Positions 1-64,000 of a stretch of DNA of 64,000 nucleotides are shown piece after piece (position 1 is the first letter of the stretch; every line of letters starts with the position of its first letter). Below the pieces are notes generated by a model. That model ran no database searches. It had not been told where the DNA came from and saw nothing but the letters and a program-made list of their open reading frames with translations. Source of the DNA: Clostridia bacterium (GTDB lineage: Bacteria > Bacillota > Clostridia > Christensenellales > Aristaeellaceae); contig JAFXZS010000001.1 in the NCBI GenBank assembly GCA_017541105.1, forward strand, positions 89,727 to 153,726, in the 5' to 3' direction. The position numbers were made by a program, and so were the translations under genes.

Positions 1-915
1 CTTTCCGAGCAGGACCGGAAGGACATCCTGTTCGGCCTGGAAAACGATATCGACTTTGTGGCGGCCTCCTTTGTCAGCACCCGGGCGGATGTCCAGCAGC
101 TCCGGGACCTGATGGACCAGAACGGCGGCGGGGATGTGGACCTGATTGCCAAGATCGAGAACCGGAGCGGCGTCGATCATATCGAGGAAATCTGTGAGGT
201 CGCAGACGGCGTCATGGTTGCCCGCGGCGACCTGGGCGTGGAAATCCCCTTCATGGAAGTGCCGGCGCTGCAGAAATACCTGATCAGCAAATGCCGGATG
301 CTCGGAAAGCGGGTCATCACCGCCACGGAAATGCTGGAGAGCATGATCCAGAATCCGCGGCCGACCCGGGCGGAAATCTCGGATGTGGCGAACGCGGTCT
401 ATGACGGCTCCTCCGCGATCATGCTCAGCGGGGAAACCGCCGCGGGCAAGTATCCCGTCCAGGCGGCAGCCACCATGGCGAAGACGGCGGAGTTCACGGA
501 AGCGGGGATTGATTACGCGGAACGTTTCCTCACCATGGAATTCCGGATTCATAACAATCTCGACGCGATTTCCCATGCCACCTGCTCCATGGCGGTGGAT
601 GTCGGCGCCAAAGCGATCGTCGTCAATTCCATTTCCGGGCGGACAGCCCGGATGGTCAGCCGCTTCCGGTGCCCTGTGAACATCATCGGGACGACGACCA
701 GCCCCAAAGCCTGGCGAAAGCTGAATATGTCCTGGGGTGTGACCCCGGTGCTGACGGAAGCGTATTCTTCCATGGATGTGATGTTCTGGCAGGACCTGAA
801 ACTGGCGAAGGATCTCTTTGCGCTCCAGCCGGGGGACAATGTGGTGCTGACCGGAGGGCAGATCAACGGCGCGCCGGGCAACACCAATACCATCAAGGTG
901 GAAACGGTGAAATGA
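1..915 (+). CDS. pyk: Pyruvate kinase, C-terminal part (5' end outside window)
   Basis: The reading frame is open from the first base, so the gene begins upstream. Pyruvate kinase transfers phosphate from phosphoenolpyruvate to ADP in the last ATP-yielding step of glycolysis, in the cytoplasm. Visible are KIEN followed by VMVARGDLGVEIP (Mg and substrate site in the barrel) and TATEMLESMIQNPRPTRAE, then DGSSAIMLSGETAAGKYP. The C-terminal alpha/beta domain follows and ends near VVLTGGQINGAPGNTNTIKVE. Roughly the last 305 residues are present, with no sign of damage. The next gene follows after about 50 bases on the same strand and seems unrelated. Confidence 0.96.
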   Translation, partial: LSEQDRKDILFGLENDIDFVAASFVSTRADVQQLRDLMDQNGGGDVDLIAKIENRSGVDHIEEICEVADGVMVARGDLGVEIPFMEVPALQKYLISKCRMLGKRVITATEMLESMIQNPRPTRAEISDVANAVYDGSSAIMLSGETAAGKYPVQAAATMAKTAEFTEAGIDYAERFLTMEFRIHNNLDAISHATCSMAVDVGAKAIVVNSISGRTARMVSRFRCPVNIIGTTTSPKAWRKLNMSWGVTPVLTEAYSSMDVMFWQDLKLAKDLFALQPGDNVVLTGGQINGAPGNTNTIKVETVK

Positions 916-964
916 CAGGACAGGAACGGCCGGGAAGCATATCGGCTGAAGGGGGCACAGGATT

Positions 965-1627
965 GTGATGACGATCATGGAAGCAATAGACGCCAGGCAT
1001 TCCGTGCGCGCATATCTGGACCGGCCGATTGACCGGGACACCCGGCAGCGGCTGGATGAGTTTGTGCGGGAATGCAACCTGGCATCCGGGCTGGATATCT
1101 TTATCCGGTACGGCGATCCGGACGGTTTTGACTCAAGGCTTGCGCACTACGGGCATTTCCGCAATGTGAAAAACTATATCGTTCTGGCCGGGAAAAAGGG
1201 CCCGGATTTCGAATATGCCTGCGGCTACTATGGCGAGAAGATCGTCCTGTTTGCGCAGCAGTGCGGACTGAACACCTGCTGGGCAGCACTGACGTTCAAC
1301 AAGCGGAAGGTCAGAGAGCTGATTCCCGAAGGGGAAACCCTGTGCATGGTGATCGCGCTTGGCTACGGAGAGACACAGGGAGCCATCCGCAAAAGCAGGA
1401 AGGCGGAGGATGTCGCAGATTCCGGTATGGAACAGGAATGGTTCGCAAAGGGCGTGATTGCCGCGCTGAAAGCTCCGACCGCGGTCAATCAGCAGAAGTT
1501 CATGTTCAGCCTGAAGGACCGGGAACCGTTTGTGAGGGTCAGGGGGCTGGGATCATACACGAAGGTGGATCTGGGGATTGCTGCCTGCCATTTTGAAGCC
1601 GCATCGGGGCGAAAAGTGAGGCACTGA
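965..1627 (+). CDS. Nitroreductase family protein
   Basis: A 220-residue cytoplasmic protein of the FMN-dependent nitroreductase fold. The N-terminus has the typical EAIDARHSVRAYLDRPID start, where the conserved Arg-His-Ser-Val-Arg contacts FMN phosphate. The middle has the YYGEKIVLFAQQCGLNTCW helix, and the C-terminal half has APTAVNQQ, which resembles the second FMN-contact loop. Substrate cannot be told from sequence; family members reduce nitro compounds, quinones or flavins with NAD(P)H. GTG at 965 is chosen because AAGGGGG lies 9 bases upstream; ATG at 968 is the alternative. It is closer to the TM1586-like short nitroreductases than to NfsA/B. Confidence 0.85.
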   Translation: MMTIMEAIDARHSVRAYLDRPIDRDTRQRLDEFVRECNLASGLDIFIRYGDPDGFDSRLAHYGHFRNVKNYIVLAGKKGPDFEYACGYYGEKIVLFAQQCGLNTCWAALTFNKRKVRELIPEGETLCMVIALGYGETQGAIRKSRKAEDVADSGMEQEWFAKGVIAALKAPTAVNQQKFMFSLKDREPFVRVRGLGSYTKVDLGIAACHFEAASGRKVRH

Positions 1628-1651
1628 GAAACGCCGCAGCCTGACGGACAT

Positions 1652-1694
1652 AAAAAACGCACGGAACTGCCCGATATACCGGGAGTCGTGCGTT
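1652..1694 (-). terminator. Rho-independent terminator between convergent genes
   Basis: The arms AACGCACG (1656-1663) and CGTGCGTT (1687-1694) pair, with further inner pairing of ACT/AGT and CCCG/CGGG. On the minus strand the stem is followed by a U-run made by the A-run at 1652-1657. The stem overlaps the stop codon of the minus-strand acetyltransferase. Confidence 0.8.
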
Positions 1695-2208
1695 ATTCAT
1701 TCAGATGAAAGGCATACCGGCAGATGCGCTGTTCTGTCCCATGCTCCATGCCGTTTCCCTCGTATTCCAGTTCAAATCCGCACTTTTCCATGACTCTGCG
1801 GGAAGCAAGGTTATCCTGCACGCAGATGCCTGTGATCTGATGAATCCCGAGATGTTTCATGATTGCGGGAAGAAAAGCCTTCATGGCTTCCGTGGCATAC
1901 CCTTTTTTCACATGGCGCTTTCCGATATGGTACCCGGCTTCCCACGCGCCGCCGCCGATCGGAACGGCCTGTACGTGGCCGATGGGCGTTCCGTTTTTCA
2001 GCAGCACGGGGTAGACCAGCGGCCCTTCCGCGCTTCCGTACTGCGCCCTCAGGAACCGGATGGTTTCCGCTGCTTCCTCAACGGTCTCAAAAACCTCGTC
2101 GGGTAGGAACCGCCGGTTATCCTCGTCCAGCGAGTTCTCATGAACTGCCTGCGCCATTTCCGGCGTGAATTCGGAAATCATCAATCTTTCTGTCTCCAAC
2201 TGAAACAT
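1693..2208 (-). CDS. GNAT family N-acetyltransferase (RimJ/RimL-like)
   Basis: A 171-residue cytoplasmic acetyltransferase. It starts with the RimJ/RimL hallmark LETERLMISEFTPE and carries the acetyl-CoA region around YHIGKRHVKKGYATEAM, where the loop after the central strand binds the pyrophosphate. It ends with NLASRRVMEKCGFELE, the usual motif of this subfamily. Acceptor substrate is not predictable: protein N-termini, aminoglycosides and small amines are all used by relatives. ATG at 2208 is chosen because GGGAGGTGG lies just upstream; the frame is open further up, but that part looks noncoding. It is divergent from the next gene. Confidence 0.88.
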   Translation of the reverse strand: MFQLETERLMISEFTPEMAQAVHENSLDEDNRRFLPDEVFETVEEAAETIRFLRAQYGSAEGPLVYPVLLKNGTPIGHVQAVPIGGGAWEAGYHIGKRHVKKGYATEAMKAFLPAIMKHLGIHQITGICVQDNLASRRVMEKCGFELEYEGNGMEHGTEQRICRYAFHLNE

Positions 2209-2266
2209 GCAGATTCCACCTCCCGCAGCGGTGTTTTCCATACAGCTCCTGACGGCAGCCAGCCAT

Positions 2267-2295
2267 ATTGTAGGAAGGAACTTCCGGCATGTCAA
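2267..2295 (-). promoter_or_regulatory. Sigma-A type promoter, minus strand, for the 2208 gene
   Basis: Read on the minus strand: TTGACA (2290-2295), 17-base spacer, TACAAT (2267-2272). It faces the acetyltransferase starting at 2208. Confidence 0.7.
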
Positions 2296-2322
2296 GGCGG
2301 GAAGCCGGCGGGGGAAAACGGT

Positions 2323-2351
2323 TTGACATGCGCCGGATCGCCTGTTACAAT
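2323..2351 (+). promoter_or_regulatory. Sigma-A type promoter for the 2423 gene
   Basis: TTGACA (2323-2328), 17-base spacer, TACAAT (2346-2351). It is back to back with the minus-strand promoter at 2267-2295 in the divergent intergenic region. Confidence 0.72.
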
Positions 2352-2422
2352 GCGGGAACGGACGGTCACAATTCTGATGCGGAAGGCGCCTGCGCGGCGC
2401 CCGGCCGGGAGGGCATGATGCA

Positions 2423-3184
2423 ATGATCCATGAAATCAAGGATACCGGAAAAGTCCGAAGCCTCTTTGAAGGATGGGAGGAAACACTTATTTATTCATGC
2501 CTGCAGAATGTGATGGGGAAGGTCTATGTGACGGATCCCGGGCATCCAAAGTCCGCCTTGGCTTTTGCCGGCTGCTTTTGCTTTTATGCCGGAGAGCCGG
2601 ACAGGGAGCTTGTGGCGCATAAGCCGGAAGGATTTGTCATCATGGTCCCTCAGGATGAAAAGTGGGCAGCGCTGATAGAAAGCTGTTTTCCAGACGCCCG
2701 GAGAGTGACCCGGTACGCGATGAAAAAGGACACCTGTTTCGATCCGGCCATGCTGCAAAAAGAAGCGGACCGGCTGCCGGAAGGTTATGAACTGAAGGAA
2801 ATCGACGCGGAGATTTATGATCAATGCCTGGAGGATCCCGTGACAAGGGACTTTGTCTCCTCCTTCGGAAGCAAGGAAAAGTATCTGGAATCGGGAAGGG
2901 GCATGGTCATCCTCAAAGGCGGCAGGATCGTTTCCGGAGCCTCTTCCTATACCCGCTACCGGGAAGGAATTGAAATCGAAGTGGATACGGTTGAAACCGA
3001 AAGGAGAAGGCACCTGGCAACCGCCGTGTGCGCGGCGCTGATCCTTCGATGCCTGAAAGAAGGGCTTTATCCCAGCTGGGACGCGCAGAACATGAATTCC
3101 GTCCATCTGGCGGAAAAGCTCGGCTACGAATTTGATCATGAGTATACAGCGTATGAGGTGGACAGCGCGGCAAGAACTCATTAG
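2423..3184 (+). CDS. GNAT acetyltransferase (ZmaR-like, PF12746 type)
   Basis: A 253-residue protein resembling the two-part GNAT acetyltransferases related to the zwittermicin self-resistance protein ZmaR. The N-terminal half (1-120) is a divergent GNAT-like lobe. The C-terminal half carries the acetyl-CoA-binding core: IVSGASSYTRYREGIEIEVDTVETERRRHLATAV, where ERRRHLATAV takes the place of the Q/RxxGxG/A loop. It ends with NSVHLAEKLGYEFDHEYTAYEV, typical for this family. Acetyl-CoA dependence is known of the family; the acceptor is unknown. A consensus promoter lies about 70 bases upstream. Confidence 0.85.
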   Translation: MIHEIKDTGKVRSLFEGWEETLIYSCLQNVMGKVYVTDPGHPKSALAFAGCFCFYAGEPDRELVAHKPEGFVIMVPQDEKWAALIESCFPDARRVTRYAMKKDTCFDPAMLQKEADRLPEGYELKEIDAEIYDQCLEDPVTRDFVSSFGSKEKYLESGRGMVILKGGRIVSGASSYTRYREGIEIEVDTVETERRRHLATAVCAALILRCLKEGLYPSWDAQNMNSVHLAEKLGYEFDHEYTAYEVDSAARTH

Positions 3185-3280
3185 CGCCTGTTCCCCGCAG
3201 AGAGGTTTTTCCCGCAATGTGAATTTTGTTTTCCTGTTTCAAGGCATCGTTTTACCCATATGGCAGGAACTGCAGACGGT

Positions 3281-3426
3281 TTCGTACAACCTCTTACCCG
3301 CTAAAGCTGTTGTTTTCCTTGGATTCGTGATTTCTTTATAAACTATGCAAGTGTACGAAAAAATGCTGTGCGTGAAAGGATTTCGTACACTTCGTACAGG
3401 TGTACGAGCCGTACAAAATTCGTACA
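3281..3426. repeat. Cluster of seven TTCGTACA-type sites in a gene-free stretch
   Basis: The gene-free stretch 3185-3618 holds seven copies of an 8-base word in both orientations: TTCGTACA at 3281-3288, 3382-3389, 3391-3398 and 3419-3426; TGTACGAA at 3352-3359; and the variants TGTACGAG at 3401-3408 and GCCGTACA at 3408-3415. Five are packed into 45 bases (3382-3426). They lie just upstream of a weak promoter-like pair (TTGCAA 3441-3446, TAAAAT 3466-3471, 19-base spacer). The layout suggests an operator cluster for a DNA-binding protein. I see no gene in the rest of this stretch. Confidence 0.65.
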
Positions 3427-3618
3427 GGGCACAGCAAGTCTTGCAACCGAAAAGTGCTTTCATGCTAAAATGTCACTGATATTTTTATCAGGAGACCAAA
3501 ATATCTTGAGTTTTCGTGTTATGGAACATAAAAGCAATATGACATTTTTCTGCCCAAAAGTTTTTGATTGTGAAGCATCTGTGCCGGATCAATCGTTTAT
3601 ATCGCGGAGGTGCTGTTC

Positions 3619-4848
3619 ATGAAGAAGTTTGTGATTATTCTGATTGTCGTTTTGCTGAGCATGACCGTTTCATCCTGCACAGCCTCCGAAAAACCTGAAG
3701 CATTGGTTGAGCTTAGCTGCGGAAAAGTGGAATACCTGAATTACCGGTGTACACTGCCGGACGGACGACTGCTGCTGACCGGCGGAACAAGAAGGGACGA
3801 GTACGGCGGGGACGCTGCGTGGATCATGTGCCTGAACACGGATCGGACGATCAGCTGGGAATATATCAGCCGGAAGGATGGTTATACTTCGGCCGAGGAG
3901 GCCACGGTGCTGACGGACGGGACAGTCGCGGTCATCATGGAGGATTATCCGAGAAAGCGGGCAGTGATGTTCTTTACGCCGGATGGGAAAAAAGCCCGAA
4001 AAAAGCTTGATCTGAAGAAGAAACGCGGGATCATATATACCATCACACCTTCTTTTATTATGTCATACGATGATGTGAGCAAAAAAGCAGAAGATTATCG
4101 GTACAAGACCATTTTGTATGACTGGAAAGGAAAGGAAATCAATCGGTATGATGGCCTGATCATGAAAGACGGATACGGCTATATTGTCCCAAACAATGAC
4201 GAATATGTATTCTTTGGCCATGATGCTGTATTCAACGGCCATGCGATGATCCAGAAGCTGGACGGATCGCTGGACAAGGTGTTGTGGGAAACGAGGATGG
4301 ACTGGCAATTGTCCGGCAGTGATACAGCGATGCTTGACTATGCCCTGAAAACCAGCGATGGCGGATATGTTGCGTGGCTGCGGGAAGGCTGCCCCGGAGA
4401 AAATGAATGGTCATCTTATGAGTGGGCTCATTTCCTTGTAAAGTTTGACGCGGACGGCCGTCTGCTGTGGGTGAAAGGTAAAGATGAGTACGGCCCTGAC
4501 ACCGGATATCTGTTTCTGCATGACGGAAAAATCGGTATTTTCTGTAAGGACAGTTTACAGATTGACGCATCCAGTTATATTTGCTGGCTGGATATGGACG
4601 GAAACAAGCTGGGAAATACGGAAGTCAAACTGAATCCTGATGACTTTAGGGTGCTTCGGGATTATATGGAGCCGGAAACTGCCGAAGAAAAGAGAACCAC
4701 TATCATGGACCAGCAGCAGTTCATTCCGATGGATGACGGGCTTTGGGTCATGGCAACATGCTTTGCTGCAAACGACCATGGGGAAGAAGGATTCAGCACG
4801 ATCTTTGACAGCCAGGAGATCGTCATGTTCAAAATACCGGAGACCTGA
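3619..4848 (+). CDS. Predicted lipoprotein of unknown function
   Basis: A 409-residue protein. The first 20 residues form a lipoprotein signal: MKKF, a hydrophobic run, then TVSSC with Cys at the lipobox, so it is probably anchored on the outer face of the membrane. The rest is repetitive beta-strand-like sequence with recurrent Asp-Gly turns (PDGRLL, DGTVAV, SDGGYVAW, DADGRLLW, MDGNKLG). This resembles PQQ- or Kelch-like propeller proteins, but I do not recognise a named family. ATG at 3619 is chosen over GTG at 3610 because GCGGAGG ends 8 bases before it. Codon use is less GC-rich than in the flanking housekeeping genes. It stands alone before the LytTR-led operon. Confidence 0.75.
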   Translation: MKKFVIILIVVLLSMTVSSCTASEKPEALVELSCGKVEYLNYRCTLPDGRLLLTGGTRRDEYGGDAAWIMCLNTDRTISWEYISRKDGYTSAEEATVLTDGTVAVIMEDYPRKRAVMFFTPDGKKARKKLDLKKKRGIIYTITPSFIMSYDDVSKKAEDYRYKTILYDWKGKEINRYDGLIMKDGYGYIVPNNDEYVFFGHDAVFNGHAMIQKLDGSLDKVLWETRMDWQLSGSDTAMLDYALKTSDGGYVAWLREGCPGENEWSSYEWAHFLVKFDADGRLLWVKGKDEYGPDTGYLFLHDGKIGIFCKDSLQIDASSYICWLDMDGNKLGNTEVKLNPDDFRVLRDYMEPETAEEKRTTIMDQQQFIPMDDGLWVMATCFAANDHGEEGFSTIFDSQEIVMFKIPET

Positions 4849-4947
4849 GCGATTTGTTACAATGTAAGGGGTACTGGGGGAAGAGATTATTAGTGATGAT
4901 TTTTGTGAGGATCAGTTTTGCGCAAAATGTTGACATAAAAGGAAAAC

Positions 4948-4976
4948 GTGACAGAAGTCTAAAACCGTTGTATAAT
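4948..4976 (+). promoter_or_regulatory. Promoter of the island operon, with nearby dyads
   Basis: GTGACA (4948-4953), 17-base spacer, TATAAT (4971-4976). It lies in the gap 4849-5167, which holds no gene. Downstream of the expected start are two dyads, GTTCTTCAGAAC (5016-5027) and GTTCGAAC (5033-5040), which could be operator sites. Confidence 0.6.
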
Positions 4977-5167
4977 CTTTAAATAAGTTACCAAAATGGC
5001 ATCGCCGTTCAGGTTGTTCTTCAGAACTTCATGTTCGAACGCTTTCTGGAATGTTTATCCCGATCAGAATACAACAGAAATTCGTAATCAAAGGCGGAAT
5101 GCTGGTAGACCAAACGGCAGAAAACTGAAGGAGAATGATGCCAGTCGGCGAGAGGAAAAGAGCAGAC

Positions 5168-5983
5168 ATGAACATAGCTTTTTTTGAAAAGAACGAGCAG
5201 AGCTGGATCAAACTGAAAGAGTGGCTTTGCGAATACACGATCCGTAAGGATATGGACTTCTCTGTTTTACGCTTTTACCGCAAGGATGCGGCAGAGGTAT
5301 TATTTAAATACGCAATAGGCATCAGCTTTGCTTTTATTTCGCTGGATCATGAGGAGAGCATGAAAATCGGCAAGGCTTTGGCCAGGCTGAATCCTCATTG
5401 TTATATTTGCTATTACGCTCAGAAGCCATGTGAGTTTCAGCCGTTTTTACATACCCGTCCGTTCGATTTTTACTTCGGGATCCGTTATCAAAACGATATG
5501 GATACTGTCATGGATGCGATGCTGTCAGAATACATTCAGTCAAGCGGTACTTTTTTGTATGAAACAAGAAGGAGCTTTTTATATTATCCCATTAAAAATA
5601 TCGCCTATTTTCAAAGTGATTTGAAATATGTTCATGTCATTGAGACGAACAGAATCCCAAACGAAATGCAGGAACAGGAGAATACGCATCGTCTTTATGC
5701 CCGATTGAGCGATATAGAAGCCGAATTGGAAAAACAGAAGACCGCATGGTGTTTTGTGCGAATCCACAAGAGCTATCTTGTGAATCAATACCATATTGCC
5801 AGCGTTGACAAGCAAAACCACTCGGTTCAGCTTACTAACGACGAGATACTGCCGATATCCGCCTCTTTTTACAATGAAGCCATTGGAAAGATCAGGAGTT
5901 TTAGAGCGCCTGTGATGCAGGAGAATCCTGATTCTGCTGTTTCGCACATCAATTATAACCAAATCAATTCCTGCTTAGAATAA
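5168..5983 (+). CDS. LytTR-family transcriptional regulator with degenerate receiver
   Basis: A 271-residue DNA-binding regulator. The C-terminal part, from about residue 140 (YETRRSFLYYPIKNIAYFQSD) to about 255, is a LytTR domain with the conserved F-x-R-I-H-K-S-Y-L-V-N core (FVRIHKSYLVN). The N-terminal 120 residues look like a receiver that lost the usual paired acidic residues: it begins NIAFFEKNEQS, and FISLDHEES keeps one Asp where the phosphorylated Asp would sit. No sensor kinase is nearby. ATG at 5168 follows GAGAGGA; the upstream ATGs at 5135/5138 sit too close to their SD. It heads the operon and is the likely regulator of it. Confidence 0.85.
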   Translation: MNIAFFEKNEQSWIKLKEWLCEYTIRKDMDFSVLRFYRKDAAEVLFKYAIGISFAFISLDHEESMKIGKALARLNPHCYICYYAQKPCEFQPFLHTRPFDFYFGIRYQNDMDTVMDAMLSEYIQSSGTFLYETRRSFLYYPIKNIAYFQSDLKYVHVIETNRIPNEMQEQENTHRLYARLSDIEAELEKQKTAWCFVRIHKSYLVNQYHIASVDKQNHSVQLTNDEILPISASFYNEAIGKIRSFRAPVMQENPDSAVSHINYNQINSCLE

Positions 5984-6028
5984 ATAAGTAGCATAATGCG
6001 TGAAGAACAGTACAGAGGAGGATTCCAT

Positions 6029-8740
6029 ATGTTGAAAGATATATTGAATATGCTTAGCAGAAACGAACTCAGCCTGGATGACCAGCACATTCCGATGAAT
6101 ATAAACGTTCCGGACGATTTTTACCAGTCACTGCTGGCGCAGCTTCTGGAACGAGACTACCTTTGCGGCACATCAGAAATGAAGTTCATCAATCTCTATG
6201 CGAAAAACCCAGGGACCGTCCCCCTGCGCAGACCGCAGATCCATTGGATGCAGATCACCCGGCTGCCGGTTCATCCCAATGAAAAAGAGGACTATGACCT
6301 TCTCTCCCGCTGGCAGGGCGTATTGTCAAGCATTCATGCCTGGGGGTATAGGTTGTATTTCCTGCTTTTGAGAAATGAAGGAAAAACAAAACTCTTCCTG
6401 GGTACGGCATCAGCCAATCAGAATATCACTGGCAATGACGCCATTCAGCAATTACGGCAAGCCACCTTCGGCTCTATGCCCGGAATGGGGCTTCAGGTGC
6501 TCGACGCAGGGGAGAAGGTTCTGAATGAGATTCATACACCGCTTCAGAGTATGGACAGCATCGGAGCGGTTACCGGGATTCCGTCATTCCAGGAGAACCA
6601 GAAAAAAGGGCTCCTTCAGACATTGGATCAACTGGCGTTTGGCATTCGGGACGCCCACGGAGAAGAAAAGAACTATGCAATGCTGGTGATCGCCGATCCC
6701 ATCAACGATGAAGAAATCACGGAAATCATCTCTTGCCATCGCAGACTGAGCAGCCAGATCCACTCGGCGGTAAAAATGACTGTGAACACATCGGATTCAA
6801 AGCAGGAATCCTTTGATCCTTTGGCGAGAAAAAAGGCGGGAGCCAATCTTCTTGGGACAGTTCTCGGCGGAATTGGCGGAATCTTATTGGGCAATCCTCA
6901 GGTTGGGGCGCTGATCGGCGGCAGTATCGCCAATACAGTTACATCAGACATCAGTCGGCCGAAAAGCGTCAGCAGCAGCTCTGGCCTCAGCACCGAATAC
7001 CTCGACAAGTTTGCCGAATATGCGGAATCTGCTACAGAACATCATATCAAGCGATTGAATGACGGCAGAAATTTTGGCTTCTGGAATACGGGAGTTTATG
7101 TTCTTGGGAATCTGCCTGTCGATGTGAAAACTGTTACCGGGATGCTGCGCTCCATCTATTCCGGAGAAGAGACCTATTATGAACCGATTCGTCTTCATCT
7201 GTTCCAGACTGACTCCAATGCCCTTTCAATCGTACGAAACAATTTTGACCTGCTGCCCATGCTGGACGCCAGAATTGTTAAGCCCAAAGAGGGGTTTACC
7301 TATGCCCAGAGCCAGTGGCATCTGTTTGGCAAGAATTATCAGTATCTCAGTACCCCGCTCTCCACGAAAGAACTGAGCCTTGCCACCTCCCTGCCCCGGC
7401 GTGATGTTCCGGGCCTCCGTTTTGTGAAGACCGCAGTACGTTTTGCAAACAACCCGGCAGAGGTTCCTGACGAGAAGAGCAAGATCCGCTTGGGCAGCAT
7501 CGTGGATACAGGCATTATCCAAGGGACCACCTACGATATCGACGTCAATTCTCTGGTGCGTCACGCGCTTATTACAGGTATCACCGGCAGCGGCAAGTCC
7601 ACTACCTGTAAGCGCTTGCTGGGCAAGGCAATGAAGCGGAGTATCCCCGTCATGGTCATTGAACCTGCAAAGGATGACTATGTGCGCTGGGCAATTGCTC
7701 AGAACCGTCACCTTCCTGCGGAAAAGCGTTTCAAAATCTATATGCCCGGCCTGGCTGAATTTGAAGGTTATCCGCTTGAACAGTTGAAGCTGAATCTATT
7801 TGAACCGGCTCACGCAAAGGATGCGCCGGTCGATCTGCTTCAGCACAGCGAAACGGCGGCCACGCTGCTGAATGCCTGCTTGCCGTCCGAGGAGGTTGTC
7901 CCAATCCTGATTGAAGAAACGATCTATAACACGATTTCCGATTTTGCGAAGGATAATGACAGAGATTTTGATGACGGACTTGTAGCCCCCCTGACAGCCT
8001 ATCCAAAGGTAGAGTACCTCATAGGACAGGCAGAAACCCTCATGCGACACAAAACGTACGAGGATCGGGTTCGGGAGAATATGAAGGAAATACTGATAAC
8101 TCGCTTTTCATCTCTGACTCGGGGAATGAGGGGAAAAATTCTGAATGTCAAAAAATCAACGGATTTTGCCGAACTGTTTTCTTCCAACGTCATCATCAAT
8201 ATCAGCAAGCTGTCAGGCTCCAAGGACAAGGCGCTGATTATGTCCCTGCTCATGCAGGCGCTGTACGAATACCGTGTTTCGTGTTATACCTATGATCGGA
8301 GTTACAGGGAGAAAGCGCAGAAGAATCAGCTTTTGCACCTTACGCTGATTGAAGAAGCGCATAATGTGCTGCTGAAGCCTGCTGATCACCAGAGCAGCGG
8401 AAGCCCCCAGCGCGCAGTGGCTGATTTGTTTGGAAATATGCTGTCCGAGGTTCGGGGCTACGGTCAGGGGCTGGTGGTCGTGGATCAGGTTCCCACCCGT
8501 CTGATCGACGATGTGATCAAGAACACAAACTACAAAATCGTGCATCGGATTACCGCTCCGGACGATCAGACGATCATGGCCTCCTGCATGGCGTTCCGGG
8601 ACGATCAGAAGTATATTATCCCCGCACTGGAGAAAGGCTATGCGATCATTTGCGGCGACGATGACGACGCAGCTGCCTGGGTAAAAATTCCGATGGCCGG
8701 ATCCGAGGAGGAGCATGCGCTGGATATCGAGGAAAGCTGA
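6029..8740 (+). CDS. HerA/VirB4-like P-loop ATPase (DUF87 type)
   Basis: A 903-residue ATPase of the HerA-FtsK class, whose members pump DNA or protein as hexamers. Walker A is GITGSGKST at residues 517-525 (Lys523). Walker B is LTLIEEAHN with Glu775-Glu776, followed by GNMLSEVRGYGQGLVVVDQ, the HerA-type sensor region. The N-terminal 500 residues are unlike HerA and may be an adaptor domain as in VirB4. A glycine-zipper segment near 270-303 (LLGTVLGGIGGILLGN) could insert in or touch a membrane. ATG at 6029 has GAGGAGG upstream. Role is inferred only: motor of an unrecognised system, either DNA processing/defence or export. Confidence 0.82.
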   Translation: MLKDILNMLSRNELSLDDQHIPMNINVPDDFYQSLLAQLLERDYLCGTSEMKFINLYAKNPGTVPLRRPQIHWMQITRLPVHPNEKEDYDLLSRWQGVLSSIHAWGYRLYFLLLRNEGKTKLFLGTASANQNITGNDAIQQLRQATFGSMPGMGLQVLDAGEKVLNEIHTPLQSMDSIGAVTGIPSFQENQKKGLLQTLDQLAFGIRDAHGEEKNYAMLVIADPINDEEITEIISCHRRLSSQIHSAVKMTVNTSDSKQESFDPLARKKAGANLLGTVLGGIGGILLGNPQVGALIGGSIANTVTSDISRPKSVSSSSGLSTEYLDKFAEYAESATEHHIKRLNDGRNFGFWNTGVYVLGNLPVDVKTVTGMLRSIYSGEETYYEPIRLHLFQTDSNALSIVRNNFDLLPMLDARIVKPKEGFTYAQSQWHLFGKNYQYLSTPLSTKELSLATSLPRRDVPGLRFVKTAVRFANNPAEVPDEKSKIRLGSIVDTGIIQGTTYDIDVNSLVRHALITGITGSGKSTTCKRLLGKAMKRSIPVMVIEPAKDDYVRWAIAQNRHLPAEKRFKIYMPGLAEFEGYPLEQLKLNLFEPAHAKDAPVDLLQHSETAATLLNACLPSEEVVPILIEETIYNTISDFAKDNDRDFDDGLVAPLTAYPKVEYLIGQAETLMRHKTYEDRVRENMKEILITRFSSLTRGMRGKILNVKKSTDFAELFSSNVIINISKLSGSKDKALIMSLLMQALYEYRVSCYTYDRSYREKAQKNQLLHLTLIEEAHNVLLKPADHQSSGSPQRAVADLFGNMLSEVRGYGQGLVVVDQVPTRLIDDVIKNTNYKIVHRITAPDDQTIMASCMAFRDDQKYIIPALEKGYAIICGDDDDAAAWVKIPMAGSEEEHALDIEES

Positions 8741-8816
8741 CTGCTGAATGGGGAAGGATTCATACGTCGAGCCTGGCAAAAAACAAACCATGAAGGAATG
8801 AAAGGGGCATCTGGCA

Positions 8817-9578
8817 ATGAATGAACTTTTAGGCGGAATGGAACTGAATGAAATGGGCGAAAACTCCGCAACGCGCGAGATCGCGAGTCAGCTTCAGGCG
8901 TATCAATCAAGACTATTTGAAGCAATGAAGGCGGGAGATGCGGAAACCGCCAATTACTTCCGCGGCCAAATCGAAAAGCTGAATGAAGAAATGGGTGCCA
9001 GCCAAGGAACAGCGGCAGGTGTCGGAGCAGAAAATGCCAGCGGTATTCCTGGATATCATCCGGAACAATTGAAGGCAGCGCAAGACAGGTTGACAAACGC
9101 AAAGAGGGAGTTGAGCGCGCTGGAGCATCAGCGCAAGGGAAGGACTGATGATCCAGCGCTGGAAAAACTGATCAGCAAAAAAGCGCAGGAAGTACAAAAA
9201 TTGGAGCGGGAATATAAAAGGACACAGTATTATAACCGCCCCCGGCTCCGAGGAGAGGATGAAGGAATCGACACCCCACAAGGCGCGAAAGAGGCGGTGA
9301 AGCAGGGTGCCCGCCAGGGAAGCAAGGGCCAGGAGATCAGCTTTGGCGGTGGAGCCGGCGTAACGGAGATTATTCACAGCCGTGGTTCTATGAAGATCAG
9401 CGAAGCAAATAGCAAAAGATCAACCGCCTCCAGTTATGAATCAAGCGCACGCAGAGCGCGCAATGAGGGCAATTTCAGCAAGGCATCAAGCTTGGAATCC
9501 ACAGCAAGATCTTTGCGCAGCGAGGCAAACAAATTGGAAACGGAAGGAAAGAATCTAAGAGCGTATAAGCCCAAATAA
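8817..9578 (+). CDS. Coiled-coil protein of unknown function in the ATPase operon
   Basis: A 253-residue, highly charged, soluble protein with no signal peptide. Three parts can be seen: an N-terminal helix (1-55), a long heptad-like coiled coil around 80-140 (LKAAQDRLTNAKRELSALE, then KKAQEVQKLEREYK), and a Ser/Ala/Arg-rich C-terminus (from about 195) with quasi-repeats SSYESSARRARNEGNF and ASSLESTARSLRSEAN. A short Gly-rich patch (FGGGAGV) lies between. I do not recognise the family. RBS AAAGGGG is 9 bases before ATG 8817. Position between the ATPase and a C39-like peptidase makes a partner, adaptor or peptidase substrate plausible. Confidence 0.75.
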   Translation: MNELLGGMELNEMGENSATREIASQLQAYQSRLFEAMKAGDAETANYFRGQIEKLNEEMGASQGTAAGVGAENASGIPGYHPEQLKAAQDRLTNAKRELSALEHQRKGRTDDPALEKLISKKAQEVQKLEREYKRTQYYNRPRLRGEDEGIDTPQGAKEAVKQGARQGSKGQEISFGGGAGVTEIIHSRGSMKISEANSKRSTASSYESSARRARNEGNFSKASSLESTARSLRSEANKLETEGKNLRAYKPK

Positions 9579-9610
9579 TCTTCATGATTACACATTGAGG
9601 AGCATCAAGC

Positions 9611-10288
9611 ATGGGAATTGAATTCTTTTCTGAAGGATCCGAAAGCCTAAAAGCAGAGCGCTACGAGGGATTGAGGGAGCTGGAACCCGGTGTTTCTTTG
9701 GAGCACGTCGGCCCCCGGCAAGCGTTTAGACCGGAGCAGGAAAACTTCGAGCTCAGCGCAGGAACGCCGGAGAAGGATGCAGAGCACTGGCACCGTCAGG
9801 GAGAGGCGTACTCCTGTGCCGTAGTCTGTCAGGAATTTGTGGCGGAACAGCTTCTGGATCGTGACTTTTCAGAGCAGAGCCTGATCGAATTCGCCAAAGA
9901 AAGAGGCTGGTACGATCCTGAATCCGGAACCACAGCCAATGATGTCGGAAAGATATTGGAAAGTCTGGGTATCCATGTGGAGCGGGCAAAGGACCTGAAC
10001 CTGCGTGATTTGGCTCAGGAACTGGATTCCGGGGCAAAACTGATCTGCGGTGTAAACAGCGCGATTATGGCGAAACCGGAGCTTGCAGAGGTGCCGGGTT
10101 TCAATATCAATCACGCAGTTGAGGTCATCGGAATCAAACAGACACCGTCGGATACGTGGGTAATTCTGAATGATCCCGGCCTTGAAGGCGGCCGCGGAGT
10201 CCAGATTCGGGCATCCACCTTCCTGAAAGCGTGGAAGCCCGGAAACAACTATACTGTGATTGCAAGGAAAGGAGGCATCAACGCCTGA
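9611..10288 (+). CDS. C39-like (papain-fold) cysteine peptidase
   Basis: A 225-residue protein with the layout of peptidase C39/papain-like domains: oxyanion Gln63 and nucleophile Cys69 in QGEAYSCAVVCQEF, His168 in FNINHAVEVIGI, and Asp188 in VILNDPG. Spacing is as in C39-like domains, which cleave double-glycine leaders or other short targets. There is no signal peptide and no attached ABC transporter, so it is not a bacteriocin exporter. The first 50 residues are an acidic unstructured-looking arm. RBS GAGGAG precedes ATG 9611. It overlaps the start of the next gene by one base. Relatives also occur as effectors or transglutaminase-like domains; the peptidase role is inferred from the intact triad. 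Confidence 0.75.
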   Translation: MGIEFFSEGSESLKAERYEGLRELEPGVSLEHVGPRQAFRPEQENFELSAGTPEKDAEHWHRQGEAYSCAVVCQEFVAEQLLDRDFSEQSLIEFAKERGWYDPESGTTANDVGKILESLGIHVERAKDLNLRDLAQELDSGAKLICGVNSAIMAKPELAEVPGFNINHAVEVIGIKQTPSDTWVILNDPGLEGGRGVQIRASTFLKAWKPGNNYTVIARKGGINA

Positions 10289-10749
10289 TGGACGCATTGG
10301 AGCTTGTTAAGGAGCTGTCGCAGCGCGATATCGTTGCGTCAGAGCTGCCGATAGGCCTTCAGTTAGGGCTGCCATGGCTTGAACAGCGAAACGGCCGGCT
10401 CTGTATCCGCTTTTTGCCTCACCGGGAGGAATACGCCGAGGATCGCATCTGTTATTATGCTCCTCAGTTTGAAATCGCGTGGGTCTGGCCCTTTACACAC
10501 CTGGCCTCTTTCCGCAACCTGACCTTGGAGAACGAGGTGGACGTATCGCAGCCGCTGTGCACTGTCAGCGCGGATCGTCTTCTCTCTGTTGGAAAGCATG
10601 GGATGGAAGAGTTATATCAAGCGTGCTCGAAAACCCTGACCATTCGGGAAGACACCGGCACGATTACAAGTGCTTGGGTTCGCGCATACCAGAAGAAATA
10701 CATGAGTCTGATCGAATCATTGGATCTGACAGAGCTGTACAACAGATAA
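10288..10749 (+). CDS. Hypothetical protein, translationally coupled
   Basis: A 153-residue soluble protein I do not recognise. It begins MDALELVKELSQRD, has a Trp/Tyr-rich middle (YAPQFEIAWVWPFTHLASF) and a helical C-terminus (WVRAYQKKYMSLIESLDLTELY). It has no signal peptide, membrane segment or Cys cluster. ATG 10288 shares a base with the TGA of the peptidase gene, and AAGGAGG lies about 13 bases upstream, so the two are probably translated in tandem. A chaperone-like or immunity partner of the peptidase is possible from position only. The next gene, the Hsp70-like protein, starts 17 bases downstream. Confidence 0.7.
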   Translation: MDALELVKELSQRDIVASELPIGLQLGLPWLEQRNGRLCIRFLPHREEYAEDRICYYAPQFEIAWVWPFTHLASFRNLTLENEVDVSQPLCTVSADRLLSVGKHGMEELYQACSKTLTIREDTGTITSAWVRAYQKKYMSLIESLDLTELYNR

Positions 10750-10766
10750 CCGGGAGCGTGAGTATT

Positions 10767-12782
10767 ATGCCAGCAGAGAGAATTATAGGGGTGGACTTTG
10801 GCACCAGCACTTCGGTGATCCGGGTAAAACGGTACACAGAGAACGGTGCACCAATCGGGGAGCGATTTGAAACAAAGGAAGTCGTTTTCGGAGGCAAAGG
10901 CGGCATGGTGCCTACGTTGATCCAAAAAAAGATCGGTGATCCGAGTGTGGTGTACTTCGGCTACGAGGCGGAACAGAAAAGGCGCAATCATACGCTTTAC
11001 CAGGGGTTCAAGGTAGAGCTGGAAAGCCAGGACCCGGATCAGCGGGCCTTGGCCAGAATTTTGACCGCAGAATTCTATGGCTATCTGGCGAAACAATACA
11101 AATCGCAAAGCGATGGAGGCCATCTGGGAGAGGCAGACGACCGCGAACGTACCATCATCAGTTATCCGGTGAAGTGGAAAGATGAGACCAAGCAATTCGT
11201 GGTGGAAGCCGCAATAAAGGCCGGATTTCCGAGCGTGGAGGGAATGGACGAGGCGCAGGCGGCGATCCAGGCGGCGCTGGTGCAAAGCGAAGCACACCTG
11301 AAATCCATCGGGCTGCTGCGGGACGGCGTGCCTGTTACAATCCTGCTGATCGACATGGGAGCGGGGACAACGGACCTGGTGCTGTGCAATTATACACCGG
11401 GGGATGCGGTCATGGAGACTTTGAACACCTGGCCGAGAGGCGAACAGGCGCTTTTCGGCGGGCGGGAATTGGATCAGCTGCTGCAGGGGTTTTTCCGTCC
11501 GATGCTGTCTCCGGAGATCGCGGAAAGCATTTTCCAGCGCATAGGTGTGGAGAAATTCAAGGGATGGAAGGAAACGGTTGTTTCTCCTGCGCTGCTTCGA
11601 AAGGCGCAAGTCGAGGATTTTGAGGCGTTGGACAGCTGCCTGGAACTTCTGGGCCAGGAGATTGGCGATTACCGCTTGGATAGAGCTGGATTTGAGACGC
11701 TCATGGAAGCGTATCTGAAACAGTTTCCGACCCTGATTAACGACTGCATTCGGGAATCGCCCGTAAAGGGGGATGACGTGGATCTGGTAATCGTCACCGG
11801 CGGCCATAGTCAGTGGTATTTTGTGGACGATATACTCACTGGCAAAAGCAGCAGATTCGGAACGGTAAACCTTCCTAAAATCAAGGAAGCATCGAAACGA
11901 TTGATTTCAATCGCGCGTCCCCAGGAGACGGTGGCTCTGGGCCTCGCGTTTCAGAAAACGCCGATCAGCACGTTGCCCAAGCCCGCGCAGAAAAAAGCTG
12001 TCAATTCAGCACAGGGCGAGCAGATAAGCATTGGAGATAAGAAACAGTTTCAGAAAACGCCAGTCAGCACGCTGCCTAAGCCCACGCAGAAAAAAGCCGT
12101 CAATTCGGCACAGGGAGAACAGACAAGCAGTGGAGATAAGGAGCATACTGAATTTGAAGAAGCGATGACGGCGTATCGGGAAGCCTACATGAAAGGCGTG
12201 GGTGTCGATCCTCAAGCGGAGAGAAAGGCGGTGAAATTGTTCCGAAAGCTCGCGAATCAGGGACATTCTGAAGCGCAGTTTTATCTTGGCGAATGCTATA
12301 AAGCAGGCCTGGGCGTAAAAGAAAATTACGAAGAAGCAGAGCATTGGTACGGTCTGGCCGCAAAACAGGGAGATAAAGCTGCCAGGAAAGCCTTGGAACG
12401 TGTGCGGCAAAAGGCAAAACAGCAGAAAGAGCAGCATGAGAGCGTGCGGAACATGATAGCGTCGTTGAACCAGAAAGGCGCGGATGCACAATCATATGCA
12501 AAAATTCATATTGTTCGAAGAAAGCGGTTTGTCGGAAGCGGAAGGGATCAATTTATCCGTATTGACAAAGACAGCACGCAAACTTACAGGATCTCAAATG
12601 GGGACGATTATATGATCACAGTCTCTGTTGGTACTCATTGTGTGGAATTGTGTGACGCCACCTATTGGGGGAATAATCAGAATTGGACCAATCCAGCCTA
12701 TTTTCCTGATTTGCAATTCTCTGAAGGGGATGTTTTGTTAATTGATCTGACGGGCGACGTGAAAGTCGTATGGGAATCATGA
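10767..12782 (+). CDS. Hsp70/actin-fold ATPase with linker repeats, Sel1 repeats and a C-terminal beta domain
   Basis: A 671-residue multi-domain protein. Residues 1-390 form an Hsp70-type nucleotide-binding domain: phosphate-1 IIGVDFGTSTSV (Asp10), phosphate-2 LLIDMGAGTTD (Asp196), adenosine motif VIVTGGHSQ near 345. There is no classical substrate-binding domain. Instead come two 33-residue linker repeats (395-460), a Sel1-like region (about 462-548, with AVKLFRKLANQGHSEAQFYLG and EEAEHWYGLAAKQGD), a charged helix, and a C-terminal beta-rich domain (about 560-671) resembling DUF2846-like modules. Sel1 repeats usually bind proteins. ATG 10767 is chosen because the Hsp70 motif begins right after it; the longer open frame upstream overlaps the previous gene. 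Confidence 0.85.
   Translation: MPAERIIGVDFGTSTSVIRVKRYTENGAPIGERFETKEVVFGGKGGMVPTLIQKKIGDPSVVYFGYEAEQKRRNHTLYQGFKVELESQDPDQRALARILTAEFYGYLAKQYKSQSDGGHLGEADDRERTIISYPVKWKDETKQFVVEAAIKAGFPSVEGMDEAQAAIQAALVQSEAHLKSIGLLRDGVPVTILLIDMGAGTTDLVLCNYTPGDAVMETLNTWPRGEQALFGGRELDQLLQGFFRPMLSPEIAESIFQRIGVEKFKGWKETVVSPALLRKAQVEDFEALDSCLELLGQEIGDYRLDRAGFETLMEAYLKQFPTLINDCIRESPVKGDDVDLVIVTGGHSQWYFVDDILTGKSSRFGTVNLPKIKEASKRLISIARPQETVALGLAFQKTPISTLPKPAQKKAVNSAQGEQISIGDKKQFQKTPVSTLPKPTQKKAVNSAQGEQTSSGDKEHTEFEEAMTAYREAYMKGVGVDPQAERKAVKLFRKLANQGHSEAQFYLGECYKAGLGVKENYEEAEHWYGLAAKQGDKAARKALERVRQKAKQQKEQHESVRNMIASLNQKGADAQSYAKIHIVRRKRFVGSGRDQFIRIDKDSTQTYRISNGDDYMITVSVGTHCVELCDATYWGNNQNWTNPAYFPDLQFSEGDVLLIDLTGDVKVVWES
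11949..12146 (+). repeat. Two 99-bp tandem repeats coding the Hsp70 linker
   Basis: Two near-identical units start at 11949 and 12048, both with TTTCAGAAAACGCC, and encode FQKTP(I/V)STLPKP(A/T)QKKAVNSAQ and so on. High DNA identity points to a recent in-frame duplication that lengthens the linker between the ATPase and Sel1 regions. Confidence 0.85.
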
Positions 12783-12815
12783 ATGAATGCAAGTCAAACA
12801 AAGCAGGTGAATTCT

Positions 12816-13364
12816 ATGAAACAGGAAGCAAGTTTAGTCAGGCAGCTTTTAGTGCGGTTGATCTGCCGGCTGCGCCGAAGTACGAAGCTGTTTCCGCTTC
12901 GTCAAAAAGACGTTTTTGTCCGCGCCTGGCGCGATACGCTTCGTACCAATGCCAAGCTTTTCAACGGCCTTTATGCCGGGCTGGTTCGCGTGGGGTCCGG
13001 GAACGCAAAAACGCCCCAGAAAGCGCTTAAGGAGTGGTATGATCGGACACGCTTCAAATGGGAAGACGGGGAAATCACGAAGCTTTGTGAAAAGTCTCTG
13101 TGTCCCGTGATTGAGCGTTCAAACCCCGACGAATGCGCATCATGGGCAGGTTTGCTGCTAAAAGCGGCAGAAGCGGCGGGGCTGCAAAGAGAGGAAGAAA
13201 AGCATCTGGTCCTGAACGAACAAAACGCAAATTCCTATACGGAATGGAACGGCAAGGAGCTGTACGTGGGCGATACGGTTGAAGTCATGCTTCCCGCCTG
13301 GTATCAAAACGGAGAGCTGATCGAGCAGGGCATCTGCACCCTGCTTACCAGCGGAGAAGAGTAA
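12816..13364 (+). CDS. Hypothetical protein, possible GrpE-like partner of the Hsp70-like protein
   Basis: A 182-residue soluble protein. The N-terminus is basic and helical (LVRQLLVRLICRLRRSTK), the middle is mixed helix with two Cys (LCEKSLCPVIE), and the last 40 residues (ELYVGDTVEVMLPAWYQNGE, then LIEQGICTLL) vaguely match the small beta domain at the end of GrpE (GTVVEVLxxGY..xGRVLRPAxVxV). That, plus its place right after an Hsp70-like gene, suggests a nucleotide-exchange factor, but the likeness is weak. ATG 12816 has AGCAGG 8 bases upstream; ATG 12783, directly behind the previous stop, would add 11 residues. Confidence 0.6.
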   Translation: MKQEASLVRQLLVRLICRLRRSTKLFPLRQKDVFVRAWRDTLRTNAKLFNGLYAGLVRVGSGNAKTPQKALKEWYDRTRFKWEDGEITKLCEKSLCPVIERSNPDECASWAGLLLKAAEAAGLQREEEKHLVLNEQNANSYTEWNGKELYVGDTVEVMLPAWYQNGELIEQGICTLLTSGEE

Positions 13365-13515
13365 ATCGCGGCGGAGAAAACCATTGGCATAAGCTTTAGA
13401 ATATCTAAGGATACGGGAAAAACGCCGGCGAGATGAATCTGCATGACAGCGGACAGAGGGAAAACCTAATAGAGATTGGACAAGAAGCACCTGCAGAGGG
13501 GATGGAGGTGTGAAG

Positions 13516-14688
13516 ATGCCGTTCCTATCGGACTATGAACAGCGTACAGTATGGAAATATGAGCCGATTCACGGTTCCTTCCATACACATGAGGGACTCG
13601 GGAGAAAAGTTAATCCCGACGGAAGCTATGCTCCATTCCATGGCAGCACAGTGGCGTTCCGACCCGGAAAAAAGTGCTTCCGAATCATTCGGCTGATGAT
13701 GAGCGTTCTTTATCAGAAGCTGGACGGAACGGGAATGCTGGCGATCCCTCTTCCTGACGATGCGATTCATATGACACTGCATGACTTGGTTTCTCCTGAG
13801 ATGTGTTCATCTTACCCGGCGGAAGCGTATGACCCTGAAGTTGTGCAGAGCATTGACAGGGCGGCTGGCATCGTTGAAGATATCCGAAAAGAATATGCGG
13901 GAAGAAAGATCACCATGGTATCGGATCGGATTGTCAGCATGGTGGCCAAGTCTGTGGTATTGATGCTGCGTCCACAGACAGAGGAAGATTTTGAACTGCT
14001 GATGGAGCTGTATCGGCGGTTCGACGAGATACAGAGTCTTCCTTATCCCTTGACGCCGCATATTACTCTTGCGTATTTCAAGCCCGGCATGATCGATGGA
14101 GACACACTCGGAGAAGCGGTTGAATTTGCGCAGATAGATCCGGAAAAAGCGCCGGTATTTGCGTTTTTTCCGGAGGCGCTGACTGCGCAGAGCTTCCTCG
14201 ATATGCAGTCGTATCTGGATATCCCCGCGCGGATTTGCTTTTGCTGCGACGGAGGTCTGAACCGCAGTGTCATGGCGGCTCAGATTCTCAATTATCTTGC
14301 GCGTGAAAGACACCTTCCGGTGATCGGAGAAGCAAGAGCCGCCTATCCCAGCACACAAGGATGGCCTGTACGGGAGCAGGTCTGGAACACGCTGGAAAGC
14401 CATGGTATTCGTCCCGACAGGACATATTCGTCGGCGAAATACCTACAGGATGATGAGGCTGCATTATTCTCATCGCTCGTTGGAATCTCAGGCGGAGCAA
14501 TGGATCGGATTGCACGGCTGGGCCTGCCGGAAGAAAGAGTATATCATGCGAGCCGGTTTTTCTTTGGCGTTCGGGATCCGGAGTACGGCGAAATAACCCA
14601 CGAACAGGCTTTTGCGGATTTATACTGCAGGGCGGAAAAATACCTGGATGACTTTGAAACCGTCTACAGAAAGCATGTGAGGAAGTGA
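13516..14688 (+). CDS. 2H-phosphoesterase / low-molecular-weight phosphatase fusion
   Basis: A 390-residue fusion. The N-terminal half (about 50-200) carries the two HxTx motifs of 2H (LigT/cyclic phosphodiesterase) enzymes: His85-Met-Thr87 in IHMTLHDL and His182-Ile-Thr184 in PHITLAYF. The C-terminal half (about 235-390) has a LMW tyrosine-phosphatase loop, Cys244-DGGLN-Arg250-Ser, and the late general acid Asp354 in RDPEYG, in the right order and spacing. Known families hydrolyse 2',3'- or 1'',2''-cyclic phosphates and phosphomonoesters respectively. The pairing and the ADP-ribosylglycohydrolase next door suggest nucleotide or ADP-ribose end processing (inference). RBS GGAGG precedes ATG 13516; GTG 13510 is too close to it. 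Confidence 0.78.
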   Translation: MPFLSDYEQRTVWKYEPIHGSFHTHEGLGRKVNPDGSYAPFHGSTVAFRPGKKCFRIIRLMMSVLYQKLDGTGMLAIPLPDDAIHMTLHDLVSPEMCSSYPAEAYDPEVVQSIDRAAGIVEDIRKEYAGRKITMVSDRIVSMVAKSVVLMLRPQTEEDFELLMELYRRFDEIQSLPYPLTPHITLAYFKPGMIDGDTLGEAVEFAQIDPEKAPVFAFFPEALTAQSFLDMQSYLDIPARICFCCDGGLNRSVMAAQILNYLARERHLPVIGEARAAYPSTQGWPVREQVWNTLESHGIRPDRTYSSAKYLQDDEAALFSSLVGISGGAMDRIARLGLPEERVYHASRFFFGVRDPEYGEITHEQAFADLYCRAEKYLDDFETVYRKHVRK

Positions 14689-14692
14689 CGAT

Positions 14693-15910
14693 ATGGATAT
14701 GGAAGCGTTCCTGAAAAGGCAGGAGGAGTTTAAACGGCAAGCGCTGGAGGCTGAAAAAGAACGCGCTGAAAGGCGCAGGGCAGAAAAACGGCCGTACCTC
14801 AATAAAATCATGGGCGGGCTGGTCGGAGGCGCAATCGGCGATGCCCTTGGCTATCCTGTGGAATTTTCATCCTGGAAAGAGATACAGAAGGAATACGGTT
14901 TCGAAGGGATACAGAAATACGATCTGGATTTTGAAACCGGTGCCGCAGTGTTTTCAGATGACACGCAGATGAGCCTGTTTACAGCGAACGGAATTCTGAT
15001 CGGCGAAACGCATGGCCATCTGAAAGGAATCCAGGGGCCAATTGCCAATTACGTGCATACAGCCTATAAGGAATGGCTCAGGACGCAGGAGTGGGGTTCT
15101 GATCCCCGGCAGGATCATCATTGCTGGCTGTATGAAATCCCGGATCTTCACTGTGACCGCGCGCCTGGCACAACGTGCCTCTCTGCGCTGCGGTCAGGCA
15201 AAATGGGCAGCATTGACGCGCCGCTGAATTCCAGCAAAGGCTGCGGCGGCGTGATGCGCGTTGCCCCCCTTGCCTTGCATTATCAGCCGATATCCGACGC
15301 AGACCGCAGATTCCTTGACATGGACGGTGCTGAGATTGCGGCAATTACGCACGGGCATCCGCTTGGCTATATTCCTGCCGCCATTCTGACCCATATCATC
15401 AGCATCGGCGTATACGGCGATGGAACAAAGAGCATCCTGGCAGCCGTGGATGAAGCCTGGGCTGCGGCGAGAGACATGTTTAAGGAAAAAGCCTCTGCCG
15501 CGGATCTGGACTGCATGGAATCGCTGATCACAAAGGCCAGGGCGCTTGCAGATGCGGAAGGCTCCGATGAAGAGCATATCAGGGCAATCGGTGAAGGCTG
15601 GTCAGGGGATGAGGCGCTTGCCATAGCCGTCTATTGCAGTCTGCGGTACGCTGATGATTTCAGCAAAGCCGTGATTGCGGCTGTCAATCACAGCGGCGAC
15701 AGCGATTCCACAGGAGCCATTACGGGGAACATACTCGGTTCCTGGCTTGGATATGACGCGATTGACGAAAAATGGAAAACGAATCTGGAGATGAAGGGCA
15801 TTCTCCTGGAGATGGCGGAAGACCTTTGCTATGGCTGTGTAATGTACGAGGGCGAAAACTACGTGGATGAGGCCTGGGTCAGGAAGTACTGCGAGGGACA
15901 CGCGGGATGA
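14693..15910 (+). CDS. ADP-ribosylglycohydrolase family protein
   Basis: A 405-residue DraG/ARH-type hydrolase that would release ADP-ribose from proteins, nucleic acids or small acceptors using two Mg ions. Seen are GGLVGGAIGDALGYPVEF near 43-57, the metal motif FSDDTQM near 88-94, SSKGCGGVMRVAPLAL, THGHPLGYI, and the second metal motif NHSGDSDSTGAITGN near 335. All expected acidic ligands are present. The first 40 residues are a charged helix outside the usual domain. RBS GAGGAAG precedes ATG 14693, four bases after the phosphatase stop, so the two are probably co-translated. It is the last gene of the island operon and meets a convergent gene. Confidence 0.92.
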   Translation: MDMEAFLKRQEEFKRQALEAEKERAERRRAEKRPYLNKIMGGLVGGAIGDALGYPVEFSSWKEIQKEYGFEGIQKYDLDFETGAAVFSDDTQMSLFTANGILIGETHGHLKGIQGPIANYVHTAYKEWLRTQEWGSDPRQDHHCWLYEIPDLHCDRAPGTTCLSALRSGKMGSIDAPLNSSKGCGGVMRVAPLALHYQPISDADRRFLDMDGAEIAAITHGHPLGYIPAAILTHIISIGVYGDGTKSILAAVDEAWAAARDMFKEKASAADLDCMESLITKARALADAEGSDEEHIRAIGEGWSGDEALAIAVYCSLRYADDFSKAVIAAVNHSGDSDSTGAITGNILGSWLGYDAIDEKWKTNLEMKGILLEMAEDLCYGCVMYEGENYVDEAWVRKYCEGHAG

Positions 15911-15947
15911 ACGGCGTGGAAAAGAGCACCGTGCATTGTCCGGCCTG

Positions 15948-16766
15948 TCATTTGCTCCATGTCCGGAAGAATTCAGTTTCCTGCGCTTTGGCGTCTTCCC
16001 GGCTTTGCCCCATGAATCCGTGCCCCTGCCCCGGATAAACGATCAGCTGCGCATTGGGATAGACCTCGGAAGCTCGTTCGGAGTATTTCAGCGGAACGAT
16101 CGGATCCCTGTCCCCGTGGAGGATGAGCACGGGGCCGGAATACCGCGGAAGCAGGTCGTAAAGATCAAAAGACGTCGCATCCTCATCATACTTCCGGCTG
16201 ACCTTTACCCCCATAATGCTGCTGGTTTCGGGGAAGCTTCCGTCCTCCCGCCTGCGCTTTTCGGAATCGTCCTGCAGCACGATTGCCGGAAACTCCAGAA
16301 CAACCGCTTTTACATCATCCGGCCGCAGCGCGGACACATAGGCGGAAACGAAGCCGCCCTGGCTGGCACCCCAGAGCAGGATACAGCTGAAACGCGGATC
16401 CCCGCGGAAAGAGTCAATGACGGCATTCAGATCCGCAGCCTCTGTCAGCACGGACATCTCCAGCATGCTCCCGCTGCTCTTTGATCCGATTCCGCCGCCG
16501 CAAAAATCGAAATTGTATACCGCAAAGCCCCGGCTGACAAAAGCATCCGCATAATCCTGGCTGAACGTATGGTTTCCGCCGAAACCGTGGGACAGAATAA
16601 TCAGCGGCACCGCTTCCCTGGACGCGGGCGCCTGCAAAACACCGTAGATTTCACCGTTGGGTCCGGAAACAATGATCTCTTCCATCTGGCTCTCCTCCGC
16701 TGCTCCTCCGCACATAAATCCCAGAATCAACACTGTGACAAGTATCCCCGCGAACCTTTTTATCAT
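15948..16766 (-). CDS. Exported alpha/beta hydrolase (esterase-like)
   Basis: A 272-residue protein with an N-terminal signal peptide (MIKRFAGILVTVLILGFMCGG). The alpha/beta-hydrolase core shows the oxyanion region ILSHGFGGNH, nucleophile Ser in LWGASQGGF, acid Asp in LHGDRDPIVP, and His in GQGHGF. The pattern resembles feruloyl-esterase-like and S9-type acyl hydrolases. In a genome with a GH10 xylanase, a role in removing ester groups from plant polysaccharide is plausible but unproven. RBS GGAGGAG precedes the ATG. The Cys in the signal region could also serve as a lipobox, but the context is poor. It follows the M28 peptidase gene on the same strand. Confidence 0.85.
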   Translation of the reverse strand: MIKRFAGILVTVLILGFMCGGAAEESQMEEIIVSGPNGEIYGVLQAPASREAVPLIILSHGFGGNHTFSQDYADAFVSRGFAVYNFDFCGGGIGSKSSGSMLEMSVLTEAADLNAVIDSFRGDPRFSCILLWGASQGGFVSAYVSALRPDDVKAVVLEFPAIVLQDDSEKRRREDGSFPETSSIMGVKVSRKYDEDATSFDLYDLLPRYSGPVLILHGDRDPIVPLKYSERASEVYPNAQLIVYPGQGHGFMGQSREDAKAQETEFFRTWSK

Positions 16767-16818
16767 TCCGCTCCTCCTTTGTATGTCCGGGACGGATCCT
16801 TTCCTCCGGGCAGGGCGG

Positions 16819-18042
16819 TTATGCCTGCTCCAGCCGCTTCAGGAACTCAACGGCCGCCCGGTAGCAGTTTTCCAGGGCTTCCGCATTCAGGCTGTCGCTG
16901 CGATCCAGCCGGGTGTGATAAAACCGTTCCAGCTTGTGGCTCATCCCGGTGATTGCTATGGACCGGAACCCTCCCTGTATGAAAGCCGCGCTGTCGGTCG
17001 CGCCGCCGAGCAGCGGCACCAGCCCTGTCCTGCACGGGACATTCACGGCTTCGGCTGCCTGAAGAAAGAGGCTGCAGAGGGCCGCGTCCGTGGTGACCGT
17101 GCCGTTCAGGTCCTTCCTGTTGACCATCAGATGGCGGGGATCCTGGATCGTATCAAAACAGATCACCGAGGTCGGGACATCCCGGCAGTCGTCCCGGTGC
17201 GCTTTGCTCCATGCTTTCGCGCCGCGCAGCCCGGCTTCCTCCGAACCGGTCAGGATGACGCCGATTTCCGTGTGCTCCGGCCGAATGCCGTTTTTTTCCA
17301 TCTCCCGGAGCAATCCGATGCCGATCAGGCAGCCGGTGAGATTATCGTTTGCCCCGTCGACGATCCGCTTCGGATTATAGGTCAGGCCGAGCAGCAGAAA
17401 GAACGGGATGAAGATCAGCCCGCAGAGCCCGGCTGTATGGGTCCAGCTGCCCGCACCGCACACCGCGCAGACCGCCAGAACGAGATCATAGCAAATCCCG
17501 ACGGTTGCCATGACGCCCGGTATTTCAAAAACGATTCCGCCGAAGTGATAATTCAGGGGGAACTCCCACGCGGCATCCAGATGCCCGTTCAGAAAGATCC
17601 GCTGCCGGACCTCACCGCTGCACGGACGGACGGCGGTTACGTTGGTCCCCTGCCGTGCCGGAAACAGCGGATCGATCACCTGCCTGTACAGGACGAAATG
17701 GAACAGGAACAGGAGCAGGCTCAGGCTTCCGAAGAGGATACTCAGCCACGGCTGAATAAAAAAGGTGATGCCGCACAGGGTATCGCATACCATGGAACAA
17801 TAGAAATACCCGTAAAAGGAAGCGGGATGTTCGGTAAAGCTTTCCACCCTGATCCCGGTGCAGCCGCAATCCTTCCCGAGGATACCGGCCATATACTCGG
17901 CTGCTTTCCTTTCGTTCTCACTGCCGGGGGAACGCGATTTGAATCTGCGGCAGATCTCGGCAATCTCCCGCATCATGTAGGCCACACATTCCCCGCTGCC
18001 CGCAGCAAGCACGTCAAAGGCATTCCCGTCCGGCTTTGTCAT
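16819..18042 (-). CDS. M28-family metallopeptidase with membrane segments
   Basis: A 407-residue protein. The zinc ligands of M28 aminopeptidases are in place: NGHLDAAWEF (His, Asp), DGANDNLTGC (bridging Asp), LTGSEEAGLRG (Glu-Glu), FDTIQDP (Asp), and YHTRLDRSDSL (His). Two hydrophobic stretches interrupt the domain: about 85-130 (ITFFIQPWLSILFGSLSLLL) and about 190-235 (LCGLIFIPFFLLLGLTY). The enzyme is therefore probably membrane-bound with the active site on one face. ATG 18042 is chosen because GGGGAG lies upstream; 18069 has no SD. It has its own promoter at 18128-18156. Substrate is unknown. Confidence 0.85.
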   Translation of the reverse strand: MTKPDGNAFDVLAAGSGECVAYMMREIAEICRRFKSRSPGSENERKAAEYMAGILGKDCGCTGIRVESFTEHPASFYGYFYCSMVCDTLCGITFFIQPWLSILFGSLSLLLFLFHFVLYRQVIDPLFPARQGTNVTAVRPCSGEVRQRIFLNGHLDAAWEFPLNYHFGGIVFEIPGVMATVGICYDLVLAVCAVCGAGSWTHTAGLCGLIFIPFFLLLGLTYNPKRIVDGANDNLTGCLIGIGLLREMEKNGIRPEHTEIGVILTGSEEAGLRGAKAWSKAHRDDCRDVPTSVICFDTIQDPRHLMVNRKDLNGTVTTDAALCSLFLQAAEAVNVPCRTGLVPLLGGATDSAAFIQGGFRSIAITGMSHKLERFYHTRLDRSDSLNAEALENCYRAAVEFLKRLEQA

Positions 18043-18127
18043 TTCCCTTCTCCCCGTGTATCCTGCCATTCTTCCATGGCAATGAAGTGTTTCTGCTTTT
18101 CAATCCGGCGGACCGGAACCTCAAAAT

Positions 18128-18156
18128 ATGGTAAGGGATTCGCGGAAAAACGTCAA
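18128..18156 (-). promoter_or_regulatory. Promoter, minus strand, for the M28 peptidase
   Basis: Minus-strand TTGACG (18151-18156), 17-base spacer, TACCAT (18128-18133), upstream of the start at 18042. Confidence 0.55.
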
Positions 18157-18177
18157 GGGCTTTCCGGCCGGGGGCAA

Positions 18178-18206
18178 TTGATGTTCCGGTGCGCGTCTGA
18201 TATAGT
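18178..18206 (+). promoter_or_regulatory. Promoter for the phosphoesterase gene
   Basis: TTGATG (18178-18183), 17-base spacer, TATAGT (18201-18206), divergent from the promoter at 18128-18156. Confidence 0.6.
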
Positions 18207-18287
18207 ATATTCAGCTGCGGCGTGTCCGGCAGGGCTTCCGGGAAAAAGCCAAAGGGAACAGGGATCCGAGTGAGGTGCTGAAAAACC

Positions 18288-18971
18288 ATGAAAGCGGGTA
18301 TTATTTCCGATACGCATGACCTTCTCCGCACGGAAGTGGTGGATAAGCTTCGGGGATGTGAATGTATTCTTCACGGAGGGGATATCAGCAGCCGGGCTGT
18401 CCTTGATCAGCTGAAGCAGCTTGCCCCGGTTCTGGCCGTCCGCGGCAACAACGACAGGGAGTGGGCGGAGGAGCTGCCGATGCAGCTGGATTTCAGGCTG
18501 GAGACGCTGCATATCTGCATGGCGCATAAGAAAAAAGACCTGCCCGGGGACCTGAGCGCCTATGATCTTGCCATCTGCGGGCATACCCATCAGTACGCGT
18601 CCGGCTGGAAGGAGCATGGCGGCGGGAAGCGTACGCTGGTGCTGAATCCGGGAAGCTGCGGCCCCCGGCGATTGATCCAGCCGGTCACCATGGCAATGCT
18701 GGAAACGGGCCGGGACGGATGGACCGTTGAACGGATCGACATTCCGCATTCACGGAAAGAAGAGGCCGTGAAAATTGAAAGCGGCGATATCCGCAGGCAG
18801 GTTGAAACCGTGATGCGGGAAATGCAGAAAGGCATGACGGTGGACGCCATTGCGGGAAAGCATCGGCTGGATCCTGCCCTGACCGAACAGATTGCCAGGC
18901 TGTATGTCACTCATCCCGGGGTTACGGCAGAAGGGATCATGACAAAACTGGGCCTGCTGGGGAAACTGTAA
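18288..18971 (+). CDS. YfcE-type metallophosphoesterase with C-terminal helical extension
   Basis: A 227-residue cytoplasmic phosphoesterase. The metal-binding signatures are complete: IISDTHD (Asp, His), LHGGDIS (Asp), VRGNNDRE (Asn), CMAHKKK, and CGHTHQYA (His-Thr-His). NPGSCGPRR follows, as in YfcE/MJ0936-type enzymes of about 160 residues. About 65 extra residues at the end (from EAVKIESGDIRRQ) are helical and read like a small helix-turn-helix with a repeated pattern (MTVDAIAGKHRLDPALTEQI, VTAEGIMTKLGLLG). This is not part of the standard family. Substrates of the family include cyclic and mono-phosphoesters. The final stretch might recognise nucleic acid (inference). Confidence 0.88.
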   Translation: MKAGIISDTHDLLRTEVVDKLRGCECILHGGDISSRAVLDQLKQLAPVLAVRGNNDREWAEELPMQLDFRLETLHICMAHKKKDLPGDLSAYDLAICGHTHQYASGWKEHGGGKRTLVLNPGSCGPRRLIQPVTMAMLETGRDGWTVERIDIPHSRKEEAVKIESGDIRRQVETVMREMQKGMTVDAIAGKHRLDPALTEQIARLYVTHPGVTAEGIMTKLGLLGKL

Positions 18972-19120
18972 ATTCAGCCTGTATTTTTCCGCGTCCTTCA
19001 GCAGATTGGCCATTGTTTTCTCCTGTTGCATAAAAATGATGCAAAATGATAACGCAGATACCGGAAAAACCGATTCCGGCTTCCGGCCTGCCGGGTTTCG
19101 GGGGAGGAACAGCCGCGAAC

Positions 19121-19873
19121 CTATGAAGCCGGGCTTCCTTCCGTACCCAGACCGCTCAGAAGCTGAAAGAGCTCCGTGACATCCTCCCGGATCAGCAGGG
19201 AAGCCCGGCTGTCGGCGGGTGTCGGCTCCCGGTTGATGATGACCAGATTCTTTCCCCGGAAATCCTCCGTGAAGGAAGCGGCAGGCTCAACCGCCAGCGA
19301 AGTACCCGCTATGATCAGCGTATCCGCGTTTGTGATTTCCCTTCTGGCTCCGATGCATACATACTTTTCCAGCGGCTCCCCGTACAGCACAATATTCGGC
19401 CGGATCACGCCGCCGCAGTCACAGCGGGGAATGCCGGAGGAACGGAGAATCTTTTCCGGCGGGTAGGAAGCGTTGCATTCCATGCAATAGTTCTCATGCA
19501 CATTCCCGTGAAGCTCATAAACCCGGATGTTTCCCGCCTGCTTATGCAGGCCATCTATATTCTGGGTGACAATTCCCCGCAGCTTATCGCGCTTCTCCAG
19601 CTCAAAAAGATACCGATGGACCGCGTTCGGAACCGCATCCGGATAAAGCATGTGCTTCCGGTAGAAGTCAAAGAATTCTTCCGGATGCAGATAGAAGAAG
19701 CTTCTGCTCAGAATCATTTCCGGTGACAGGCCGTTTTCTTCCTTCGCGAACAAACCCGCCGAAGACCTGAAATCCGGGATTCCGCTTCCCGTGGAAACAC
19801 CTGCCCCGCTGAAAAAGACGATCCTCCTGGACCGGCGGATGATTTCACCGAGCTGCTCCGCTTCTTTTTTCAT
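19121..19873 (-). CDS. cobB: NAD-dependent protein deacylase, Sir2 family
   Basis: A 250-residue sirtuin that removes acyl groups from lysines using NAD+, yielding nicotinamide and O-acyl-ADP-ribose, in the cytoplasm. Present are GAGVSTGSGIPDFRS (22-36), TQNIDGLH (103-110), catalytic His122 in ELHGNVH, zinc Cys130/133 and Cys151/153, and the closing GTSLAVEPA. Nothing essential is missing. ATG 19873 is chosen because GGAGAG sits 9 bases upstream; the frame is open further, to 20008, but that part does not look like sirtuin. It lies divergent from an alcohol dehydrogenase gene. The symbol follows common bacterial usage. Confidence 0.93.
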   Translation of the reverse strand: MKKEAEQLGEIIRRSRRIVFFSGAGVSTGSGIPDFRSSAGLFAKEENGLSPEMILSRSFFYLHPEEFFDFYRKHMLYPDAVPNAVHRYLFELEKRDKLRGIVTQNIDGLHKQAGNIRVYELHGNVHENYCMECNASYPPEKILRSSGIPRCDCGGVIRPNIVLYGEPLEKYVCIGARREITNADTLIIAGTSLAVEPAASFTEDFRGKNLVIINREPTPADSRASLLIREDVTELFQLLSGLGTEGSPAS

Positions 19874-20023
19874 TGTCAGCATCTCTCCGGCCTGCCATCC
19901 TTCGGGACGGGCATTCATTTCGCGCTGAATATACAATGAAAGGGTTCCCGTGTCAAGCGTATCGGGCCGGACAGGGATTCCGTGATCCGGCGCGCGCGGC
20001 AGAGGCATGCCGGCATTTTCCTG

Positions 20024-20054
20024 TTGACTTACAGTAAGCTTTAAGGTTTACCAT
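20024..20054 (+). promoter_or_regulatory. MerR-type promoter with 19-base spacer and operator
   Basis: TTGACT (20024-20029) and TACCAT (20049-20054) are separated by 19 bases, too long for plain sigma-A use. The spacer holds the dyad CTTACAGTAAGCTTTAAG (20028-20045). This arrangement is typical of MerR-family activators, including those that control aldehyde- or electrophile-responsive alcohol dehydrogenases. No MerR gene is in the window. Confidence 0.6.
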
Positions 20055-20112
20055 GGATCCGTACAAGGGACGCGCGTTTTCAGCCAGGCAACAGATAAAG
20101 GAGGAAAAGGAT

Positions 20113-21291
20113 ATGTTCGGATTCAATTACTATACGCCGACAAAAGTGGTATTCGGAAAAGGAACGGAAATGAAGGCGGCTGAACTGATCCGGGAGTTCG
20201 GCGGCAAAAAAGTCCTGATCCATTATGGGGGAGGAAGCGTGATCCGCTCAGGACTGCTGAAGAAGGTTACCGACACGCTGGACAATGCCGGGATTCCTTA
20301 TGTGACGCTGGGCGGCGCTGTTCCGAACCCCCGCCTGGGGCTTGTGTACGAGGGAATCGACCTTTGCAGGAAGGAAAACGTCGATTTCCTGCTGGCTGTC
20401 GGCGGCGGCAGCGCCATCGACTCCGCCAAAGCGATCGGATACGGCGTGACCAATGAAGGCGACGTATGGGATTTTTATGATTATAAGCGGCAGGCAACCG
20501 CGTGCCTTCCGATCGGCGTCATCCTGACGATTGCCGCCACGGGAAGCGAGATGAGCGATTCCTCCGTGATTACAAAGGAGGAAGGCCTTGTAAAAAGAGG
20601 CTACAGCAGTGACTACTGCAGGCCGAAGTTTGCGATCATGAATCCGGAGCTGACCATGACGCTTCCGGACTATCAGACGGCCTGCGGCTGCGCGGATATT
20701 ATGATGCACACGATGGAGCGGTATTTTACCAACGGCGGCAATATGGAAATTACCGACGCGCTGGCGGAAGGCCTGCTCCGGACGGTGATGAAGAACGCCG
20801 AAATCCTGGCAAGGGATCCGAAAGACTACAACGCGCGCGCTGAAGTCATGTGGGCCGGAAGCCTGGCGCATAACGGGCTCACGGGATGCGGCAACGACGG
20901 CGGGGACTGGATGACCCATAAGCTGGAGCATGAGCTGGGCGGGCTGTATGATGTGGCGCACGGCGCGGGACTTGCCTCGATCTGGGGAAGCTGGGCACGG
21001 TATGTCTACAGGGACTGCCTGCCCAGGTTCAGGCGCTTCGCGGTGGAAGTCATGGGGGTCGAGCCGGCCGCGTCGGACGAGGAAACCGCGCTGAAAGGGA
21101 TTGAGGCGATGGAGGACTTCTACAGAAGGATCCATATGCCCACGAACCTGCGGGAGCTCGGTGTCCGCGCGACGGAGGAGGACCTTGCCGCCATGGCGCA
21201 CAAATGCGCTGTGGGTGTTGGCGGATCGATGGGTTCGGCAAAGGTGCTTTACGAAGAGGATATGCTGGCGATTTTCAGGGCCAGCCTGTGA
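20113..21291 (+). CDS. Iron-containing alcohol dehydrogenase (NAD(P)H-dependent butanol dehydrogenase / YqhD type)
   Basis: A 392-residue group III alcohol dehydrogenase. The N-terminal dinucleotide domain starts MFGFNYYTPTKVVFGKGTE and shows GGGSVIRSG and AVGGGSAIDSAKAI. The metal-binding helical domain follows, with ligands in CADIMMHTMERYF (Asp, His), KLEHELGGLYDVAHGAGL (His) and the nearby AHGAG. Length and motifs match BDH/YqhD enzymes that reduce short aldehydes to alcohols with NAD(P)H. RBS AAAGGAGG precedes ATG 20113. The MerR-type promoter directly upstream suggests induction by aldehydes or electrophiles. It is followed after about 50 bases by larC. Confidence 0.92.
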   Translation: MFGFNYYTPTKVVFGKGTEMKAAELIREFGGKKVLIHYGGGSVIRSGLLKKVTDTLDNAGIPYVTLGGAVPNPRLGLVYEGIDLCRKENVDFLLAVGGGSAIDSAKAIGYGVTNEGDVWDFYDYKRQATACLPIGVILTIAATGSEMSDSSVITKEEGLVKRGYSSDYCRPKFAIMNPELTMTLPDYQTACGCADIMMHTMERYFTNGGNMEITDALAEGLLRTVMKNAEILARDPKDYNARAEVMWAGSLAHNGLTGCGNDGGDWMTHKLEHELGGLYDVAHGAGLASIWGSWARYVYRDCLPRFRRFAVEVMGVEPAASDEETALKGIEAMEDFYRRIHMPTNLRELGVRATEEDLAAMAHKCAVGVGGSMGSAKVLYEEDMLAIFRASL

Positions 21292-21338
21292 CGGGCGGGA
21301 ACTGTACGGAACAGAAGAGATGAAAGGCGCGGAATCAG

Positions 21339-22538
21339 ATGAAGACACTGTATCTGGAATGCAATATGGGCGCTGCGGGCGATATGCTGACCGCGGCGCT
21401 GCTGGAACTGATCGAAGACCGGCAGGGATTTATCCGCAGAATGAATGATCTCGGCCTGCCCGGCGTGGCGATCGCCGCCGAGGAATCCGTGAAATGCGGA
21501 ATCACGGGAACGCACATGAAGGTCACCGTGGGCGGCACGGAGGAAGAGCCGGACGACGCGGAAGCGCATCATCACGGGCATCATTCCCATGCCTCCATGG
21601 CGGACATCCGCGAACTGATTGACGGCCTGGAGCTGTCCGACCGGGTCAGGAGGGACGCCCTGGCAGTATACGAACTCATCGCGGACGCGGAAAGCAAAGT
21701 GCATGGCCGCCCGGTCAGCGAAATCCATTTTCACGAGGTGGGCGCCATGGACGCGATCGCGGACGTGGTGGGCGTCTGCCTGCTGATGGAGATGCTTTCG
21801 CCGGATCAGGTGATCGCGTCTCCCGTTCACACAGGCAGCGGACATGTCCATTGCGCACACGGCATCCTGCCTGTTCCGGCACCGGCAACCGCGCTGATCC
21901 TGCAGGGAATTCCTTCCTACGGCGGACAGGTGAAGGGAGAACTGTGCACCCCGACAGGAGCCGCGCTGCTGAAGCACTTTGTCTCCCGCTTTGGGGAACG
22001 CCCGGTGATGACCGTTGAAGCGGTCGGCTACGGCATGGGCAAAAAGGATTTTGAGCAGGCAAACTGTGTACGCGCGTTCCTGGGGGAAAGCGAAGGCTCC
22101 CGGGAAAGAGCCGCGAAGCTGGAATGCAATCTGGATGACATGACCGGCGAGGAGATCGGCTTTGCCATGGAACAGCTGTTCGCGGCCGGGGCACGGGATG
22201 TCTATACAGTGCCCGTCGGCATGAAGAAGAACAGGCCGGGGATCCTGCTGACGGTCATCTGCATGGCGGAGGACGCGGACAGGCTTGCGGAAGTGATGAT
22301 GAAGCATACGTCCACACTGGGGATCCGCCGGCAGGACCTGAGCCGGTATGTGCTGCGGCGGGAAGAGAAAACGGTCCGGACGGCTTACGGAGAGGTCCGG
22401 ATCAAACGGGCATACGGCATGGGTGCCGAACGCGAGAAACCGGAATATGAGGATCTTGCCAGGCTGGCAAGGGAACACCATGTGCCTTTGAAGACGATCC
22501 GGGACACCGTTCCGAAAAGCGCCGGCTCTCCTGAATAA
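21339..22538 (+). CDS. larC: Nickel-pincer cofactor biosynthesis protein LarC
   Basis: A 399-residue member of the LarC/DUF111 family, the CTP-dependent nickel insertase that finishes the nickel-pincer nucleotide used by lactate racemase and related enzymes. Seen are the N-terminal YLECNMGAAGDMLTAALLEL, a His-rich loop (AHHHGHHSHA, about 83-92) likely to bind metal, IHFHEVGAMDAIADVVG, HCAHGILPVPAPAT, and the C-terminal domain with LECNLDDMTGEEIG. In some lactobacilli larC is two frames joined by a ribosomal shift; here it is one continuous frame. No larA, larB or larE lies in the window, so the client enzyme must be elsewhere. Confidence 0.92.
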   Translation: MKTLYLECNMGAAGDMLTAALLELIEDRQGFIRRMNDLGLPGVAIAAEESVKCGITGTHMKVTVGGTEEEPDDAEAHHHGHHSHASMADIRELIDGLELSDRVRRDALAVYELIADAESKVHGRPVSEIHFHEVGAMDAIADVVGVCLLMEMLSPDQVIASPVHTGSGHVHCAHGILPVPAPATALILQGIPSYGGQVKGELCTPTGAALLKHFVSRFGERPVMTVEAVGYGMGKKDFEQANCVRAFLGESEGSRERAAKLECNLDDMTGEEIGFAMEQLFAAGARDVYTVPVGMKKNRPGILLTVICMAEDADRLAEVMMKHTSTLGIRRQDLSRYVLRREEKTVRTAYGEVRIKRAYGMGAEREKPEYEDLARLAREHHVPLKTIRDTVPKSAGSPE

Positions 22539-22580
22539 GCGTCCATCAAAGAAAAACATACCGCCGGGTGAAACCCACAC

Positions 22581-22617
22581 AAAAAATCCTGCAGGCTGCC
22601 GGCCTGCAGGATTTTTT
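22581..22617. terminator. Strong bidirectional terminator
   Basis: Perfect 16-bp stem: AAAAAATCCTGCAGGC (22581-22596) and GCCTGCAGGATTTTTT (22602-22617). A/T runs on both sides serve larC on plus and the exported nitroreductase on minus. Confidence 0.92.
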
Positions 22618-22646
22618 CGCGGCGCACCGTTTCCGGCCGCGGATGA

Positions 22647-23348
22647 TTACCGGATGATGCTGGTTTTTGTTTCCAGAGATTCCCGTGTGGTCGCGCCGCT
22701 GGTGGCGTCCACACTGCTGTCAGCTTTTCCGATCAGCAGGACGACAACCGCCTGCATGGAAGGATCCACCCCGAGCTTTTCGCACAGCGCGTCATGGTTT
22801 GCTCCGTTCAGGGTCATGGTCGGGGAGGAAACAATTTTGACACCGTACCCCAGGGAAGCCGCGGCAATCACCATGTTCTGCGCGGCGAGACCGCAGTCAA
22901 AATCCGCATTGGGGGATTTTGACCCGTCATTCCTGTAAATGATGATCGCCGCCGGAGAATCGCCGAGGGAAGCCTTTGCACCGCAGCCTCCCGCAGGCAT
23001 CGCGGCAGGCGCGTCTCCTCCGGGCATTCCTTCCGGAGCGCCTTCAGGCTTTTCTCCCATGCCGGCAGGCGGCGTAAACCCTGCTCCGGGACCCGCGCCG
23101 GAACCGGCCAGCTCCTTCATGACATCCGGATCCGTGACGGCCACAAAGAACCATGGCTGCTGGTTGATGGCACTTGCCGCGGCCAGGCCGGCCCGGAGAA
23201 TCGTTTCCAGATCATCGGACGAAACCGCTTCATCCGTAAAGGACTGGGTTGTTCCGGTATTCATGATGATATCAACCGCTGTTTCAGCGCATGCAAAGGA
23301 AGACATCAGAACCAGAACTGCCAGCATCATCCCCATCATTCGTTTCAC
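22647..23348 (-). CDS. Exported nitroreductase-fold protein with C-terminal flavinylation-like motif
   Basis: A 233-residue protein with a cleavable signal peptide (MLAVLVLMSSFACAE). The nitroreductase fold is visible: GLAAASAINQQPWFFVAV, then NADFDCGLAAQNMVIAAASLGYGV, KIVSSPTMTLNG, and MQAVVVLLIGKA. A Gly/Pro/Met-rich insert (about 83-125) replaces part of the usual cap. The tail holds Asp214-Ala-Thr-Ser217-Gly-Ala-Thr220, an exact match to the DxxSGAT signal at which ApbE attaches FMN. The usual family binds FMN noncovalently in the cytoplasm, so an exported member with this tail is odd. The start is GTG 23348 with AGGAGG 9 bases upstream. Electron donor and substrate are unknown. Confidence 0.82.
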   Translation of the reverse strand: MKRMMGMMLAVLVLMSSFACAETAVDIIMNTGTTQSFTDEAVSSDDLETILRAGLAAASAINQQPWFFVAVTDPDVMKELAGSGAGPGAGFTPPAGMGEKPEGAPEGMPGGDAPAAMPAGGCGAKASLGDSPAAIIIYRNDGSKSPNADFDCGLAAQNMVIAAASLGYGVKIVSSPTMTLNGANHDALCEKLGVDPSMQAVVVLLIGKADSSVDATSGATTRESLETKTSIIR

Positions 23349-23805
23349 TATCCTAATCCTCCTTGTCTGTTTTGTTCACCCGCTTTCAGGCAACCGAATT
23401 ATACAGCGCCAACCTTATATGAAGCTAAAGATGACCGCCAAGAAGGAATTCTTTCGTCTTCCGGCCGGGCCTGTCCGGCCGCCCGGAAGCGGACTGCCCG
23501 CGCATCTTTCCGGCGGATCCGGAGAATGCGCACGGCACATAAAAGGGAATAATACCCATTATTATGCAAAAATAAAAGCAAGCATGTATCATAAATACCA
23601 CTTATAAACGATATTTACATCTTACATAACGCATCAGCCCCACTTTGATGCATAAACCGGACAGCTGCGGACGTGCCGCGGCCGCAGCGGGTTTTAGATT
23701 CCCATAAGGTTCCCTGGCTATGATAGGATCCGGCCGGCCGCAGGCATCCGTCAGAGGATGCCGCGGCCCGGCCGGAGGAAGACATCAGACGGGGAGGTAT
23801 GCGGT
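23349..23805. other. Gene-free divergent region with a long GC-rich leader hairpin
   Basis: No gene is seen. On minus, TATAAT (23398-23403) is a possible -10 for the nitroreductase without a clear -35. On plus, TATGAT (23719-23724) is a weak -10. From 23731 to 23774 a long stem forms: GGCATCC/GGATGCC with a 6-base loop, extended by CCGC/GCGG and CCGG/CCGG with small bulges. It ends about 20 bases before the ABC-transporter SD, so it may be a leader structure. Confidence 0.5.
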
Positions 23806-24398
23806 TTGATCGAAGTCAGGCACCTGACAAAGCGGTACGGCAGCCATACGGCGGTATCGGATTTGAACTTTACGATTCAGAACGGCGTTATCTACGGGTT
23901 TCTCGGACCAAACGGAGCCGGAAAATCCACTACCATGAATATTATTACCGGCTGCCTCGACGCAACGGACGGTGAAGTTCTTGTGGACGGGCATTCCATC
24001 AGCGAAGAGCCCATGCTGGCGAAGAAGCGAATCGGCTACCTGCCGGAACGACCACGCTGCATCTGGAAGCAAACTGTGAAGAGGACGCGTTCCGGAACGT
24101 TCTGTCAGGCGTGGTGCAGATTGAGGAGCTTTCCGTCCGGAAGGGGGATCAGAGCCTGATCCTGGCAGACCTGAAGCCGGAAGGGAACGCGGAGATTCGG
24201 GCGCAGGTCTTTACAGCCTTTGCAGAGGCAAAAATCCCGCTGCTGGAGATGAAGAGCGTCCGGGCAAGCCTGGAGGATGTGTTCCTGGAGCTGACACAGG
24301 GCGATGTGCAGGTGCCCGCGGCCGGCAAAGAAACGGAAGCGCCGGATCATCCCTCCGGGAGTGAGGGGACGGAGGAGAAGGAGGCGATGGAAGAATGA
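23806..24398 (+). pseudogene. ABC transporter ATPase (GldA-like), broken by internal deletion and frameshift
   Basis: The first 80 codons, from TTG 23806 (GGAGGT 8 bases upstream), are a good ABC ATPase start: IEVRHLTKRYGSHTAVSDL, Walker A GPNGAGKST, ending at KKRIGYLPE. At about 24048 the frame changes, and the other frame continues at once with the family's end (TLHLEANCEEDAFRNVLSGV, then VQIEELSVRKGDQSL and ASLEDVFLELT) to the stop at 24398. The 130 or so residues between are gone, including Q-loop, signature motif, Walker B and switch His. The product cannot hydrolyse ATP normally. Its permease partner is also truncated. Confidence 0.85.
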
Positions 24399-25153
24399 CG
24401 GCAGTCCTGAAACGTGAGTTCGGATCATATTACAAAAACGGGATCGGCTGGCTGCTGGCGGCATTCCTGCTGATTTTTGCCGGGATTTACTGCATGTCCT
24501 ATAACCTGAGCGGATATACCGCCAAGTTTGAATATGTTCTTTCCGCGATCTCCTTTATCTACCTGATTGCAGTCCCGATTATCTCCATGCGCGCGCTGGC
24601 AGAGGAAAAACGGCAGAAAACGGACCAGCTGCTTTATTCGCTGCCTGTGCGGCTGTCCGGGGTCGTGATCGGGAAATACCTGGGGATGCTGGCTGTTCTT
24701 GCTTTGCCTGTGCTGATTCTGGCACTGTACCCCCTGATTCTTTCGCAGTTCGGAACGATTCAGTATGCTTCCGCATACGGAGCGTTATTCGCTTTCTTCC
24801 TGCTGGGAGCATGCCTTCTGTCCATCGGCCTGTTTATTTCCTCCGTGACGGAGAGCCAGGTAGCTGCCGCCGTGATCACACTGGTGACAATGCTGCTGCT
24901 GTATTTCATGACCGGGCTTTCCGGCTTTGTATCCACAGAGGCTTCCGCTTCACTGATTGCGCTGATGATTCTGGTTGTGGTTTTCGCGGTGATCCTGCAG
25001 CTGCTGGCAAAGAATCCGGTGATCAGCATTCTTACGGCGGCTGCCGGCTGCGGGGCACTGTATATCTGGTACGCGGGAAATCCCGGCGTGTTTGCCGACC
25101 TGTTTGCCGCCCTGAAAAGGCGCAGGGCCGGCTGTCCGGGAATTACCTATTGA
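24395..25153 (+). pseudogene. ABC-2 type permease (GldF-like), 3'-truncated
   Basis: It encodes 252 residues beginning MTAVLKREFGSYYKNGIGWLL, with about six hydrophobic segments and the motif MRALAEEKRQKTDQLLYSLP typical of gliding-type ABC-2 permeases. The family normally runs about 30-40 residues further. Here homology stops after GVFADLF and a short unrelated tail (AALKRRRAGCPGITY) leads to a stop that lies inside the -35 box of the nifS promoter. A deletion therefore seems to have joined the permease to the region before nifS, also removing any downstream auxiliary genes. It overlaps the ATPase pseudogene by four bases, as in the intact operon. Confidence 0.75.
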
Positions 25154-25178
25154 CACAGTAGGCAAGTAGTTATATAAT
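25150..25178 (+). promoter_or_regulatory. Consensus promoter of nifS
   Basis: TTGACA (25150-25155), 17-base spacer, TATAAT (25173-25178): a full consensus match. The spacer holds AGTAGGCAA. Nearly the same 38-base block recurs at 26795-26832 before the cysteine leader ORF, suggesting shared control. Confidence 0.85.
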
Positions 25179-25209
25179 GCAGATGAAATCCAGGGGAGGA
25201 GTGAAACGC

Positions 25210-26394
25210 TTGATTTATGCTGATAACGCCGCAACAACAAAAATGAGCGATGCGGCTGTGGAGGCCATGCTGGCCGCCGTTCGCGAGAATTACGGAAACC
25301 CATCCAGCCTGTACAGTACCGGCCAGCGGGCAAAGGAAGCGCTGGAAGAAGCCCGCCGGACCATCGCGGCCGTGATCGGGGCAGAGCCCCGTGAGATTCT
25401 GTTCACTTCAGGAGGCAGCGAATCGGATAACCAGGCCATTCTGTCCGCCGCGGCAGAAGGCCGAAGGAACGGGAAAACGCATATCCTTTCCTCGGCGTTT
25501 GAGCATCACGCGGTGCTGCATACGCTGGAGAAACTGAAGAAGGAAGGCTTTGATATCACCCTGCTGGACGTGCATGAAAACGGGATCGTCCGTCCGGAGG
25601 AAGTGAAGGCCGCGATCCGGGAAGATACCTGCCTGGTTACGATCATGTATGCCAACAACGAGATCGGAACCATTCAGCCGATTCGGGAGATCGGAGCCAT
25701 CTGCCGGGAACGGGGGGTGCTGTTCCACACGGACGCGGTGCAGGCCGTCGGGCATATCCCGGTTCACACGAAAGAGGACGGGGTGGATCTGCTTTCCGCT
25801 TCCGCGCACAAGTTCCACGGCCCCAAAGGAGTCGGCTTTCTGTACGCGCGGAAAGGGGTGCGCCTGACGAACCTGATTGAGGGAGGCGCGCAGGAAAACG
25901 GGAAACGCGCCGGAACCGAGAATGTTCCGGGAATCGTCGCCATGGCCGCGGCGCTGCAGGAAGCGGACGCGCAAATGCGGCAGGGGGCTGCCGCCCTGGC
26001 GGAGAAAAGAGACAGGCTGATCCGGGGCCTGAAACGGATTCCCCACGCCGCGCTGAACGGGGATGAAACGCGCAGGCTTCCGGGAAATGTGAATTTCTGC
26101 TTTGAGGGCATCGAAGGGGAATCCCTGCTGCTTCTGCTGGATGACAAGGGGATCGAAGCATCATCAGGCAGCGCCTGTACATCCGGATCCCTGGATCCGA
26201 GCCATGTGCTGCTGGCAATCGGCCGGGTCCATGATGTTGCCCACGGATCGCTCCGGCTGAGCATCGGAGAAGAACTGACGGACGCGGATCTGGATTATAT
26301 CATCCAGTCAGTGGCGGAGACTGTGGAATACCTGAGAAGCTTTTCACCGATCTGGCGTGACCTGGAGAGCGGGAAAAAACCGCACTTACTGTAA
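25210..26394 (+). CDS. nifS: Cysteine desulfurase (NifS/IscS type)
   Basis: A 394-residue PLP enzyme that removes sulfur from cysteine and passes it on as persulfide for Fe-S clusters. It starts IYADNAATTKMSDAAVEAM, has FTSGGSESDNQAIL, HTDAVQAVGHIPV, the PLP lysine in SASAHKFHGPKGVGF (near 200), and the persulfide cysteine in SSGSACTSGS (near 323) on the short NifS-like loop. TTG 25210 is chosen because GGGGAGG lies about 10 bases upstream; GTG 25201 is too close to it. nifU follows after 14 bases, so the pair forms a minimal cluster-building operon supplying the many Fe-S proteins encoded in the window. Confidence 0.95.
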   Translation: MIYADNAATTKMSDAAVEAMLAAVRENYGNPSSLYSTGQRAKEALEEARRTIAAVIGAEPREILFTSGGSESDNQAILSAAAEGRRNGKTHILSSAFEHHAVLHTLEKLKKEGFDITLLDVHENGIVRPEEVKAAIREDTCLVTIMYANNEIGTIQPIREIGAICRERGVLFHTDAVQAVGHIPVHTKEDGVDLLSASAHKFHGPKGVGFLYARKGVRLTNLIEGGAQENGKRAGTENVPGIVAMAAALQEADAQMRQGAAALAEKRDRLIRGLKRIPHAALNGDETRRLPGNVNFCFEGIEGESLLLLLDDKGIEASSGSACTSGSLDPSHVLLAIGRVHDVAHGSLRLSIGEELTDADLDYIIQSVAETVEYLRSFSPIWRDLESGKKPHLL

Positions 26395-26408
26395 GAGGAG
26401 GCTGCATT

Positions 26409-26801
26409 ATGGCATTATACAGCGAAAAAGTGATGGATCATTTCCGGAATCCGAGAAACGTGGGCGTCATTGAGGACGCGAACGGCATCGGGGAAGTCGG
26501 GAACGCAAAATGCGGGGATATCATGAAGATGTACCTGAAGATCGAAGATGAGATCATTCAGGATGTAAAATTTGAGACCTTCGGATGCGGCAGCGCGATC
26601 GCTTCCAGTTCCATGGCAACGGAGCTGATCAAGGGAAAACCCGTGTCGGAAGCCATGAAGCTGACCAATCAGGCGGTGGCGGAAGCGCTGGACGGGCTGC
26701 CGGCCTATAAAATGCACTGTTCCGTTCTGGCGGAGGAAGCAATTCACGCGGCGCTGGAGGATTATCGCAGCCGGACGGAAAAAATCCATAAACCCTATTG
26801 A
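26409..26801 (+). CDS. nifU: Fe-S cluster assembly scaffold, NifU/IscU type
   Basis: A 130-residue scaffold on which NifS-derived sulfur and iron are assembled. The three cluster cysteines are present: Cys35 (NAKCGD), Cys60 (GCGSAIASSS) and Cys104 (MHCSVLAEEAI). It starts YSEKVMDHFRNPRNVG as usual. It is the short single-domain form, lacking the ferredoxin and NFU domains of full nitrogenase NifU. RBS AGAGGAGG precedes ATG 26409. Its stop codon lies in the -35 box of the next promoter. Confidence 0.95.
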   Translation: MALYSEKVMDHFRNPRNVGVIEDANGIGEVGNAKCGDIMKMYLKIEDEIIQDVKFETFGCGSAIASSSMATELIKGKPVSEAMKLTNQAVAEALDGLPAYKMHCSVLAEEAIHAALEDYRSRTEKIHKPY

Positions 26802-26826
26802 CATAGTAGGCAAATGGTGATATGAT
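26798..26826 (+). promoter_or_regulatory. Promoter of the cysteine leader / metY unit
   Basis: TTGACA (26798-26803), 17-base spacer, TATGAT (26821-26826). The surrounding bases, including AGTAGGCAA, are nearly those of the nifS promoter. Confidence 0.8.
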
Positions 26827-26857
26827 GCAGACAAGCTGATGAGAGGAGGCGCCGGAA

Positions 26858-26977
26858 ATGTTCGTGAAGGGCGGTCAGAGCATGATGTGTTGTCGAATGC
26901 AGTTCTCCCGGGCATGTACTGTGGCAGGGGCGTTCGGCCTGTATCCTGTGCGCCTCCGGATTACACGATGTTGCTGA
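26858..26977 (+). CDS. Polycysteine leader peptide (39 residues), attenuation candidate
   Basis: A short frame, ATG 26858 to TGA 26977, with a good SD (GAGAGGAGG) about 8 bases upstream and a consensus promoter in front. The peptide has five Cys in 39 residues, in two pairs and one single: MMCCR at 9-13, RAC at 18-20, and the last residues RCC. A rho-independent terminator starts 26 bases after the stop, directly before metY. This matches a classical leader-peptide attenuator, in which ribosome stalling at Cys codons reports cysteine shortage. It is not a domain protein. Confidence 0.7.
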   Translation: MFVKGGQSMMCCRMQFSRACTVAGAFGLYPVRLRITRCC

Positions 26978-27002
26978 GCCGTGTTCATCCTGATGCCTTT
27001 GC

Positions 27003-27035
27003 CCGGGAGCTTCCGTAACAAGCCCCCGGTTTTTT
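27003..27035 (+). terminator. Attenuator terminator before metY
   Basis: CCGGGAGCTT (27003-27012) pairs with AAGCCCCCGG (27020-27029) with one mismatch and a 7-base loop. It is followed by six T (27030-27035). It lies between the polycysteine ORF and metY, so read-through must be regulated for metY expression from the upstream promoter. Confidence 0.85.
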
Positions 27036-27080
27036 ATGCCGGATCAAGGACAGAAAAAAAGGAAAAAGGAGAAATGGATC

Positions 27081-28367
27081 ATGAGCAATTACAGATTTGA
27101 AACACTGCAGCTTCATGTGGGGCAGGAACAGCCGGATCCGGCAACAGATGCCCGGGCCGTACCGATTTATCAGACAACTTCCTATGTGTTCAGGAACAGC
27201 CGGCATGCCGCCGACCGCTTCGGCCTCGCGGACGCGGGCAATATCTACGGCCGGCTGACCAATTCCACCCAGGAGGTGCTGGAGAAGCGCATCGCGGCTC
27301 TGGAGGGCGGAAGCGCTGCCCTGGCAGTGGCATCCGGAGCGGCAGCCATCACCTATACCGTTCAGGCGCTGGCTGCCGGCGGCGGCCACATCGTGGCCCA
27401 GAAAACCATTTACGGGGGAAGCTTCAATCTCCTGGGGCACACACTGCCGCAGTACGGCATTGAAACCACCTTCGTCAACGCCCACGACCTCCGGGAAGTG
27501 GAAGGGGCCATCCGGGAAAACACCCGGGCGATCTATCTGGAAACGCTGGGGAATCCCAACAGCGATATTCCGGACATAGACGCGATCGCTGAGATCGCGC
27601 ACCGCCACGGGCTTCCGCTGGTGATTGACAACACGTTCGGTACCCCTTACCTGATCCGGCCGATTGAGCACGGCGCGGATATCGTGGTGCACTCCGCGAC
27701 CAAGTTTATCGGCGGGCACGGCACGACACTGGGCGGAATCATCGTGGAATCCGGAAAGTTCAACTGGAAAGCCGGCGGAAAGTATCCGAACATCGCGGAT
27801 CCGAATCCGAGTTACCACGGCGTTTCCTTCTATGACGCGGTCGGTCCGGCAGCCTTTGTGACCTATATCCGGGCCATCCTGCTGCGGGATACCGGCGCGG
27901 CCATTTCTCCCTTCAATGCCTTCCTGCTGCTGCAGGGCGTGGAAACGCTTTCCCTCCGGCTGGACAGGCATGCGGAGAATACCCGGAAGGTGGTGGAATA
28001 CCTGCGGAACCATCCGTCGGTGGAAAAGGTCAACCATCCCTCCCTGCCGGACCATCCGGATCACGCCCTGTACGAAAAGTATTTTCCGAACGGCGGCGCA
28101 TCGATCTTCACCTTTGAGATCAAGGGCGGGCAGAAGGAAGCCTGGACGTTTATCGACCATCTGGAAATCTTCTCCCTGCTGGCCAATGTGGCGGACGTGA
28201 AGAGCCTTGTGATTCATCCGGCTTCCACCACGCATTCCCAGCTTTCAGAGGAGGAACTGCTGGACCAGGGAATCAAGCCGAATACCATCCGGCTTTCCAT
28301 CGGAACAGAGCATATAGACGATATCATCGCGGACCTGGAAAAAGGATTCCGGGCCGCAAACAGCTGA
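27081..28367 (+). CDS. metY: O-acetylhomoserine aminocarboxypropyltransferase / cysteine synthase
   Basis: A 428-residue PLP enzyme of the Cys/Met metabolism family, which joins sulfide to O-acetylhomoserine to give homocysteine and can also act on O-acetylserine. It starts FETLQLHVGQEQPDPATDAR, then AVPIYQTTSYVF, and has the PLP lysine in HSATKFIGGHGTT (Lys208), the long NPNPSYHG-type loop (IADPNPSYHGVSF) typical of MetY rather than MetB/MetC, and the closing HPASTTHSQL and IRLSIGTEHIDD. RBS AAAGGAGA precedes ATG 27081. It lies behind a cysteine-codon leader and attenuator, and ahead of cysK. Confidence 0.95.
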   Translation: MSNYRFETLQLHVGQEQPDPATDARAVPIYQTTSYVFRNSRHAADRFGLADAGNIYGRLTNSTQEVLEKRIAALEGGSAALAVASGAAAITYTVQALAAGGGHIVAQKTIYGGSFNLLGHTLPQYGIETTFVNAHDLREVEGAIRENTRAIYLETLGNPNSDIPDIDAIAEIAHRHGLPLVIDNTFGTPYLIRPIEHGADIVVHSATKFIGGHGTTLGGIIVESGKFNWKAGGKYPNIADPNPSYHGVSFYDAVGPAAFVTYIRAILLRDTGAAISPFNAFLLLQGVETLSLRLDRHAENTRKVVEYLRNHPSVEKVNHPSLPDHPDHALYEKYFPNGGASIFTFEIKGGQKEAWTFIDHLEIFSLLANVADVKSLVIHPASTTHSQLSEEELLDQGIKPNTIRLSIGTEHIDDIIADLEKGFRAANS

Positions 28368-28392
28368 CAGACGGTAAAAAACCCATTATAAT
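28364..28392 (+). promoter_or_regulatory. Internal promoter for cysK
   Basis: CTGACA (28364-28369), 17-base spacer, TATAAT (28387-28392), straddling the metY stop. cysK can thus be made independently of the metY attenuator. Confidence 0.6.
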
Positions 28393-28423
28393 ACAGGAGC
28401 AACAATAAAAGGAGGAAGGAACC

Positions 28424-29356
28424 ATGTCCAATATTTACAAAGGAACGCTTGGCCTGATCGGGAATACTCCCCTGGTGGAGGTTGCCAATATCGAAAAGGA
28501 ACTGAACCTGAAGGCGACGGTGCTGGTAAAGCTTGAGTACTTCAATCCCGCCGGAAGCGTAAAGGACCGTATCGCAAAGGCGATGATCGAGGACGCGGAA
28601 GCCCGGGGCCTGCTGAAGGAAGGTTCCGTGATCATTGAGCCCACCAGCGGCAATACGGGCATCGGGCTTGCGGCCATTGCCGCTGCCAAGGGCTACAGGA
28701 TTATCCTGACGATGCCGGAAACGATGAGCGTGGAGCGCAGGAATATCCTTAAAGCCTACGGCGCCGAACTGGTGCTGACCGAAGGCGCAAAGGGAATGAA
28801 AGGCGCCATCGCGAAGGCGGAAGAACTGGCGAAGGAGATTCCGGGCAGCTTTATTCCCGGCCAGTTTGTCAACCCGGCAAATCCGGCCATTCATAAGGCG
28901 ACCACGGGGCCTGAAATCTGGAGGGATACGGACGGGAAGGTCGATATCTTTATCGCCGGCGTCGGAACGGGCGGCACCGTGACCGGCACAGGCGAGTACC
29001 TGAAGGAACAGAATCCGGCCGTGAAGGTCGTGGCGATTGAGCCGGAAGATTCCCCGGTGCTGTCGGAAGGCCGTGCGGGTGCGCATAAGATTCAGGGAAT
29101 CGGCGCGGGCTTTGTGCCGGACGTGCTGAACACGAAGGTTTACGACGAGGTCTTTAAGGCATCCAACGCGGACGCTTTTGCGACGGCAAAACTGCTGGCG
29201 AGAAAAGAAGGCATCTCCGTCGGGATTTCCTCCGGCGCGGCGCTCTTCGGCGCCATTGAACTGGCCAGGCGGCCTGAAAACGAGGGGAAAGTGATCGTGG
29301 CGCTGCTTCCCGACAGCGGTGACCGGTATTATTCCACCCCCCTGTTTACCGAATAA
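28424..29356 (+). CDS. cysK: Cysteine synthase A (O-acetylserine thiol-lyase)
   Basis: A 310-residue PLP enzyme making cysteine from O-acetylserine and sulfide. Present are the PLP lysine Lys47 in [11 protein letters not shown], the substrate loop PTSGNTG (73-79), [17 protein letters not shown], and the PLP phosphate-binding glycine loop. The C-terminus [15 protein letters not shown] and [15 protein letters not shown] is the standard CysK end. RBS AAAGGAGG precedes the ATG. It lies with nifS-nifU and metY in a sulfur-assimilation block. No serine acetyltransferase gene (cysE) is in the window. Confidence 0.96.
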
Positions 29357-29385
29357 ACGCTTCACTATCCATGTAAAACGCATTT

Positions 29386-29417
29386 CAAAACGCGCGTCCC
29401 GGCGGATGCGCGTTTTG
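29386..29417 (+). terminator. Terminator after cysK
   Basis: CAAAACGCGC (29386-29395) pairs with GCGCGTTTTG (29408-29417), followed by a T-rich tail. Confidence 0.75.
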
Positions 29418-29422
29418 CTTTG

Positions 29423-29451
29423 TTGACCATCTCCGTTGAAGATGGTATGAT
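29423..29451 (+). promoter_or_regulatory. Promoter with internal dyad before the sugar kinase
   Basis: TTGACC (29423-29428), 17-base spacer, TATGAT (29446-29451). ACCATC (29427-29432) and GATGGT (29441-29446) form an inverted repeat across the spacer, which could be a repressor site. Confidence 0.6.
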
Positions 29452-29513
29452 AAATAAAACATCTGACGGGTGACCGATATTTGACGAATATGCTGAAAGC
29501 AGGAGAAAACAGA

Positions 29514-30473
29514 ATGTATGATGTGATTGCGCTGGGAGAACTGCTGATTGATTTCGCGCCTTGTTCCGTCAGCGACACGGGGTATCCGGTGCTCGCGGCC
29601 AACCCCGGAGGCGCGCCGGGGAACTTCCTGGCCGCGCTTGCCCGATACGGATGCAGCACGGCGATGATCGGAAAGGTGGGGGAGGACACCTTCGGAAAAC
29701 TGCTGATCCGGACAGCGAAGGACGCGGGGATCGATCCTGCCGGCATTGTCATGGATCCGGCGGTTTTTACCACGCTGGCCTTTGTTTCGCTGGATGCTTC
29801 CGGGAACCGGGACTTCAGTTTTGCCCGGAAACCCGGGGCCGATACCTGCCTGACGCCGGCGGAAGTGGACGAATCGCTGTTTGAAGGCGCGAAGGTGTTC
29901 CACTTCGGGACCCTGTCGCTGACGGACGAGCCCGCCGCGTCCGCGACCCGGTATGCCGTGAAACTGGCGAAGGAACGGAAGATGCTGATCAGCGTGGATC
30001 CGAATCTGCGCAAGCCGCTGTGGAAACGGGAGGAAGACGCGAAGGCGGCCATGGAATGGAGTCTGCACCAGGCGGATATCGTCAAGATCAGCGATGAGGA
30101 AATCTCCTGGTTATGGGGCCTGTCCCCGGAGGAAGGCGCGCGGAAGCTGCTGGAAGAGTACGGCGTATCGCTGGTCTACGCGACCCTGGGCCCGAAGGGC
30201 AGCCATGCCGCCACCCGCTCCCGGAAGGTTACGGTGCCGAGCCCCGCGGGGATTCATGTGGTGGATACGACCGGCGCGGGGGATATCTTCGGCGGCAGCG
30301 CGATGAGCCAGCTGATTCAGTGCGGGAAACATCCGGCGGATCTGACAGAAGAGGAACTGGAGCGCATTGTTCGTTTCGCGTGCACGGCGGCCAGCCTTTC
30401 CACCCAGAAGCACGGCGGAATCACGAGCGTGCCCGCTCCGGAGGAAATCCGTAAGCTCATCGGCGGCATATGA
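29514..30473 (+). CDS. PfkB-family sugar kinase (fructokinase-like)
   Basis: A 319-residue ribokinase-fold kinase. It begins YDVIALGELLIDFAP, has NPGGAPGNFLAALARYG (PfkB signature 1), GEDTFGKLL, and the catalytic stretch VVDTTGAGDIFGGSAM (anion hole and base Asp). The pattern fits fructokinases or 2-keto-3-deoxygluconate-type kinases; fructose is most likely from the GELLIDF start, but this is not proven. RBS AGGAG precedes ATG 29514. It is a single-gene unit with its own promoter and dyad, between cysK and the Rnf operon. Confidence 0.9.
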   Translation: MYDVIALGELLIDFAPCSVSDTGYPVLAANPGGAPGNFLAALARYGCSTAMIGKVGEDTFGKLLIRTAKDAGIDPAGIVMDPAVFTTLAFVSLDASGNRDFSFARKPGADTCLTPAEVDESLFEGAKVFHFGTLSLTDEPAASATRYAVKLAKERKMLISVDPNLRKPLWKREEDAKAAMEWSLHQADIVKISDEEISWLWGLSPEEGARKLLEEYGVSLVYATLGPKGSHAATRSRKVTVPSPAGIHVVDTTGAGDIFGGSAMSQLIQCGKHPADLTEEELERIVRFACTAASLSTQKHGGITSVPAPEEIRKLIGGI

Positions 30474-30564
30474 CCCGGTATGTGCCCGTTTCCCGCGCCG
30501 CGGCGGCGGTGCGAAGGCGCTTCACCGGGAGATCAGGGAAGAAAAAGCAGGGAAGCCATTACGG

Positions 30565-30585
30565 CGCCCGCCCAAACGGCGGGCG
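30565..30585 (+). terminator. GC-rich hairpin after the sugar kinase (weak terminator)
   Basis: CGCCCGCC (30565-30572) and GGCGGGCG (30578-30585) with a CAAAC loop, followed only by TATTT. The gap 30474-30795 otherwise holds the rnf promoter and leader, and no gene. Confidence 0.45.
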
Positions 30586-30659
30586 TATTTGGCGGACAGG
30601 GATTCCGGCGGTTCAGGGAGGCCGGGCCGGCTGATTACGGCACAAAGCCGATGCCGTGC

Positions 30660-30764
30660 TTTACTTTCCTGAATTTGTCTGGTAAAATATAGATAATCAG
30701 AACATCACAGCTTCGGCACGGCACAGGGATCATCCCAGGATTTCATCCCAGGGTCAGCTGTGCC
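30660..30764 (+). promoter_or_regulatory. rnf promoter and structured leader
   Basis: TTTACT (30660-30665), 17-base spacer, TAAAAT (30683-30688). The leader holds a long-range stem GGCACAG (30720-30726) with CTGTGCC (30758-30764), with GGGAT/ATCCC inside, just before the rnfC SD. No known riboswitch is recognised. Confidence 0.5.
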
Positions 30765-30795
30765 TCGGCGGGATGGGGAAAGGAGTCGGCATACA

Positions 30796-32145
30796 GTGAG
30801 AAATACTTTTCGCGGCGGCGTTCATCCGGAAGAGCGAAAGGAGCTGAGCCGGGAAGCGCGGCTGCGCCTGTTTAATCCCAGTGGAGAGATGGTATTCCCC
30901 CTGCAGCAGCATATCGGGAAGCCCGCGAAGCCTCTGGTACAGAAGGGGGACGCGGTGCTGGTCGGCCAGCGGATCGCGGAGGCGGACGGAATGGTTTCCG
31001 CGCATATCTATTCCAGCTGTTCCGGCAAGGTAAAGGCAGTGGAGAAACGTCGGGTCCTCAGCGGAGACATGGCGGAATGCATCGTGATTGACAATGACGG
31101 GCAGTTTACCTGCGCGGCGGATTACTCCGTCCGCGACAGCGAAAGCAACCTGTCCGTCAACGAGATCGTGCAGCGGGTGCAGGACGCGGGCGTGGTCGGC
31201 CTCGGCGGCGCCGGTTTTCCGACCCATGTCAAGCTGCGGCCGAAGAATCCGGACGCGATTGAGTACGTCATCGCCAACGGCGCGGAATGCGAACCGTATC
31301 TGACCTGCAACGATCAGCTGATGCGGACCAACGCGCCGGCGATCGTGGAAGGCCTGGAGCTGGTGCTGCGCCTGTTCCCCAACGCGGAAGGCGTGATCTG
31401 CATCGAGGACAATAAGCCCGAAGCCATTCACGCAATGGAGATCGCGGCTTCCGGGAAGCAGCGGATCAGCGTGCGCACCATGATCACCAAGTATCCGCAG
31501 GGCGGTGAGCGGAGCCTGATCCAGGCGGTGACCGGGGTGGATTTCCCGATCAGCAAACTGCCGGCGGATGTGGGCTGCATCGTCCAGAACGTAGGCACCC
31601 TGTACGCGATTCAGCGGGCGGTACTGTACCATGAACCCCTCTTCAGCCAGTGCTTTACACTGACGGGCGAGGCCGTGGCGGAGCCGGCCAACTTCATGGT
31701 CCGGGTGGGCACTTCCTACCGGGAGCTGCTGGAAGCAAACGGCGGGCTGAAACCCGGCACGGAGGCGGTCAAAGCGCTGGCAGGCGGCCCCATGATGGGC
31801 GTCGCCATGGGCTCCCTGGATGTACCGATTCAAAAACAGAACAACGGGCTGACGCTGCTGGCGGAGGATCCGGTGGCGCAGGCGGAAAAGCTGATGACCG
31901 CCTGCCTGCACTGCGGACGGTGCACGACGGTATGCCCGGTCGGCCTGATGCCGCAGCTGATGGCGGACGCGGCGATCGCCGGGGACCTGGACAGATATGA
32001 AAGGAAGCTGTATGGCCTGGAATGCATCCAGTGCGGCAGCTGCACGGTGGCCTGCCCCGCGAAGCGTCCGCTGATGCAGACCTTCAAACAGGCCAAGGCG
32101 GAAATACAGGCAAAGAAAAAGCGTGAAGGAGGCGGTCAGAAATGA
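30796..32145 (+). CDS. rnfC: Rnf complex subunit RnfC
   Basis: A 449-residue peripheral subunit of the ion-pumping ferredoxin:NAD+ oxidoreductase, thought to hold FMN and the NAD site. It starts RNTFRGGVHPEERKELS, has a lipoyl-like N-terminal domain, VVGLGGAGFPTHVKL (the Gly-rich NADH/FMN region) and NGAECEPYLTCND. Near the end are two [4Fe-4S] motifs, CLHCGRCTTVCPVG and CIQCGSCTVACPAK. The start is GTG 30796 with AAAGGAG upstream. The stop overlaps the start of the next gene (ATGA). It is the first gene of an rnfC-DG-E-A-B operon. Confidence 0.95.
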   Translation: MRNTFRGGVHPEERKELSREARLRLFNPSGEMVFPLQQHIGKPAKPLVQKGDAVLVGQRIAEADGMVSAHIYSSCSGKVKAVEKRRVLSGDMAECIVIDNDGQFTCAADYSVRDSESNLSVNEIVQRVQDAGVVGLGGAGFPTHVKLRPKNPDAIEYVIANGAECEPYLTCNDQLMRTNAPAIVEGLELVLRLFPNAEGVICIEDNKPEAIHAMEIAASGKQRISVRTMITKYPQGGERSLIQAVTGVDFPISKLPADVGCIVQNVGTLYAIQRAVLYHEPLFSQCFTLTGEAVAEPANFMVRVGTSYRELLEANGGLKPGTEAVKALAGGPMMGVAMGSLDVPIQKQNNGLTLLAEDPVAQAEKLMTACLHCGRCTTVCPVGLMPQLMADAAIAGDLDRYERKLYGLECIQCGSCTVACPAKRPLMQTFKQAKAEIQAKKKREGGGQK

Positions 32146-33677
32146 ACGGCATGCTGAATCTTTCCTCCGCGCCTCACACGCGGGACAAATGGACAACCCC
32201 GTACATCATGCGCATGGTCACGCTGAGCCTGCTGCCGGCAACCATCGTCGGGATCCTGGTGCACGGCTGGAACGCCTTCGGCATCGTCGCGCTGGCCATC
32301 GTGTCGGCAGTGGCGTCCGAGTGGTGCTTCAACAAAATCTGCCGTAAGCCGGACACGATCTGGGACGGCAGCGCGGTGGTCACGGGACTGCTGCTGGCCC
32401 TGAGCCTCGGGCCGCAGACGCCCCTGTATATTCCCGTGATCGGATCGGTTTTTGCGATCGTGGTCTGCAAGGGATGCTTCGGCGGCCTGGGCAAGAACTT
32501 CATCAACCCGGCCCTGGCGGCCCGGTGCTTCCTGCTGATCTCCTTCGCCAACGCGATGACGATCAAGCCTTCGCTGGACGCAATCGCAACCGCGACGCCG
32601 GTGGGCGCCCTGAAGGCCTTTGAGCAGGTAGACATTACAAAGATGTTCCTGGGTACGGCGGACGGCGTGATCGGCGGTTCCATCCTGGCGCTGCTGGTGG
32701 GCGGCCTGCTGCTGTGGAGCCTGGACATTATCCACGGCCAGATCTGCTTCTCCGTGCTGATCGGATTCACCCTGCTGATCGGCCTGTTCGGCGGGGAAGG
32801 ATTCGCGCCGGGATTCCTGCTGGCACATCTGTGCGGCGGCGGCGTGGTGATGGGCGCCTTCTTCATGGCGACGGACTATGTGACCAGCCCGGTCAGCCGG
32901 CTGGGGCAGTTCATCTACGGCTGCCTGATCGGTGTGCTGGGCGGCATTTTCCGGCTGTGGGGTAACACGGCGGACTCCTTCAGTTACGCGATCATTATCG
33001 GAAACGTCTGCACCCCCCTGATTGACACGTATATCGTTCAGAAACCCCTTGCGTACCGGAAGATCGGAAAGACCCGCAGGGTCAAGCGGGAACCGTTCCG
33101 GATTCCGAAGCCGGTGATCGCGCTGACGCTGATTGCCGCGCTGGCCGGCGTGGCGCTGAGCGGTGTCTTCTCCGTTACCAAGGATCCGATTGAAAAGCAG
33201 GAGCTGGCCGCCAAGACCGCGTCCTACAAGGAAGTGTGCCCCGACGCGGCAACGTTCGAAGTGCCGGACGGCGCGGAGGAGAAGCTGCAGGAGGCGGCGG
33301 GCAGTACAACCCGGGTGAACGAGGCCTATATCGCGAAGGACGCGGCGGGCAATACCATCGGATACGCGCTGAACGTCAGCTCCAAGGGCTTCGGCGGCGA
33401 TGTGACCCTGGCGCTGGGCCTGACCGCGGACGGCTCCATTACGGGCATTTCCTTTACGGAGCTGAACGAAACCGCCGGCCTTGGCATGCGGGCGGATGAA
33501 CCCGCGTTCAAGGAACAGTTCGCCGGCAAGAGCGGTACGCTGAACCTGGTGAAGGGCGACGCGGGCGACGGAGAGATCAGCGCCATCACAGGCGCCTCCG
33601 TAACCTCCAACGCGGTGATCAACGCGGTGAACGAAGGCCTCAGCTTCTACGAGACGGTATTGAAGGGAGGCAACTGA
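32142..33677 (+). CDS. rnfD/rnfG: RnfD-RnfG fusion protein
   Basis: A 511-residue fusion. Residues 1-310 are RnfD: about nine membrane helices and the FMN-attachment region SLDAIATATPVG, where Thr152 is the expected acceptor. Residues about 320-345 are one more helix (IALTLIAALAGVALSGVF), followed by an RnfG FMN-binding domain outside the membrane: GFGGDVTLALGLTADG, ETAGLGMRADEPAFKEQF, and SAITGASVTSN (480-490). The usual Asp of DxxTGAT is Ser, and the acceptor position is Ser486. RnfD and RnfG are adjacent separate genes in the standard order. Here one frame fixes them one-to-one. No stop or slippery site is seen at the junction. Confidence 0.92.
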   Translation: MNGMLNLSSAPHTRDKWTTPYIMRMVTLSLLPATIVGILVHGWNAFGIVALAIVSAVASEWCFNKICRKPDTIWDGSAVVTGLLLALSLGPQTPLYIPVIGSVFAIVVCKGCFGGLGKNFINPALAARCFLLISFANAMTIKPSLDAIATATPVGALKAFEQVDITKMFLGTADGVIGGSILALLVGGLLLWSLDIIHGQICFSVLIGFTLLIGLFGGEGFAPGFLLAHLCGGGVVMGAFFMATDYVTSPVSRLGQFIYGCLIGVLGGIFRLWGNTADSFSYAIIIGNVCTPLIDTYIVQKPLAYRKIGKTRRVKREPFRIPKPVIALTLIAALAGVALSGVFSVTKDPIEKQELAAKTASYKEVCPDAATFEVPDGAEEKLQEAAGSTTRVNEAYIAKDAAGNTIGYALNVSSKGFGGDVTLALGLTADGSITGISFTELNETAGLGMRADEPAFKEQFAGKSGTLNLVKGDAGDGEISAITGASVTSNAVINAVNEGLSFYETVLKGGN

Positions 33678-33678
33678 G

Positions 33679-34425
33679 ATGAAAGCTTATTTCGAACGCC
33701 TCTGGAACGGACTGATTAAGGAAAACCCGGTGCTGGTGCTGATGCTGGGCATGTGCCCGGCGCTGGCGGTATCCACCCAGGCGGCCAACGGCATCGGCAT
33801 GGGCCTGAGCACGCTGGCGGTGCTGGTTCTGAGCAATTTTGTGATCAGCTGCCTGCGGAAGGTGATTCCGGACCAGGTCCGGCTGCCCTCCTACATCGTG
33901 ATCGTGGCCAGCCTGGTGACGGTGACGGAACTGCTGATCAAGGCGTATATCCCCAGCCTGTATGAAGCGCTGGGCATCTACATTCCCCTGATTGTGGTGA
34001 ACTGCATTATCCTGGGCCGGGCAGAAGCCTATGCCAACAAGCATACGCCGCTGCTGTCCGTGATGGACGGCATCGGCATGGGCCTCGGCTTTACGGTGGC
34101 CCTGACGATTGCCGGCGCGCTGCGGGAGCTGCTGGGAACCGGAAAAATCTTCGGCGCGCAGCTGCTGCCGGAAGGGTTTGGGATGACGATCTTTATCCAG
34201 CCTCCGGGAGCCTTCCTGATCTTTGCGCTGATGATCGCGGTGATGAACGCGGCCGGGATCAAGACCCGCCAGCGGAAACTGGTGGAGAGCGGCTGCGACG
34301 GGAACTGCTCCCTGTGCGCTTCCGCCGCGTCGTGCGATCCCGCCGTGAAGACGGAAAAGGCGGAGAAAACCGAAAAAGCGGAAAAAGCTGAGAAGGCGGA
34401 GAAGAAGGGAGGAGCGCGGAAATGA
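33679..34425 (+). CDS. rnfE: Rnf complex subunit RnfE with Cys-rich tail
   Basis: A 248-residue membrane subunit of Rnf with six helices, starting YFERLWNGLIKENPVLVLMLGMCPALAVST, which holds one of the Cys that bind the intramembrane Fe-S cluster shared with RnfA. The core ends near residue 198. It is followed by an unusual tail: CDGNCSLCASAASC (Cys spacing 3, 2, 5), then a Lys/Glu/Ala repeat (TEKAEK units). The tail could bind metal or an Fe-S centre, or may just be a linker. The stop overlaps the start of rnfA. Confidence 0.94.
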   Translation: MKAYFERLWNGLIKENPVLVLMLGMCPALAVSTQAANGIGMGLSTLAVLVLSNFVISCLRKVIPDQVRLPSYIVIVASLVTVTELLIKAYIPSLYEALGIYIPLIVVNCIILGRAEAYANKHTPLLSVMDGIGMGLGFTVALTIAGALRELLGTGKIFGAQLLPEGFGMTIFIQPPGAFLIFALMIAVMNAAGIKTRQRKLVESGCDGNCSLCASAASCDPAVKTEKAEKTEKAEKAEKAEKKGGARK

Positions 34426-35000
34426 AGAGCCTGATTATGATCATCATTGCCGGGGCGCTGATCAACAACGTGGTCCTGAATCAGTTCCTGGGCATCTGCT
34501 CCTTCCTGGGTGTCAGCAAACAGATGAAAGCCTCCATCAGCCTGGGCGGCGCGGTGATTTTCGTCATCACGATCGCGTCCGCGGTGGCGAGCCTGCTGTA
34601 TGATTTCGTGCTGAAGCCGCTGGGCATGGACTTCATGAAGACAATTATCTTCATTCTGGTGATTGCCGCCCTGGTGCAGATCGTGGAGATGTTCCTGAAA
34701 AAGAAATCCCCCGCGGTCTATAACGCGCTGGGCATCTACCTTCCCCTGATTACAACCAACTGCGCCGTGCTGGGCGTGGCCCTGACCAACGTGCAGGATG
34801 GGTACAACTTTATCCAGTGTGTGGCCAGCGGCTTCGGAACGGCTGTGGGCTATACGATCGCCATTGTGCTGCTGGCGGGAATCCGCAGCCGGATCAACGA
34901 AAAGGACCTGCCGGCGCCGCTGCGGGGAGCGCCCATCGTGATGATCGCGGCCGCCCTGATGTCCATCGCGTTTATGGGCTTCGGCGGGCTGAAGCTGTAA
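34422..35000 (+). CDS. rnfA: Rnf complex subunit RnfA
   Basis: A 192-residue membrane protein with six helices, inverted in topology relative to RnfE, which it resembles. Typical stretches are VLNQFLGICSFLGVSKQ, with one intramembrane cluster Cys, and LPLITTNCAVLGVAL, with the other. Length and sequence match RnfA/NqrE. ATG overlaps the rnfE stop by four bases and GGAGGAG lies upstream. Together with RnfE it should carry electrons across the membrane to the flavin subunits. Confidence 0.96.
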   Translation: MKSLIMIIIAGALINNVVLNQFLGICSFLGVSKQMKASISLGGAVIFVITIASAVASLLYDFVLKPLGMDFMKTIIFILVIAALVQIVEMFLKKKSPAVYNALGIYLPLITTNCAVLGVALTNVQDGYNFIQCVASGFGTAVGYTIAIVLLAGIRSRINEKDLPAPLRGAPIVMIAAALMSIAFMGFGGLKL

Positions 35001-35013
35001 GGAGGGTCGAGGG

Positions 35014-35808
35014 ATGAATATTATCTGGATTACGACCCTGGTAATTGCCGTAATCGGCGTGATTGTGGGAGTGGGCCTGGTTTTCACGGGAAAGAAATTC
35101 GCCGTGGAAGTGGACGAGCGGGAAGTCGCCGTCCGGGAAAAGCTGCCGGGCAACAACTGCGGCGCCTGCGGCTTCGCGGGATGCGACGCGCTTGCCGGCG
35201 CGATTTCCCGGGGAGAGGCACCCGTGAACGCGTGCCCGGTCGGCGGGGCGCCCGTGGCGCAGGCCATCGGGGATATCATGGGAACGACGGCGGGAGCTCT
35301 GGAACGCAAGACGGCGTTTGTGGCCTGCAAGGGCACCTGCGGCGTGACGAAGAATCAGGGCAACTACATCGGAATCCGGGACTGCCGGGCGGCGGTGCTC
35401 TCCGGGATGAACGTGACGGACTGCAATTACGGATGTCTGGGCTTCGGCAGCTGCGCGGAAGTATGCCCGGAACAGGCGATTTCCGTCCGTGACGGAGTGG
35501 CTGTCGTGAACCGGAACCGCTGTGTCAGCTGCGGGCTTTGCGTCAAGACCTGCCCCCGGGGCCTGATCTCCCTGATTCCGGAAAGCAAAATCATCCGGGT
35601 ACAGTGTTCGAACAAGGACAAGGGCCCCATGGTCAAGAAGGTTTGCCAGGCCGGATGCATCGGCTGCGGGCTGTGTGCCAGGCAGTGCGAATCGGAAGCC
35701 ATCGAGTTTGACGGAACGCTGGCCCGCGTGAATCCCGAGAAGTGCACGCTGTGCGGCAAGTGCGCTGAAAAGTGTCCGGTGAAGGTTATAACGACGACCC
35801 CGGTCTGA
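35014..35808 (+). CDS. rnfB: Rnf complex subunit RnfB (polyferredoxin)
   Basis: A 264-residue Fe-S protein, the entry point for electrons from reduced ferredoxin. An N-terminal helix anchors it (IIWITTLVIAVIGVIVGVG). Next is the RnfB/ASF1 domain with CGACGFAGCDAL and CP, then a Cys-rich segment (CKGTCG, CNYGCLGFGSCAEVCP) and two further CxxCxxCxxxC pairs: CVSCGLCVKTCP, CIGCGLCARQC, CTLCGKCAEKCP. The cluster count is high, as in clostridial RnfB. It is the last rnf gene, and the NrfA-flavin protein starts only 14 bases after its stop. Confidence 0.95.
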   Translation: MNIIWITTLVIAVIGVIVGVGLVFTGKKFAVEVDEREVAVREKLPGNNCGACGFAGCDALAGAISRGEAPVNACPVGGAPVAQAIGDIMGTTAGALERKTAFVACKGTCGVTKNQGNYIGIRDCRAAVLSGMNVTDCNYGCLGFGSCAEVCPEQAISVRDGVAVVNRNRCVSCGLCVKTCPRGLISLIPESKIIRVQCSNKDKGPMVKKVCQAGCIGCGLCARQCESEAIEFDGTLARVNPEKCTLCGKCAEKCPVKVITTTPV

Positions 35809-35822
35809 AAGGGAGAGAAAAC

Positions 35823-38800
35823 ATGAATGAATTCAAAAGAAAGCAGTGGATCCGGATCGGCCTGAGCATCGCGGCGGTCCTTGTGGCCGTGCTGTTCCTG
35901 ACGGGTATCGTCGGCGGTAAATCCATGACTTACCAGGTGGAGGAACCGCTGACTCCCATGATGGAAGGCATTACGGTCACCATGGGGCAGAACGCGGAAA
36001 ACAGCACCGCGGAGGATTACCTGGAACAGGATCCGTACCTGGTCAACATCTATGAAGGCTTCGGATTCTCCAAGGATTATATGGCGGCCCGGGGCCATGC
36101 CTATACCCTGGAGGATGTAGCCAATACCGGCCGCCCCCATCCCAAAGCCAACTGCATCACCTGCAAAACGCCGGATTTCACCAAAATGGTGAATGAGGAA
36201 GGCGTCGAGGTCTACAGCCGCGCCTTTGATGAAGTGATGGGGCAGATGACGCAGGCGATCTCCTGCTACACGTGCCACGGGGACGACAAAGGCAACAACG
36301 GCCAGATTGTCATCACCCACAGCTATGTGGAGAAGGCGCTGGGGGAGAACGCTTCACAGATTGACCCGAAGACGCTGAACTGCGGCCAGTGCCATATCGA
36401 ATATTACTTTACCCCGGAAGACAGCGAGACCATGATGCCGTATCACGACCAGGACGGGATGACGCCGGAGGCAATCCTGGCCTATTACGACGAGATGGGC
36501 TTCAAGGACTGGGAGCAGCCCGGGACAGGCACCGCGATGCTGAAAGCGCAGCATCCCGAGATGGAAACCTTCCTGGCCAGCACGCACGCGAAGATGGGGC
36601 TGAACTGTGCCAGCTGCCACATGGCGGAGGAAACGGCAGAGGACGGCAGCACCTATCACAGCCATTATCTGGTGAGTCCGCTGCAGAATGAGACACTGAT
36701 GGCAACCTGCGCCGCCTGCCACGGCAGCGCGGACGCGGCCCGGACGCTGGTCACCTCAACCCAGGAGCGGGTGACCGCCAGGGAAACGGAGGTCGGCAAC
36801 CGGCTCAGCGGCCTGAAGGATACGCTGACCGAAGCTGTTTCCAAGGGCGAGATGACGGGGGAAGAACTGGACGCGGTGCGCAAACTGCACCGGGAAGCGC
36901 AGTGGTTCTTCGACTTCTGTTATGTGGAAAACTCCGAAGGCGCGCATAATTCTTCCCTGGCCATGCGCTGCCTGGATACCGCGGACGGGAAGATCACGGA
37001 AGCTATGGCACTGCTGACCGGCGAAGTGCCGGAGGAAACGGCGGAAGCTGAACAGGCCGGCAGCGGAGCGGAACTGACCGCGTCCGAGAAGGGCTTCGGC
37101 GGAGACGTAACGGTGCATGTGGCGCTGGCGGAGGACGGGACGGTTCAGACGCTGGCGATCGACACGCCGAACGAGACGGCCGGCCTGGGCCAGCGGGCGT
37201 CTGAAGAAGCATTTACAAGCCAGTTCATCGGCAAGGCGGCGCCGTTCGCATACGGTGAAAACGGCATCGACGCGCTGTCCGGCGCGACGATTACCTCGGA
37301 AGCGGCTCTGAAGGCGATCAATCAGGCGGCTGCCGGAAACGCGGAAACCGCACCGGAAGAAAGCCCAGCGGAACCTGAACAGGCGGATGGCGGAGCGGAA
37401 CTGACCGCGTCCGAGCAGGGCTTCGGCGGAGACGTAACGGTGCATGTGGCGCTGGCGGAGGACGGGACGGTTCAGACGCTGGCGATCGACACGCCGAACG
37501 AGACGGCCGGCCTGGGCCAGCGGGCGTCGGAAGAAGCATTTACAAGCCAGTTTATCGGCAAGGCCGCGCCGTTCGCATACGGTGAAAACGGCATCGACGC
37601 GCTGTCCGGCGCGACGATTACCTCGGAAGCGGCTCTGAAGGCGATCAATCAGGCGGCTGCCGGAAACGCGGAAGCCGCGCCGGAAGAAAGCCCGGCAGAG
37701 CCCGCGGCAGAAGAGGAAAAGACTGAAGAGCCCGCGGCGGAAGAGCAGCCGGCAGAAGAAAAGGCGGAGCCTGAAGCTGAAACGGAGAAGGCCGAAGCGG
37801 AGCCTGCGGAAGCCGCCGAAAAGACAGAGAAGGCGGACAACAGCCAGGCGGTGTACGGCAGCTATCTGGCGGAGAAAGAAACCAACTTCAGCATCATCCG
37901 GGTACTCGTCAGCACGAAGAACGGGGAAATCACCGGCTGCAGGATCCTCTCGGAAGCGAAGAGCGAAGGCAGCGACTTCCTGACCGATGAAATCCGGAGC
38001 GCGTGGGCGAAGGAGATCGTGGCGAACCAGACCGCGGAAACGGACGCGATCACCGGCGCGACGCTGCAGTTCTCCTCCGGCGCCGTGCGGGAAGCCGTTG
38101 CGGAGATCCTGAGCCAGGTCTCCGGCGGCAGCGCGGAACCGGCAGAAGAGGAAAAAGCTGAAGAGCCCGCAGCGGAAGAAAAGGCGGAGCCCGAAGCTGA
38201 AACGGAGAAGGCCGGAGAGAAGCCTGCAGAAACTGCTGAAAAGACGGAGAAGGCGGACAACGGGCAGGCGGTGTACGGCAGCTATCTGGCGGAGAAGGAA
38301 ACCAACTTCAGCATCATCCGGGTGTTCGTCAGCACGAAGAACGGGGAAATCACCGGCTGCAGGATTCTCTCGGAAGCGAAGAGCGAAGGCAGTGATTTCC
38401 TGACGGATGAAATCCGGAGCGCGTGGGCGAAGGAGATCGTGGCGAACCAGACCGCGGAAACGGACGCGATCACCGGCGCGACGCTGCAGTTTTCCTCCGG
38501 CGCCGTGCGGGAAGCCGTCGCGGAGATCCTGAACCGGGTCAACGGTACGGCGGAACCGGCGGAAGAGGAAAAAGCGGAAGAACCTGCGGCGGAAGAGCAG
38601 CAGGCAGAAGAAAAGGCGGAACCGGCGGAAGAGACGCCGGCGGAACCCGCGGCTGAAGAGGAAAAGGCTGAAGAACCCGCGGCGGAAGAGCAGCCGGCAG
38701 AAGAAAAGGCGGAACCTGAAGCTGAAACGGAGAAGGCCGGAGAGGAGCCTGCGGAAACCGCCGAAAAGACGGAGAAGGCAGACAACGGGCAGGCGGTGTA

Positions 38801-39077
38801 CGGCAGCTATCTGGCGGAGAAGGAAACCAACTTCAGCATCATCCGGGTGTTCGTCAGCACGAAGAACGGGGAAATCACCGGCTGCAGGATCCTCTCGGAA
38901 GCGAAGAGCGAAGGCAGCGACTTCCTGACGGATGAAATCCGGAGCGCGTGGGCGAAGGAGATCGTGGCGAACCAGACCGCGGAAACGGACGCGATCACCG
39001 GCGCGACGCTGCAGTTTTCCTCCGGCGCCGTGCGGGAAGCCGTGGCGGAGATTCTGGAGAAGGTACAGGGGAAATAA
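35823..39077 (+). CDS. nrfA: Cytochrome c nitrite reductase (NrfA) fused to five FMN-binding domains
   Basis: A 1084-residue secreted, membrane-anchored fusion. Residues 1-30 hold an uncleaved anchor. Residues 45-405 are NrfA, which reduces nitrite to ammonium with six electrons: Cys111-ITC-Lys115 (active-site haem with the Lys ligand unique to NrfA), then CxxCH at 148, 187, 262 and 296. Two near-identical RnfG-like FMN domains follow, with DALSGAT at 483-489 and 592-598. Then come three FMN domains of a second type, with DAITGAT at 741-747, 881-887 and 1056-1062, set between Glu/Ala/Pro/Lys linkers. All five motifs match the ApbE flavin-attachment signal. No NrfH is nearby; Rnf is directly upstream and system II haem ligation genes directly downstream. 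RBS AAAGGGAG precedes ATG 35823. Confidence 0.93.
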   Translation: MNEFKRKQWIRIGLSIAAVLVAVLFLTGIVGGKSMTYQVEEPLTPMMEGITVTMGQNAENSTAEDYLEQDPYLVNIYEGFGFSKDYMAARGHAYTLEDVANTGRPHPKANCITCKTPDFTKMVNEEGVEVYSRAFDEVMGQMTQAISCYTCHGDDKGNNGQIVITHSYVEKALGENASQIDPKTLNCGQCHIEYYFTPEDSETMMPYHDQDGMTPEAILAYYDEMGFKDWEQPGTGTAMLKAQHPEMETFLASTHAKMGLNCASCHMAEETAEDGSTYHSHYLVSPLQNETLMATCAACHGSADAARTLVTSTQERVTARETEVGNRLSGLKDTLTEAVSKGEMTGEELDAVRKLHREAQWFFDFCYVENSEGAHNSSLAMRCLDTADGKITEAMALLTGEVPEETAEAEQAGSGAELTASEKGFGGDVTVHVALAEDGTVQTLAIDTPNETAGLGQRASEEAFTSQFIGKAAPFAYGENGIDALSGATITSEAALKAINQAAAGNAETAPEESPAEPEQADGGAELTASEQGFGGDVTVHVALAEDGTVQTLAIDTPNETAGLGQRASEEAFTSQFIGKAAPFAYGENGIDALSGATITSEAALKAINQAAAGNAEAAPEESPAEPAAEEEKTEEPAAEEQPAEEKAEPEAETEKAEAEPAEAAEKTEKADNSQAVYGSYLAEKETNFSIIRVLVSTKNGEITGCRILSEAKSEGSDFLTDEIRSAWAKEIVANQTAETDAITGATLQFSSGAVREAVAEILSQVSGGSAEPAEEEKAEEPAAEEKAEPEAETEKAGEKPAETAEKTEKADNGQAVYGSYLAEKETNFSIIRVFVSTKNGEITGCRILSEAKSEGSDFLTDEIRSAWAKEIVANQTAETDAITGATLQFSSGAVREAVAEILNRVNGTAEPAEEEKAEEPAAEEQQAEEKAEPAEETPAEPAAEEEKAEEPAAEEQPAEEKAEPEAETEKAGEEPAETAEKTEKADNGQAVYGSYLAEKETNFSIIRVFVSTKNGEITGCRILSEAKSEGSDFLTDEIRSAWAKEIVANQTAETDAITGATLQFSSGAVREAVAEILEKVQGK
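37065..37718 (+). repeat. Two 327-bp tandem repeats (first type of FMN domain)
   Basis: The unit containing GAACTGACCGCGTCCGAG recurs at exactly 327 bases (37071 and 37398), 109 codons each, with few differences. It encodes an RnfG-like FMN domain from ELTASE to the AAAGNAE linker. Near identity at the DNA level indicates recent duplication or gene conversion. Confidence 0.9.
37831..39070 (+). repeat. Three direct repeats of the second FMN domain type
   Basis: The anchor GTGTACGGCAGCTATCTGGC occurs at 37851, 38271 and 38796, each followed by about 270 nearly identical bases that encode YGSYLAEKETNFSIIRV to the AVREAVAEIL end. Between them are variable-length Glu/Pro/Ala linker repeats (offsets 420 and 525 bases). 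Confidence 0.9.
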
Positions 39078-39098
39078 GCTTCAATCGAAACTGAGGAC

Positions 39099-39132
39099 AA
39101 GGAGACCGCTGCCTGTGCGGCGGTCTCCTTTT
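39099..39132 (+). terminator. Terminator between nrfA and resB
   Basis: AAGGAGACCGC (39099-39109) pairs perfectly with GCGGTCTCCTT (39120-39130), ending in four T. Partial read-through would lower resB-ccsA relative to nrfA. Confidence 0.82.
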
Positions 39133-39160
39133 GCAAAACAGAAAAGGATTGGCTTTCGTC

Positions 39161-40438
39161 ATGAAGAAAATCGGGAAATTCCTCTCCTCCATGGGTTTTG
39201 CGGTGGCTTTGCTGGTGATTCTGGCAGCTGCCTGCGCGCTGAGTTCCCTGGTGGAGCAGGGACTGACGCAGGAAACCTACGCGGCCCGTTACGGCGAGGG
39301 AATCGCTTCCGTGATTATGGCGCTGCAGGTGAACGACGCCTATCACAGCGTCTGGTTTATCGTGCTGAGCGGCTTTCTGTGCCTGAATCTGATTCTGTGC
39401 AATCTCATTCGTTTTCCCGCATTCGTAAAGCGCTGGCGGAAGGAAAAGGATCCGGAAGCCGTGAATACTGCCGGAGATCTCGGGGATACGGAGACAGGAT
39501 CCCCGGAACAGGTGCTTTCCGCAATGCGGATGCCGGACGTGAAACGCTGCAGGACGGCTGAGGGCAGAGAAGCGCTGTTTTCAAACCGGAACGCGATCGG
39601 CCAGTGGGGCGCCTGGATCTGCCATCTGGGCGTGCTGCTTCTGATTGCCGGGTTTGCCCTGGGGCAGATGACGCTGCAGGAAACGGTGATTTGGGGTGTT
39701 CCCGGGGATACCCGGATCATGCAGGAGACCGGGCTGGCAATCACGATCGATGATTTCCGGACGGAGACGCGGGAGGACGCGAGTGTAGCCCAGTATGTTA
39801 CGGAGATTACCGTGACAGATCCGGCAACAGGGAAATCGGAACAGGCGTCTGTCAGCGTCAATCATCCCGCGGTCGCCGGCGGGTTTCACCTGTATCAGAA
39901 TAACACGGGGCCGGCGGCTTCCGCGTCGGTGGTGCGGGACGGAAAGGAAATTCAGCGGAAAACGCTGCTTCCGCAGCAGACGATGGCGGAAAGCGTGCTG
40001 GGGCTGGAGGATCAGCCGGAGTACGCATTTTACTTCGCGGGCGTGAGAACCATGCGGGAAGAGGGACAGGAGGAGCGGACACTGTATCTCTACGATCTGT
40101 ACCGGAGCGGCGTGCTTCAGCAAGGATATTATTTCCTTGGGGAAGGCAGCGTGACGGTCGGAGAGGATCAGATCACTTTTACTCCCCGGACGTTTACCCT
40201 GCTCGTTGCACGGAAGGACCGCTTTGCATGGCTGGCGCTGCTGGGCGGACTGATTACCCTGGCCGGCCTGGCCCTGGCGTTCTATCTGCAGCCGAAGGCA
40301 CTATGGGCTGTCCGGCAGGAAGACGGGAAATGGATTCTCCGCGGCCGGTGCCGAAAGGGGAAAACCCTGATGAAGGAACAGCTGGAGGAAGCGGTCCGCG
40401 CGGCAGAAAAGGAGGAAAAACAAGTTGCAGAACACTGA
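39161..40438 (+). CDS. resB: Cytochrome c biogenesis protein ResB (system II)
   Basis: A 425-residue membrane protein that with CcsA exports haem and ligates it to CxxCH apocytochromes. It starts with a helix (FLSSMGFAVALLVILAAACAL), then a second (SVWFIVLSGFLCLNLILCNLIRF) and a third (WGAWICHLGVLLLIAGFALGQ, whose His is a candidate haem ligand). A large extracytoplasmic beta domain (about 190-350) is followed by a final helix (FAWLALLGGLITLAGLALAFYLQP). ATG 39161 has a modest SD; the TTG further up is within the terminator. Its stop overlaps the ccsA start. It matures the adjacent NrfA. Confidence 0.88.
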   Translation: MKKIGKFLSSMGFAVALLVILAAACALSSLVEQGLTQETYAARYGEGIASVIMALQVNDAYHSVWFIVLSGFLCLNLILCNLIRFPAFVKRWRKEKDPEAVNTAGDLGDTETGSPEQVLSAMRMPDVKRCRTAEGREALFSNRNAIGQWGAWICHLGVLLLIAGFALGQMTLQETVIWGVPGDTRIMQETGLAITIDDFRTETREDASVAQYVTEITVTDPATGKSEQASVSVNHPAVAGGFHLYQNNTGPAASASVVRDGKEIQRKTLLPQQTMAESVLGLEDQPEYAFYFAGVRTMREEGQEERTLYLYDLYRSGVLQQGYYFLGEGSVTVGEDQITFTPRTFTLLVARKDRFAWLALLGGLITLAGLALAFYLQPKALWAVRQEDGKWILRGRCRKGKTLMKEQLEEAVRAAEKEEKQVAEH

Positions 40439-41240
40439 GAACATTCTGTTTACCCTGGCGATGATCGGATACTTTGCCGCGATGGCATGCTCCTTTTTGT
40501 TTGTCTCCGTGAAAAAGGACGGCTTTGCGAAAGCCGGCGAAGCTTTGCAGATTGTTTCGCTGGCACTGCATACCGGAGCCCTGGTTCTGCGGGGCCTGGC
40601 GGCAGGACGGCTGCCGATGACCAACCAGTACGAGTTTGCCACCTGCTTCGCCTGGGCATTGTGTTTCGTCAGCCTCGTGTTCATCCGGAAGTATCGCTTT
40701 CCCGTGCTGAGCGTGTTCGCCATGCCGATCATTTTCCTGATTATGGGATACGCGGCGATGCAGAGCCGGGATATCAAGCCGCTGATGCCCGCGCTGCAGA
40801 GCGGATGGCTGGCGTTTCATGTATCCACGGCCATTATCAGCTACGGTGCTTTCGGCGTCAGCGCGGCGCTGGGGGCAATCTTCCTGCTGCGGGGCAGGAT
40901 CCGGGAAAACAGTTTCCTGGATCAGCATATTCCCGGGGAGGCCAAACTAGACCTGATTGCGTACCGGAGCGTTTGCCTGGGTTTGCTTTTCCTGACGCTG
41001 ACGATTCTGACAGGAGCGATCTGGGCGGAACGGGCCTGGGGAAGCTACTGGAGCTGGGACCCGAAAGAAACGTGGTCCCTGGTAACCTGGATTGTTTACG
41101 CGGTCTATCTGCATCTCCGGCTGCGCAGAGGCTGGAAAGGCCGGGCGGCGGCGATCTTTGCCGTGGCGGGCTTTGTATGCGTGATTTTCACCTATATCGG
41201 TGTGAATACCCTGCTGCCGGGGATTCACAGCTACGCGTAA
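40425..41240 (+). CDS. ccsA: Cytochrome c biogenesis protein CcsA (system II haem lyase)
   Basis: A 271-residue membrane protein with about eight helices. The haem-handling WWD motif is present as WGSYWSWDPKETWSL, with flanking His in AFHVSTAII and GIHSYA. Together with ResB it forms the synthase that attaches haem to NrfA outside the membrane. It uses a TTG start at 40425: GGAGG lies 9 bases upstream and no ATG fits. It overlaps resB by 14 bases. These two are the only c-type cytochrome maturation genes seen, and NrfA the only client in the window. Confidence 0.93.
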   Translation: MQNTENILFTLAMIGYFAAMACSFLFVSVKKDGFAKAGEALQIVSLALHTGALVLRGLAAGRLPMTNQYEFATCFAWALCFVSLVFIRKYRFPVLSVFAMPIIFLIMGYAAMQSRDIKPLMPALQSGWLAFHVSTAIISYGAFGVSAALGAIFLLRGRIRENSFLDQHIPGEAKLDLIAYRSVCLGLLFLTLTILTGAIWAERAWGSYWSWDPKETWSLVTWIVYAVYLHLRLRRGWKGRAAAIFAVAGFVCVIFTYIGVNTLLPGIHSYA

Positions 41241-41266
41241 TCCATGCGGAAGGAGTGTTCCGGAAA

Positions 41267-42490
41267 GTGAAAAGGCTGTTTATTCTGTTTCTGGTGATGG
41301 TATTGCTGGGAGGAAGCACGGCGATGGGCGAATTTGCAACGGAAGCCTGGTATGGGGAAGCACTGAAGGAATCTGAAATGTCCCTGGGAAATACCCTTCG
41401 GCTGAAAAAGGTGATCGAGCGGGCCATGAGCGGGGAACGCATTACGATCGCGACGATAGGCGGCTCTATTACGGAGGGCGCCGCCGCGTCGAAATACGAG
41501 GAATGCTGGGCCTGTACTTTCGCGCGGCTGTTCGGGGAAACCTACGGAACGGACGGCGGAGCCAACGTGACCCTGATCAACTGCGGCGTGGGGGGAACAC
41601 CGTCTTCCTTCGGCTGGCTGCGCTACGGGCGGGACATTCTGGAACGGATGCCCGAAGACGATCCGGACGGATATCCGGATCTCGCAGTGATCGAGTACGC
41701 CGTGAATGACTGGAACGAACCCACGCATTACCGCTGCTACGAATCCATGGTGAAGGAAATCCTGCAGCAGCCGAATGATCCGGCGGTCATTCTGCTGTTT
41801 TCCGCCCGGAGCGACGGCTGGAACGTGCAGGCGGACCACCGGAAGATCGGGGACCGTTACGGCCTGGCCATGGTCTCCGTCACGAACGGGATCTGGAAAC
41901 ATCTGGACAGGGATTTTCCGTCCAAGACATGGTATAACGATGAGTATCATCCGAAATCCGTCGGCCACCGGATGATGGCGGACGCGCTGATGCAGGCCGT
42001 GAAGGATTCCGCGGAAGCGGAAACCCCGGAGGCGGATCCGGATCTGTCCGTGAAAGCCGTCTACGGAACGGACTTTATGGGGCTGAAGACGGTTTACGGC
42101 GACCGGTCGGTGCCCGAAGGCATCACCGTGGAGCGCGGGAGCTTTGACAAGAACGACAAATCCGCCTATTCCAACACGCCTGTGGGCCTGGTCTGCGGAA
42201 AGAACTTCTGCCACGGGACGACCAGTGAGGGGAACGAGCCCCTGCGGATTACGGGAACGTTCCGCAAATGCCTGATCGCCTGGAAGGCCTCCAACGATGC
42301 CGCGTACGGCAGCGCGGAGGTGCTGGTGGACGGAAAAGTGAAGGACATCCTGAAGGGCGGCGCGGGCAGCTGGGGACAGAGCGAGGTCGTGCTCGTGCTG
42401 GACGGGGCGGAAGCGGCAGAACATACCGTGGAAATCCGGGCAGCGGAAGGCAAGCGTTTTACCGTGACCGCAATCGGTGTAGTTCCGTAA
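41267..42490 (+). CDS. Exported SGNH/GDSL-family hydrolase
   Basis: A 407-residue protein with a signal peptide (VKRLFILFLVMVLLGGSTAMG). The SGNH core shows block I TIGGSITEGAAASK (Ser nucleophile), a Gly block (NCGVGGTPSS), the Asn block EYAVNDW, and Asp-x-x-His as NDEYHPKSVGH. A C-terminal region (about 260-407) is beta-rich and may bind carbohydrate. Family members deacetylate or deacylate polysaccharides and peptidoglycan. The start is GTG 41267 with AAGGAG upstream; the frame is open further back but overlaps ccsA. It is close behind ccsA, yet functionally probably unrelated to respiration. Confidence 0.85.
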   Translation: MKRLFILFLVMVLLGGSTAMGEFATEAWYGEALKESEMSLGNTLRLKKVIERAMSGERITIATIGGSITEGAAASKYEECWACTFARLFGETYGTDGGANVTLINCGVGGTPSSFGWLRYGRDILERMPEDDPDGYPDLAVIEYAVNDWNEPTHYRCYESMVKEILQQPNDPAVILLFSARSDGWNVQADHRKIGDRYGLAMVSVTNGIWKHLDRDFPSKTWYNDEYHPKSVGHRMMADALMQAVKDSAEAETPEADPDLSVKAVYGTDFMGLKTVYGDRSVPEGITVERGSFDKNDKSAYSNTPVGLVCGKNFCHGTTSEGNEPLRITGTFRKCLIAWKASNDAAYGSAEVLVDGKVKDILKGGAGSWGQSEVVLVLDGAEAAEHTVEIRAAEGKRFTVTAIGVVP

Positions 42491-42498
42491 TGAAATGG

Positions 42499-42527
42499 TT
42501 GAATTTACCAGTGGTTTCCGGTATAAT
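42499..42527 (+). promoter_or_regulatory. Promoter of the exported flavoprotein
   Basis: TTGAAT (42499-42504), 17-base spacer, TATAAT (42522-42527), 53 bases before ATG 42580. Confidence 0.7.
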
Positions 42528-42579
42528 GAATACCAGAAGGACAATCCCATAACCGACGACCATGATACAGGAGGTACAA

Positions 42580-44337
42580 ATGAAAAAACTGATTTGCCTG
42601 ATTCTCTCTCTTGCCATGCTGTTCGGCGTGTCCGCCCTTGCGGAGACAGCGCCGGAACAGGCGATTTTTACACCAGGCACCTATGAAGCTGAAGCACAGG
42701 GAATCTTTGTTCCCGTAAAAGTGCAGATTACTGTGGATGAAAACACCATTACCAATGTGCTGATTGACGCGACCGGTGAAACACCCGAACTGGGCGGCCT
42801 GGCCGCGGGCAAGCTGTCGGAGTCGATCCTGCTGGCGCAGACGCCGAACGTGGACGTGCTGAGCGGGGCCACCGTGACCAGCAACGCGATCATCAAGGCT
42901 GCGACGGAAGCCCTCGAGGCCGCAGGAGCGGATATCGCCGTGCTGGACGCCAACCGCAGGGACCTGGGCGGGGAAGACACGCCCAAGGGCGAACAGACCG
43001 TGGATACCGAAGTGGTAGTCATCGGCGCGGGCGGCGCGGGCATGGCGGCCGCGATCATGCTGCACCAGGCAGGGAAGGATTTCGTGCTCCTGGAGAAAAT
43101 GCCCTACGCGGGCGGCAACACCACCAAGGCAACCGGCGGTATGAACGCCGCGGAAACCCATTATCAGAAAGAGCAGGGAATCGAGGACTCCACCGCCCTC
43201 TTCGCCGCGGATACCATGAAGGGCGGACATGCCCTGAACGATCCGGCGCTGGTGGCCACGATGGCCAACCTCTCGTCGGACGCGATTGACTGGCTGGATT
43301 CCATCGGCGCGGCGCTGCCCAAGATTTCCTTCTCCGGCGGCGCTTCCGTCAACCGGATTCACGCGCCGGAGGACGGCTCCGGCGTCGGCGGCTTCCTGGT
43401 GGACCGCTTCTCCGCGAAGCTTGCGGAGCTGGGAGTCGAGATCCTGTACAACACCAAGGCAACGGAACTGCTGACAGACGGGGAAGGCAAGATCTGCGGC
43501 GTGAAGGCGGAGGGTGAGGACACCAACTATACCTTCAACTGCAAGGCTGTCATCCTGGCGACCGGCGGTTTCGGCGCGAATGAGGAGATGTATACCCAGT
43601 ACCGGCCGGACCTGAAGGGCACCGTGACCACGAACGCCCCCGGCGCGACGGGCGACGGCATCCTCATGGCGCAGGCACTGGGGGCCGACCTGGTGGATAT
43701 CGAGCAGATTCAGCTGCACCCCACCGTGGAACAGACGACGTCCATGCTGATTACGGAATCCGTTCGCGGTGACGGCGCCATCCTGGTCAACCAGCAGGGC
43801 GTGCGCTTCACCAATGAACTGCTGACCCGCGACGCGGTTTCCGCGGCGGAACTGGCGCAGGAAGGCCAGTACGCGTACATCCTGTTTGACCAGAACCTGC
43901 GGGATCACCTGAAGGCGATTGAAAAGTACGTGAAGGCGGACCTGACCGTTCAGTCCGATACCATTGAAGGACTGGCGGAGCAGCTGGGCATCGATCCCGC
44001 CACGCTGGCGAAGACGCTTGCGGACTGGAACGAATGCGTCGCGAACCAGCGGGATCCGGAGTTCGGCCGTTCCACCGGCATGAACGCGGACCTGACCACC
44101 CCGCCGTATTACGCCATCAAGGTGGCCCCCGGGATCCATCATACGATGGGCGGCGTCAAGATTGACACGGCGGCGCAGGTCATCAACACCGAAGGCCAGC
44201 CGATTCCCGGCCTGTTTGCCGCGGGCGAAGTCACCGGCGGCGTGCACGGCGGAAACCGCCTGGGCGGCAATGCCGTGGCGGACATCGTCATCTTCGGCCG
44301 CATCGCCGCGCAGAGCGCGATCGACTATATCAAGTAA
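42580..44337 (+). CDS. Exported flavinylated fumarate/urocanate-reductase-like flavoprotein
   Basis: A 585-residue protein with a signal peptide (LICLILSLAMLFGVSALAE). The first domain (about 25-105) binds FMN covalently: Asp92-VLSGAT98. The rest is a flavocytochrome-c-type FAD domain: VVVIGAGGAGMAAAIMLHQAG near 145, KMPYAGGNTTKATGGMNA, and the active-site region QLHPTVEQ, SVRGDGAILVN, RFTNEL, HHTMGGVKID, then GNRLGGNAVADI. The same architecture serves extracytosolic reductases of fumarate, urocanate, methacrylate or cinnamate-type acids; which substrate applies cannot be told. Electrons probably come from a membrane flavin route such as Rnf. RBS AGGAGG precedes ATG 42580. Confidence 0.9.
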   Translation: MKKLICLILSLAMLFGVSALAETAPEQAIFTPGTYEAEAQGIFVPVKVQITVDENTITNVLIDATGETPELGGLAAGKLSESILLAQTPNVDVLSGATVTSNAIIKAATEALEAAGADIAVLDANRRDLGGEDTPKGEQTVDTEVVVIGAGGAGMAAAIMLHQAGKDFVLLEKMPYAGGNTTKATGGMNAAETHYQKEQGIEDSTALFAADTMKGGHALNDPALVATMANLSSDAIDWLDSIGAALPKISFSGGASVNRIHAPEDGSGVGGFLVDRFSAKLAELGVEILYNTKATELLTDGEGKICGVKAEGEDTNYTFNCKAVILATGGFGANEEMYTQYRPDLKGTVTTNAPGATGDGILMAQALGADLVDIEQIQLHPTVEQTTSMLITESVRGDGAILVNQQGVRFTNELLTRDAVSAAELAQEGQYAYILFDQNLRDHLKAIEKYVKADLTVQSDTIEGLAEQLGIDPATLAKTLADWNECVANQRDPEFGRSTGMNADLTTPPYYAIKVAPGIHHTMGGVKIDTAAQVINTEGQPIPGLFAAGEVTGGVHGGNRLGGNAVADIVIFGRIAAQSAIDYIK

Positions 44338-44348
44338 AGGCGGAACGA

Positions 44349-44388
44349 AAAAACCACCGGCAGGATTTCCTGCCGGTGGAATTTTTTT
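44349..44388. terminator. Bidirectional terminator between convergent operons
   Basis: CCACCGGCAGG (44354-44364) pairs with CCTGCCGGTGG (44369-44379) around a 4-base loop, with an A-run before and seven T after. Confidence 0.92.
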
Positions 44389-44399
44389 GCCGGGAATGA

Positions 44400-44936
44400 T
44401 CAGCCGACCGCGGCGGCGCCGCGCTCCATCGCCTGCCGGTTGATGGGCAGGAGATGTTCCTTCTTCGGGCCGAAGGTGGCTTTCAGGGCCTCCATCGCGG
44501 AATCGATGGAGACCACCCCGGTCTTCGCCAGGATGGCGCCGAGCATGACCATGTTGGCCGTGCGGGCATTCCCCAGTTCTTCGGCGATGCCGTTGCAGTC
44601 CACGGGGATGGCGGTGATGTCGTCCCGGTCGGGGGTGATGTCGATCAGGGAAGAGTTGTAGAGCATGATGCCGCCCTTTTCCATGGCCGGCGTGAACTTG
44701 ATCATGCTGGGTTTGTTCATGATCACGGCGATCGGGATCTCCGTCACCAGGGGGGAACCGATGGGCTCATCCGAGATGACCACGGCGCAGTTTGCCTCTC
44801 CGCCGCGCATTTCAGGGCCGTAAGAGGGCATCCAGGATACGTTCATCCCGTCATGCATGGCGGCCTTGGCCAGCAGCTGGCCGATCAGCAGGACGCCCTG
44901 GCCGCCGAAACCGGCAATCAGAAATTGAGCTTCCAT
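44400..44936 (-). CDS. 2-oxoacid:ferredoxin oxidoreductase, gamma subunit
   Basis: A 178-residue subunit of a four-subunit 2-ketoacid:ferredoxin oxidoreductase, last gene of the operon. It starts QFLIAGFGGQGVLLIGQLLAK, has WMPSYGPEMRGGEANCAVVIS and NARTANMVMLGAI, the normal signatures of the gamma (CoA-binding) family. The complex oxidises a 2-ketoacid to acyl-CoA and CO2 while reducing ferredoxin, which could feed Rnf. Spacing to the beta gene is 3 bases. Whether the acid is 2-oxoisovalerate or 2-oxoglutarate cannot be settled here. Confidence 0.92.
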   Translation of the reverse strand: MEAQFLIAGFGGQGVLLIGQLLAKAAMHDGMNVSWMPSYGPEMRGGEANCAVVISDEPIGSPLVTEIPIAVIMNKPSMIKFTPAMEKGGIMLYNSSLIDITPDRDDITAIPVDCNGIAEELGNARTANMVMLGAILAKTGVVSIDSAMEALKATFGPKKEHLLPINRQAMERGAAAVG

Positions 44937-44939
44937 GGA

Positions 44940-45677
<738 letters not shown>

Positions 45678-45679
45678 GA

Positions 45680-46756
45680 TTATTCTCCCTCCTTCGCCAG
45701 GGCTTCCACCTGGGTGATGATCTCCCGGACGGTGGGCACGATGCCGCCGGTGCGGCCGAAGAAATGAACGGGCTTTTTGCCTTCCACTGCCAGCTTCACG
45801 TCATCCACCATCTGGCCCATGGACATTTCCACGGTCAGGAAGGCTTTGGCATGCTCCGCCGCCTTCGCGATAGGCGCGGCGGGGAAGGGCCACAGGGTGA
45901 TAGGCCGGATCAGGCCGGCACGGATGCCTTCCGCCCGGAGCTTGCGCATGGCGCTGCGGGCAATGCGGGCAGTGGTCCCGTAGGCAACGATGACATAATC
46001 GGCGTCTTCGGTCATTTCCTCCTGCCAGCGGCATTCGGTCTGCTCCATGACGGCGTATTTCTCATACAGGTGGTTGACGTGCTTCTCCAGCACGGCGGGA
46101 TCGATATACAGCGAGTTGATAATCGCCCTGTCCCGCCCGCAGCCGGGCTTCCAGCCGGTGGCCGCCCAGGTCTTGGGCGGAAGATCCTTGTTCACCCGGG
46201 GCTCAGGCATCTCCACGGGCTCCATCATCTGGCCGATCAGGCCGTCGCCCATGACGAGCACGGGATTGCGGTACTTGTCCGCCAGGTCAAAGGCGTCCAT
46301 GGTCAGCTCCACGGCTTCCTGCACGGAGGAAGGCGCCAGGACCAGCATCCTGTAATCCCCGTGGCCGCCGCCGCGGGTGGACTGGTAGTAGTCGCTCTGC
46401 GCGGGCTGAATGGATCCCAGGCCGGGGCCGCCGCGGACCATGTTTACGATGACGCAGGGCAGCTCCGCCCCGACGATATAGCTGATGCCTTCCTGCTTCA
46501 GGGAAATTCCCGGGCTGGAAGAGGAAGTCATGACCCGGGCGCCGGCGCCGGCCGCGCCGTAAACCATGTTGATGGCGGCGACTTCACTCTCCGCCTGCAG
46601 GAAGCAGCCGCCCTCCATCTTCGGCAGGCGCTTGGACATGTATTCGGGAATCTGGTTCTGGGGGGTGATGGGATAACCGAAGAAGAAGCGGCATCCGGCC
46701 TGGATGGCGGCTTCCGCGATCGCTTCATTCCCCTTCATGAGCATTTTCTGACCCAT
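45680..46756 (-). CDS. vorB: 2-oxoacid:ferredoxin oxidoreductase, alpha subunit (VorB-like)
   Basis: A 358-residue alpha subunit. It begins [30 protein letters not shown], which is typical of VorB-type 2-ketoisovalerate enzymes, and continues [47 protein letters not shown], and [18 protein letters not shown]. Branched-chain 2-ketoacids from amino-acid fermentation would be oxidised to acyl-CoA with ferredoxin reduction. A 2-oxoglutarate enzyme (KorA) remains possible. The ATG has AGGAAG upstream and follows the small ferredoxin gene by 15 bases. Confidence 0.93.
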
Positions 46757-46771
46757 GGATACGCTTCCTCC

Positions 46772-46975
46772 TTATTTTTCCACTTTAATCACGGCATCCG
46801 GGCACATCCGGGCGCAGAACGCGCAGCCGATGCAGGCTTCCTGATCCGTTATTCCGATGGGATGATATCCCTTGGCGTTAATCTCCCGGCTGAGGGCCAG
46901 AAGATGTTTGGGACAAACGTCGGCACACAGACCGCAGCCCTTGCAGGTTTCCCGGTCAATGGTCAGTTTGGCCAT
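46772..46975 (-). CDS. 2[4Fe-4S] ferredoxin subunit of the 2-oxoacid oxidoreductase
   Basis: A 67-residue ferredoxin, the delta subunit of the complex, with two clusters: CKGCGLCADVCPKH near 10-23 and CIGCAFCARMCPDA near 46-59. RBS AAGGAGG precedes the ATG. It is the first gene of the operon, behind the strong promoter at 47011-47039. Confidence 0.93.
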   Translation of the reverse strand: MAKLTIDRETCKGCGLCADVCPKHLLALSREINAKGYHPIGITDQEACIGCAFCARMCPDAVIKVEK

Positions 46976-47010
46976 GGCATTCCGCCTCCTTACAAAAATG
47001 GTATTGAGAG

Positions 47011-47039
47011 AATTATAGGATTTTCATGTTTTTGCGTCA
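47011..47039 (-). promoter_or_regulatory. Promoter of the vor operon
   Basis: Minus strand: TTGACG (47034-47039), 17-base spacer, TATAAT (47011-47016), 35 bases before the ferredoxin start. Confidence 0.8.
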
Positions 47040-47085
47040 ATGCCGGACATGAATCAAACCGCCGGAAAGGCAGGAAAAGAACAAA

Positions 47086-48132
47086 TCAGGGCAGCAGGCT
47101 CCGCAGGAAGTCCGCCAGAAGCAGGCCGGCCTTCCGGTTCCACTCCGCGTTCGGATGCCAGCGGGCGCCCGTATCTTCCTCCCGGTAATCCGGCAGGGAG
47201 AAGGAAAAGAGATTCCGGACGCCTTCCGCCTGCGCGAGGCGGACCGCTTCAGCGCCAAGCTCGGGACGGCAGTCCGAAGCGGGAAGGATCCAGACGATTT
47301 TCGCCCCCGGATTATGCTCCCGCACCCGGCGGATAAAACCCAGCGCGCCCCGGATGACCGCGTCACGGTCCGCTTCAAAGGAGTTTTTCTGATTCATGCC
47401 GCCGTTGTCGTTTGTCAGCAGGCGGATGCAGACGAAATCCGGCTGCCAGGAACTGAAATCATAAGGCTTGAGGCAGCCCCGGGCTTCCGCCTCCCGTCCC
47501 CGCAGGACGCCGGCGATCTCTTCATAGTACGCGGGCAGGGCATGATCCGGGTTGTGCTCCCAATCCCAGCAGACGCCCCAGCCGCTCTGGGACAGCACCC
47601 GGCCTTCTGCGTTCAGGGCTTCGCAGGCAATACGGGAATAATTCCCGGCCGCGGTAAACCACAGGGGAATCCATTCGTCGTTGCCCCGGGGCGCCAGGGC
47701 GCCTTCCCCGCTGGTCAGGCTGTCCCCGATAAACTCAATTTTCAGATCCCGTTCCGGCAGTGCTTCCAGGCTGCCGTTCATGCGCAGGGAATGGAGGAAG
47801 ACCGTGGCCTCCGGACTGTCCGGCATACACTGGGTTTCCTTCAGAAGGGTGATGACGCGGCAGCCCTCCGGGGACATGCCCAGGACCAGGGGATAGAAGC
47901 GGATGCCGGGCTCCACGGGAAAACGCGTGACGGGACGCCCGTCCGCCAGGACGATGACATACATGACCGGGGAGAGCGCGGGCGCTTCCAGCTCCGCCCA
48001 GAGATCGGATCCCCGGAAGGCGCATTCGAAACCGCTGCCGGTCCAGTCCAGCGCCAGCGGCGAGCGGGAAAGATCCATGCGGCCGAGCATCCTGAGCCGG
48101 GGCTCGGCGGAAGGAACGGGGATTACCTGCAT
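47086..48132 (-). CDS. SGNH esterase with N-terminal beta domain (CE2-like)
   Basis: A 348-residue protein. The N-terminal third (about 1-115) is a beta-sandwich (PLALDWTGSGFECAFRGSDLW, VMYVIVLADGRPVTRF), and the rest an SGNH domain with IEFIGDSLTSGEG (Ser nucleophile) and late His in RWHPNAEWN. This arrangement matches carbohydrate esterase family 2, which deacetylates hemicelluloses. There is no signal peptide, so it would act in the cytoplasm on imported oligosaccharides, unless a signal was missed. RBS AGGAGG precedes ATG 48132. It is followed at its 3' side by the vor promoter. Confidence 0.82.
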   Translation of the reverse strand: MQVIPVPSAEPRLRMLGRMDLSRSPLALDWTGSGFECAFRGSDLWAELEAPALSPVMYVIVLADGRPVTRFPVEPGIRFYPLVLGMSPEGCRVITLLKETQCMPDSPEATVFLHSLRMNGSLEALPERDLKIEFIGDSLTSGEGALAPRGNDEWIPLWFTAAGNYSRIACEALNAEGRVLSQSGWGVCWDWEHNPDHALPAYYEEIAGVLRGREAEARGCLKPYDFSSWQPDFVCIRLLTNDNGGMNQKNSFEADRDAVIRGALGFIRRVREHNPGAKIVWILPASDCRPELGAEAVRLAQAEGVRNLFSFSLPDYREEDTGARWHPNAEWNRKAGLLLADFLRSLLP

Positions 48133-48160
48133 GGCGTCAGCCTCCTATCGGAAAAGACAG

Positions 48161-48187
48161 AAAAAGGCCGGGCCCCGGGGACCCGGC
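48161..48187 (-). terminator. Terminator after gpmI
   Basis: Minus strand: GCCGGG (48182-48187) pairs with CCCGGC (48167-48172), followed by five U from the A-run 48161-48165. Confidence 0.8.
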
Positions 48188-48195
48188 TTGAACGG

Positions 48196-49776
48196 TTATT
48201 TCAGCATGGACTTTTCCCAGCAGTCATAGGGCTTCAGACCCAGCAGCTCCACGACGGTCGGCGCAACGTTGGCCAGGCCGAAGGGGGATTCGGTATCCAT
48301 GTCGTGGCGGGCATCCTTGTCATGAATGATGAAGGGAACGGGATTCAGGCTGTGGGCCGTACGGACGGAAACAACCCCCTTCTTGTTCTTCTCCAGCATC
48401 TGGTCGGAATTCCCATGGTCGGCGGTGACGACGAGGATGCAGCCGTGCTCGTCACAGGCCTTCAGAATCCGGGCCAGGCAAAGATCCACGGTTTCCACGG
48501 CGATCTCCGTGGCGTAGAGGTTGCCGGTATGGCCGACCATGTCGCCGTTGGGGAAATTGCAGCGGATGAAACCGTATTTGCCGGATTCGATGGCGGCAAT
48601 GACCAGGTCGGTAATCTCGGTGCCCTTCATCCAGGGGCATTCATCGAAGGAACGGACATCGGAAGGAACTTCCTGCCAGGTTTCCAGCTCCTCGGAAAAC
48701 TTCTCGGAACGGTTTCCGTTCCAGAAATAGGTCACATGGCCGTACTTCTGGGTTTCGGAACAGGCATATTCGTTAATGCCGTTTTCCACCAGCAGCTCGG
48801 TGAGCGTATTGCGGATCTGGGGCGGGCTGACCAGGTACCGGTGGGGGATGTGCAGATCGCCGTCGTACTCCAGCATGCCGGCATATTTCACCTGCGGGAT
48901 ATCTCCGCGGTCAAATTTGTCAAAGGAAGCATCGCCGTCGAAGGCCATTGAGATTTCGAGCGCGCGGTCCCCGCGGAAATTGAACAGGATCACGCTGTCC
49001 CCGTCCTTCATGGGGCCGACGGGCTCACCGTTTTCGGCGATGACGAAACCGGGCAGATCCTGATCGATCACGCCGGGCTGCTCGGCCCGGAAGGTCCCGA
49101 TGGCTTCCGCCGCGGAGGCAAAGGTGCGGCCCCGGCCGAACACATGAATGTTCCAGCCGCGCTCCACCATGCCCCAGTTGGCCTGGTAGCGGTCCATGGT
49201 GATCTGCATACGGCCGCCGCCGGAAGCGATCCGCCCGTCAAAGGAGGCATCGTTCAGGGAGGCCAGGGTCTCCTCCAGCGCAGACACATAGTCCAGCGCG
49301 GAGGTGGCGGGGACATCACGGCCGTCCAGCAGGATATGGACCCGGGCCTTCTTTACGCCCTCGGCCTTGGCTTCCTTCAGCATGGCCAGCAGGTGGGAAA
49401 TATTGCTGTGGACATTTCCGTCGGACAGCAGGCCGATGAAATGCAGCGCGCCGCCGCCGGCGACGACGGAACCGACCAGATCCTTCCAGGTTTCGCTCTG
49501 GAAGATGGAGCCGGACTCGATGGACTCGTTAACCAGCTTGGCGCCCTGGGAGTATACCTGGCCGCAGCCCAGCGCGTTGTGGCCGACCTCGCTGTCCCCC
49601 ATATCATCATCGGAGGGGAGGCCGACGGCGGTGCCGTGCGCCTTGATAATCCGGAAAGGATCGTTGGCTTTCAGAAAATCCAGGGTCGGGGTTGTCGCCT
49701 GCCGTACCATGTTTCCCAGCTCGGAAGGGGTCTCTCCCACGCCGTCCATCACGACCAGAACCACGGGTTTTTTCAT
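48196..49776 (-). CDS. gpmI: 2,3-bisphosphoglycerate-independent phosphoglycerate mutase
   Basis: A 526-residue glycolytic enzyme that interconverts 3- and 2-phosphoglycerate with two Mn ions. It starts KKPVVLVVMDGVGETPSELG (metal Asp), has the phosphoserine loop GDSEVGHNALGCGQVYSQGAK, and closes with TADHGNSDQM (Asp-His metal ligands) and the histidine of TAHSLNPVPF. The ALGCGQVYSQGAKLV segment is closer to the plant-type long form than to the B. subtilis type. RBS AGGAGG precedes ATG 49776; the upstream part of the frame is not needed. It has a strong promoter at 49850-49878. Confidence 0.95.
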   Translation of the reverse strand: MKKPVVLVVMDGVGETPSELGNMVRQATTPTLDFLKANDPFRIIKAHGTAVGLPSDDDMGDSEVGHNALGCGQVYSQGAKLVNESIESGSIFQSETWKDLVGSVVAGGGALHFIGLLSDGNVHSNISHLLAMLKEAKAEGVKKARVHILLDGRDVPATSALDYVSALEETLASLNDASFDGRIASGGGRMQITMDRYQANWGMVERGWNIHVFGRGRTFASAAEAIGTFRAEQPGVIDQDLPGFVIAENGEPVGPMKDGDSVILFNFRGDRALEISMAFDGDASFDKFDRGDIPQVKYAGMLEYDGDLHIPHRYLVSPPQIRNTLTELLVENGINEYACSETQKYGHVTYFWNGNRSEKFSEELETWQEVPSDVRSFDECPWMKGTEITDLVIAAIESGKYGFIRCNFPNGDMVGHTGNLYATEIAVETVDLCLARILKACDEHGCILVVTADHGNSDQMLEKNKKGVVSVRTAHSLNPVPFIIHDKDARHDMDTESPFGLANVAPTVVELLGLKPYDCWEKSMLK

Positions 49777-49849
49777 AAGAAAATTCCTCCTGTACTGTAT
49801 TGCATCCGCCCTGCGCACCAGGCGCGGGGACGAAAAAACTCACCCTATC

Positions 49850-49878
49850 AGAATACAGCAGGAGACCGGAAATGTCAA
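49850..49878 (-). promoter_or_regulatory. Promoter of gpmI
   Basis: Minus strand: TTGACA (49873-49878), 17-base spacer, TATTCT (49850-49855). It is one of two divergent promoters in the gene-free stretch 49777-50119. Confidence 0.7.
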
Positions 49879-49957
49879 ATATTTCAAGGCGTAGAGGCAA
49901 ATTACAGACAAGCGGGCAATCTTTCTTTCAAATCTTTCAAATCCGGCCTGGAAAGGA

Positions 49958-49986
49958 TTTACAAGCAGAAAAAAGAATCGTATAAT
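49958..49986 (+). promoter_or_regulatory. Promoter of the exported repeat protein
   Basis: TTTACA (49958-49963), 17-base spacer, TATAAT (49981-49986), divergent from the gpmI promoter. Confidence 0.72.
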
Positions 49987-50119
49987 TGTTTTACAGTCAG
50001 ATGAACGTGAACTTGCAGCGGGTACGGATGCGCCGATGCCCGAAAATACGGATCTGTTTTTCCGCGCGGGGAGGACGCGCTGAAAAATACAGAATATGGA
50101 GAAAAGGAGCGATGAACCC

Positions 50120-50863
50120 ATGAAGAAACTTGTTTCCATGATGCTGATCCTTTGCATGGCCTGCCTGATGCTGCCCGCGATGGCGGACGAGGAGATCACC
50201 GGCGACTGGTACCTGAAAATCATGAAGATGGGCGAACAGGAATATGACGCAGCCGCGATGGGATACGCCGTCACCATGACGCTGAACGAGGACGGCAGCG
50301 TAGTGATGACCGTGCCCGGTGATGATCCCGCGTCCGGCACCTGGACGATCGAAGGGGACGAGATCACCGTCATCGCGAATGATTCCCCGGCCAAAGGCAT
50401 GGTTTCCGAAGGGGTATTTATGCTGGCGTCCGAGGACGGACAGGTGATGATCTTTACCCGGGAAGCGCCCGAAACGGTTGCCCTCGCGGAAGTGATCCCC
50501 GCCGAGAGCGCTGAGGAGTTCTACGGCCCGTGGACGATTGTTTATCTGGATATGGAAGGCCGCATCATGGATATCGCCGCGATGGGTGACGAAGGCGCGC
50601 TTGTGACCATCTCCGAGGAAACGATGGAGATTGCCGGCGAGGGAACCATTTCGGGCATGCTCAGCCTGATCAAGATGGACGCCCCCGCTTTCGCGGACGG
50701 CATGCTGACCATCCAGGCCGCGCCGGATGCCCTGAATCCGAACCTCTCCGCCACAGCGGAGCTGCTGGAGGACGGGATGGTCAAACTGACAATCACGAGC
50801 ACCAGCCCCATGATCCTGTATCTCGCGCCTGTGGAAGACGCGGAAGAAGCGCCTGCCGCCTGA
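50120..50863 (+). CDS. Exported protein with two lipocalin-like repeats
   Basis: A 247-residue secreted protein. The signal peptide is MKKLVSMMLILCMACLMLPAMA with likely cleavage before DEE. The mature part has two similar beta-rich halves of about 110 residues: the first starts GDWYLKIMKMGEQEYDAA, the second GPWTIVYLDMEGRIMDIAA. Each has a G-x-W opening, as in small lipocalin-like domains found in clostridial exported proteins. It is very acidic and lacks Cys in the mature part. Function is unknown; ligand binding at the cell surface is a guess. AAAGGAG lies 10 bases before ATG 50120. Confidence 0.78.
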   Translation: MKKLVSMMLILCMACLMLPAMADEEITGDWYLKIMKMGEQEYDAAAMGYAVTMTLNEDGSVVMTVPGDDPASGTWTIEGDEITVIANDSPAKGMVSEGVFMLASEDGQVMIFTREAPETVALAEVIPAESAEEFYGPWTIVYLDMEGRIMDIAAMGDEGALVTISEETMEIAGEGTISGMLSLIKMDAPAFADGMLTIQAAPDALNPNLSATAELLEDGMVKLTITSTSPMILYLAPVEDAEEAPAA

Positions 50864-50882
50864 GCCATCGGGACCGGTTATG

Positions 50883-50915
50883 AACAAAGCCCCTGCAGTC
50901 CGCGGGGGCTTTGTT
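50883..50915 (+). terminator. Terminator after the exported repeat protein
   Basis: AACAAAGCCCC (50883-50893) pairs with GGGGCTTTGTT (50905-50915), followed by CTTT. Confidence 0.82.
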
Positions 50916-50938
50916 CTTTGGTGTGCCCGGCAGGATAC

Positions 50939-50967
50939 TTGACGCACGCGGCGGAAGCGCCTATAAT
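50939..50967 (+). promoter_or_regulatory. Promoter of the FMN riboswitch-ribU unit
   Basis: TTGACG (50939-50944), 17-base spacer, TATAAT (50962-50967), just upstream of the riboswitch. Confidence 0.8.
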
Positions 50968-50985
50968 ATCGACAGCCACTTGAAG

Positions 50986-51104
50986 CTTCTTCGGGGATGG
51001 GTGCAATTCCCTACCGGCGGTAAAGCCCGCGAACTGAGCTGACGCTCAGCCGATCCGGTGATGATTCCGGAGCCGACAGTTACAGTCTGGATGAGAGAAG
51101 AAAC
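50986..51104 (+). promoter_or_regulatory. FMN riboswitch (RFN element)
   Basis: The conserved RFN blocks are in order: GGATGGGTGCAATTCCC, then ACCGGCGGTAAAGCCCGCGA, a variable hairpin, GATCCGGTGATGATTCCGG, AGCCGACAGTTACAGTC and GGATGAGAGAAG. Outer stem CTTCTTC/GAGAAG closes it. High FMN should lower ribU expression. Confidence 0.95.
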
Positions 51105-51144
51105 GGTCACGAATAATCCGCGCACATCCGCGATTTATGCCGGC

Positions 51145-51177
51145 CGCCCCTCAGAGCGAAGCTTGCTTTGAGGGGCG
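51145..51177 (+). promoter_or_regulatory. Expression-platform hairpin of the FMN riboswitch
   Basis: CGCCCCTCA (51145-51153) pairs with TGAGGGGCG (51169-51177), with further pairing inside. No long T-run follows, and the SD AAGGAGG of ribU begins about 12 bases later. Control may therefore act on translation or by a weak terminator. Confidence 0.6.
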
Positions 51178-51204
51178 CAGCATTTATCAAGGAGGAATGA
51201 ACCC

Positions 51205-51801
51205 ATGAGCAACTCAAACCGGAAATCCCTGATGACCACAGGCACCATGACGCGGATTGCGATCCTGGCGGCCGCAGCCTCCATCCTCTTTCTGATCGAG
51301 ATTCCGATCGTTGCCTTCTACAAGCTTGATCTGAGCAACATCCCGGTATTGCTGGGTGCTTTCAGCATGGGCACCGTCCCCGGCCTGATCATATTGGGAT
51401 TGAAGAGCGCAATCGGCCTGCTCCACTCCTCCAGCGCCGGAGTCGGCGAACTGGCGGACTTTATCATGGGCGCGGCGCTGCTGATTCCGGCGAGCCTGAT
51501 CTACCACCGGAACAAGACGCGGAAAAACGCGCTGATCGGCATGGCGGCCGGCACGGTGTGCACCGCGATCGTGGGCGTCCTGGTGAACAAGTGGATCATG
51601 CTGCCCTTCTATATGGGCGCGTTCCATATGGATATTGAAGGAATTCTGGCCTATGCGAAAGTCAGCGGCGTGGACAGCGAATGGAAACTGCTGCTGATGG
51701 TTACGGGACCGTTTAACCTGCTGAAGGGAATCGTGCTGAGCATCGTAACCGGCCTGATTTACAAACCGCTGAGCCCGATTCTGCACGGAAAGAGAAGATA
51801 A
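51205..51801 (+). CDS. ribU: Riboflavin ECF transporter S component RibU
   Basis: A 198-residue membrane protein with about six helices, the riboflavin-binding component that works with a shared ECF energising module. LKSAIGLLHSSSAGVGELADF is the typical RibU signature. KLDLSNIPVLLGAFSMG lies in the second helix region. It is placed right under an FMN riboswitch, which fixes the assignment. ECF ATPase genes are not in the window. Riboflavin import would support the many flavoproteins encoded here. Confidence 0.95.
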   Translation: MSNSNRKSLMTTGTMTRIAILAAAASILFLIEIPIVAFYKLDLSNIPVLLGAFSMGTVPGLIILGLKSAIGLLHSSSAGVGELADFIMGAALLIPASLIYHRNKTRKNALIGMAAGTVCTAIVGVLVNKWIMLPFYMGAFHMDIEGILAYAKVSGVDSEWKLLLMVTGPFNLLKGIVLSIVTGLIYKPLSPILHGKRR

Positions 51802-51823
51802 TAAAGACAGGAGATAAGCTGCA

Positions 51824-53563
51824 ATGCCGATGGATGGACTGACGGTAGGCTTCGCGGCCCGGGAACTGGACCGGACGCTGAAAGGCGGACGGGTGGACCG
51901 GGTGACCCAGCCGGAACGGGACGCGGTGGTGGTGGTGATCCGCGCAGGAAGCGAGAACCATAAGCTGCTGCTGTGCGCCTCCCCGAACAACGCAAGATGC
52001 CATCTGACCGGAAGCAGCTTCAGCAATCCGCTGGAGCCGCCGGCGCTGTGCATGCTGATGCGCAAACAGCTGACCGGCGCGCGGATCGCGGAGATCCGCC
52101 AGGAGGCGGGGGACCGGATCCTCCGGGTGGATCTGGACGCGGTGAACGAAATGGGCGATCCGGTGCGGCGGCGCCTGATCCTGGAAATCATGGGGCGGCA
52201 CAGCAACCTGATGCTGCTGGACGAGAACGACCGAATCCTGGAGGCGGCCCGCCATGTGAACGCGGAAATGAGCCGGGTGCGCCAGATTCAGCCGGGCATG
52301 ACCTACCTGCCGCCGCCGGCCCAGGACCGGCTGAACCCGGAGACCGTGACGGCAGCGGAACTGGAGGCCCGGCTGCGGGAGCGGACGGGGATGACCTTTG
52401 AAAAGGCCCTGGCGGACACGGTGACCGGCCTGAGCCGCGCCGCGGCGGAGGAACTGGCCTGCCGGATCCGGCAGGCCGGGGAGAACTGGCCACTGAACCT
52501 GCAGGAGGCATGCGTACGGCTGGCGGCTTTTCTGCGCGGGCTGCCGGAAAAGGCTGCTCCCTGCGTGCTGCTGAACGACCAGGGGGAGGCGGAGGATGTC
52601 TTTCCCTTCCCCTACCTGAGCCGGGACCTCGGGCGGCAGGAAGCGTACAGGACCCTGAGCGCCGCGCTGGACCGGTACTACACATCCCGGGACGCGAAGG
52701 ACCGGCTGAACCAGAAAAGCGCCGGGATGATCCGGACGCTGAAAAGCCACGCGGAGCGGTGCGAGCGGAAACTGGCCCTGCAGGAAGAGGAACTGGCCTC
52801 CGCGGAAAAGATGGACGAATACCGCCGGATGGGGGAGGCCATCAACGCCAATCTGTTCCGGCTGAAGAAGGGCATGACGGAAGCCATGCTGCCGGACTGG
52901 TCAGGCCCGGAGGGCGGGGAAATCCTGGTACCGCTGGACCAGCGGCTGACACCCAGCCAGAATGCCCAGAAATACTTCAAAAGGTACCAGAAGGCACGGT
53001 CCGCCCGGGAAACCGCCGCCGTCCAGCGGCAGAAGACGCTGGAGGAGCTGGAGTACCTGGAGAGCATGCTGGCGGACGCGGAACAGTGCACCGGGGAAAG
53101 CGAGCTGGAGGAAATCCGGCAGGAACTGGTGCGCACGGGATACATGAAAAAGGTGACCAGCCGCCGGCAGCAGCGGCAGCTGCCCCAGAGCAGGCCGGCC
53201 CGCTTCCTGAGCGCGGACGGAATTGAAATCCATGTGGGGAAGAATTCGCTGCAGAACGACCGGCTGACGCAGGCGGCCCGCGGAGACGAAATGTGGCTGC
53301 ATGCCAAGGACATGCCGGGAAGCCATGTGATCATCCGGGCGGAAGGGGAAATCCCGCTGAACACGCTGAAGCAGGCGGCGCAGCTGGCGGCCTGGTTCAG
53401 CAAAGGGCAGCGTTCTTCCACCGTGCCGGTGGACTATACCCGGAGAAAGTATGTAAAAAAACCTTCCGGAGCGGCACCGGGGAAGGTCATCTATACCCAT
53501 CAGAAGACGACCTTCATTACGGTGGAGGAAGGCGAGATCGGCAGTATTCAGCAGATAGAGTAG
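51824..53563 (+). CDS. rqcH: Rqc2 homologue RqcH (NFACT family)
   Basis: A 579-residue ribosome quality-control factor that binds stalled 50S subunits and directs C-terminal alanine tailing. It has the N-terminal NFACT-N domain (MDGLTVGFAARELDRTLKGGRV, VDRVTQPERDAVVVVIR), a central coiled coil (about 290-440), and the C-terminal NFACT-R domain from FLSADGIEIHVGKNSLQND, with DEMWLHAKDMPGSHVIIR and YTRRKYVKKPSGAAPGKVIY. The DxR-type signature near the start is in place. It is often annotated as a fibronectin-binding protein. It starts 22 bases after ribU. Confidence 0.95.
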   Translation: MPMDGLTVGFAARELDRTLKGGRVDRVTQPERDAVVVVIRAGSENHKLLLCASPNNARCHLTGSSFSNPLEPPALCMLMRKQLTGARIAEIRQEAGDRILRVDLDAVNEMGDPVRRRLILEIMGRHSNLMLLDENDRILEAARHVNAEMSRVRQIQPGMTYLPPPAQDRLNPETVTAAELEARLRERTGMTFEKALADTVTGLSRAAAEELACRIRQAGENWPLNLQEACVRLAAFLRGLPEKAAPCVLLNDQGEAEDVFPFPYLSRDLGRQEAYRTLSAALDRYYTSRDAKDRLNQKSAGMIRTLKSHAERCERKLALQEEELASAEKMDEYRRMGEAINANLFRLKKGMTEAMLPDWSGPEGGEILVPLDQRLTPSQNAQKYFKRYQKARSARETAAVQRQKTLEELEYLESMLADAEQCTGESELEEIRQELVRTGYMKKVTSRRQQRQLPQSRPARFLSADGIEIHVGKNSLQNDRLTQAARGDEMWLHAKDMPGSHVIIRAEGEIPLNTLKQAAQLAAWFSKGQRSSTVPVDYTRRKYVKKPSGAAPGKVIYTHQKTTFITVEEGEIGSIQQIE

Positions 53564-53566
53564 ATT

Positions 53567-54946
53567 TTACCTTTTCCGCTGCAAAGGTTTTTTCCAGCGG
53601 CCGGAGAGCAGGAAAGCGAAACCGACCAGGAAGGGAACGCAGCCGGAGATCGCGTTGCCGTACCAGAAACCGGCGATGCCCCATCCCAGGGTGACGCCCA
53701 GCAGAACGGACAGGCCGATGCGGCAGGCGACCCCGTCCAGCAGGGCCACGGCCAGGTTCAGCTTCGAATTGCCGGAGCCGTTGATCAGCGCAAAGGCCGG
53801 GGGACGCAGGACGCAGCCCAGGTACTGGATCATGGCGACGGGGATGTACAGCTCCAGCACCATCCGCAGGACTTCGGGGTCCTGCGTGAAAATACCGAAA
53901 AGCCATTCCGGCCGCACAAGCGTGATGAACGCGAAGACCGCGGAAGGAATCGCGACAATCCAGAGCGCGTGGCCGACGACTTTCGGCACGCGCTTTATTT
54001 TTCCGGCGCCGAGGGCCTGGGAAATCATGGCGCCGCCCGCGGCGGAAATCGCCTGGGCCACGATGCTGATCATGTTTTCCAGCTTCCGGGCGATGCCGGT
54101 AACGGCGATGGGAACCTTTCCGTACTGGTTGATATACGAATTCACGAACAGCATGGAGAAGGTAATGGCCGCGGACTGGATGACCATGGGAATGCCCAGG
54201 GACATCAGGGGACGGATCACCAGGCGGGAAATCCGGAAGCTGGAAGGCCTGAAATCGAAATGAATCTGTTCCCGGTGCCGATAAAGCAGCGTCAGGGCAA
54301 AGAGGAAGCTGACCGCCTGGCCGATCACGGTGGCCAGCGCCGCGCCGCGGGGCCCCATGCCCATCGGCCCGACGAAAAGCAGGTCCAGGATCAGGTTCAG
54401 CACGGAGGCGATGGCGATGAACAGGAAGGGATGCCTGGAGTCCCCCATGCCGCGGAGGATGGCGGAAACCAGATTGTAGCCGTAGATAAACACGGTGCCG
54501 AGGATGCAGGTGATGCTGTATTCGCAGGTATAATTCCAGATATCCTGCGGCGTGTTCAGCCAGGACAGGATCTCCTGATAGGTCAGGAGAAACAGCACCA
54601 TAATGACGACCGCGGCGGACATCAGAAGCGTGAACAGCGTGGCTACCATTTCCCCGATCAGATCGTGGCGCTTTTCGCCCACGTAGCGGGAGATCAGGAT
54701 CTGGCCGGCATTGGAGAAGCCCATGGCGATGAAGGTGATGAGCATCAGCATTTCACCGCCGACGGAAACAGCGGAAAGGCCTTCCGTTCCGACCACCTGC
54801 CCGACGACGACCATGTCCACCATGTTGTATATCATCTGGAGCAGGCCGGAAAGGAACAGGGGCGTCGCAAAGCGGAGCATCGTCCGCGGAACGCTGTCCG
54901 TTGTCAGATCCCGGATGATTTCCTTCTGTTTCTTGCTGGTCTCCAT
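53567..54946 (-). CDS. MATE family efflux transporter
   Basis: A 459-residue protein with 12 membrane helices in two halves. It opens TMLRFATPLFLSGLLQMIYNMVDMVVVGQ, a standard MATE start, has the central loop around RGMGDSRHPFLFIAIASV, and the second-half repeat SLGIPMVIQSAAITFS. Members export drugs or flavins by Na+ or H+ antiport; the substrate is unknown. The 3' end abuts the convergent rqcH stop by only three bases. It lies four bases from the xylanase stop, so it may be transcribed with it. Confidence 0.93.
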   Translation of the reverse strand: METSKKQKEIIRDLTTDSVPRTMLRFATPLFLSGLLQMIYNMVDMVVVGQVVGTEGLSAVSVGGEMLMLITFIAMGFSNAGQILISRYVGEKRHDLIGEMVATLFTLLMSAAVVIMVLFLLTYQEILSWLNTPQDIWNYTCEYSITCILGTVFIYGYNLVSAILRGMGDSRHPFLFIAIASVLNLILDLLFVGPMGMGPRGAALATVIGQAVSFLFALTLLYRHREQIHFDFRPSSFRISRLVIRPLMSLGIPMVIQSAAITFSMLFVNSYINQYGKVPIAVTGIARKLENMISIVAQAISAAGGAMISQALGAGKIKRVPKVVGHALWIVAIPSAVFAFITLVRPEWLFGIFTQDPEVLRMVLELYIPVAMIQYLGCVLRPPAFALINGSGNSKLNLAVALLDGVACRIGLSVLLGVTLGWGIAGFWYGNAISGCVPFLVGFAFLLSGRWKKPLQRKR

Positions 54947-54949
54947 GGT

Positions 54950-56161
54950 TTATTCGCCCCGCAGCGTGTGATAAACGGTATCAAAACAGGTCTTGATCTT
55001 ATAATCGGTGGTCAGGAAGCAGCCGTAGGGGCTGTTCATTTTATAGACATAGTTGTTTTTGTCGGCGGGGTTGGCGTCCACCAGGCCCCAGATGCACACG
55101 GCGGTCAGGGGATGCTGATCCCCGCTGTTGGCCTGCATGAAGACTTCGCTGAAGAGGCGGCCGTAGAAGGCGGCGTGCTCAGCGGCTTTCGACCGGTCAA
55201 AATTCCGGACGGCCATTTCGGTGATCTGCACTTCCAGCCCCAGGGAGCTGAACAGGCTGATCGCCTCCTTCACGTCCGTAATCAGGCTCTCCTCCAGGCA
55301 GCCGCTCTGTGTGCCGTAGCCGCCGAGATATCCCTGCATGCCGATGCCGTCAATCAGGCGGCGCCCGTCGGGATCATAGGAGAGGATGCTTTCCGCCAGG
55401 CTGACGGCCGCTTCCCGCTTTCCTTTCATGAACATGTTGTAATCGTTGTAGAAGAGGCGGATGTCCACGCCCAGGCGCTCCACGGTGTTCCGGGCGCAGA
55501 GGAAGGCATATTCCACATAATCGTCCCCCACATATTCCCGGAAGAAATTCGGGCCGCCGTCGCGAACCACGCGGATATGCCGGGGATCATCCGCCCGCCA
55601 GTCGGACGCGCTGTCCCCGATCGCTTCGTTCACCACGTCCCAGCAATAGATGACGCCGGGGAACTTTTCCTCAAAATGGGTGATCACCTGGTCAATATAG
55701 GAGGCGAGGCGGGCCCGGTTGACCTCCGGATCCGCAAAGGGCTTACTGACGTCGTAATCCTCATGGAAGAACCAGGGATACTGCATCACCGCATCCCAGA
55801 CCAGCACATGGCCCCGGACCGCGATGCCCTGCTTCTGCGCCCAGGCGATCATCCTGTCGGCATTGGCGTAATTCATCCGGGGCATCCCGTCCTCGCTCTT
55901 CCTGCAGGCGTTCTGGTCCAGCAGGGAGTAGGCCTTGGTTTCATTGGTACAGGTCAGGGAATTGAAATGGCGGGACACAAAATCCATGTAGGCCTTGTTG
56001 CTCATGTCCCAGTAACCGAAGCAGCCTCCCAGCTTGAAGCCATAGGGTTCCGCGGCGGGCCAGAGAGGTTCATAATCCTCGTTGGAGAGGCCGGATTCCT
56101 CCGCGAAGGACAGCACGGGCAGCAGACAGAGCACCAGCAGAAGAGGAAGCAGACGGGTCAT
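54950..56161 (-). CDS. Secreted endo-1,4-beta-xylanase, GH10
   Basis: A 403-residue secreted glycoside hydrolase that cuts xylan backbones by a retaining mechanism. A signal peptide (LLPLLLVLCLLPVLSFAEE) leads into a GH10 barrel: VRGHVLVWDAVM, the acid/base Glu in YCWDVVNEAIGD, GIGMQGYLGGY, and the nucleophile Glu in VQITEMAV. It is a single domain, without carbohydrate-binding modules. ATG 56161 is chosen, since AAGGAGGT lies just upstream and inside the longer frame from 56179. It points to a plant-fibre habitat. Confidence 0.94.
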   Translation of the reverse strand: MTRLLPLLLVLCLLPVLSFAEESGLSNEDYEPLWPAAEPYGFKLGGCFGYWDMSNKAYMDFVSRHFNSLTCTNETKAYSLLDQNACRKSEDGMPRMNYANADRMIAWAQKQGIAVRGHVLVWDAVMQYPWFFHEDYDVSKPFADPEVNRARLASYIDQVITHFEEKFPGVIYCWDVVNEAIGDSASDWRADDPRHIRVVRDGGPNFFREYVGDDYVEYAFLCARNTVERLGVDIRLFYNDYNMFMKGKREAAVSLAESILSYDPDGRRLIDGIGMQGYLGGYGTQSGCLEESLITDVKEAISLFSSLGLEVQITEMAVRNFDRSKAAEHAAFYGRLFSEVFMQANSGDQHPLTAVCIWGLVDANPADKNNYVYKMNSPYGCFLTTDYKIKTCFDTVYHTLRGE

Positions 56162-56191
56162 GGGACGGACCTCCTTCATAAATGTACGGAC

Positions 56192-56226
56192 AAAAAAAGA
56201 ATCCGGACCCTATTGTAGAGTCCGGA
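56192..56226 (-). terminator. Terminator after the nucleoside kinase operon
   Basis: Minus strand: TCCGGAC (56220-56226) pairs with GTCCGGA (56202-56208), followed by a U-run from the A-run 56192-56198. Confidence 0.82.
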
Positions 56227-56248
56227 GTTCTTTCTGTCAACCGTGGAA

Positions 56249-57898
56249 TCAGGTGTCCTCGTCGAAGGTGCAGCCCCCGATGAATTCCCGCAGCAGGGAA
56301 AGCGGAGGGATCTCATCCAGGAGGGAAGGATCCACATCCGGCAGATAGTTGAGGGCTTTGATGAGGCGGCGGGCCAGCAGGTAGTTCGGGGAATCCGCGG
56401 GAACCTCCTTCAGCAGCTGATAAGCGTACAGCTTGAGAATCGGCAGCTCATAATGGAGGGCCGTGTTGAACATGGAATCCGCGTTTTCCTGATAGGCGAA
56501 AATGTATTTTTCCTCGCCCCGGCGCACACTGGGCCAGGTCGACAGCGTCTCCTCCGGCGGATAGGAACGGAACTGCTTGTCCCGGACGATCCGCCGCAGG
56601 AGGCGGACATCCGTCGTGCGGATGCGGTTATGGTCATCCAGGTTGAGGCAGGTCAGCGCGCTGGCGAAAACGCGGTAGATTTCATCCGCCGGGAGAGATT
56701 CCACAACCTTTGGATTCAGGCCGTGGATGCCTTCCAGGATGATGATTTCCCCGGGGACAAGGGAGGTCGGCGGGGTGAGGTAATCCTTTTCCCCGGTATC
56801 GAAATCGTATCCGGGCATGAACATTTCCTCGCCGTTGAGCAGGCCTGTGAGCGTGTCGGACAGGAGCTTGACATCCAGCGCGTCGATGGTCTCATAATCC
56901 CGGGTGCCGTCCAGCTGAACGGGCAGATCCGCCCGGTTGATAAAGAAGTCATCCATGGAGATCCGGCGGGAGGGATGGCCGTACATCTGGAGATGAACGG
57001 CCAGGCGCGCGGCAAAGGTCGTCTTGCCGGAAGCGGAGGGGCCGGCCACCAGTACGATATGCTTGTTGTTTTCATGGATCTTCCGCGCGATCCCGTCAAT
57101 GGCGCTTTCATGCAGGGCTTCGTTGACCCGGATAAAGTTCCTCAGGCGCCCGGTTTCGATCAGGGCGGAGACGTCCGATACGTTGGTTACGCCGAGGATT
57201 TCGCACCATTGCGCGCTCTGATGGAAAATCTGCAGGTGCTTCGGGCGGTAAATATACGGAGCGGCGTGGTCAAAGTCCGAACCTGCGGGCAGCTGCAGCA
57301 CGAACCCGCCCCGGAGCTCAAAGAGCGTGAACACGGACACATAGCCGGTGGACACGGTCATGGCGCCGTAGAAATATTCCCACATGCCGTCGATCGAATA
57401 CATGGTGATCGTGGGGACGGGGCGGCGGAGCAGCAGCTCCACCTTGTCCGGCTGTTTTTCCTCTTCAAAGTAGCGGATCGCGTCCTCCCGGGTCCACAGC
57501 TTCCGGGTGAAGACCAGATCCAGCTCGACAATACGCCGCATTTCGTTTTCCAGGCGGACGATATCCTGCCGATGCAGCTCCACACCCGGAAGATGGACGA
57601 AAACGCCGTAGCCGACAGAATACTCAATCCGGACCTGCTGGTAAGGATAGAGATGGCGCAGGGCCAGCAGCATGACAAAACGCAGCGAGCGCTCATAGAC
57701 CCGGCGCCCTTCCTCATGCTCCAGGGTCAGGGGTGTAAGCGAGCAGTCACATCGGATCGGCTCGTTCAATTCACGGACAACACCGCCGGAAAGCGCGGCC
57801 AGCGTTCCGCGCGGAAAAGCATCCAGCGCCTTCAGACAGGCCTGAACCGTGGTTCCTTCGGGGAATTCCTTCTGGTTGTTCATCGAACGGATAATCAT
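56249..57898 (-). CDS. Nucleoside (uridine-type) kinase with TGS/ThrRS-like N-terminal domain
   Basis: A 549-residue cytoplasmic protein of the family often called uridine-kinase-like or nucleoside kinase. Residues 1-60 resemble a TGS domain. A middle region (about 60-280) resembles the N-terminal editing part of threonyl-tRNA synthetase (HEEGRRVYERSLRFVML). The C-terminal part is a P-loop kinase: VAGPSASGKTTFAARLAVHL near 290-310, RISMDDFF, and IILEGIHGLNP. Real substrate and the role of the N-terminal parts are not well known. RBS AAGGAGG precedes ATG 57898. It follows the exonuclease gene after 23 bases. Confidence 0.88.
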   Translation of the reverse strand: MIIRSMNNQKEFPEGTTVQACLKALDAFPRGTLAALSGGVVRELNEPIRCDCSLTPLTLEHEEGRRVYERSLRFVMLLALRHLYPYQQVRIEYSVGYGVFVHLPGVELHRQDIVRLENEMRRIVELDLVFTRKLWTREDAIRYFEEEKQPDKVELLLRRPVPTITMYSIDGMWEYFYGAMTVSTGYVSVFTLFELRGGFVLQLPAGSDFDHAAPYIYRPKHLQIFHQSAQWCEILGVTNVSDVSALIETGRLRNFIRVNEALHESAIDGIARKIHENNKHIVLVAGPSASGKTTFAARLAVHLQMYGHPSRRISMDDFFINRADLPVQLDGTRDYETIDALDVKLLSDTLTGLLNGEEMFMPGYDFDTGEKDYLTPPTSLVPGEIIILEGIHGLNPKVVESLPADEIYRVFASALTCLNLDDHNRIRTTDVRLLRRIVRDKQFRSYPPEETLSTWPSVRRGEEKYIFAYQENADSMFNTALHYELPILKLYAYQLLKEVPADSPNYLLARRLIKALNYLPDVDPSLLDEIPPLSLLREFIGGCTFDEDT

Positions 57899-57921
57899 GC
57901 AGCGGCCTCCTTACGCAAAGA

Positions 57922-58923
57922 TCAATCGAAGGGCATGCTGGACAAGTCCGCGTGCAGCAGCTCTTCATCCGGATCCGGGAGAGTGCCGTGTTCCTGCAGC
58001 CAGCGCTCCTGGCGCTCCCGCATCTGCAGCTGTTTGGTGTGCACGTAGGCGACATTGGCTCCGGTGGCAGGAGCTGTGGAACGGGAGAGGACCTTTTTTC
58101 CGTCCTCATCAATCCGGAAACGGAGACGGATCAGGATCCGGCCGTGATTTCTACATTTGGCCACAGCGATATATTTATCAGCACTCTGTTTTATATATTC
58201 GCCGTCGAGCGCCAGAACCCTTCCGCAGCGCGGACAAACCGGATGAATTGCCGATTCGCTCTGCAGCGCGTCCCGGACCGAATCAAAGGTTTCCCCCGAG
58301 GTTTTTTCCCGGGCGCCGCGGCGGCTATGGATCAGGGGGCGGGGCTTCTGGGGATAATTCAGCACCGCGGAGGGATCCGGAAGGGTTTTGAAAACCAGCG
58401 ACGTGTACCACGCGTCGTACAGCGCGTTGTGGAAAGCCATGGAATCGTCCGGGACAATCCCCATGATCTCCATGGCGGCTTTCAGCCCGGAGCGGTCCCT
58501 GAGGTGATGCACGTCGCTGAACAGCCGCTGGATATCGCACAGGGGAGCGACCGGGATATCCTCGCAATGGAAGAAGAGGATGTTCTGGTACAGCACGCTG
58601 ATATCGTCGCAGCCCCAGGTCAGAAGGGTGTAATCGTCCCCGCACCAGTCGACAAACTGCTGCAGGGCATCCCGGAAGGTCGGCGCGCCGGCCAGCTTTT
58701 CGGAATCCAGCCCTGTCATCCGCTTGATCCGGGGATGAATCCGCAGATAATGCGTCGGCGCGATCGGAATGGAAATGGCTTCGGCGGGATTCAGATCCGC
58801 GTCCAGCCGGACGGCGCCGATCTGGATCATTTCAAAAATCAGCCGGTCGCCGACCTCCCGATAGGTCCGGCTTTGGTAGGAGATCGGTTGATTCCATTCA
58901 AGGTCAAGAACAATATAGGTCAT
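57922..58923 (-). CDS. DEDDh-type 3'-5' exonuclease with zinc-ribbon-like tail
   Basis: A 333-residue DnaQ-fold nuclease. Acidic motifs are ExoI YIVLDLEWNQPI (Asp-x-Glu), ExoII around LTWGCDDISVL, and ExoIII HNALYDAWYT (His and Asp). RSGLKAAMEIMGI lies before ExoIII, as in oligo-/poly-nucleotide trimming enzymes. The tail has CPRCGR and CRNHG, a possible zinc ribbon, then a charged helix (QLQMRERQERWLQEH). Relatives in Clostridia have been annotated as exonucleases of the KapD/EriI type. ATG 58923 overlaps the stop of the BaiN-like gene; AAAGGAGG lies upstream. The substrate could be RNA or DNA ends. Confidence 0.85.
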   Translation of the reverse strand: MTYIVLDLEWNQPISYQSRTYREVGDRLIFEMIQIGAVRLDADLNPAEAISIPIAPTHYLRIHPRIKRMTGLDSEKLAGAPTFRDALQQFVDWCGDDYTLLTWGCDDISVLYQNILFFHCEDIPVAPLCDIQRLFSDVHHLRDRSGLKAAMEIMGIVPDDSMAFHNALYDAWYTSLVFKTLPDPSAVLNYPQKPRPLIHSRRGAREKTSGETFDSVRDALQSESAIHPVCPRCGRVLALDGEYIKQSADKYIAVAKCRNHGRILIRLRFRIDEDGKKVLSRSTAPATGANVAYVHTKQLQMRERQERWLQEHGTLPDPDEELLHADLSSMPFD

Positions 58924-60185
58924 ACGTCCTCCTTTGTCGCCGCGCCGGCAGGATCGGAAGAAAGCCGCGCGGCGGAATGGCCGGCCAGGGCGCCGGTGGA
59001 CCAGGCGATCTGCAGATTGAAGCCGCCGGTATGGGCATCCACATCCAGCATTTCGCCGGCAAAATACAGATTGGGAAGCAGCTTGCTGCGCATGGAAGAG
59101 GGATCCACTTCCCGGACCTGCACGCCGCCCCGGGTGACCACCGCTTCCGCAAGCGGACGGGGGGCACGGACGGAAAGCGGCAGGCCTTTCAGGACTTCGA
59201 CAAGGCGGCGGCGCTGCTCTCCGGTTATCTGATTGCAGGGAACGGCGGCCGGCAGTCCGCACAGGGAAGGGAAGAGCTCCGCCAGACGGACGGGAAGGAG
59301 CGAGGCCAGCTCGCTCTTGAGCTGTTTCTTTCCGGTGGCAGAAAAATCCCTGAGAAGACGGGCGTCCAGCTGTGCCGGTGTCAGTCCGGGCTTCAGGTCC
59401 AGCAGAAGGGAAGCACCCTGCGGGGGATCCGGCAGGTGGCAGCTGGCTTCCAGCGCCAGGGGCCCGGAAATGCCGAAATGGGTGAAGAGCATTTCGCCCA
59501 GCTCGGAATACAGCACTTTTTTGCCGCGGCAGAGCGTCAGCGTGACGTTCTTCAGGCTCAGGCCCTGCAGGGAACGGGGCCAGTCTTCCGCGGTCTCCAG
59601 GCCGACCAGAACCGGGGAGGGAGGCAGCACCGTATGCCCGAGCTCCGCGGCGAGGCGGTATCCGTCCCCTGTGGAACCGGTGGAGGGATAGCTGAGGCCG
59701 CCGGTGCAGAGAATCACGGCATCTGCCGGGAGAAAGCCGTTCCCGGTCTCGACGCCGGCGAGGCGGCCGTTTTCCTGCCGGAGGGACTGCACCTGTGTGT
59801 TCAGCCGGATCCGGACGCCGGCATCGCGCAGGAGCGCGGAGAGCGCCTTCGTGACGTCGCTGGCTTTTTCCGACGCCGGGAAAACGCGGCGCCCGCGCTG
59901 CACCGTGACCGGGCATCCGGCGCTCTCCAGCAGCGCCATCATCTCCCGCGGGGGAAAGAAGGAAAGCGCGCTGTACAGGAACCGTGGATTCCGGGGCACC
60001 TGCGCCAGGAACTCGTCCAGGGAGCAGTCATTGGTCAGGTTGCACCGGCCTTTCCCGGTGATATATACTTTTTTACCCAGCTTTTCATTATGCTCCAGAA
60101 GGGTGACGGACGCACCTGCGCGCGCTGCGAACAGGGAGGCCGCCATCCCGGCGGCGCCGCCGCCGACGACTGCGATTTCAGACAT
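58920..60185 (-). CDS. BaiN/HI0933-family FAD-dependent oxidoreductase
   Basis: A 421-residue flavoprotein. It starts SEIAVVGGGAAGMAASLFAARAG (Rossmann FAD site) and has LGKKVYITGKGRCNLTND, the family hallmark, TGGLSYPSTGSTGDGY, FGISGPLAL, and the end NLYFAGEMLDVDAHTGGFNLQIAWSTG. Some relatives (BaiN) reduce bile-acid intermediates, but most have no known substrate, so bile-acid chemistry should not be assumed. ATG 60185 has GGAGG upstream. It overlaps the RpiR-type regulator gene by 8 bases and the exonuclease by 4: a tight operon. Confidence 0.92.
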   Translation of the reverse strand: MSEIAVVGGGAAGMAASLFAARAGASVTLLEHNEKLGKKVYITGKGRCNLTNDCSLDEFLAQVPRNPRFLYSALSFFPPREMMALLESAGCPVTVQRGRRVFPASEKASDVTKALSALLRDAGVRIRLNTQVQSLRQENGRLAGVETGNGFLPADAVILCTGGLSYPSTGSTGDGYRLAAELGHTVLPPSPVLVGLETAEDWPRSLQGLSLKNVTLTLCRGKKVLYSELGEMLFTHFGISGPLALEASCHLPDPPQGASLLLDLKPGLTPAQLDARLLRDFSATGKKQLKSELASLLPVRLAELFPSLCGLPAAVPCNQITGEQRRRLVEVLKGLPLSVRAPRPLAEAVVTRGGVQVREVDPSSMRSKLLPNLYFAGEMLDVDAHTGGFNLQIAWSTGALAGHSAARLSSDPAGAATKEDV

Positions 60186-61050
60186 GGCGATCCTCCTCCA
60201 GGTACACCCGATAAGATTTCCAGATCTCTTCCAGGCGGCGGAAATGATCGCTGAGCGCATCCTTCCGGTGCAGCGAAAGCGAGACGAGCAGCGCGTTGAT
60301 CACGCTCAGCGGGGCAGCCAGGGAGTCCACGAAGGAAGCCATATCCGTCCGTGCGGTCAGGCAGGCGTCCGCCACCTCCCGCAGCGGACTCATCGGCCCG
60401 TCGGTGATGGCGACGACCTGCGCCCCGCAGTGGCGCGCGAACCGCATGACTTCCAGCGTCCGCGCGGAATAGCGGGGGAAGGAAATGCCGATGAGCACAT
60501 CCGAGGAATGAAGCTCGAGCATTTCCTCCGGACCATCCGCGGCACCGCCGGAGACGAGGCGGACATGGTCGAACATATACCGGAGATAATTGACAAGGAA
60601 CTGGGCCAGCGGCGCGGCGCTCCGCAGGCCGACCACATAGATGGTGCGGGCGGAAAGCAGCCGGGAAACCACATCCTCGAAGACGTCGGGATCCAGATCC
60701 TCCAGGGTGTTGTGCAGGTTCTGCATGTCGCTCTTCAGCACGGTGGACAGCACATCCCGGGGATCGATCTCCGAGGCCATCTCAAAGCGCTGGTTGGCGG
60801 TGAGCCGGTGGGAAACAAGCTCCTGCAGGCTGCGCTGCAGCTGGGGATACCCCTCATATCCAAGCGCCGAGGCAAAGCGGACGACGGTGCTTTCGCTGAC
60901 GCCCACACATTCTCCCAGGCGGGCGGCGGTCATAAAGACTGCTTTGTCATAATGGGCGGTAATGTATTCGGCGATCTTCCGGTGGCTTTTGGACAGACGC
61001 CTGCCCGAGTGATTCAGGCGTTCCATCATATCCCCGGCTTTCTGCATCAT
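60178..61050 (-). CDS. MurR/RpiR-family transcriptional regulator
   Basis: A 290-residue regulator with an N-terminal HTH (about 10-80: SKSHRKIAEYITAHYDKAVF, then LGECVGVSESTVVRFASALGYEGYP) and a C-terminal SIS sugar-phosphate domain (from about 120: ARTIYVVGLRSAAPLAQ, SSDVLIGISFPRYSARTLE, VVAITDGPMSPL). Such proteins sense phosphosugars and repress catabolic genes. Here it heads an operon with a flavoprotein, an exonuclease and a nucleoside kinase, none an obvious sugar gene, so its target is uncertain. RBS GGAGGAG precedes ATG 61050. Confidence 0.93.
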   Translation of the reverse strand: MMQKAGDMMERLNHSGRRLSKSHRKIAEYITAHYDKAVFMTAARLGECVGVSESTVVRFASALGYEGYPQLQRSLQELVSHRLTANQRFEMASEIDPRDVLSTVLKSDMQNLHNTLEDLDPDVFEDVVSRLLSARTIYVVGLRSAAPLAQFLVNYLRYMFDHVRLVSGGAADGPEEMLELHSSDVLIGISFPRYSARTLEVMRFARHCGAQVVAITDGPMSPLREVADACLTARTDMASFVDSLAAPLSVINALLVSLSLHRKDALSDHFRRLEEIWKSYRVYLEEDRHV

Positions 61051-61217
61051 TCCCGCACTCCTCCGCTATTTCGGTCCGGAGAGATTATACGGGGAAAGGG
61101 GTTCTTTTGCAAGACAGATCTGCCCGCGGGCGGAAGAACGGTTGAAAACATGCCGAAAAAGGAGTAAAATAGCGGAACAGACAGAAATCGAAAAAGGCAG
61201 ACGCAGAGGAGACCGGT

Positions 61218-62480
61218 ATGACGAAGGAACGTAGAGCGGCGGAAAGGCTGGCCTGCAAGGGGTTCGGGGCGCTGTTGCTGCTGCTGGCGGGCATGTGGGC
61301 TGTTCCGCAGCTCTGGGACAAGCTGAGCCCGTTTATCATCGCGGTGCCGCTGGCAGCCGCGCTGCAGCCGGTCGTCCGATTCATGCATAACAAGCTGAAA
61401 TTCCGCCGGAGCCTTGCGGTGCTGATCTGCGTACTGATCCTGGTGGCAATCCTGCTGGGGATCACATACTGGCTGGTGGTCATCATCACGGAGCAGACAC
61501 CGCAGCTGGTAGGGCGTTCGGGCACGATGCTGAAGGACGCGCTGGATGCCCTGCACCGGCTGAGCGAACAGCTGATGAACGATGAAACCATGATCGCAAG
61601 CCCGCAGGTGCAGAGCCTGATTAAAAACGCGACGGACCAGGCGGTGGTGCTCGTCACGGAATGGGGATCCGACCTGGCGGCCAGCATCCTGGCGTTTACC
61701 ATGAACCTGGTGACTTCGCTGCCCTACGGGGTGATCTATCTCAGCTTTCTGGCCATGGCGCTGTATTTCATTGCCCACCATTATTCGGAAATCCGCAGTT
61801 ATCTGCCCGGCGGCAAGCGCCGGCGGCAGGACAGCAACACAACCCAGCTGACGAATTCCGCCGTCCGCAGCCTGATGGGCTACCTGCGGGTGCAGGGCAC
61901 CTTTGCGCTGATGGTCTTTGTTGTCAGTATGATCTTCCTTCGGATCTTCGGTTTCCGCAATGCCACACTGCTGGCGCTGGTGGCCGGGCTGATGGAAATG
62001 ATTCCCATGATCGGCAGCGGCCTGCTGTTCATCCTGATGAGCATCGTGTATTTCCTGACGGGACAGACGGCCATGGGCCTGCAGACGCTGGGGCTGACAG
62101 GCGGCCTGCAGCTGCTGCGCAGAGTGCTGGAACCGAAACTGATGTCCGACTCCATCGGGATCTCACCGCTGGAGAGCCTGATCGGAATGTTTGTGGGAAT
62201 GCGCTTCGGCGGGATCCTTGGACTGATCGGAGGCCCCGTGCTGATGAGCGTGCTTGTCGGCGCCGTGCGCGGGGGCATGCTGAAGAGTACTAATGATGAT
62301 CTGTTTGTGATCATCCAGTGGTTCAGAAAGCGCTGGTCGAACAGGGAACAGAAAGACAGCCTGGCCCCGGTGCCCGAATTGGCGGACGCACAGGGGAAAG
62401 ACGGGGAAACGGATAAGGCGGACGGCCCGCAGGAAGTGTGCCTGCAGAAGGAAAAGGACGGGCAGGGCAGGGAAGGCTGA
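61218..62480 (+). CDS. AI-2E family (YtvI-like) membrane protein
   Basis: A 420-residue membrane protein with about eight helices, resembling PerM/TqsA/YtvI proteins. It opens with FGALLLLLAGMWAVPQLWDKLSPFIIAVPLAAALQPVV in two hydrophobic blocks. The family signature GLMEMIPMIGSGLLFI and LEPKLMSDSIGISPL is present near residues 255-325. The last 60 residues are charged and cytoplasmic (KDGETDKADGPQEV). Members are proposed exporters of AI-2 or ions; YtvI is tied to sporulation in Bacillus. RBS GAGGAG precedes the ATG. It is followed by an aldo-keto reductase after 42 bases. Confidence 0.88.
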   Translation: MTKERRAAERLACKGFGALLLLLAGMWAVPQLWDKLSPFIIAVPLAAALQPVVRFMHNKLKFRRSLAVLICVLILVAILLGITYWLVVIITEQTPQLVGRSGTMLKDALDALHRLSEQLMNDETMIASPQVQSLIKNATDQAVVLVTEWGSDLAASILAFTMNLVTSLPYGVIYLSFLAMALYFIAHHYSEIRSYLPGGKRRRQDSNTTQLTNSAVRSLMGYLRVQGTFALMVFVVSMIFLRIFGFRNATLLALVAGLMEMIPMIGSGLLFILMSIVYFLTGQTAMGLQTLGLTGGLQLLRRVLEPKLMSDSIGISPLESLIGMFVGMRFGGILGLIGGPVLMSVLVGAVRGGMLKSTNDDLFVIIQWFRKRWSNREQKDSLAPVPELADAQGKDGETDKADGPQEVCLQKEKDGQGREG

Positions 62481-62522
62481 CCGGGAAAGCGGCTTGGATC
62501 AACGGCGGAGGAGGAACCGAAC

Positions 62523-63644
62523 ATGAAGAATCTGCGAGAACTGAACCCTTTCAGGCTTGGCTTCGGCCTGATGCGGCTTCCCAAGAACCCGGACGGCAGC
62601 ATTGACATCCCCCAGGTCTGCCGGATGGCGGACCGCTTTCTGGAAGCCGGGGGCACCTATTTTGACACCGCGTATGTTTACGATAACGGGGCAAGCGAGG
62701 CAGCGTTCAGGGAGGCCGTGGCGAACCGGTATCCCCGGGAATCCTACACGCTCTGTACAAAGCTGAATGCCTGGATGCAGTGCAGTGACGAGAAAAGCGC
62801 AAAACAGCAGTTCTGGACCAGCCTGGACCGTACCGGCGCGGGGTATTTCGATTACTACCTCCTGCATGCCCTGCAGCGGGTCAATATCGGCAAATACAAC
62901 GAATACCGCATCTGGGATTTCATCGCGGAGCAGAAGCAAAAGGGGCTGGTGAAGCATTACGGGTTCTCTTTCCACGCGGATCCGGAACTTCTTGAACAGC
63001 TGCTGCGGGAACACCCGGAGGTGGACTTTGTCCAGCTCCAGATGAACTACGCGGACTGGGAGAATCCGGGAGTGGCCTCCCGGAGAAACTGGGAGATCTG
63101 CCGGGAACACGGAAAACCCGTCGTCATTATGGAACCGGTCAAGGGAGGAATTCTGGCAAACCCGATTCCGGAGGTGCGGGAGATCCTGGACCGGGCGAAC
63201 GGACAGGTATCCTACGCCAGCTGGGCGCTGCGTTTCTGCGCAGGGCTGGATAATATTCTGGCTGTGCTCAGCGGGATGAGCAGCCTGGAACAGATGGAAG
63301 ACAACCTGAGGACCATGAAGGACTTCAGTCCTCTGAATGATACGGAAATGCAGGTGATCCGGCAGGCACAGGAAGCCCTGAACGCGGCGCGTGCCATTCC
63401 CTGTACATCCTGCCGTTACTGTACGGAGGGGTGCCCGATGGGGATCCCGATTCCGGATATCTTCACCGTGTACAACCGACGGGAGGGAAGCCCCCATTTC
63501 CGGACAGTCCGGGAGTACACGATTGTAACCACGGGGAAAGGGAAAGCCTCCCAGTGCGTTCAGTGCGGCCAGTGTGAACGGGCCTGCCCGCAGCACCTGC
63601 CGATCATCTCCCTGCTGGAAACCTGCCGGGAAATGGAAACTTAA
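62523..63644 (+). CDS. Aldo/keto reductase with C-terminal 2[4Fe-4S] domain
   Basis: A 373-residue cytoplasmic enzyme. The AKR barrel (about 1-280) shows FGLMRLP, the catalytic Asp and Tyr in TYFDTAYVYDNG, Lys in LCTKLN, and His in YYLLHAL. A ferredoxin-like tail has CTSCRYCTEGCPMGIPIPDI and CVQCGQCERACPQHLPII, each able to hold one [4Fe-4S] cluster. This AKR-ferredoxin architecture is common in Clostridia; substrates are mostly unknown. The tail suggests electrons can come from ferredoxin rather than only NADPH. RBS GGAGGAGG precedes ATG 62523. Confidence 0.93.
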   Translation: MKNLRELNPFRLGFGLMRLPKNPDGSIDIPQVCRMADRFLEAGGTYFDTAYVYDNGASEAAFREAVANRYPRESYTLCTKLNAWMQCSDEKSAKQQFWTSLDRTGAGYFDYYLLHALQRVNIGKYNEYRIWDFIAEQKQKGLVKHYGFSFHADPELLEQLLREHPEVDFVQLQMNYADWENPGVASRRNWEICREHGKPVVIMEPVKGGILANPIPEVREILDRANGQVSYASWALRFCAGLDNILAVLSGMSSLEQMEDNLRTMKDFSPLNDTEMQVIRQAQEALNAARAIPCTSCRYCTEGCPMGIPIPDIFTVYNRREGSPHFRTVREYTIVTTGKGKASQCVQCGQCERACPQHLPIISLLETCREMET

Positions 63645-63687
63645 CGAAAAACATATCGGAAAATAACGGGAAAAGAGAAAGAAAAGC

Positions 63688-63716
63688 TTGCCTTTTCTTT
63701 TCCCCTGTGTTATACT
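63688..63716 (+). promoter_or_regulatory. Extended -10 promoter ahead of the terminal repeat array
   Basis: TTGCCT (63688-63693), 17-base spacer, TATACT (63711-63716), with TG at 63708-63709 giving an extended -10. Expected transcription start is near 63723, about 26 bases before the first repeat. No protein frame of note follows. Confidence 0.7.
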
Positions 63717-63748
63717 CCCGTTTGCGGCTGAATGCCGGATCCGTATAC

Positions 63749-64000
63749 GGGGCATTAGCACAGTTGGTAGAACAAACCATCCGTACTTACGCCCCACAGG
63801 AAATCAGTTCCGAAAGCCGACCATAGGAGCTGATGGAAAATATGGTCGGAATTGTTACCAAATTCGGGGCATTAGCACAGATGGTAGAACAAACCATCCG
63901 TACTTACGCCCCACAGGAAATCAGTTCCGAAAGCCGACCATAGGAGCTGATGGAAAATATGGTCGGAATTGTTACCAAATTCGGGGCATTAGCACAGATG
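63749..64000 (+). repeat. Tandem 117-bp structured repeats, partly tRNA-like, running off the window
   Basis: Units begin with GGGGCATTAGCACAG at 63749, 63866 and 63983, so the period is 117 bases; the third is cut by the window end. Units 1 and 2 are almost identical; unit 1 has TTGGT where the others have ATGGT. Each unit can fold into a closing stem GGGGC/GCCCC enclosing GATGGT-7 nt-ACCATC, a small stem GGAA/TTCC, and a perfect stem CCGACCATA/TATGGTCGG with a 15-base loop. The first 26 bases look like a tRNA acceptor and D-arm, but no T-arm or matching 3' acceptor exists. It is probably a transcribed RNA array. Confidence 0.7.

Follow-up and report, generated by a model that had tools for sequence, protein, structure and literature searches.

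A nitrite reductase fused to five flavin domains in an Rnf operon of a Clostridia bacterium: a probable quinone-independent nitrite ammonification module

How does the pentahaem nitrite reductase NrfA obtain its electrons when it is fused to flavin domains and encoded with an ion-pumping Rnf complex? The partners of NrfA named in the available text of a 2025 review, i.e., NrfH, CymA and NrfB/NrfCD, all take their electrons from the quinol pool (PMC12285233), whereas the locus described here has Rnf and flavin domains instead. It lies in a 64,000-nucleotide stretch of a Clostridia bacterium MAG, which is referred to as the window throughout this paper. A preliminary description of the locus proposed that ferredoxin or NADH feeds NrfA through Rnf and the tethered flavins, arranged as a direct wire, with ion pumping.

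The frame in question comprises 1084 residues, from an ATG to a stop codon, and contains, after a likely membrane anchor, an NrfA domain with five haem sites and five FMN_bind domains (Table 1). The domain content read earlier from the motifs was confirmed by Pfam, in which residues 59-409 matched Cytochrom_C552 (PF02335, E 6.7e-80) and five stretches matched FMN_bind (E 1.7e-48). The haem motifs stand in the order of NrfA, CxxCK plus four CxxCH: CITCK at residue 111 (base 36153), CYTCH at 148 (36264), CGQCH at 187 (36381), CASCH at 262 (36606) and CAACH at 296 (36708). Alignments with 3ubr and 1gu6 revealed that the active-site residues Arg90, Tyr194 and His244 are intact; second-sphere Arg, Tyr and His are named for NrfA in the part of PMC12285233 available, and in its five haems, CxxCK and this active site the domain resembles the NrfA enzymes that work with NrfH, CymA or NrfB/NrfCD. 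The curated full-length NCBIfam models NF008339 (223.7 bits, cut-off 595) and TIGR03152 (187.3, cut-off 692.5) remained below cut-off; both are narrow models of E. coli-type NrfA. All five flavin domains carry the [S/T]GA[S/T] site, as DALSGAT in domains 1 and 2 and as DAITGAT in the other three, and the RnfG models TIGR01947 and NF045876 match domains 1 and 2 (two stretches each), in agreement with the earlier division into two RnfG-like domains and three of another type. By these sites the fusion is predicted to be of the ApbE-flavinylated type, with covalent FMN. The linkers had been called flexible and acidic, and Asp and Glu indeed make up 34-40% of the three long ones (47-82 residues). 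Residues 9-31 likely form the membrane anchor, with the extracytoplasmic side outward.

Table 1. Coordinates of the Rnf operon, the fusion gene with its domains, and the downstream genes in the window.
Feature	Position	Strand	Evidence
rnfC	30760..32145 (first base as listed, from GTG)	+	TIGR01945 E 4.2e-145; RnfC_N, Complex1_51K, SLBB
rnfD-rnfG, one frame	32142..33677	+	PF03116 E 7.3e-94; FMN_bind E 1.6e-16; TIGR01946 and TIGR01947 stretches
rnfE	33679..34425	+	TIGR01948 E 6.2e-72
rnfA	34422..35000	+	TIGR01943 E 3.4e-75
rnfB	35014..35808	+	TIGR01944 E 2.1e-28, over cut-off; FeS and 4Fe-4S domains
Fusion gene	35823..39077	+	anchor, NrfA, five FMN_bind domains
Hydrophobic N-terminal segment, residues 9-31	35847..35915	+	read from translation
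NrfA domain, residues 59-409	35997..37049	+	PF02335, 3ubr/1gu6 alignments, motif positions
FMN domain 1, RnfG-like, DALSGAT at residue 483	37092..37331	+	best FMN_bind stretch 424-503
FMN domain 2, RnfG-like, DALSGAT at residue 592	37401..37655, ends approximate	+	
FMN domain 3, DAITGAT at residue 741	37854..38138, ends approximate	+	
FMN domain 4, DAITGAT at residue 881	38274..38555, ends approximate	+	
FMN domain 5, DAITGAT at residue 1056	38799..39074, ends approximate	+	
resB, cytochrome c maturation	39131..40438	+	PF05140 E 1.5e-47
ccsA (CcsB-type in NCBIfam naming), haem handling for cytochrome c	40425..41240	+	PF01578 E 1.5e-54; TIGR03144 E 9e-78
FMN_bind + FAD_binding_2 reductase, flavocytochrome c type	42562..44337	+	domain matches

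An assembly artefact could be suspected, because the source MAG is 62% complete and the repeats are near-identical: at the DNA level domains 1 and 2 are 97% identical, and among the other three the identities to the reference are 80% and 93%. The number of FMN copies in this MAG could therefore be wrong. That a join made the fusion itself has practically no probability, since the independent records L034-L036 share the fusion and genus genomes of one or two contigs (G002, G023, G035, G044) contain fusions of this kind; an independent record 74% identical to the window fusion has the same order. The dN/dS values are low, i.e., 0.08-0.10 for the NrfA domain versus three relatives and, versus L034, 0.26 for one kind of FMN domain and 0.30 for the other, which argues that the fusion is more than chance.

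The operon has the order rnfC-rnfDG-rnfE-rnfA-rnfB, fusion gene and resB-ccsA, with 14 bases between the end of rnfB and the ATG of the fusion gene, as described before. The Rnf set is whole, with RnfA, B, C, D, E and G and their cofactor domains. A point absent from the preliminary description is that rnfD and rnfG share one frame, in which the RnfD part covers about residues 7-302 and the RnfG part, with the flavin site ITGAS, about residues 325-511 (TIGR01947 scored 101.9 bits versus a cut-off of 102). Rnf therefore has a flavin domain of its own in RnfG, in addition to the five that are tethered to NrfA. The rnfDG frame also occurs outside NrfA operons, in members of the genus that lack NrfA, and in the phylum sample two frames, one of 556 aa in G321 and one of 542 aa in G139, span nearly the full query with no stop. 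RnfD occurs once in 37 of the 45 genus genomes and twice in none, which indicates that the NrfA-linked Rnf is the only Rnf of the cell. The two genes behind the fusion point to ResB/CcsA-type (system II) maturation, as is reported for NrfHA in the accessible part of PMC12285233.

The relatives were surveyed with the NrfA part alone as the query, and genus and family genomes were added. The 103 NrfA rows gave 93 distinct ones after 10 identical copies were dropped, and L138 and L139 (contig ends) and L091 (four haem motifs only) were removed as incomplete. Rnf genes accompany 82 of the 93 distinct loci, and in 78 the nearest annotated upstream frame is rnfB; five are uninformative on Rnf, as their contigs begin with the gene or only a little upstream of it (L045, L070, L084, L089, L090), and six have no Rnf nearby (L052, L098, L134-L137). 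The loci span two NCBI phylum labels; that of Spirochaetota is taken from NCBI record titles of MAGs, of which some in the set (Erysipelothrix, Lachnospiraceae) look unreliable. The active-site Arg, Tyr and K-x-Q-H-P-E motifs were found in all 93 rows, and CxxCK in every row, where it was the condition for keeping the row. These sites bear on whether the haem domain is an electron conduit to outside acceptors and no nitrite reductase. A conduit role has been suggested in general terms for multi-haem RnfG, which is drawn as a branching route of electron transfer by cytochromes (PMC8238504, in the part available), but a conduit would need neither CxxCK nor the conserved Arg, Tyr and His motifs, and we consider this function very unlikely.

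Electron partners were then sought in the genus. The NapC/NrfH family (PF03264) was detected in 0 of 45 genomes, with a positive E. coli control, and neither NrfB nor NrfCD was found among the window genes examined, in line with the earlier statement that no NrfH is present. NrfA is encoded in 24 of the 45 genomes, and ResB in exactly those 24. UbiA was not found in 20 of the 24 NrfA genomes, including G001, G002, G008, G023, G035 and G044 at 95% completeness or more, and these bacteria therefore probably have no quinone. Another donor might feed NrfA, with the Rnf neighbourhood due to co-regulation or chance, as the six loci without Rnf and the UbiA of the remaining 4 genomes could suggest; however, the recurrence of Rnf under two phylum labels, the missing NrfH family and the repeated flavin fusions speak against such a donor, which appears unlikely. 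The expectation of apbE held for the genus, where it occurs in 40 of 45 genomes and in 13 of the 13 most complete ones, but not for the source MAG, in which, at its limited completeness, it was not found; in L137, apbE lies directly upstream of an FMN5-NrfA protein. On haem supply, for which a gene check had been proposed, ferrochelatase was found in 0 of 45 genus genomes, which leaves the source of the five haems unexplained. Counted against an Rnf-NrfA module are this result, the six Rnf-less loci, the 4 genomes with UbiA and flavin arrays that lack NrfA. Operon conservation, the absent NrfH family, apbE in the genus, the general lack of UbiA and the conserved active site together support the coupling of Rnf to NrfA, and we conclude that the locus is probably an Rnf-linked, quinone-independent nitrite ammonification module.

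Based on the sequences, a well-supported route can be proposed. Reduced ferredoxin would donate electrons to RnfB, from which they would pass to the RnfA/E iron-sulphur centre; their onward transfer to the RnfG flavin on the extracytoplasmic side would be coupled to Na+ or H+ pumping. This flavin would be a branch point, from which electrons could reach NrfA and not only return via RnfD and RnfC to NAD; anchored beside Rnf and loaded with its predicted flavins and haems, NrfA would reduce nitrite, its presumed substrate, to ammonium. The available text of PMC11889175 couples sodium release to the transfer from RnfA/E to RnfG. NADH electrons entering via RnfC/RnfD would by-pass that step, so the earlier suggestion of ion pumping may hold for ferredoxin but is unsupported for NADH. 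A precedent for the route is MmcA of Methanosarcina acetivorans, a multihaem cytochrome that is encoded with Rnf and takes its electrons on the outer side (PMC11024163); as far as the available part of that paper describes it, MmcA differs in that its seven haems conduct electrons to methanophenazine or to external acceptors, and it has no flavin fusion and is no nitrite reductase.

The tethered flavins are another matter. While the coupling in the preliminary description is supported, its ordered wire is not favoured, since 69 of the 93 loci have NrfA without fused flavin domains and, among relatives, 0, 1, 2, 3, 4 or 5 such domains precede NrfA (the counts come from a small profile built from the window domains, which weak domains may escape, and the two in L070, whose start is cut off, are a lower bound). 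The flavin-NrfA fusion arose at least three times in the NrfA tree, a quick tree with SH-aLRT support only and an outgroup of seven loci, all on long branches. In L170, L172 and L173 (genomes G013, G011 and G004), an anchored flavin array follows rnfB with no NrfA, and ResB is absent from the whole genomes; the array is thus not for NrfA alone. It might be a hub that several extracytoplasmic reductases share, chiefly a flavocytochrome c-like (fumarate-reductase-like) FMN/FAD enzyme; NrfA would then be an optional head among others rather than what the array exists for. A flavocytochrome-like gene lies downstream of the array in L170 and L173, the FMN_bind/FAD_binding_2 reductase domains and NrfA share one frame in L077, L123 and L133, and the window has such a reductase 1.3 kb downstream, a possible second user of its array. 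On the other hand, L172 has no flavocytochrome gene within the stretch examined, and NrfA without fused flavins stands next to Rnf at most loci, so the Rnf-NrfA link is independent of the array. We give the hub nearly an even chance; it is compatible with the Rnf-NrfA route and shifts only the main purpose of the array. In the lineage of the window, the flexible FMN domains would most likely act as interchangeable shuttles that swing between RnfG, the haems of NrfA and, probably, the flavocytochrome c-like reductase encoded nearby, and would also store a few electrons.

The purpose of the same electron path could also be to detoxify nitrite, NO or hydroxylamine and not to gain energy. NrfA enzymes also act on NO and hydroxylamine, and NapA over cut-off was found in 0 of 45 genus genomes (one sub-threshold match, G038). 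A nitrate reductase NapA in the same cell is thus not supported, and nitrite would come from outside or by a route other than NapA. A tie to the only Rnf pump of the cell, seen at 82 of 93 loci, would, however, be a costly choice for this purpose, and detoxification is viewed as a tentative explanation.

The fusion architecture has partly been in print since 2021, when multi-flavinylated RnfGs with a multi-haem domain were noted in Christensenellales (Meheust et al., 2021, eLife, PMC8238504, Fig. 6H). Like the window fusion, those proteins belong to an Rnf cluster, combine several FMN domains with a multi-haem domain in a single chain and, as far as can be told, come from the same taxon; very likely they are members of the same group. 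The available portion of that paper does not make the assignment of the haem domain to NrfA that is made here, and it contains neither an active-site analysis nor an operon survey nor a test for NrfH or quinones; the nitrite reductase that it names is NirS, with NapH-like systems. The fusion is also like FMN_bind-linked fumarate-reductase-like and multi-FMN proteins (PMC8238504, PMC10339131, parts available), in which flavin domains are joined to an extracytoplasmic reductase and several covalent FMN occur, but here the reductase is a pentahaem nitrite reductase and a complete Rnf is present at the locus.

In some uncultured bacteria of the ruminant gut, an enzyme for turning nitrite into ammonia is thus encoded together with an electron complex that pumps ions, an arrangement that would allow nitrite use without the quinone carriers on which the well-studied NrfA relies. 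We lean towards regarding Rnf, a Na+/H+ pump, as itself the donor in a fourth electron input to NrfA and in a quinone-free anaerobic respiration, by which fermenters of the ruminant gut, from Clostridia and, judging by record titles, also from Spirochaetota, may use nitrite as an outlet while ferredoxin electrons still pump ions; in one genus, a flavin-tethered platform may carry NrfA and a fumarate-reductase-like enzyme as interchangeable heads, sometimes both in one polypeptide. The family offers natural constructs, with NrfA after 0 to 5 flavin domains, the array without NrfA and NrfA without the array, that could help to tell apart wire, shuttle and store as roles of tethered flavins. Nitrate feeding is used against methane in ruminants. 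If the proposed route is true, nitrite ammonification would extend to fermentative gut bacteria without quinones, ferredoxin electrons would gain an outside acceptor with ion pumping, and the finding would bear on nitrite toxicity and on such feeding.

The preliminary description had placed NrfA and five flavin domains in one frame after rnfB and before resB-ccsA, and this was confirmed by the frame itself, the domain matches and the flavin motifs. The fusion protein begins with a hydrophobic segment and contains a single NrfA domain at residues 59-409 (PF02335, E 6.7e-80), for which 3ubr is the best solved structure match (E 3.7e-50). Its five FMN_bind domains bear the motifs DALSGAT (twice) and DAITGAT (three times), and AGGGAGAG lies a few bases 5' of the ATG of the frame. 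The genes rnfC, rnfD-rnfG, rnfE, rnfA and rnfB precede it, resB and ccsA follow, and an FMN_bind/FAD_binding_2 reductase of the flavocytochrome c type is located 1.3 kb beyond them. As a point absent from the preliminary description, rnfD and rnfG form one frame, and RnfG is thus present separately from the tethered flavins. A 2-oxoacid:ferredoxin oxidoreductase encoded convergently to this locus is a possible source of reduced ferredoxin.

Features of the window and of related loci (L-numbers)
Locus	Coordinates	Strand	Feature
Window	35823-39077	+	Fusion frame, 1084 residues; start 14 bases past rnfB
Window	32142-33677		rnfD and rnfG, one frame
Window	44403-46756	-	Three 2-oxoacid:ferredoxin oxidoreductase genes (POR, TPP_enzyme_C, POR_N/PFOR_II)
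Window	5996-8737		HerA/DUF87-type ATPase, 914 aa
Window	10479-12779		Sel1-repeat protein with weak Hsp70 match
L123	2241-5924	-	FMN_bind + FAD_binding_2 (fumarate-reductase-like) + Cytochrom_C552 (NrfA), one frame, so that a single polypeptide carries two distinct reductases
L133	8267-11218	-	As L123
L077	7078-10047	+	As L123
L076	8980-11430		Two NrfA domains, one frame
L095	7948-10071		RnfB + NrfA, single open frame of 707 aa
L137	5326-11791		apbE, FMN5-NrfA, ccsA, resB in that order

An artificial sequencing join was ruled out, because the same protein occurs in three independent records: L034 (NrfA first, five FMN domains, 74% identity overall to the window fusion), L036 (NrfA and three FMN domains) and L035, which is ended by its contig edge. 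The dN/dS of the NrfA domain was 0.08-0.10 between the window and these records, and that of the FMN domains was 0.26 and 0.30 against L034. The FMN copy number in this MAG is the only uncertain feature, since the copies within the window share 80-97% DNA identity. The final two flavin motifs of L034 are DAVAGAT and DAVARAT; therefore, some copies are no longer flavin sites.

A direct wire, in which electrons would pass through the tethered flavins in order into NrfA, had been proposed, but it is disfavoured by the arrangement of the domains. NrfA is preceded by no flavin domain in the window, L034-L036 and L118, by one in L114 and L116, two in L044 and L059 (at least two in L070), three in L046, L050 and L073, four in L038, L053 and L119, and five in L039, L040, L120, L121 and L137. 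Such variation is hardly tolerable for a fixed relay and is compatible with flexible tethers on acidic Ala/Pro/Glu linkers, which would accept a varied count. In three genomes of the genus (G013, G011 and G004), all placed close to the window by the RnfC tree, an anchored flavin array follows rnfB, and genome searches found neither NrfA nor ResB in them; they are natural NrfA-less versions of the array. A further clue comes from L123, L133 and L077, where the fumarate-reductase-like FAD domain and NrfA share a frame. The array is best read as a platform that several outward reductases share.

GTDB species genomes were scanned with the NrfA part alone, and the best 80 of 102 confirmed matches (79 loci), together with genomes of the genus, family and order, gave 93 distinct complete NrfA rows; the scan reached close relatives only (at least 52% identity). 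Rnf genes were on the same locus in 82 of the 93 rows, an association that was not built in because the query lacked any Rnf part. Among the other 11, five start at a contig edge and six are without Rnf (L052, L098, L134-L137). The nearest annotated upstream frame was rnfB in 78/93 rows, and ResB and CcsA were present in 90 and 88, respectively. FMN domains were fused to NrfA in 24 rows and not fused in 69, comprising 67 plain forms, one double NrfA (L076) and one in frame with RnfB (L095), which may be real or reflect an assembly-lost stop. The NrfA-like protein of L091 has just four haem motifs and lacks the third (CGQCH type), as judged by motif order. All 77 RnfD frames of these NrfA loci were RnfD-FMN fusions, 66 with a strict [ST]GA[ST] site in the fused domain. 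Elsewhere in the phylum, NrfA was detected in 96 of 398 genomes; the neighbour counts cover only the 93 close-relative rows.

In an NrfA tree built by a quick method, 22 of the 24 flavin-fused rows fell within one starred 24-row clade. L077 branched with rows that bear an Oscillospiraceae label and have no fusion, whereas L137 belonged to another clade, which lies deep in the tree and is the second, deeper one for NrfA in this genus; on this tree the fusion therefore arose at least three times. In L137, apbE (PF02424, E 3.8e-58) is immediately 5' of the FMN5-NrfA gene, whose product has an RnfG-like start as judged by eye, and Rnf genes were not found in the 18 kb covered. Nine Spirochaetota-titled rows formed one clade nested in clostridial rows (SH-aLRT 99). 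The RnfC tree includes five of these rows, again as one clade, and the pattern is in line with operon transfer.

Among the 45 genomes of the genus, NrfA was found in 24 and ResB in the identical 24, so cytochrome c maturation seems to be kept for NrfA. Ferrochelatase (PF00762) was found in 0/45, though 24 have NrfA and ResB; judged by gene content, the haem of NrfA carriers must be imported or made otherwise. The claimed absence of NrfH was borne out (NrfH/NapC family 0/45), NapA over the cut-off was likewise 0/45, and apbE was present in 40/45. The UbiA family, which is needed in both known menaquinone routes, was found in 10/45 at E <=0.001 (9 over the cut-off). Of the 24 genomes with NrfA, 4 have it; it was not found in G002, G023, G035 and G044, each of one or two contigs. 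RnfD occurred once in 37 genomes, was not found in eight and never occurred twice, so the NrfA-linked Rnf is the sole Rnf found. Frame lengths divide these 37 genomes into 28 with fused rnfDG, eight with separate rnfD (312-367 aa) and one with a truncated form; linked NrfA was found in 18/28 with the fused form versus 0/8 with separate rnfD.

The nitrite/ammonium couple lies at about +340 mV. With ferredoxin at about -450 mV, NAD at -320 mV (PMC11889175) and a three-flavin protein at -184 mV (PMC10339131), the predicted path is downhill in potential. In the mechanism described for Acetobacterium Rnf, sodium release is coupled to the step in which the RnfG flavin takes electrons from the RnfA/E cluster; RnfD is held to be a mere electron carrier (PMC11889175). 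If this mechanism applies, ferredoxin electrons exiting at RnfG toward NrfA would retain pumping, and NADH electrons via RnfC and RnfD would not; the ion pumping proposed for both donors would thus stand for ferredoxin only.

Multi-flavinylated RnfG with a multi-haem domain was reported in Christensenellales (Meheust 2021; PMC8238504), very likely the same protein group, so the architecture is not new. The NrfA partners given in a 2025 review, NrfH, CymA and NrfB with NrfCD, are all quinol-linked (PMC12285233). MmcA is a known multihaem partner of Rnf (PMC11024163); a 2025 Rnf review cites this case, and its available text nowhere contains the word 'nitrite' (PMC12174285). The accessible parts of two rumen papers with NrfA make no coupling to Rnf (PMC6479175, PMC6776011), and no title or abstract found names an Rnf-NrfA operon, in a search that excluded most subscription papers and supplements. 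Rnf-linked NrfA is a real, conserved and under-described module, to which the flavin tethers are one lineage's addition, and it probably serves a quinone-free nitrite ammonification with predicted electron transfer from Rnf.
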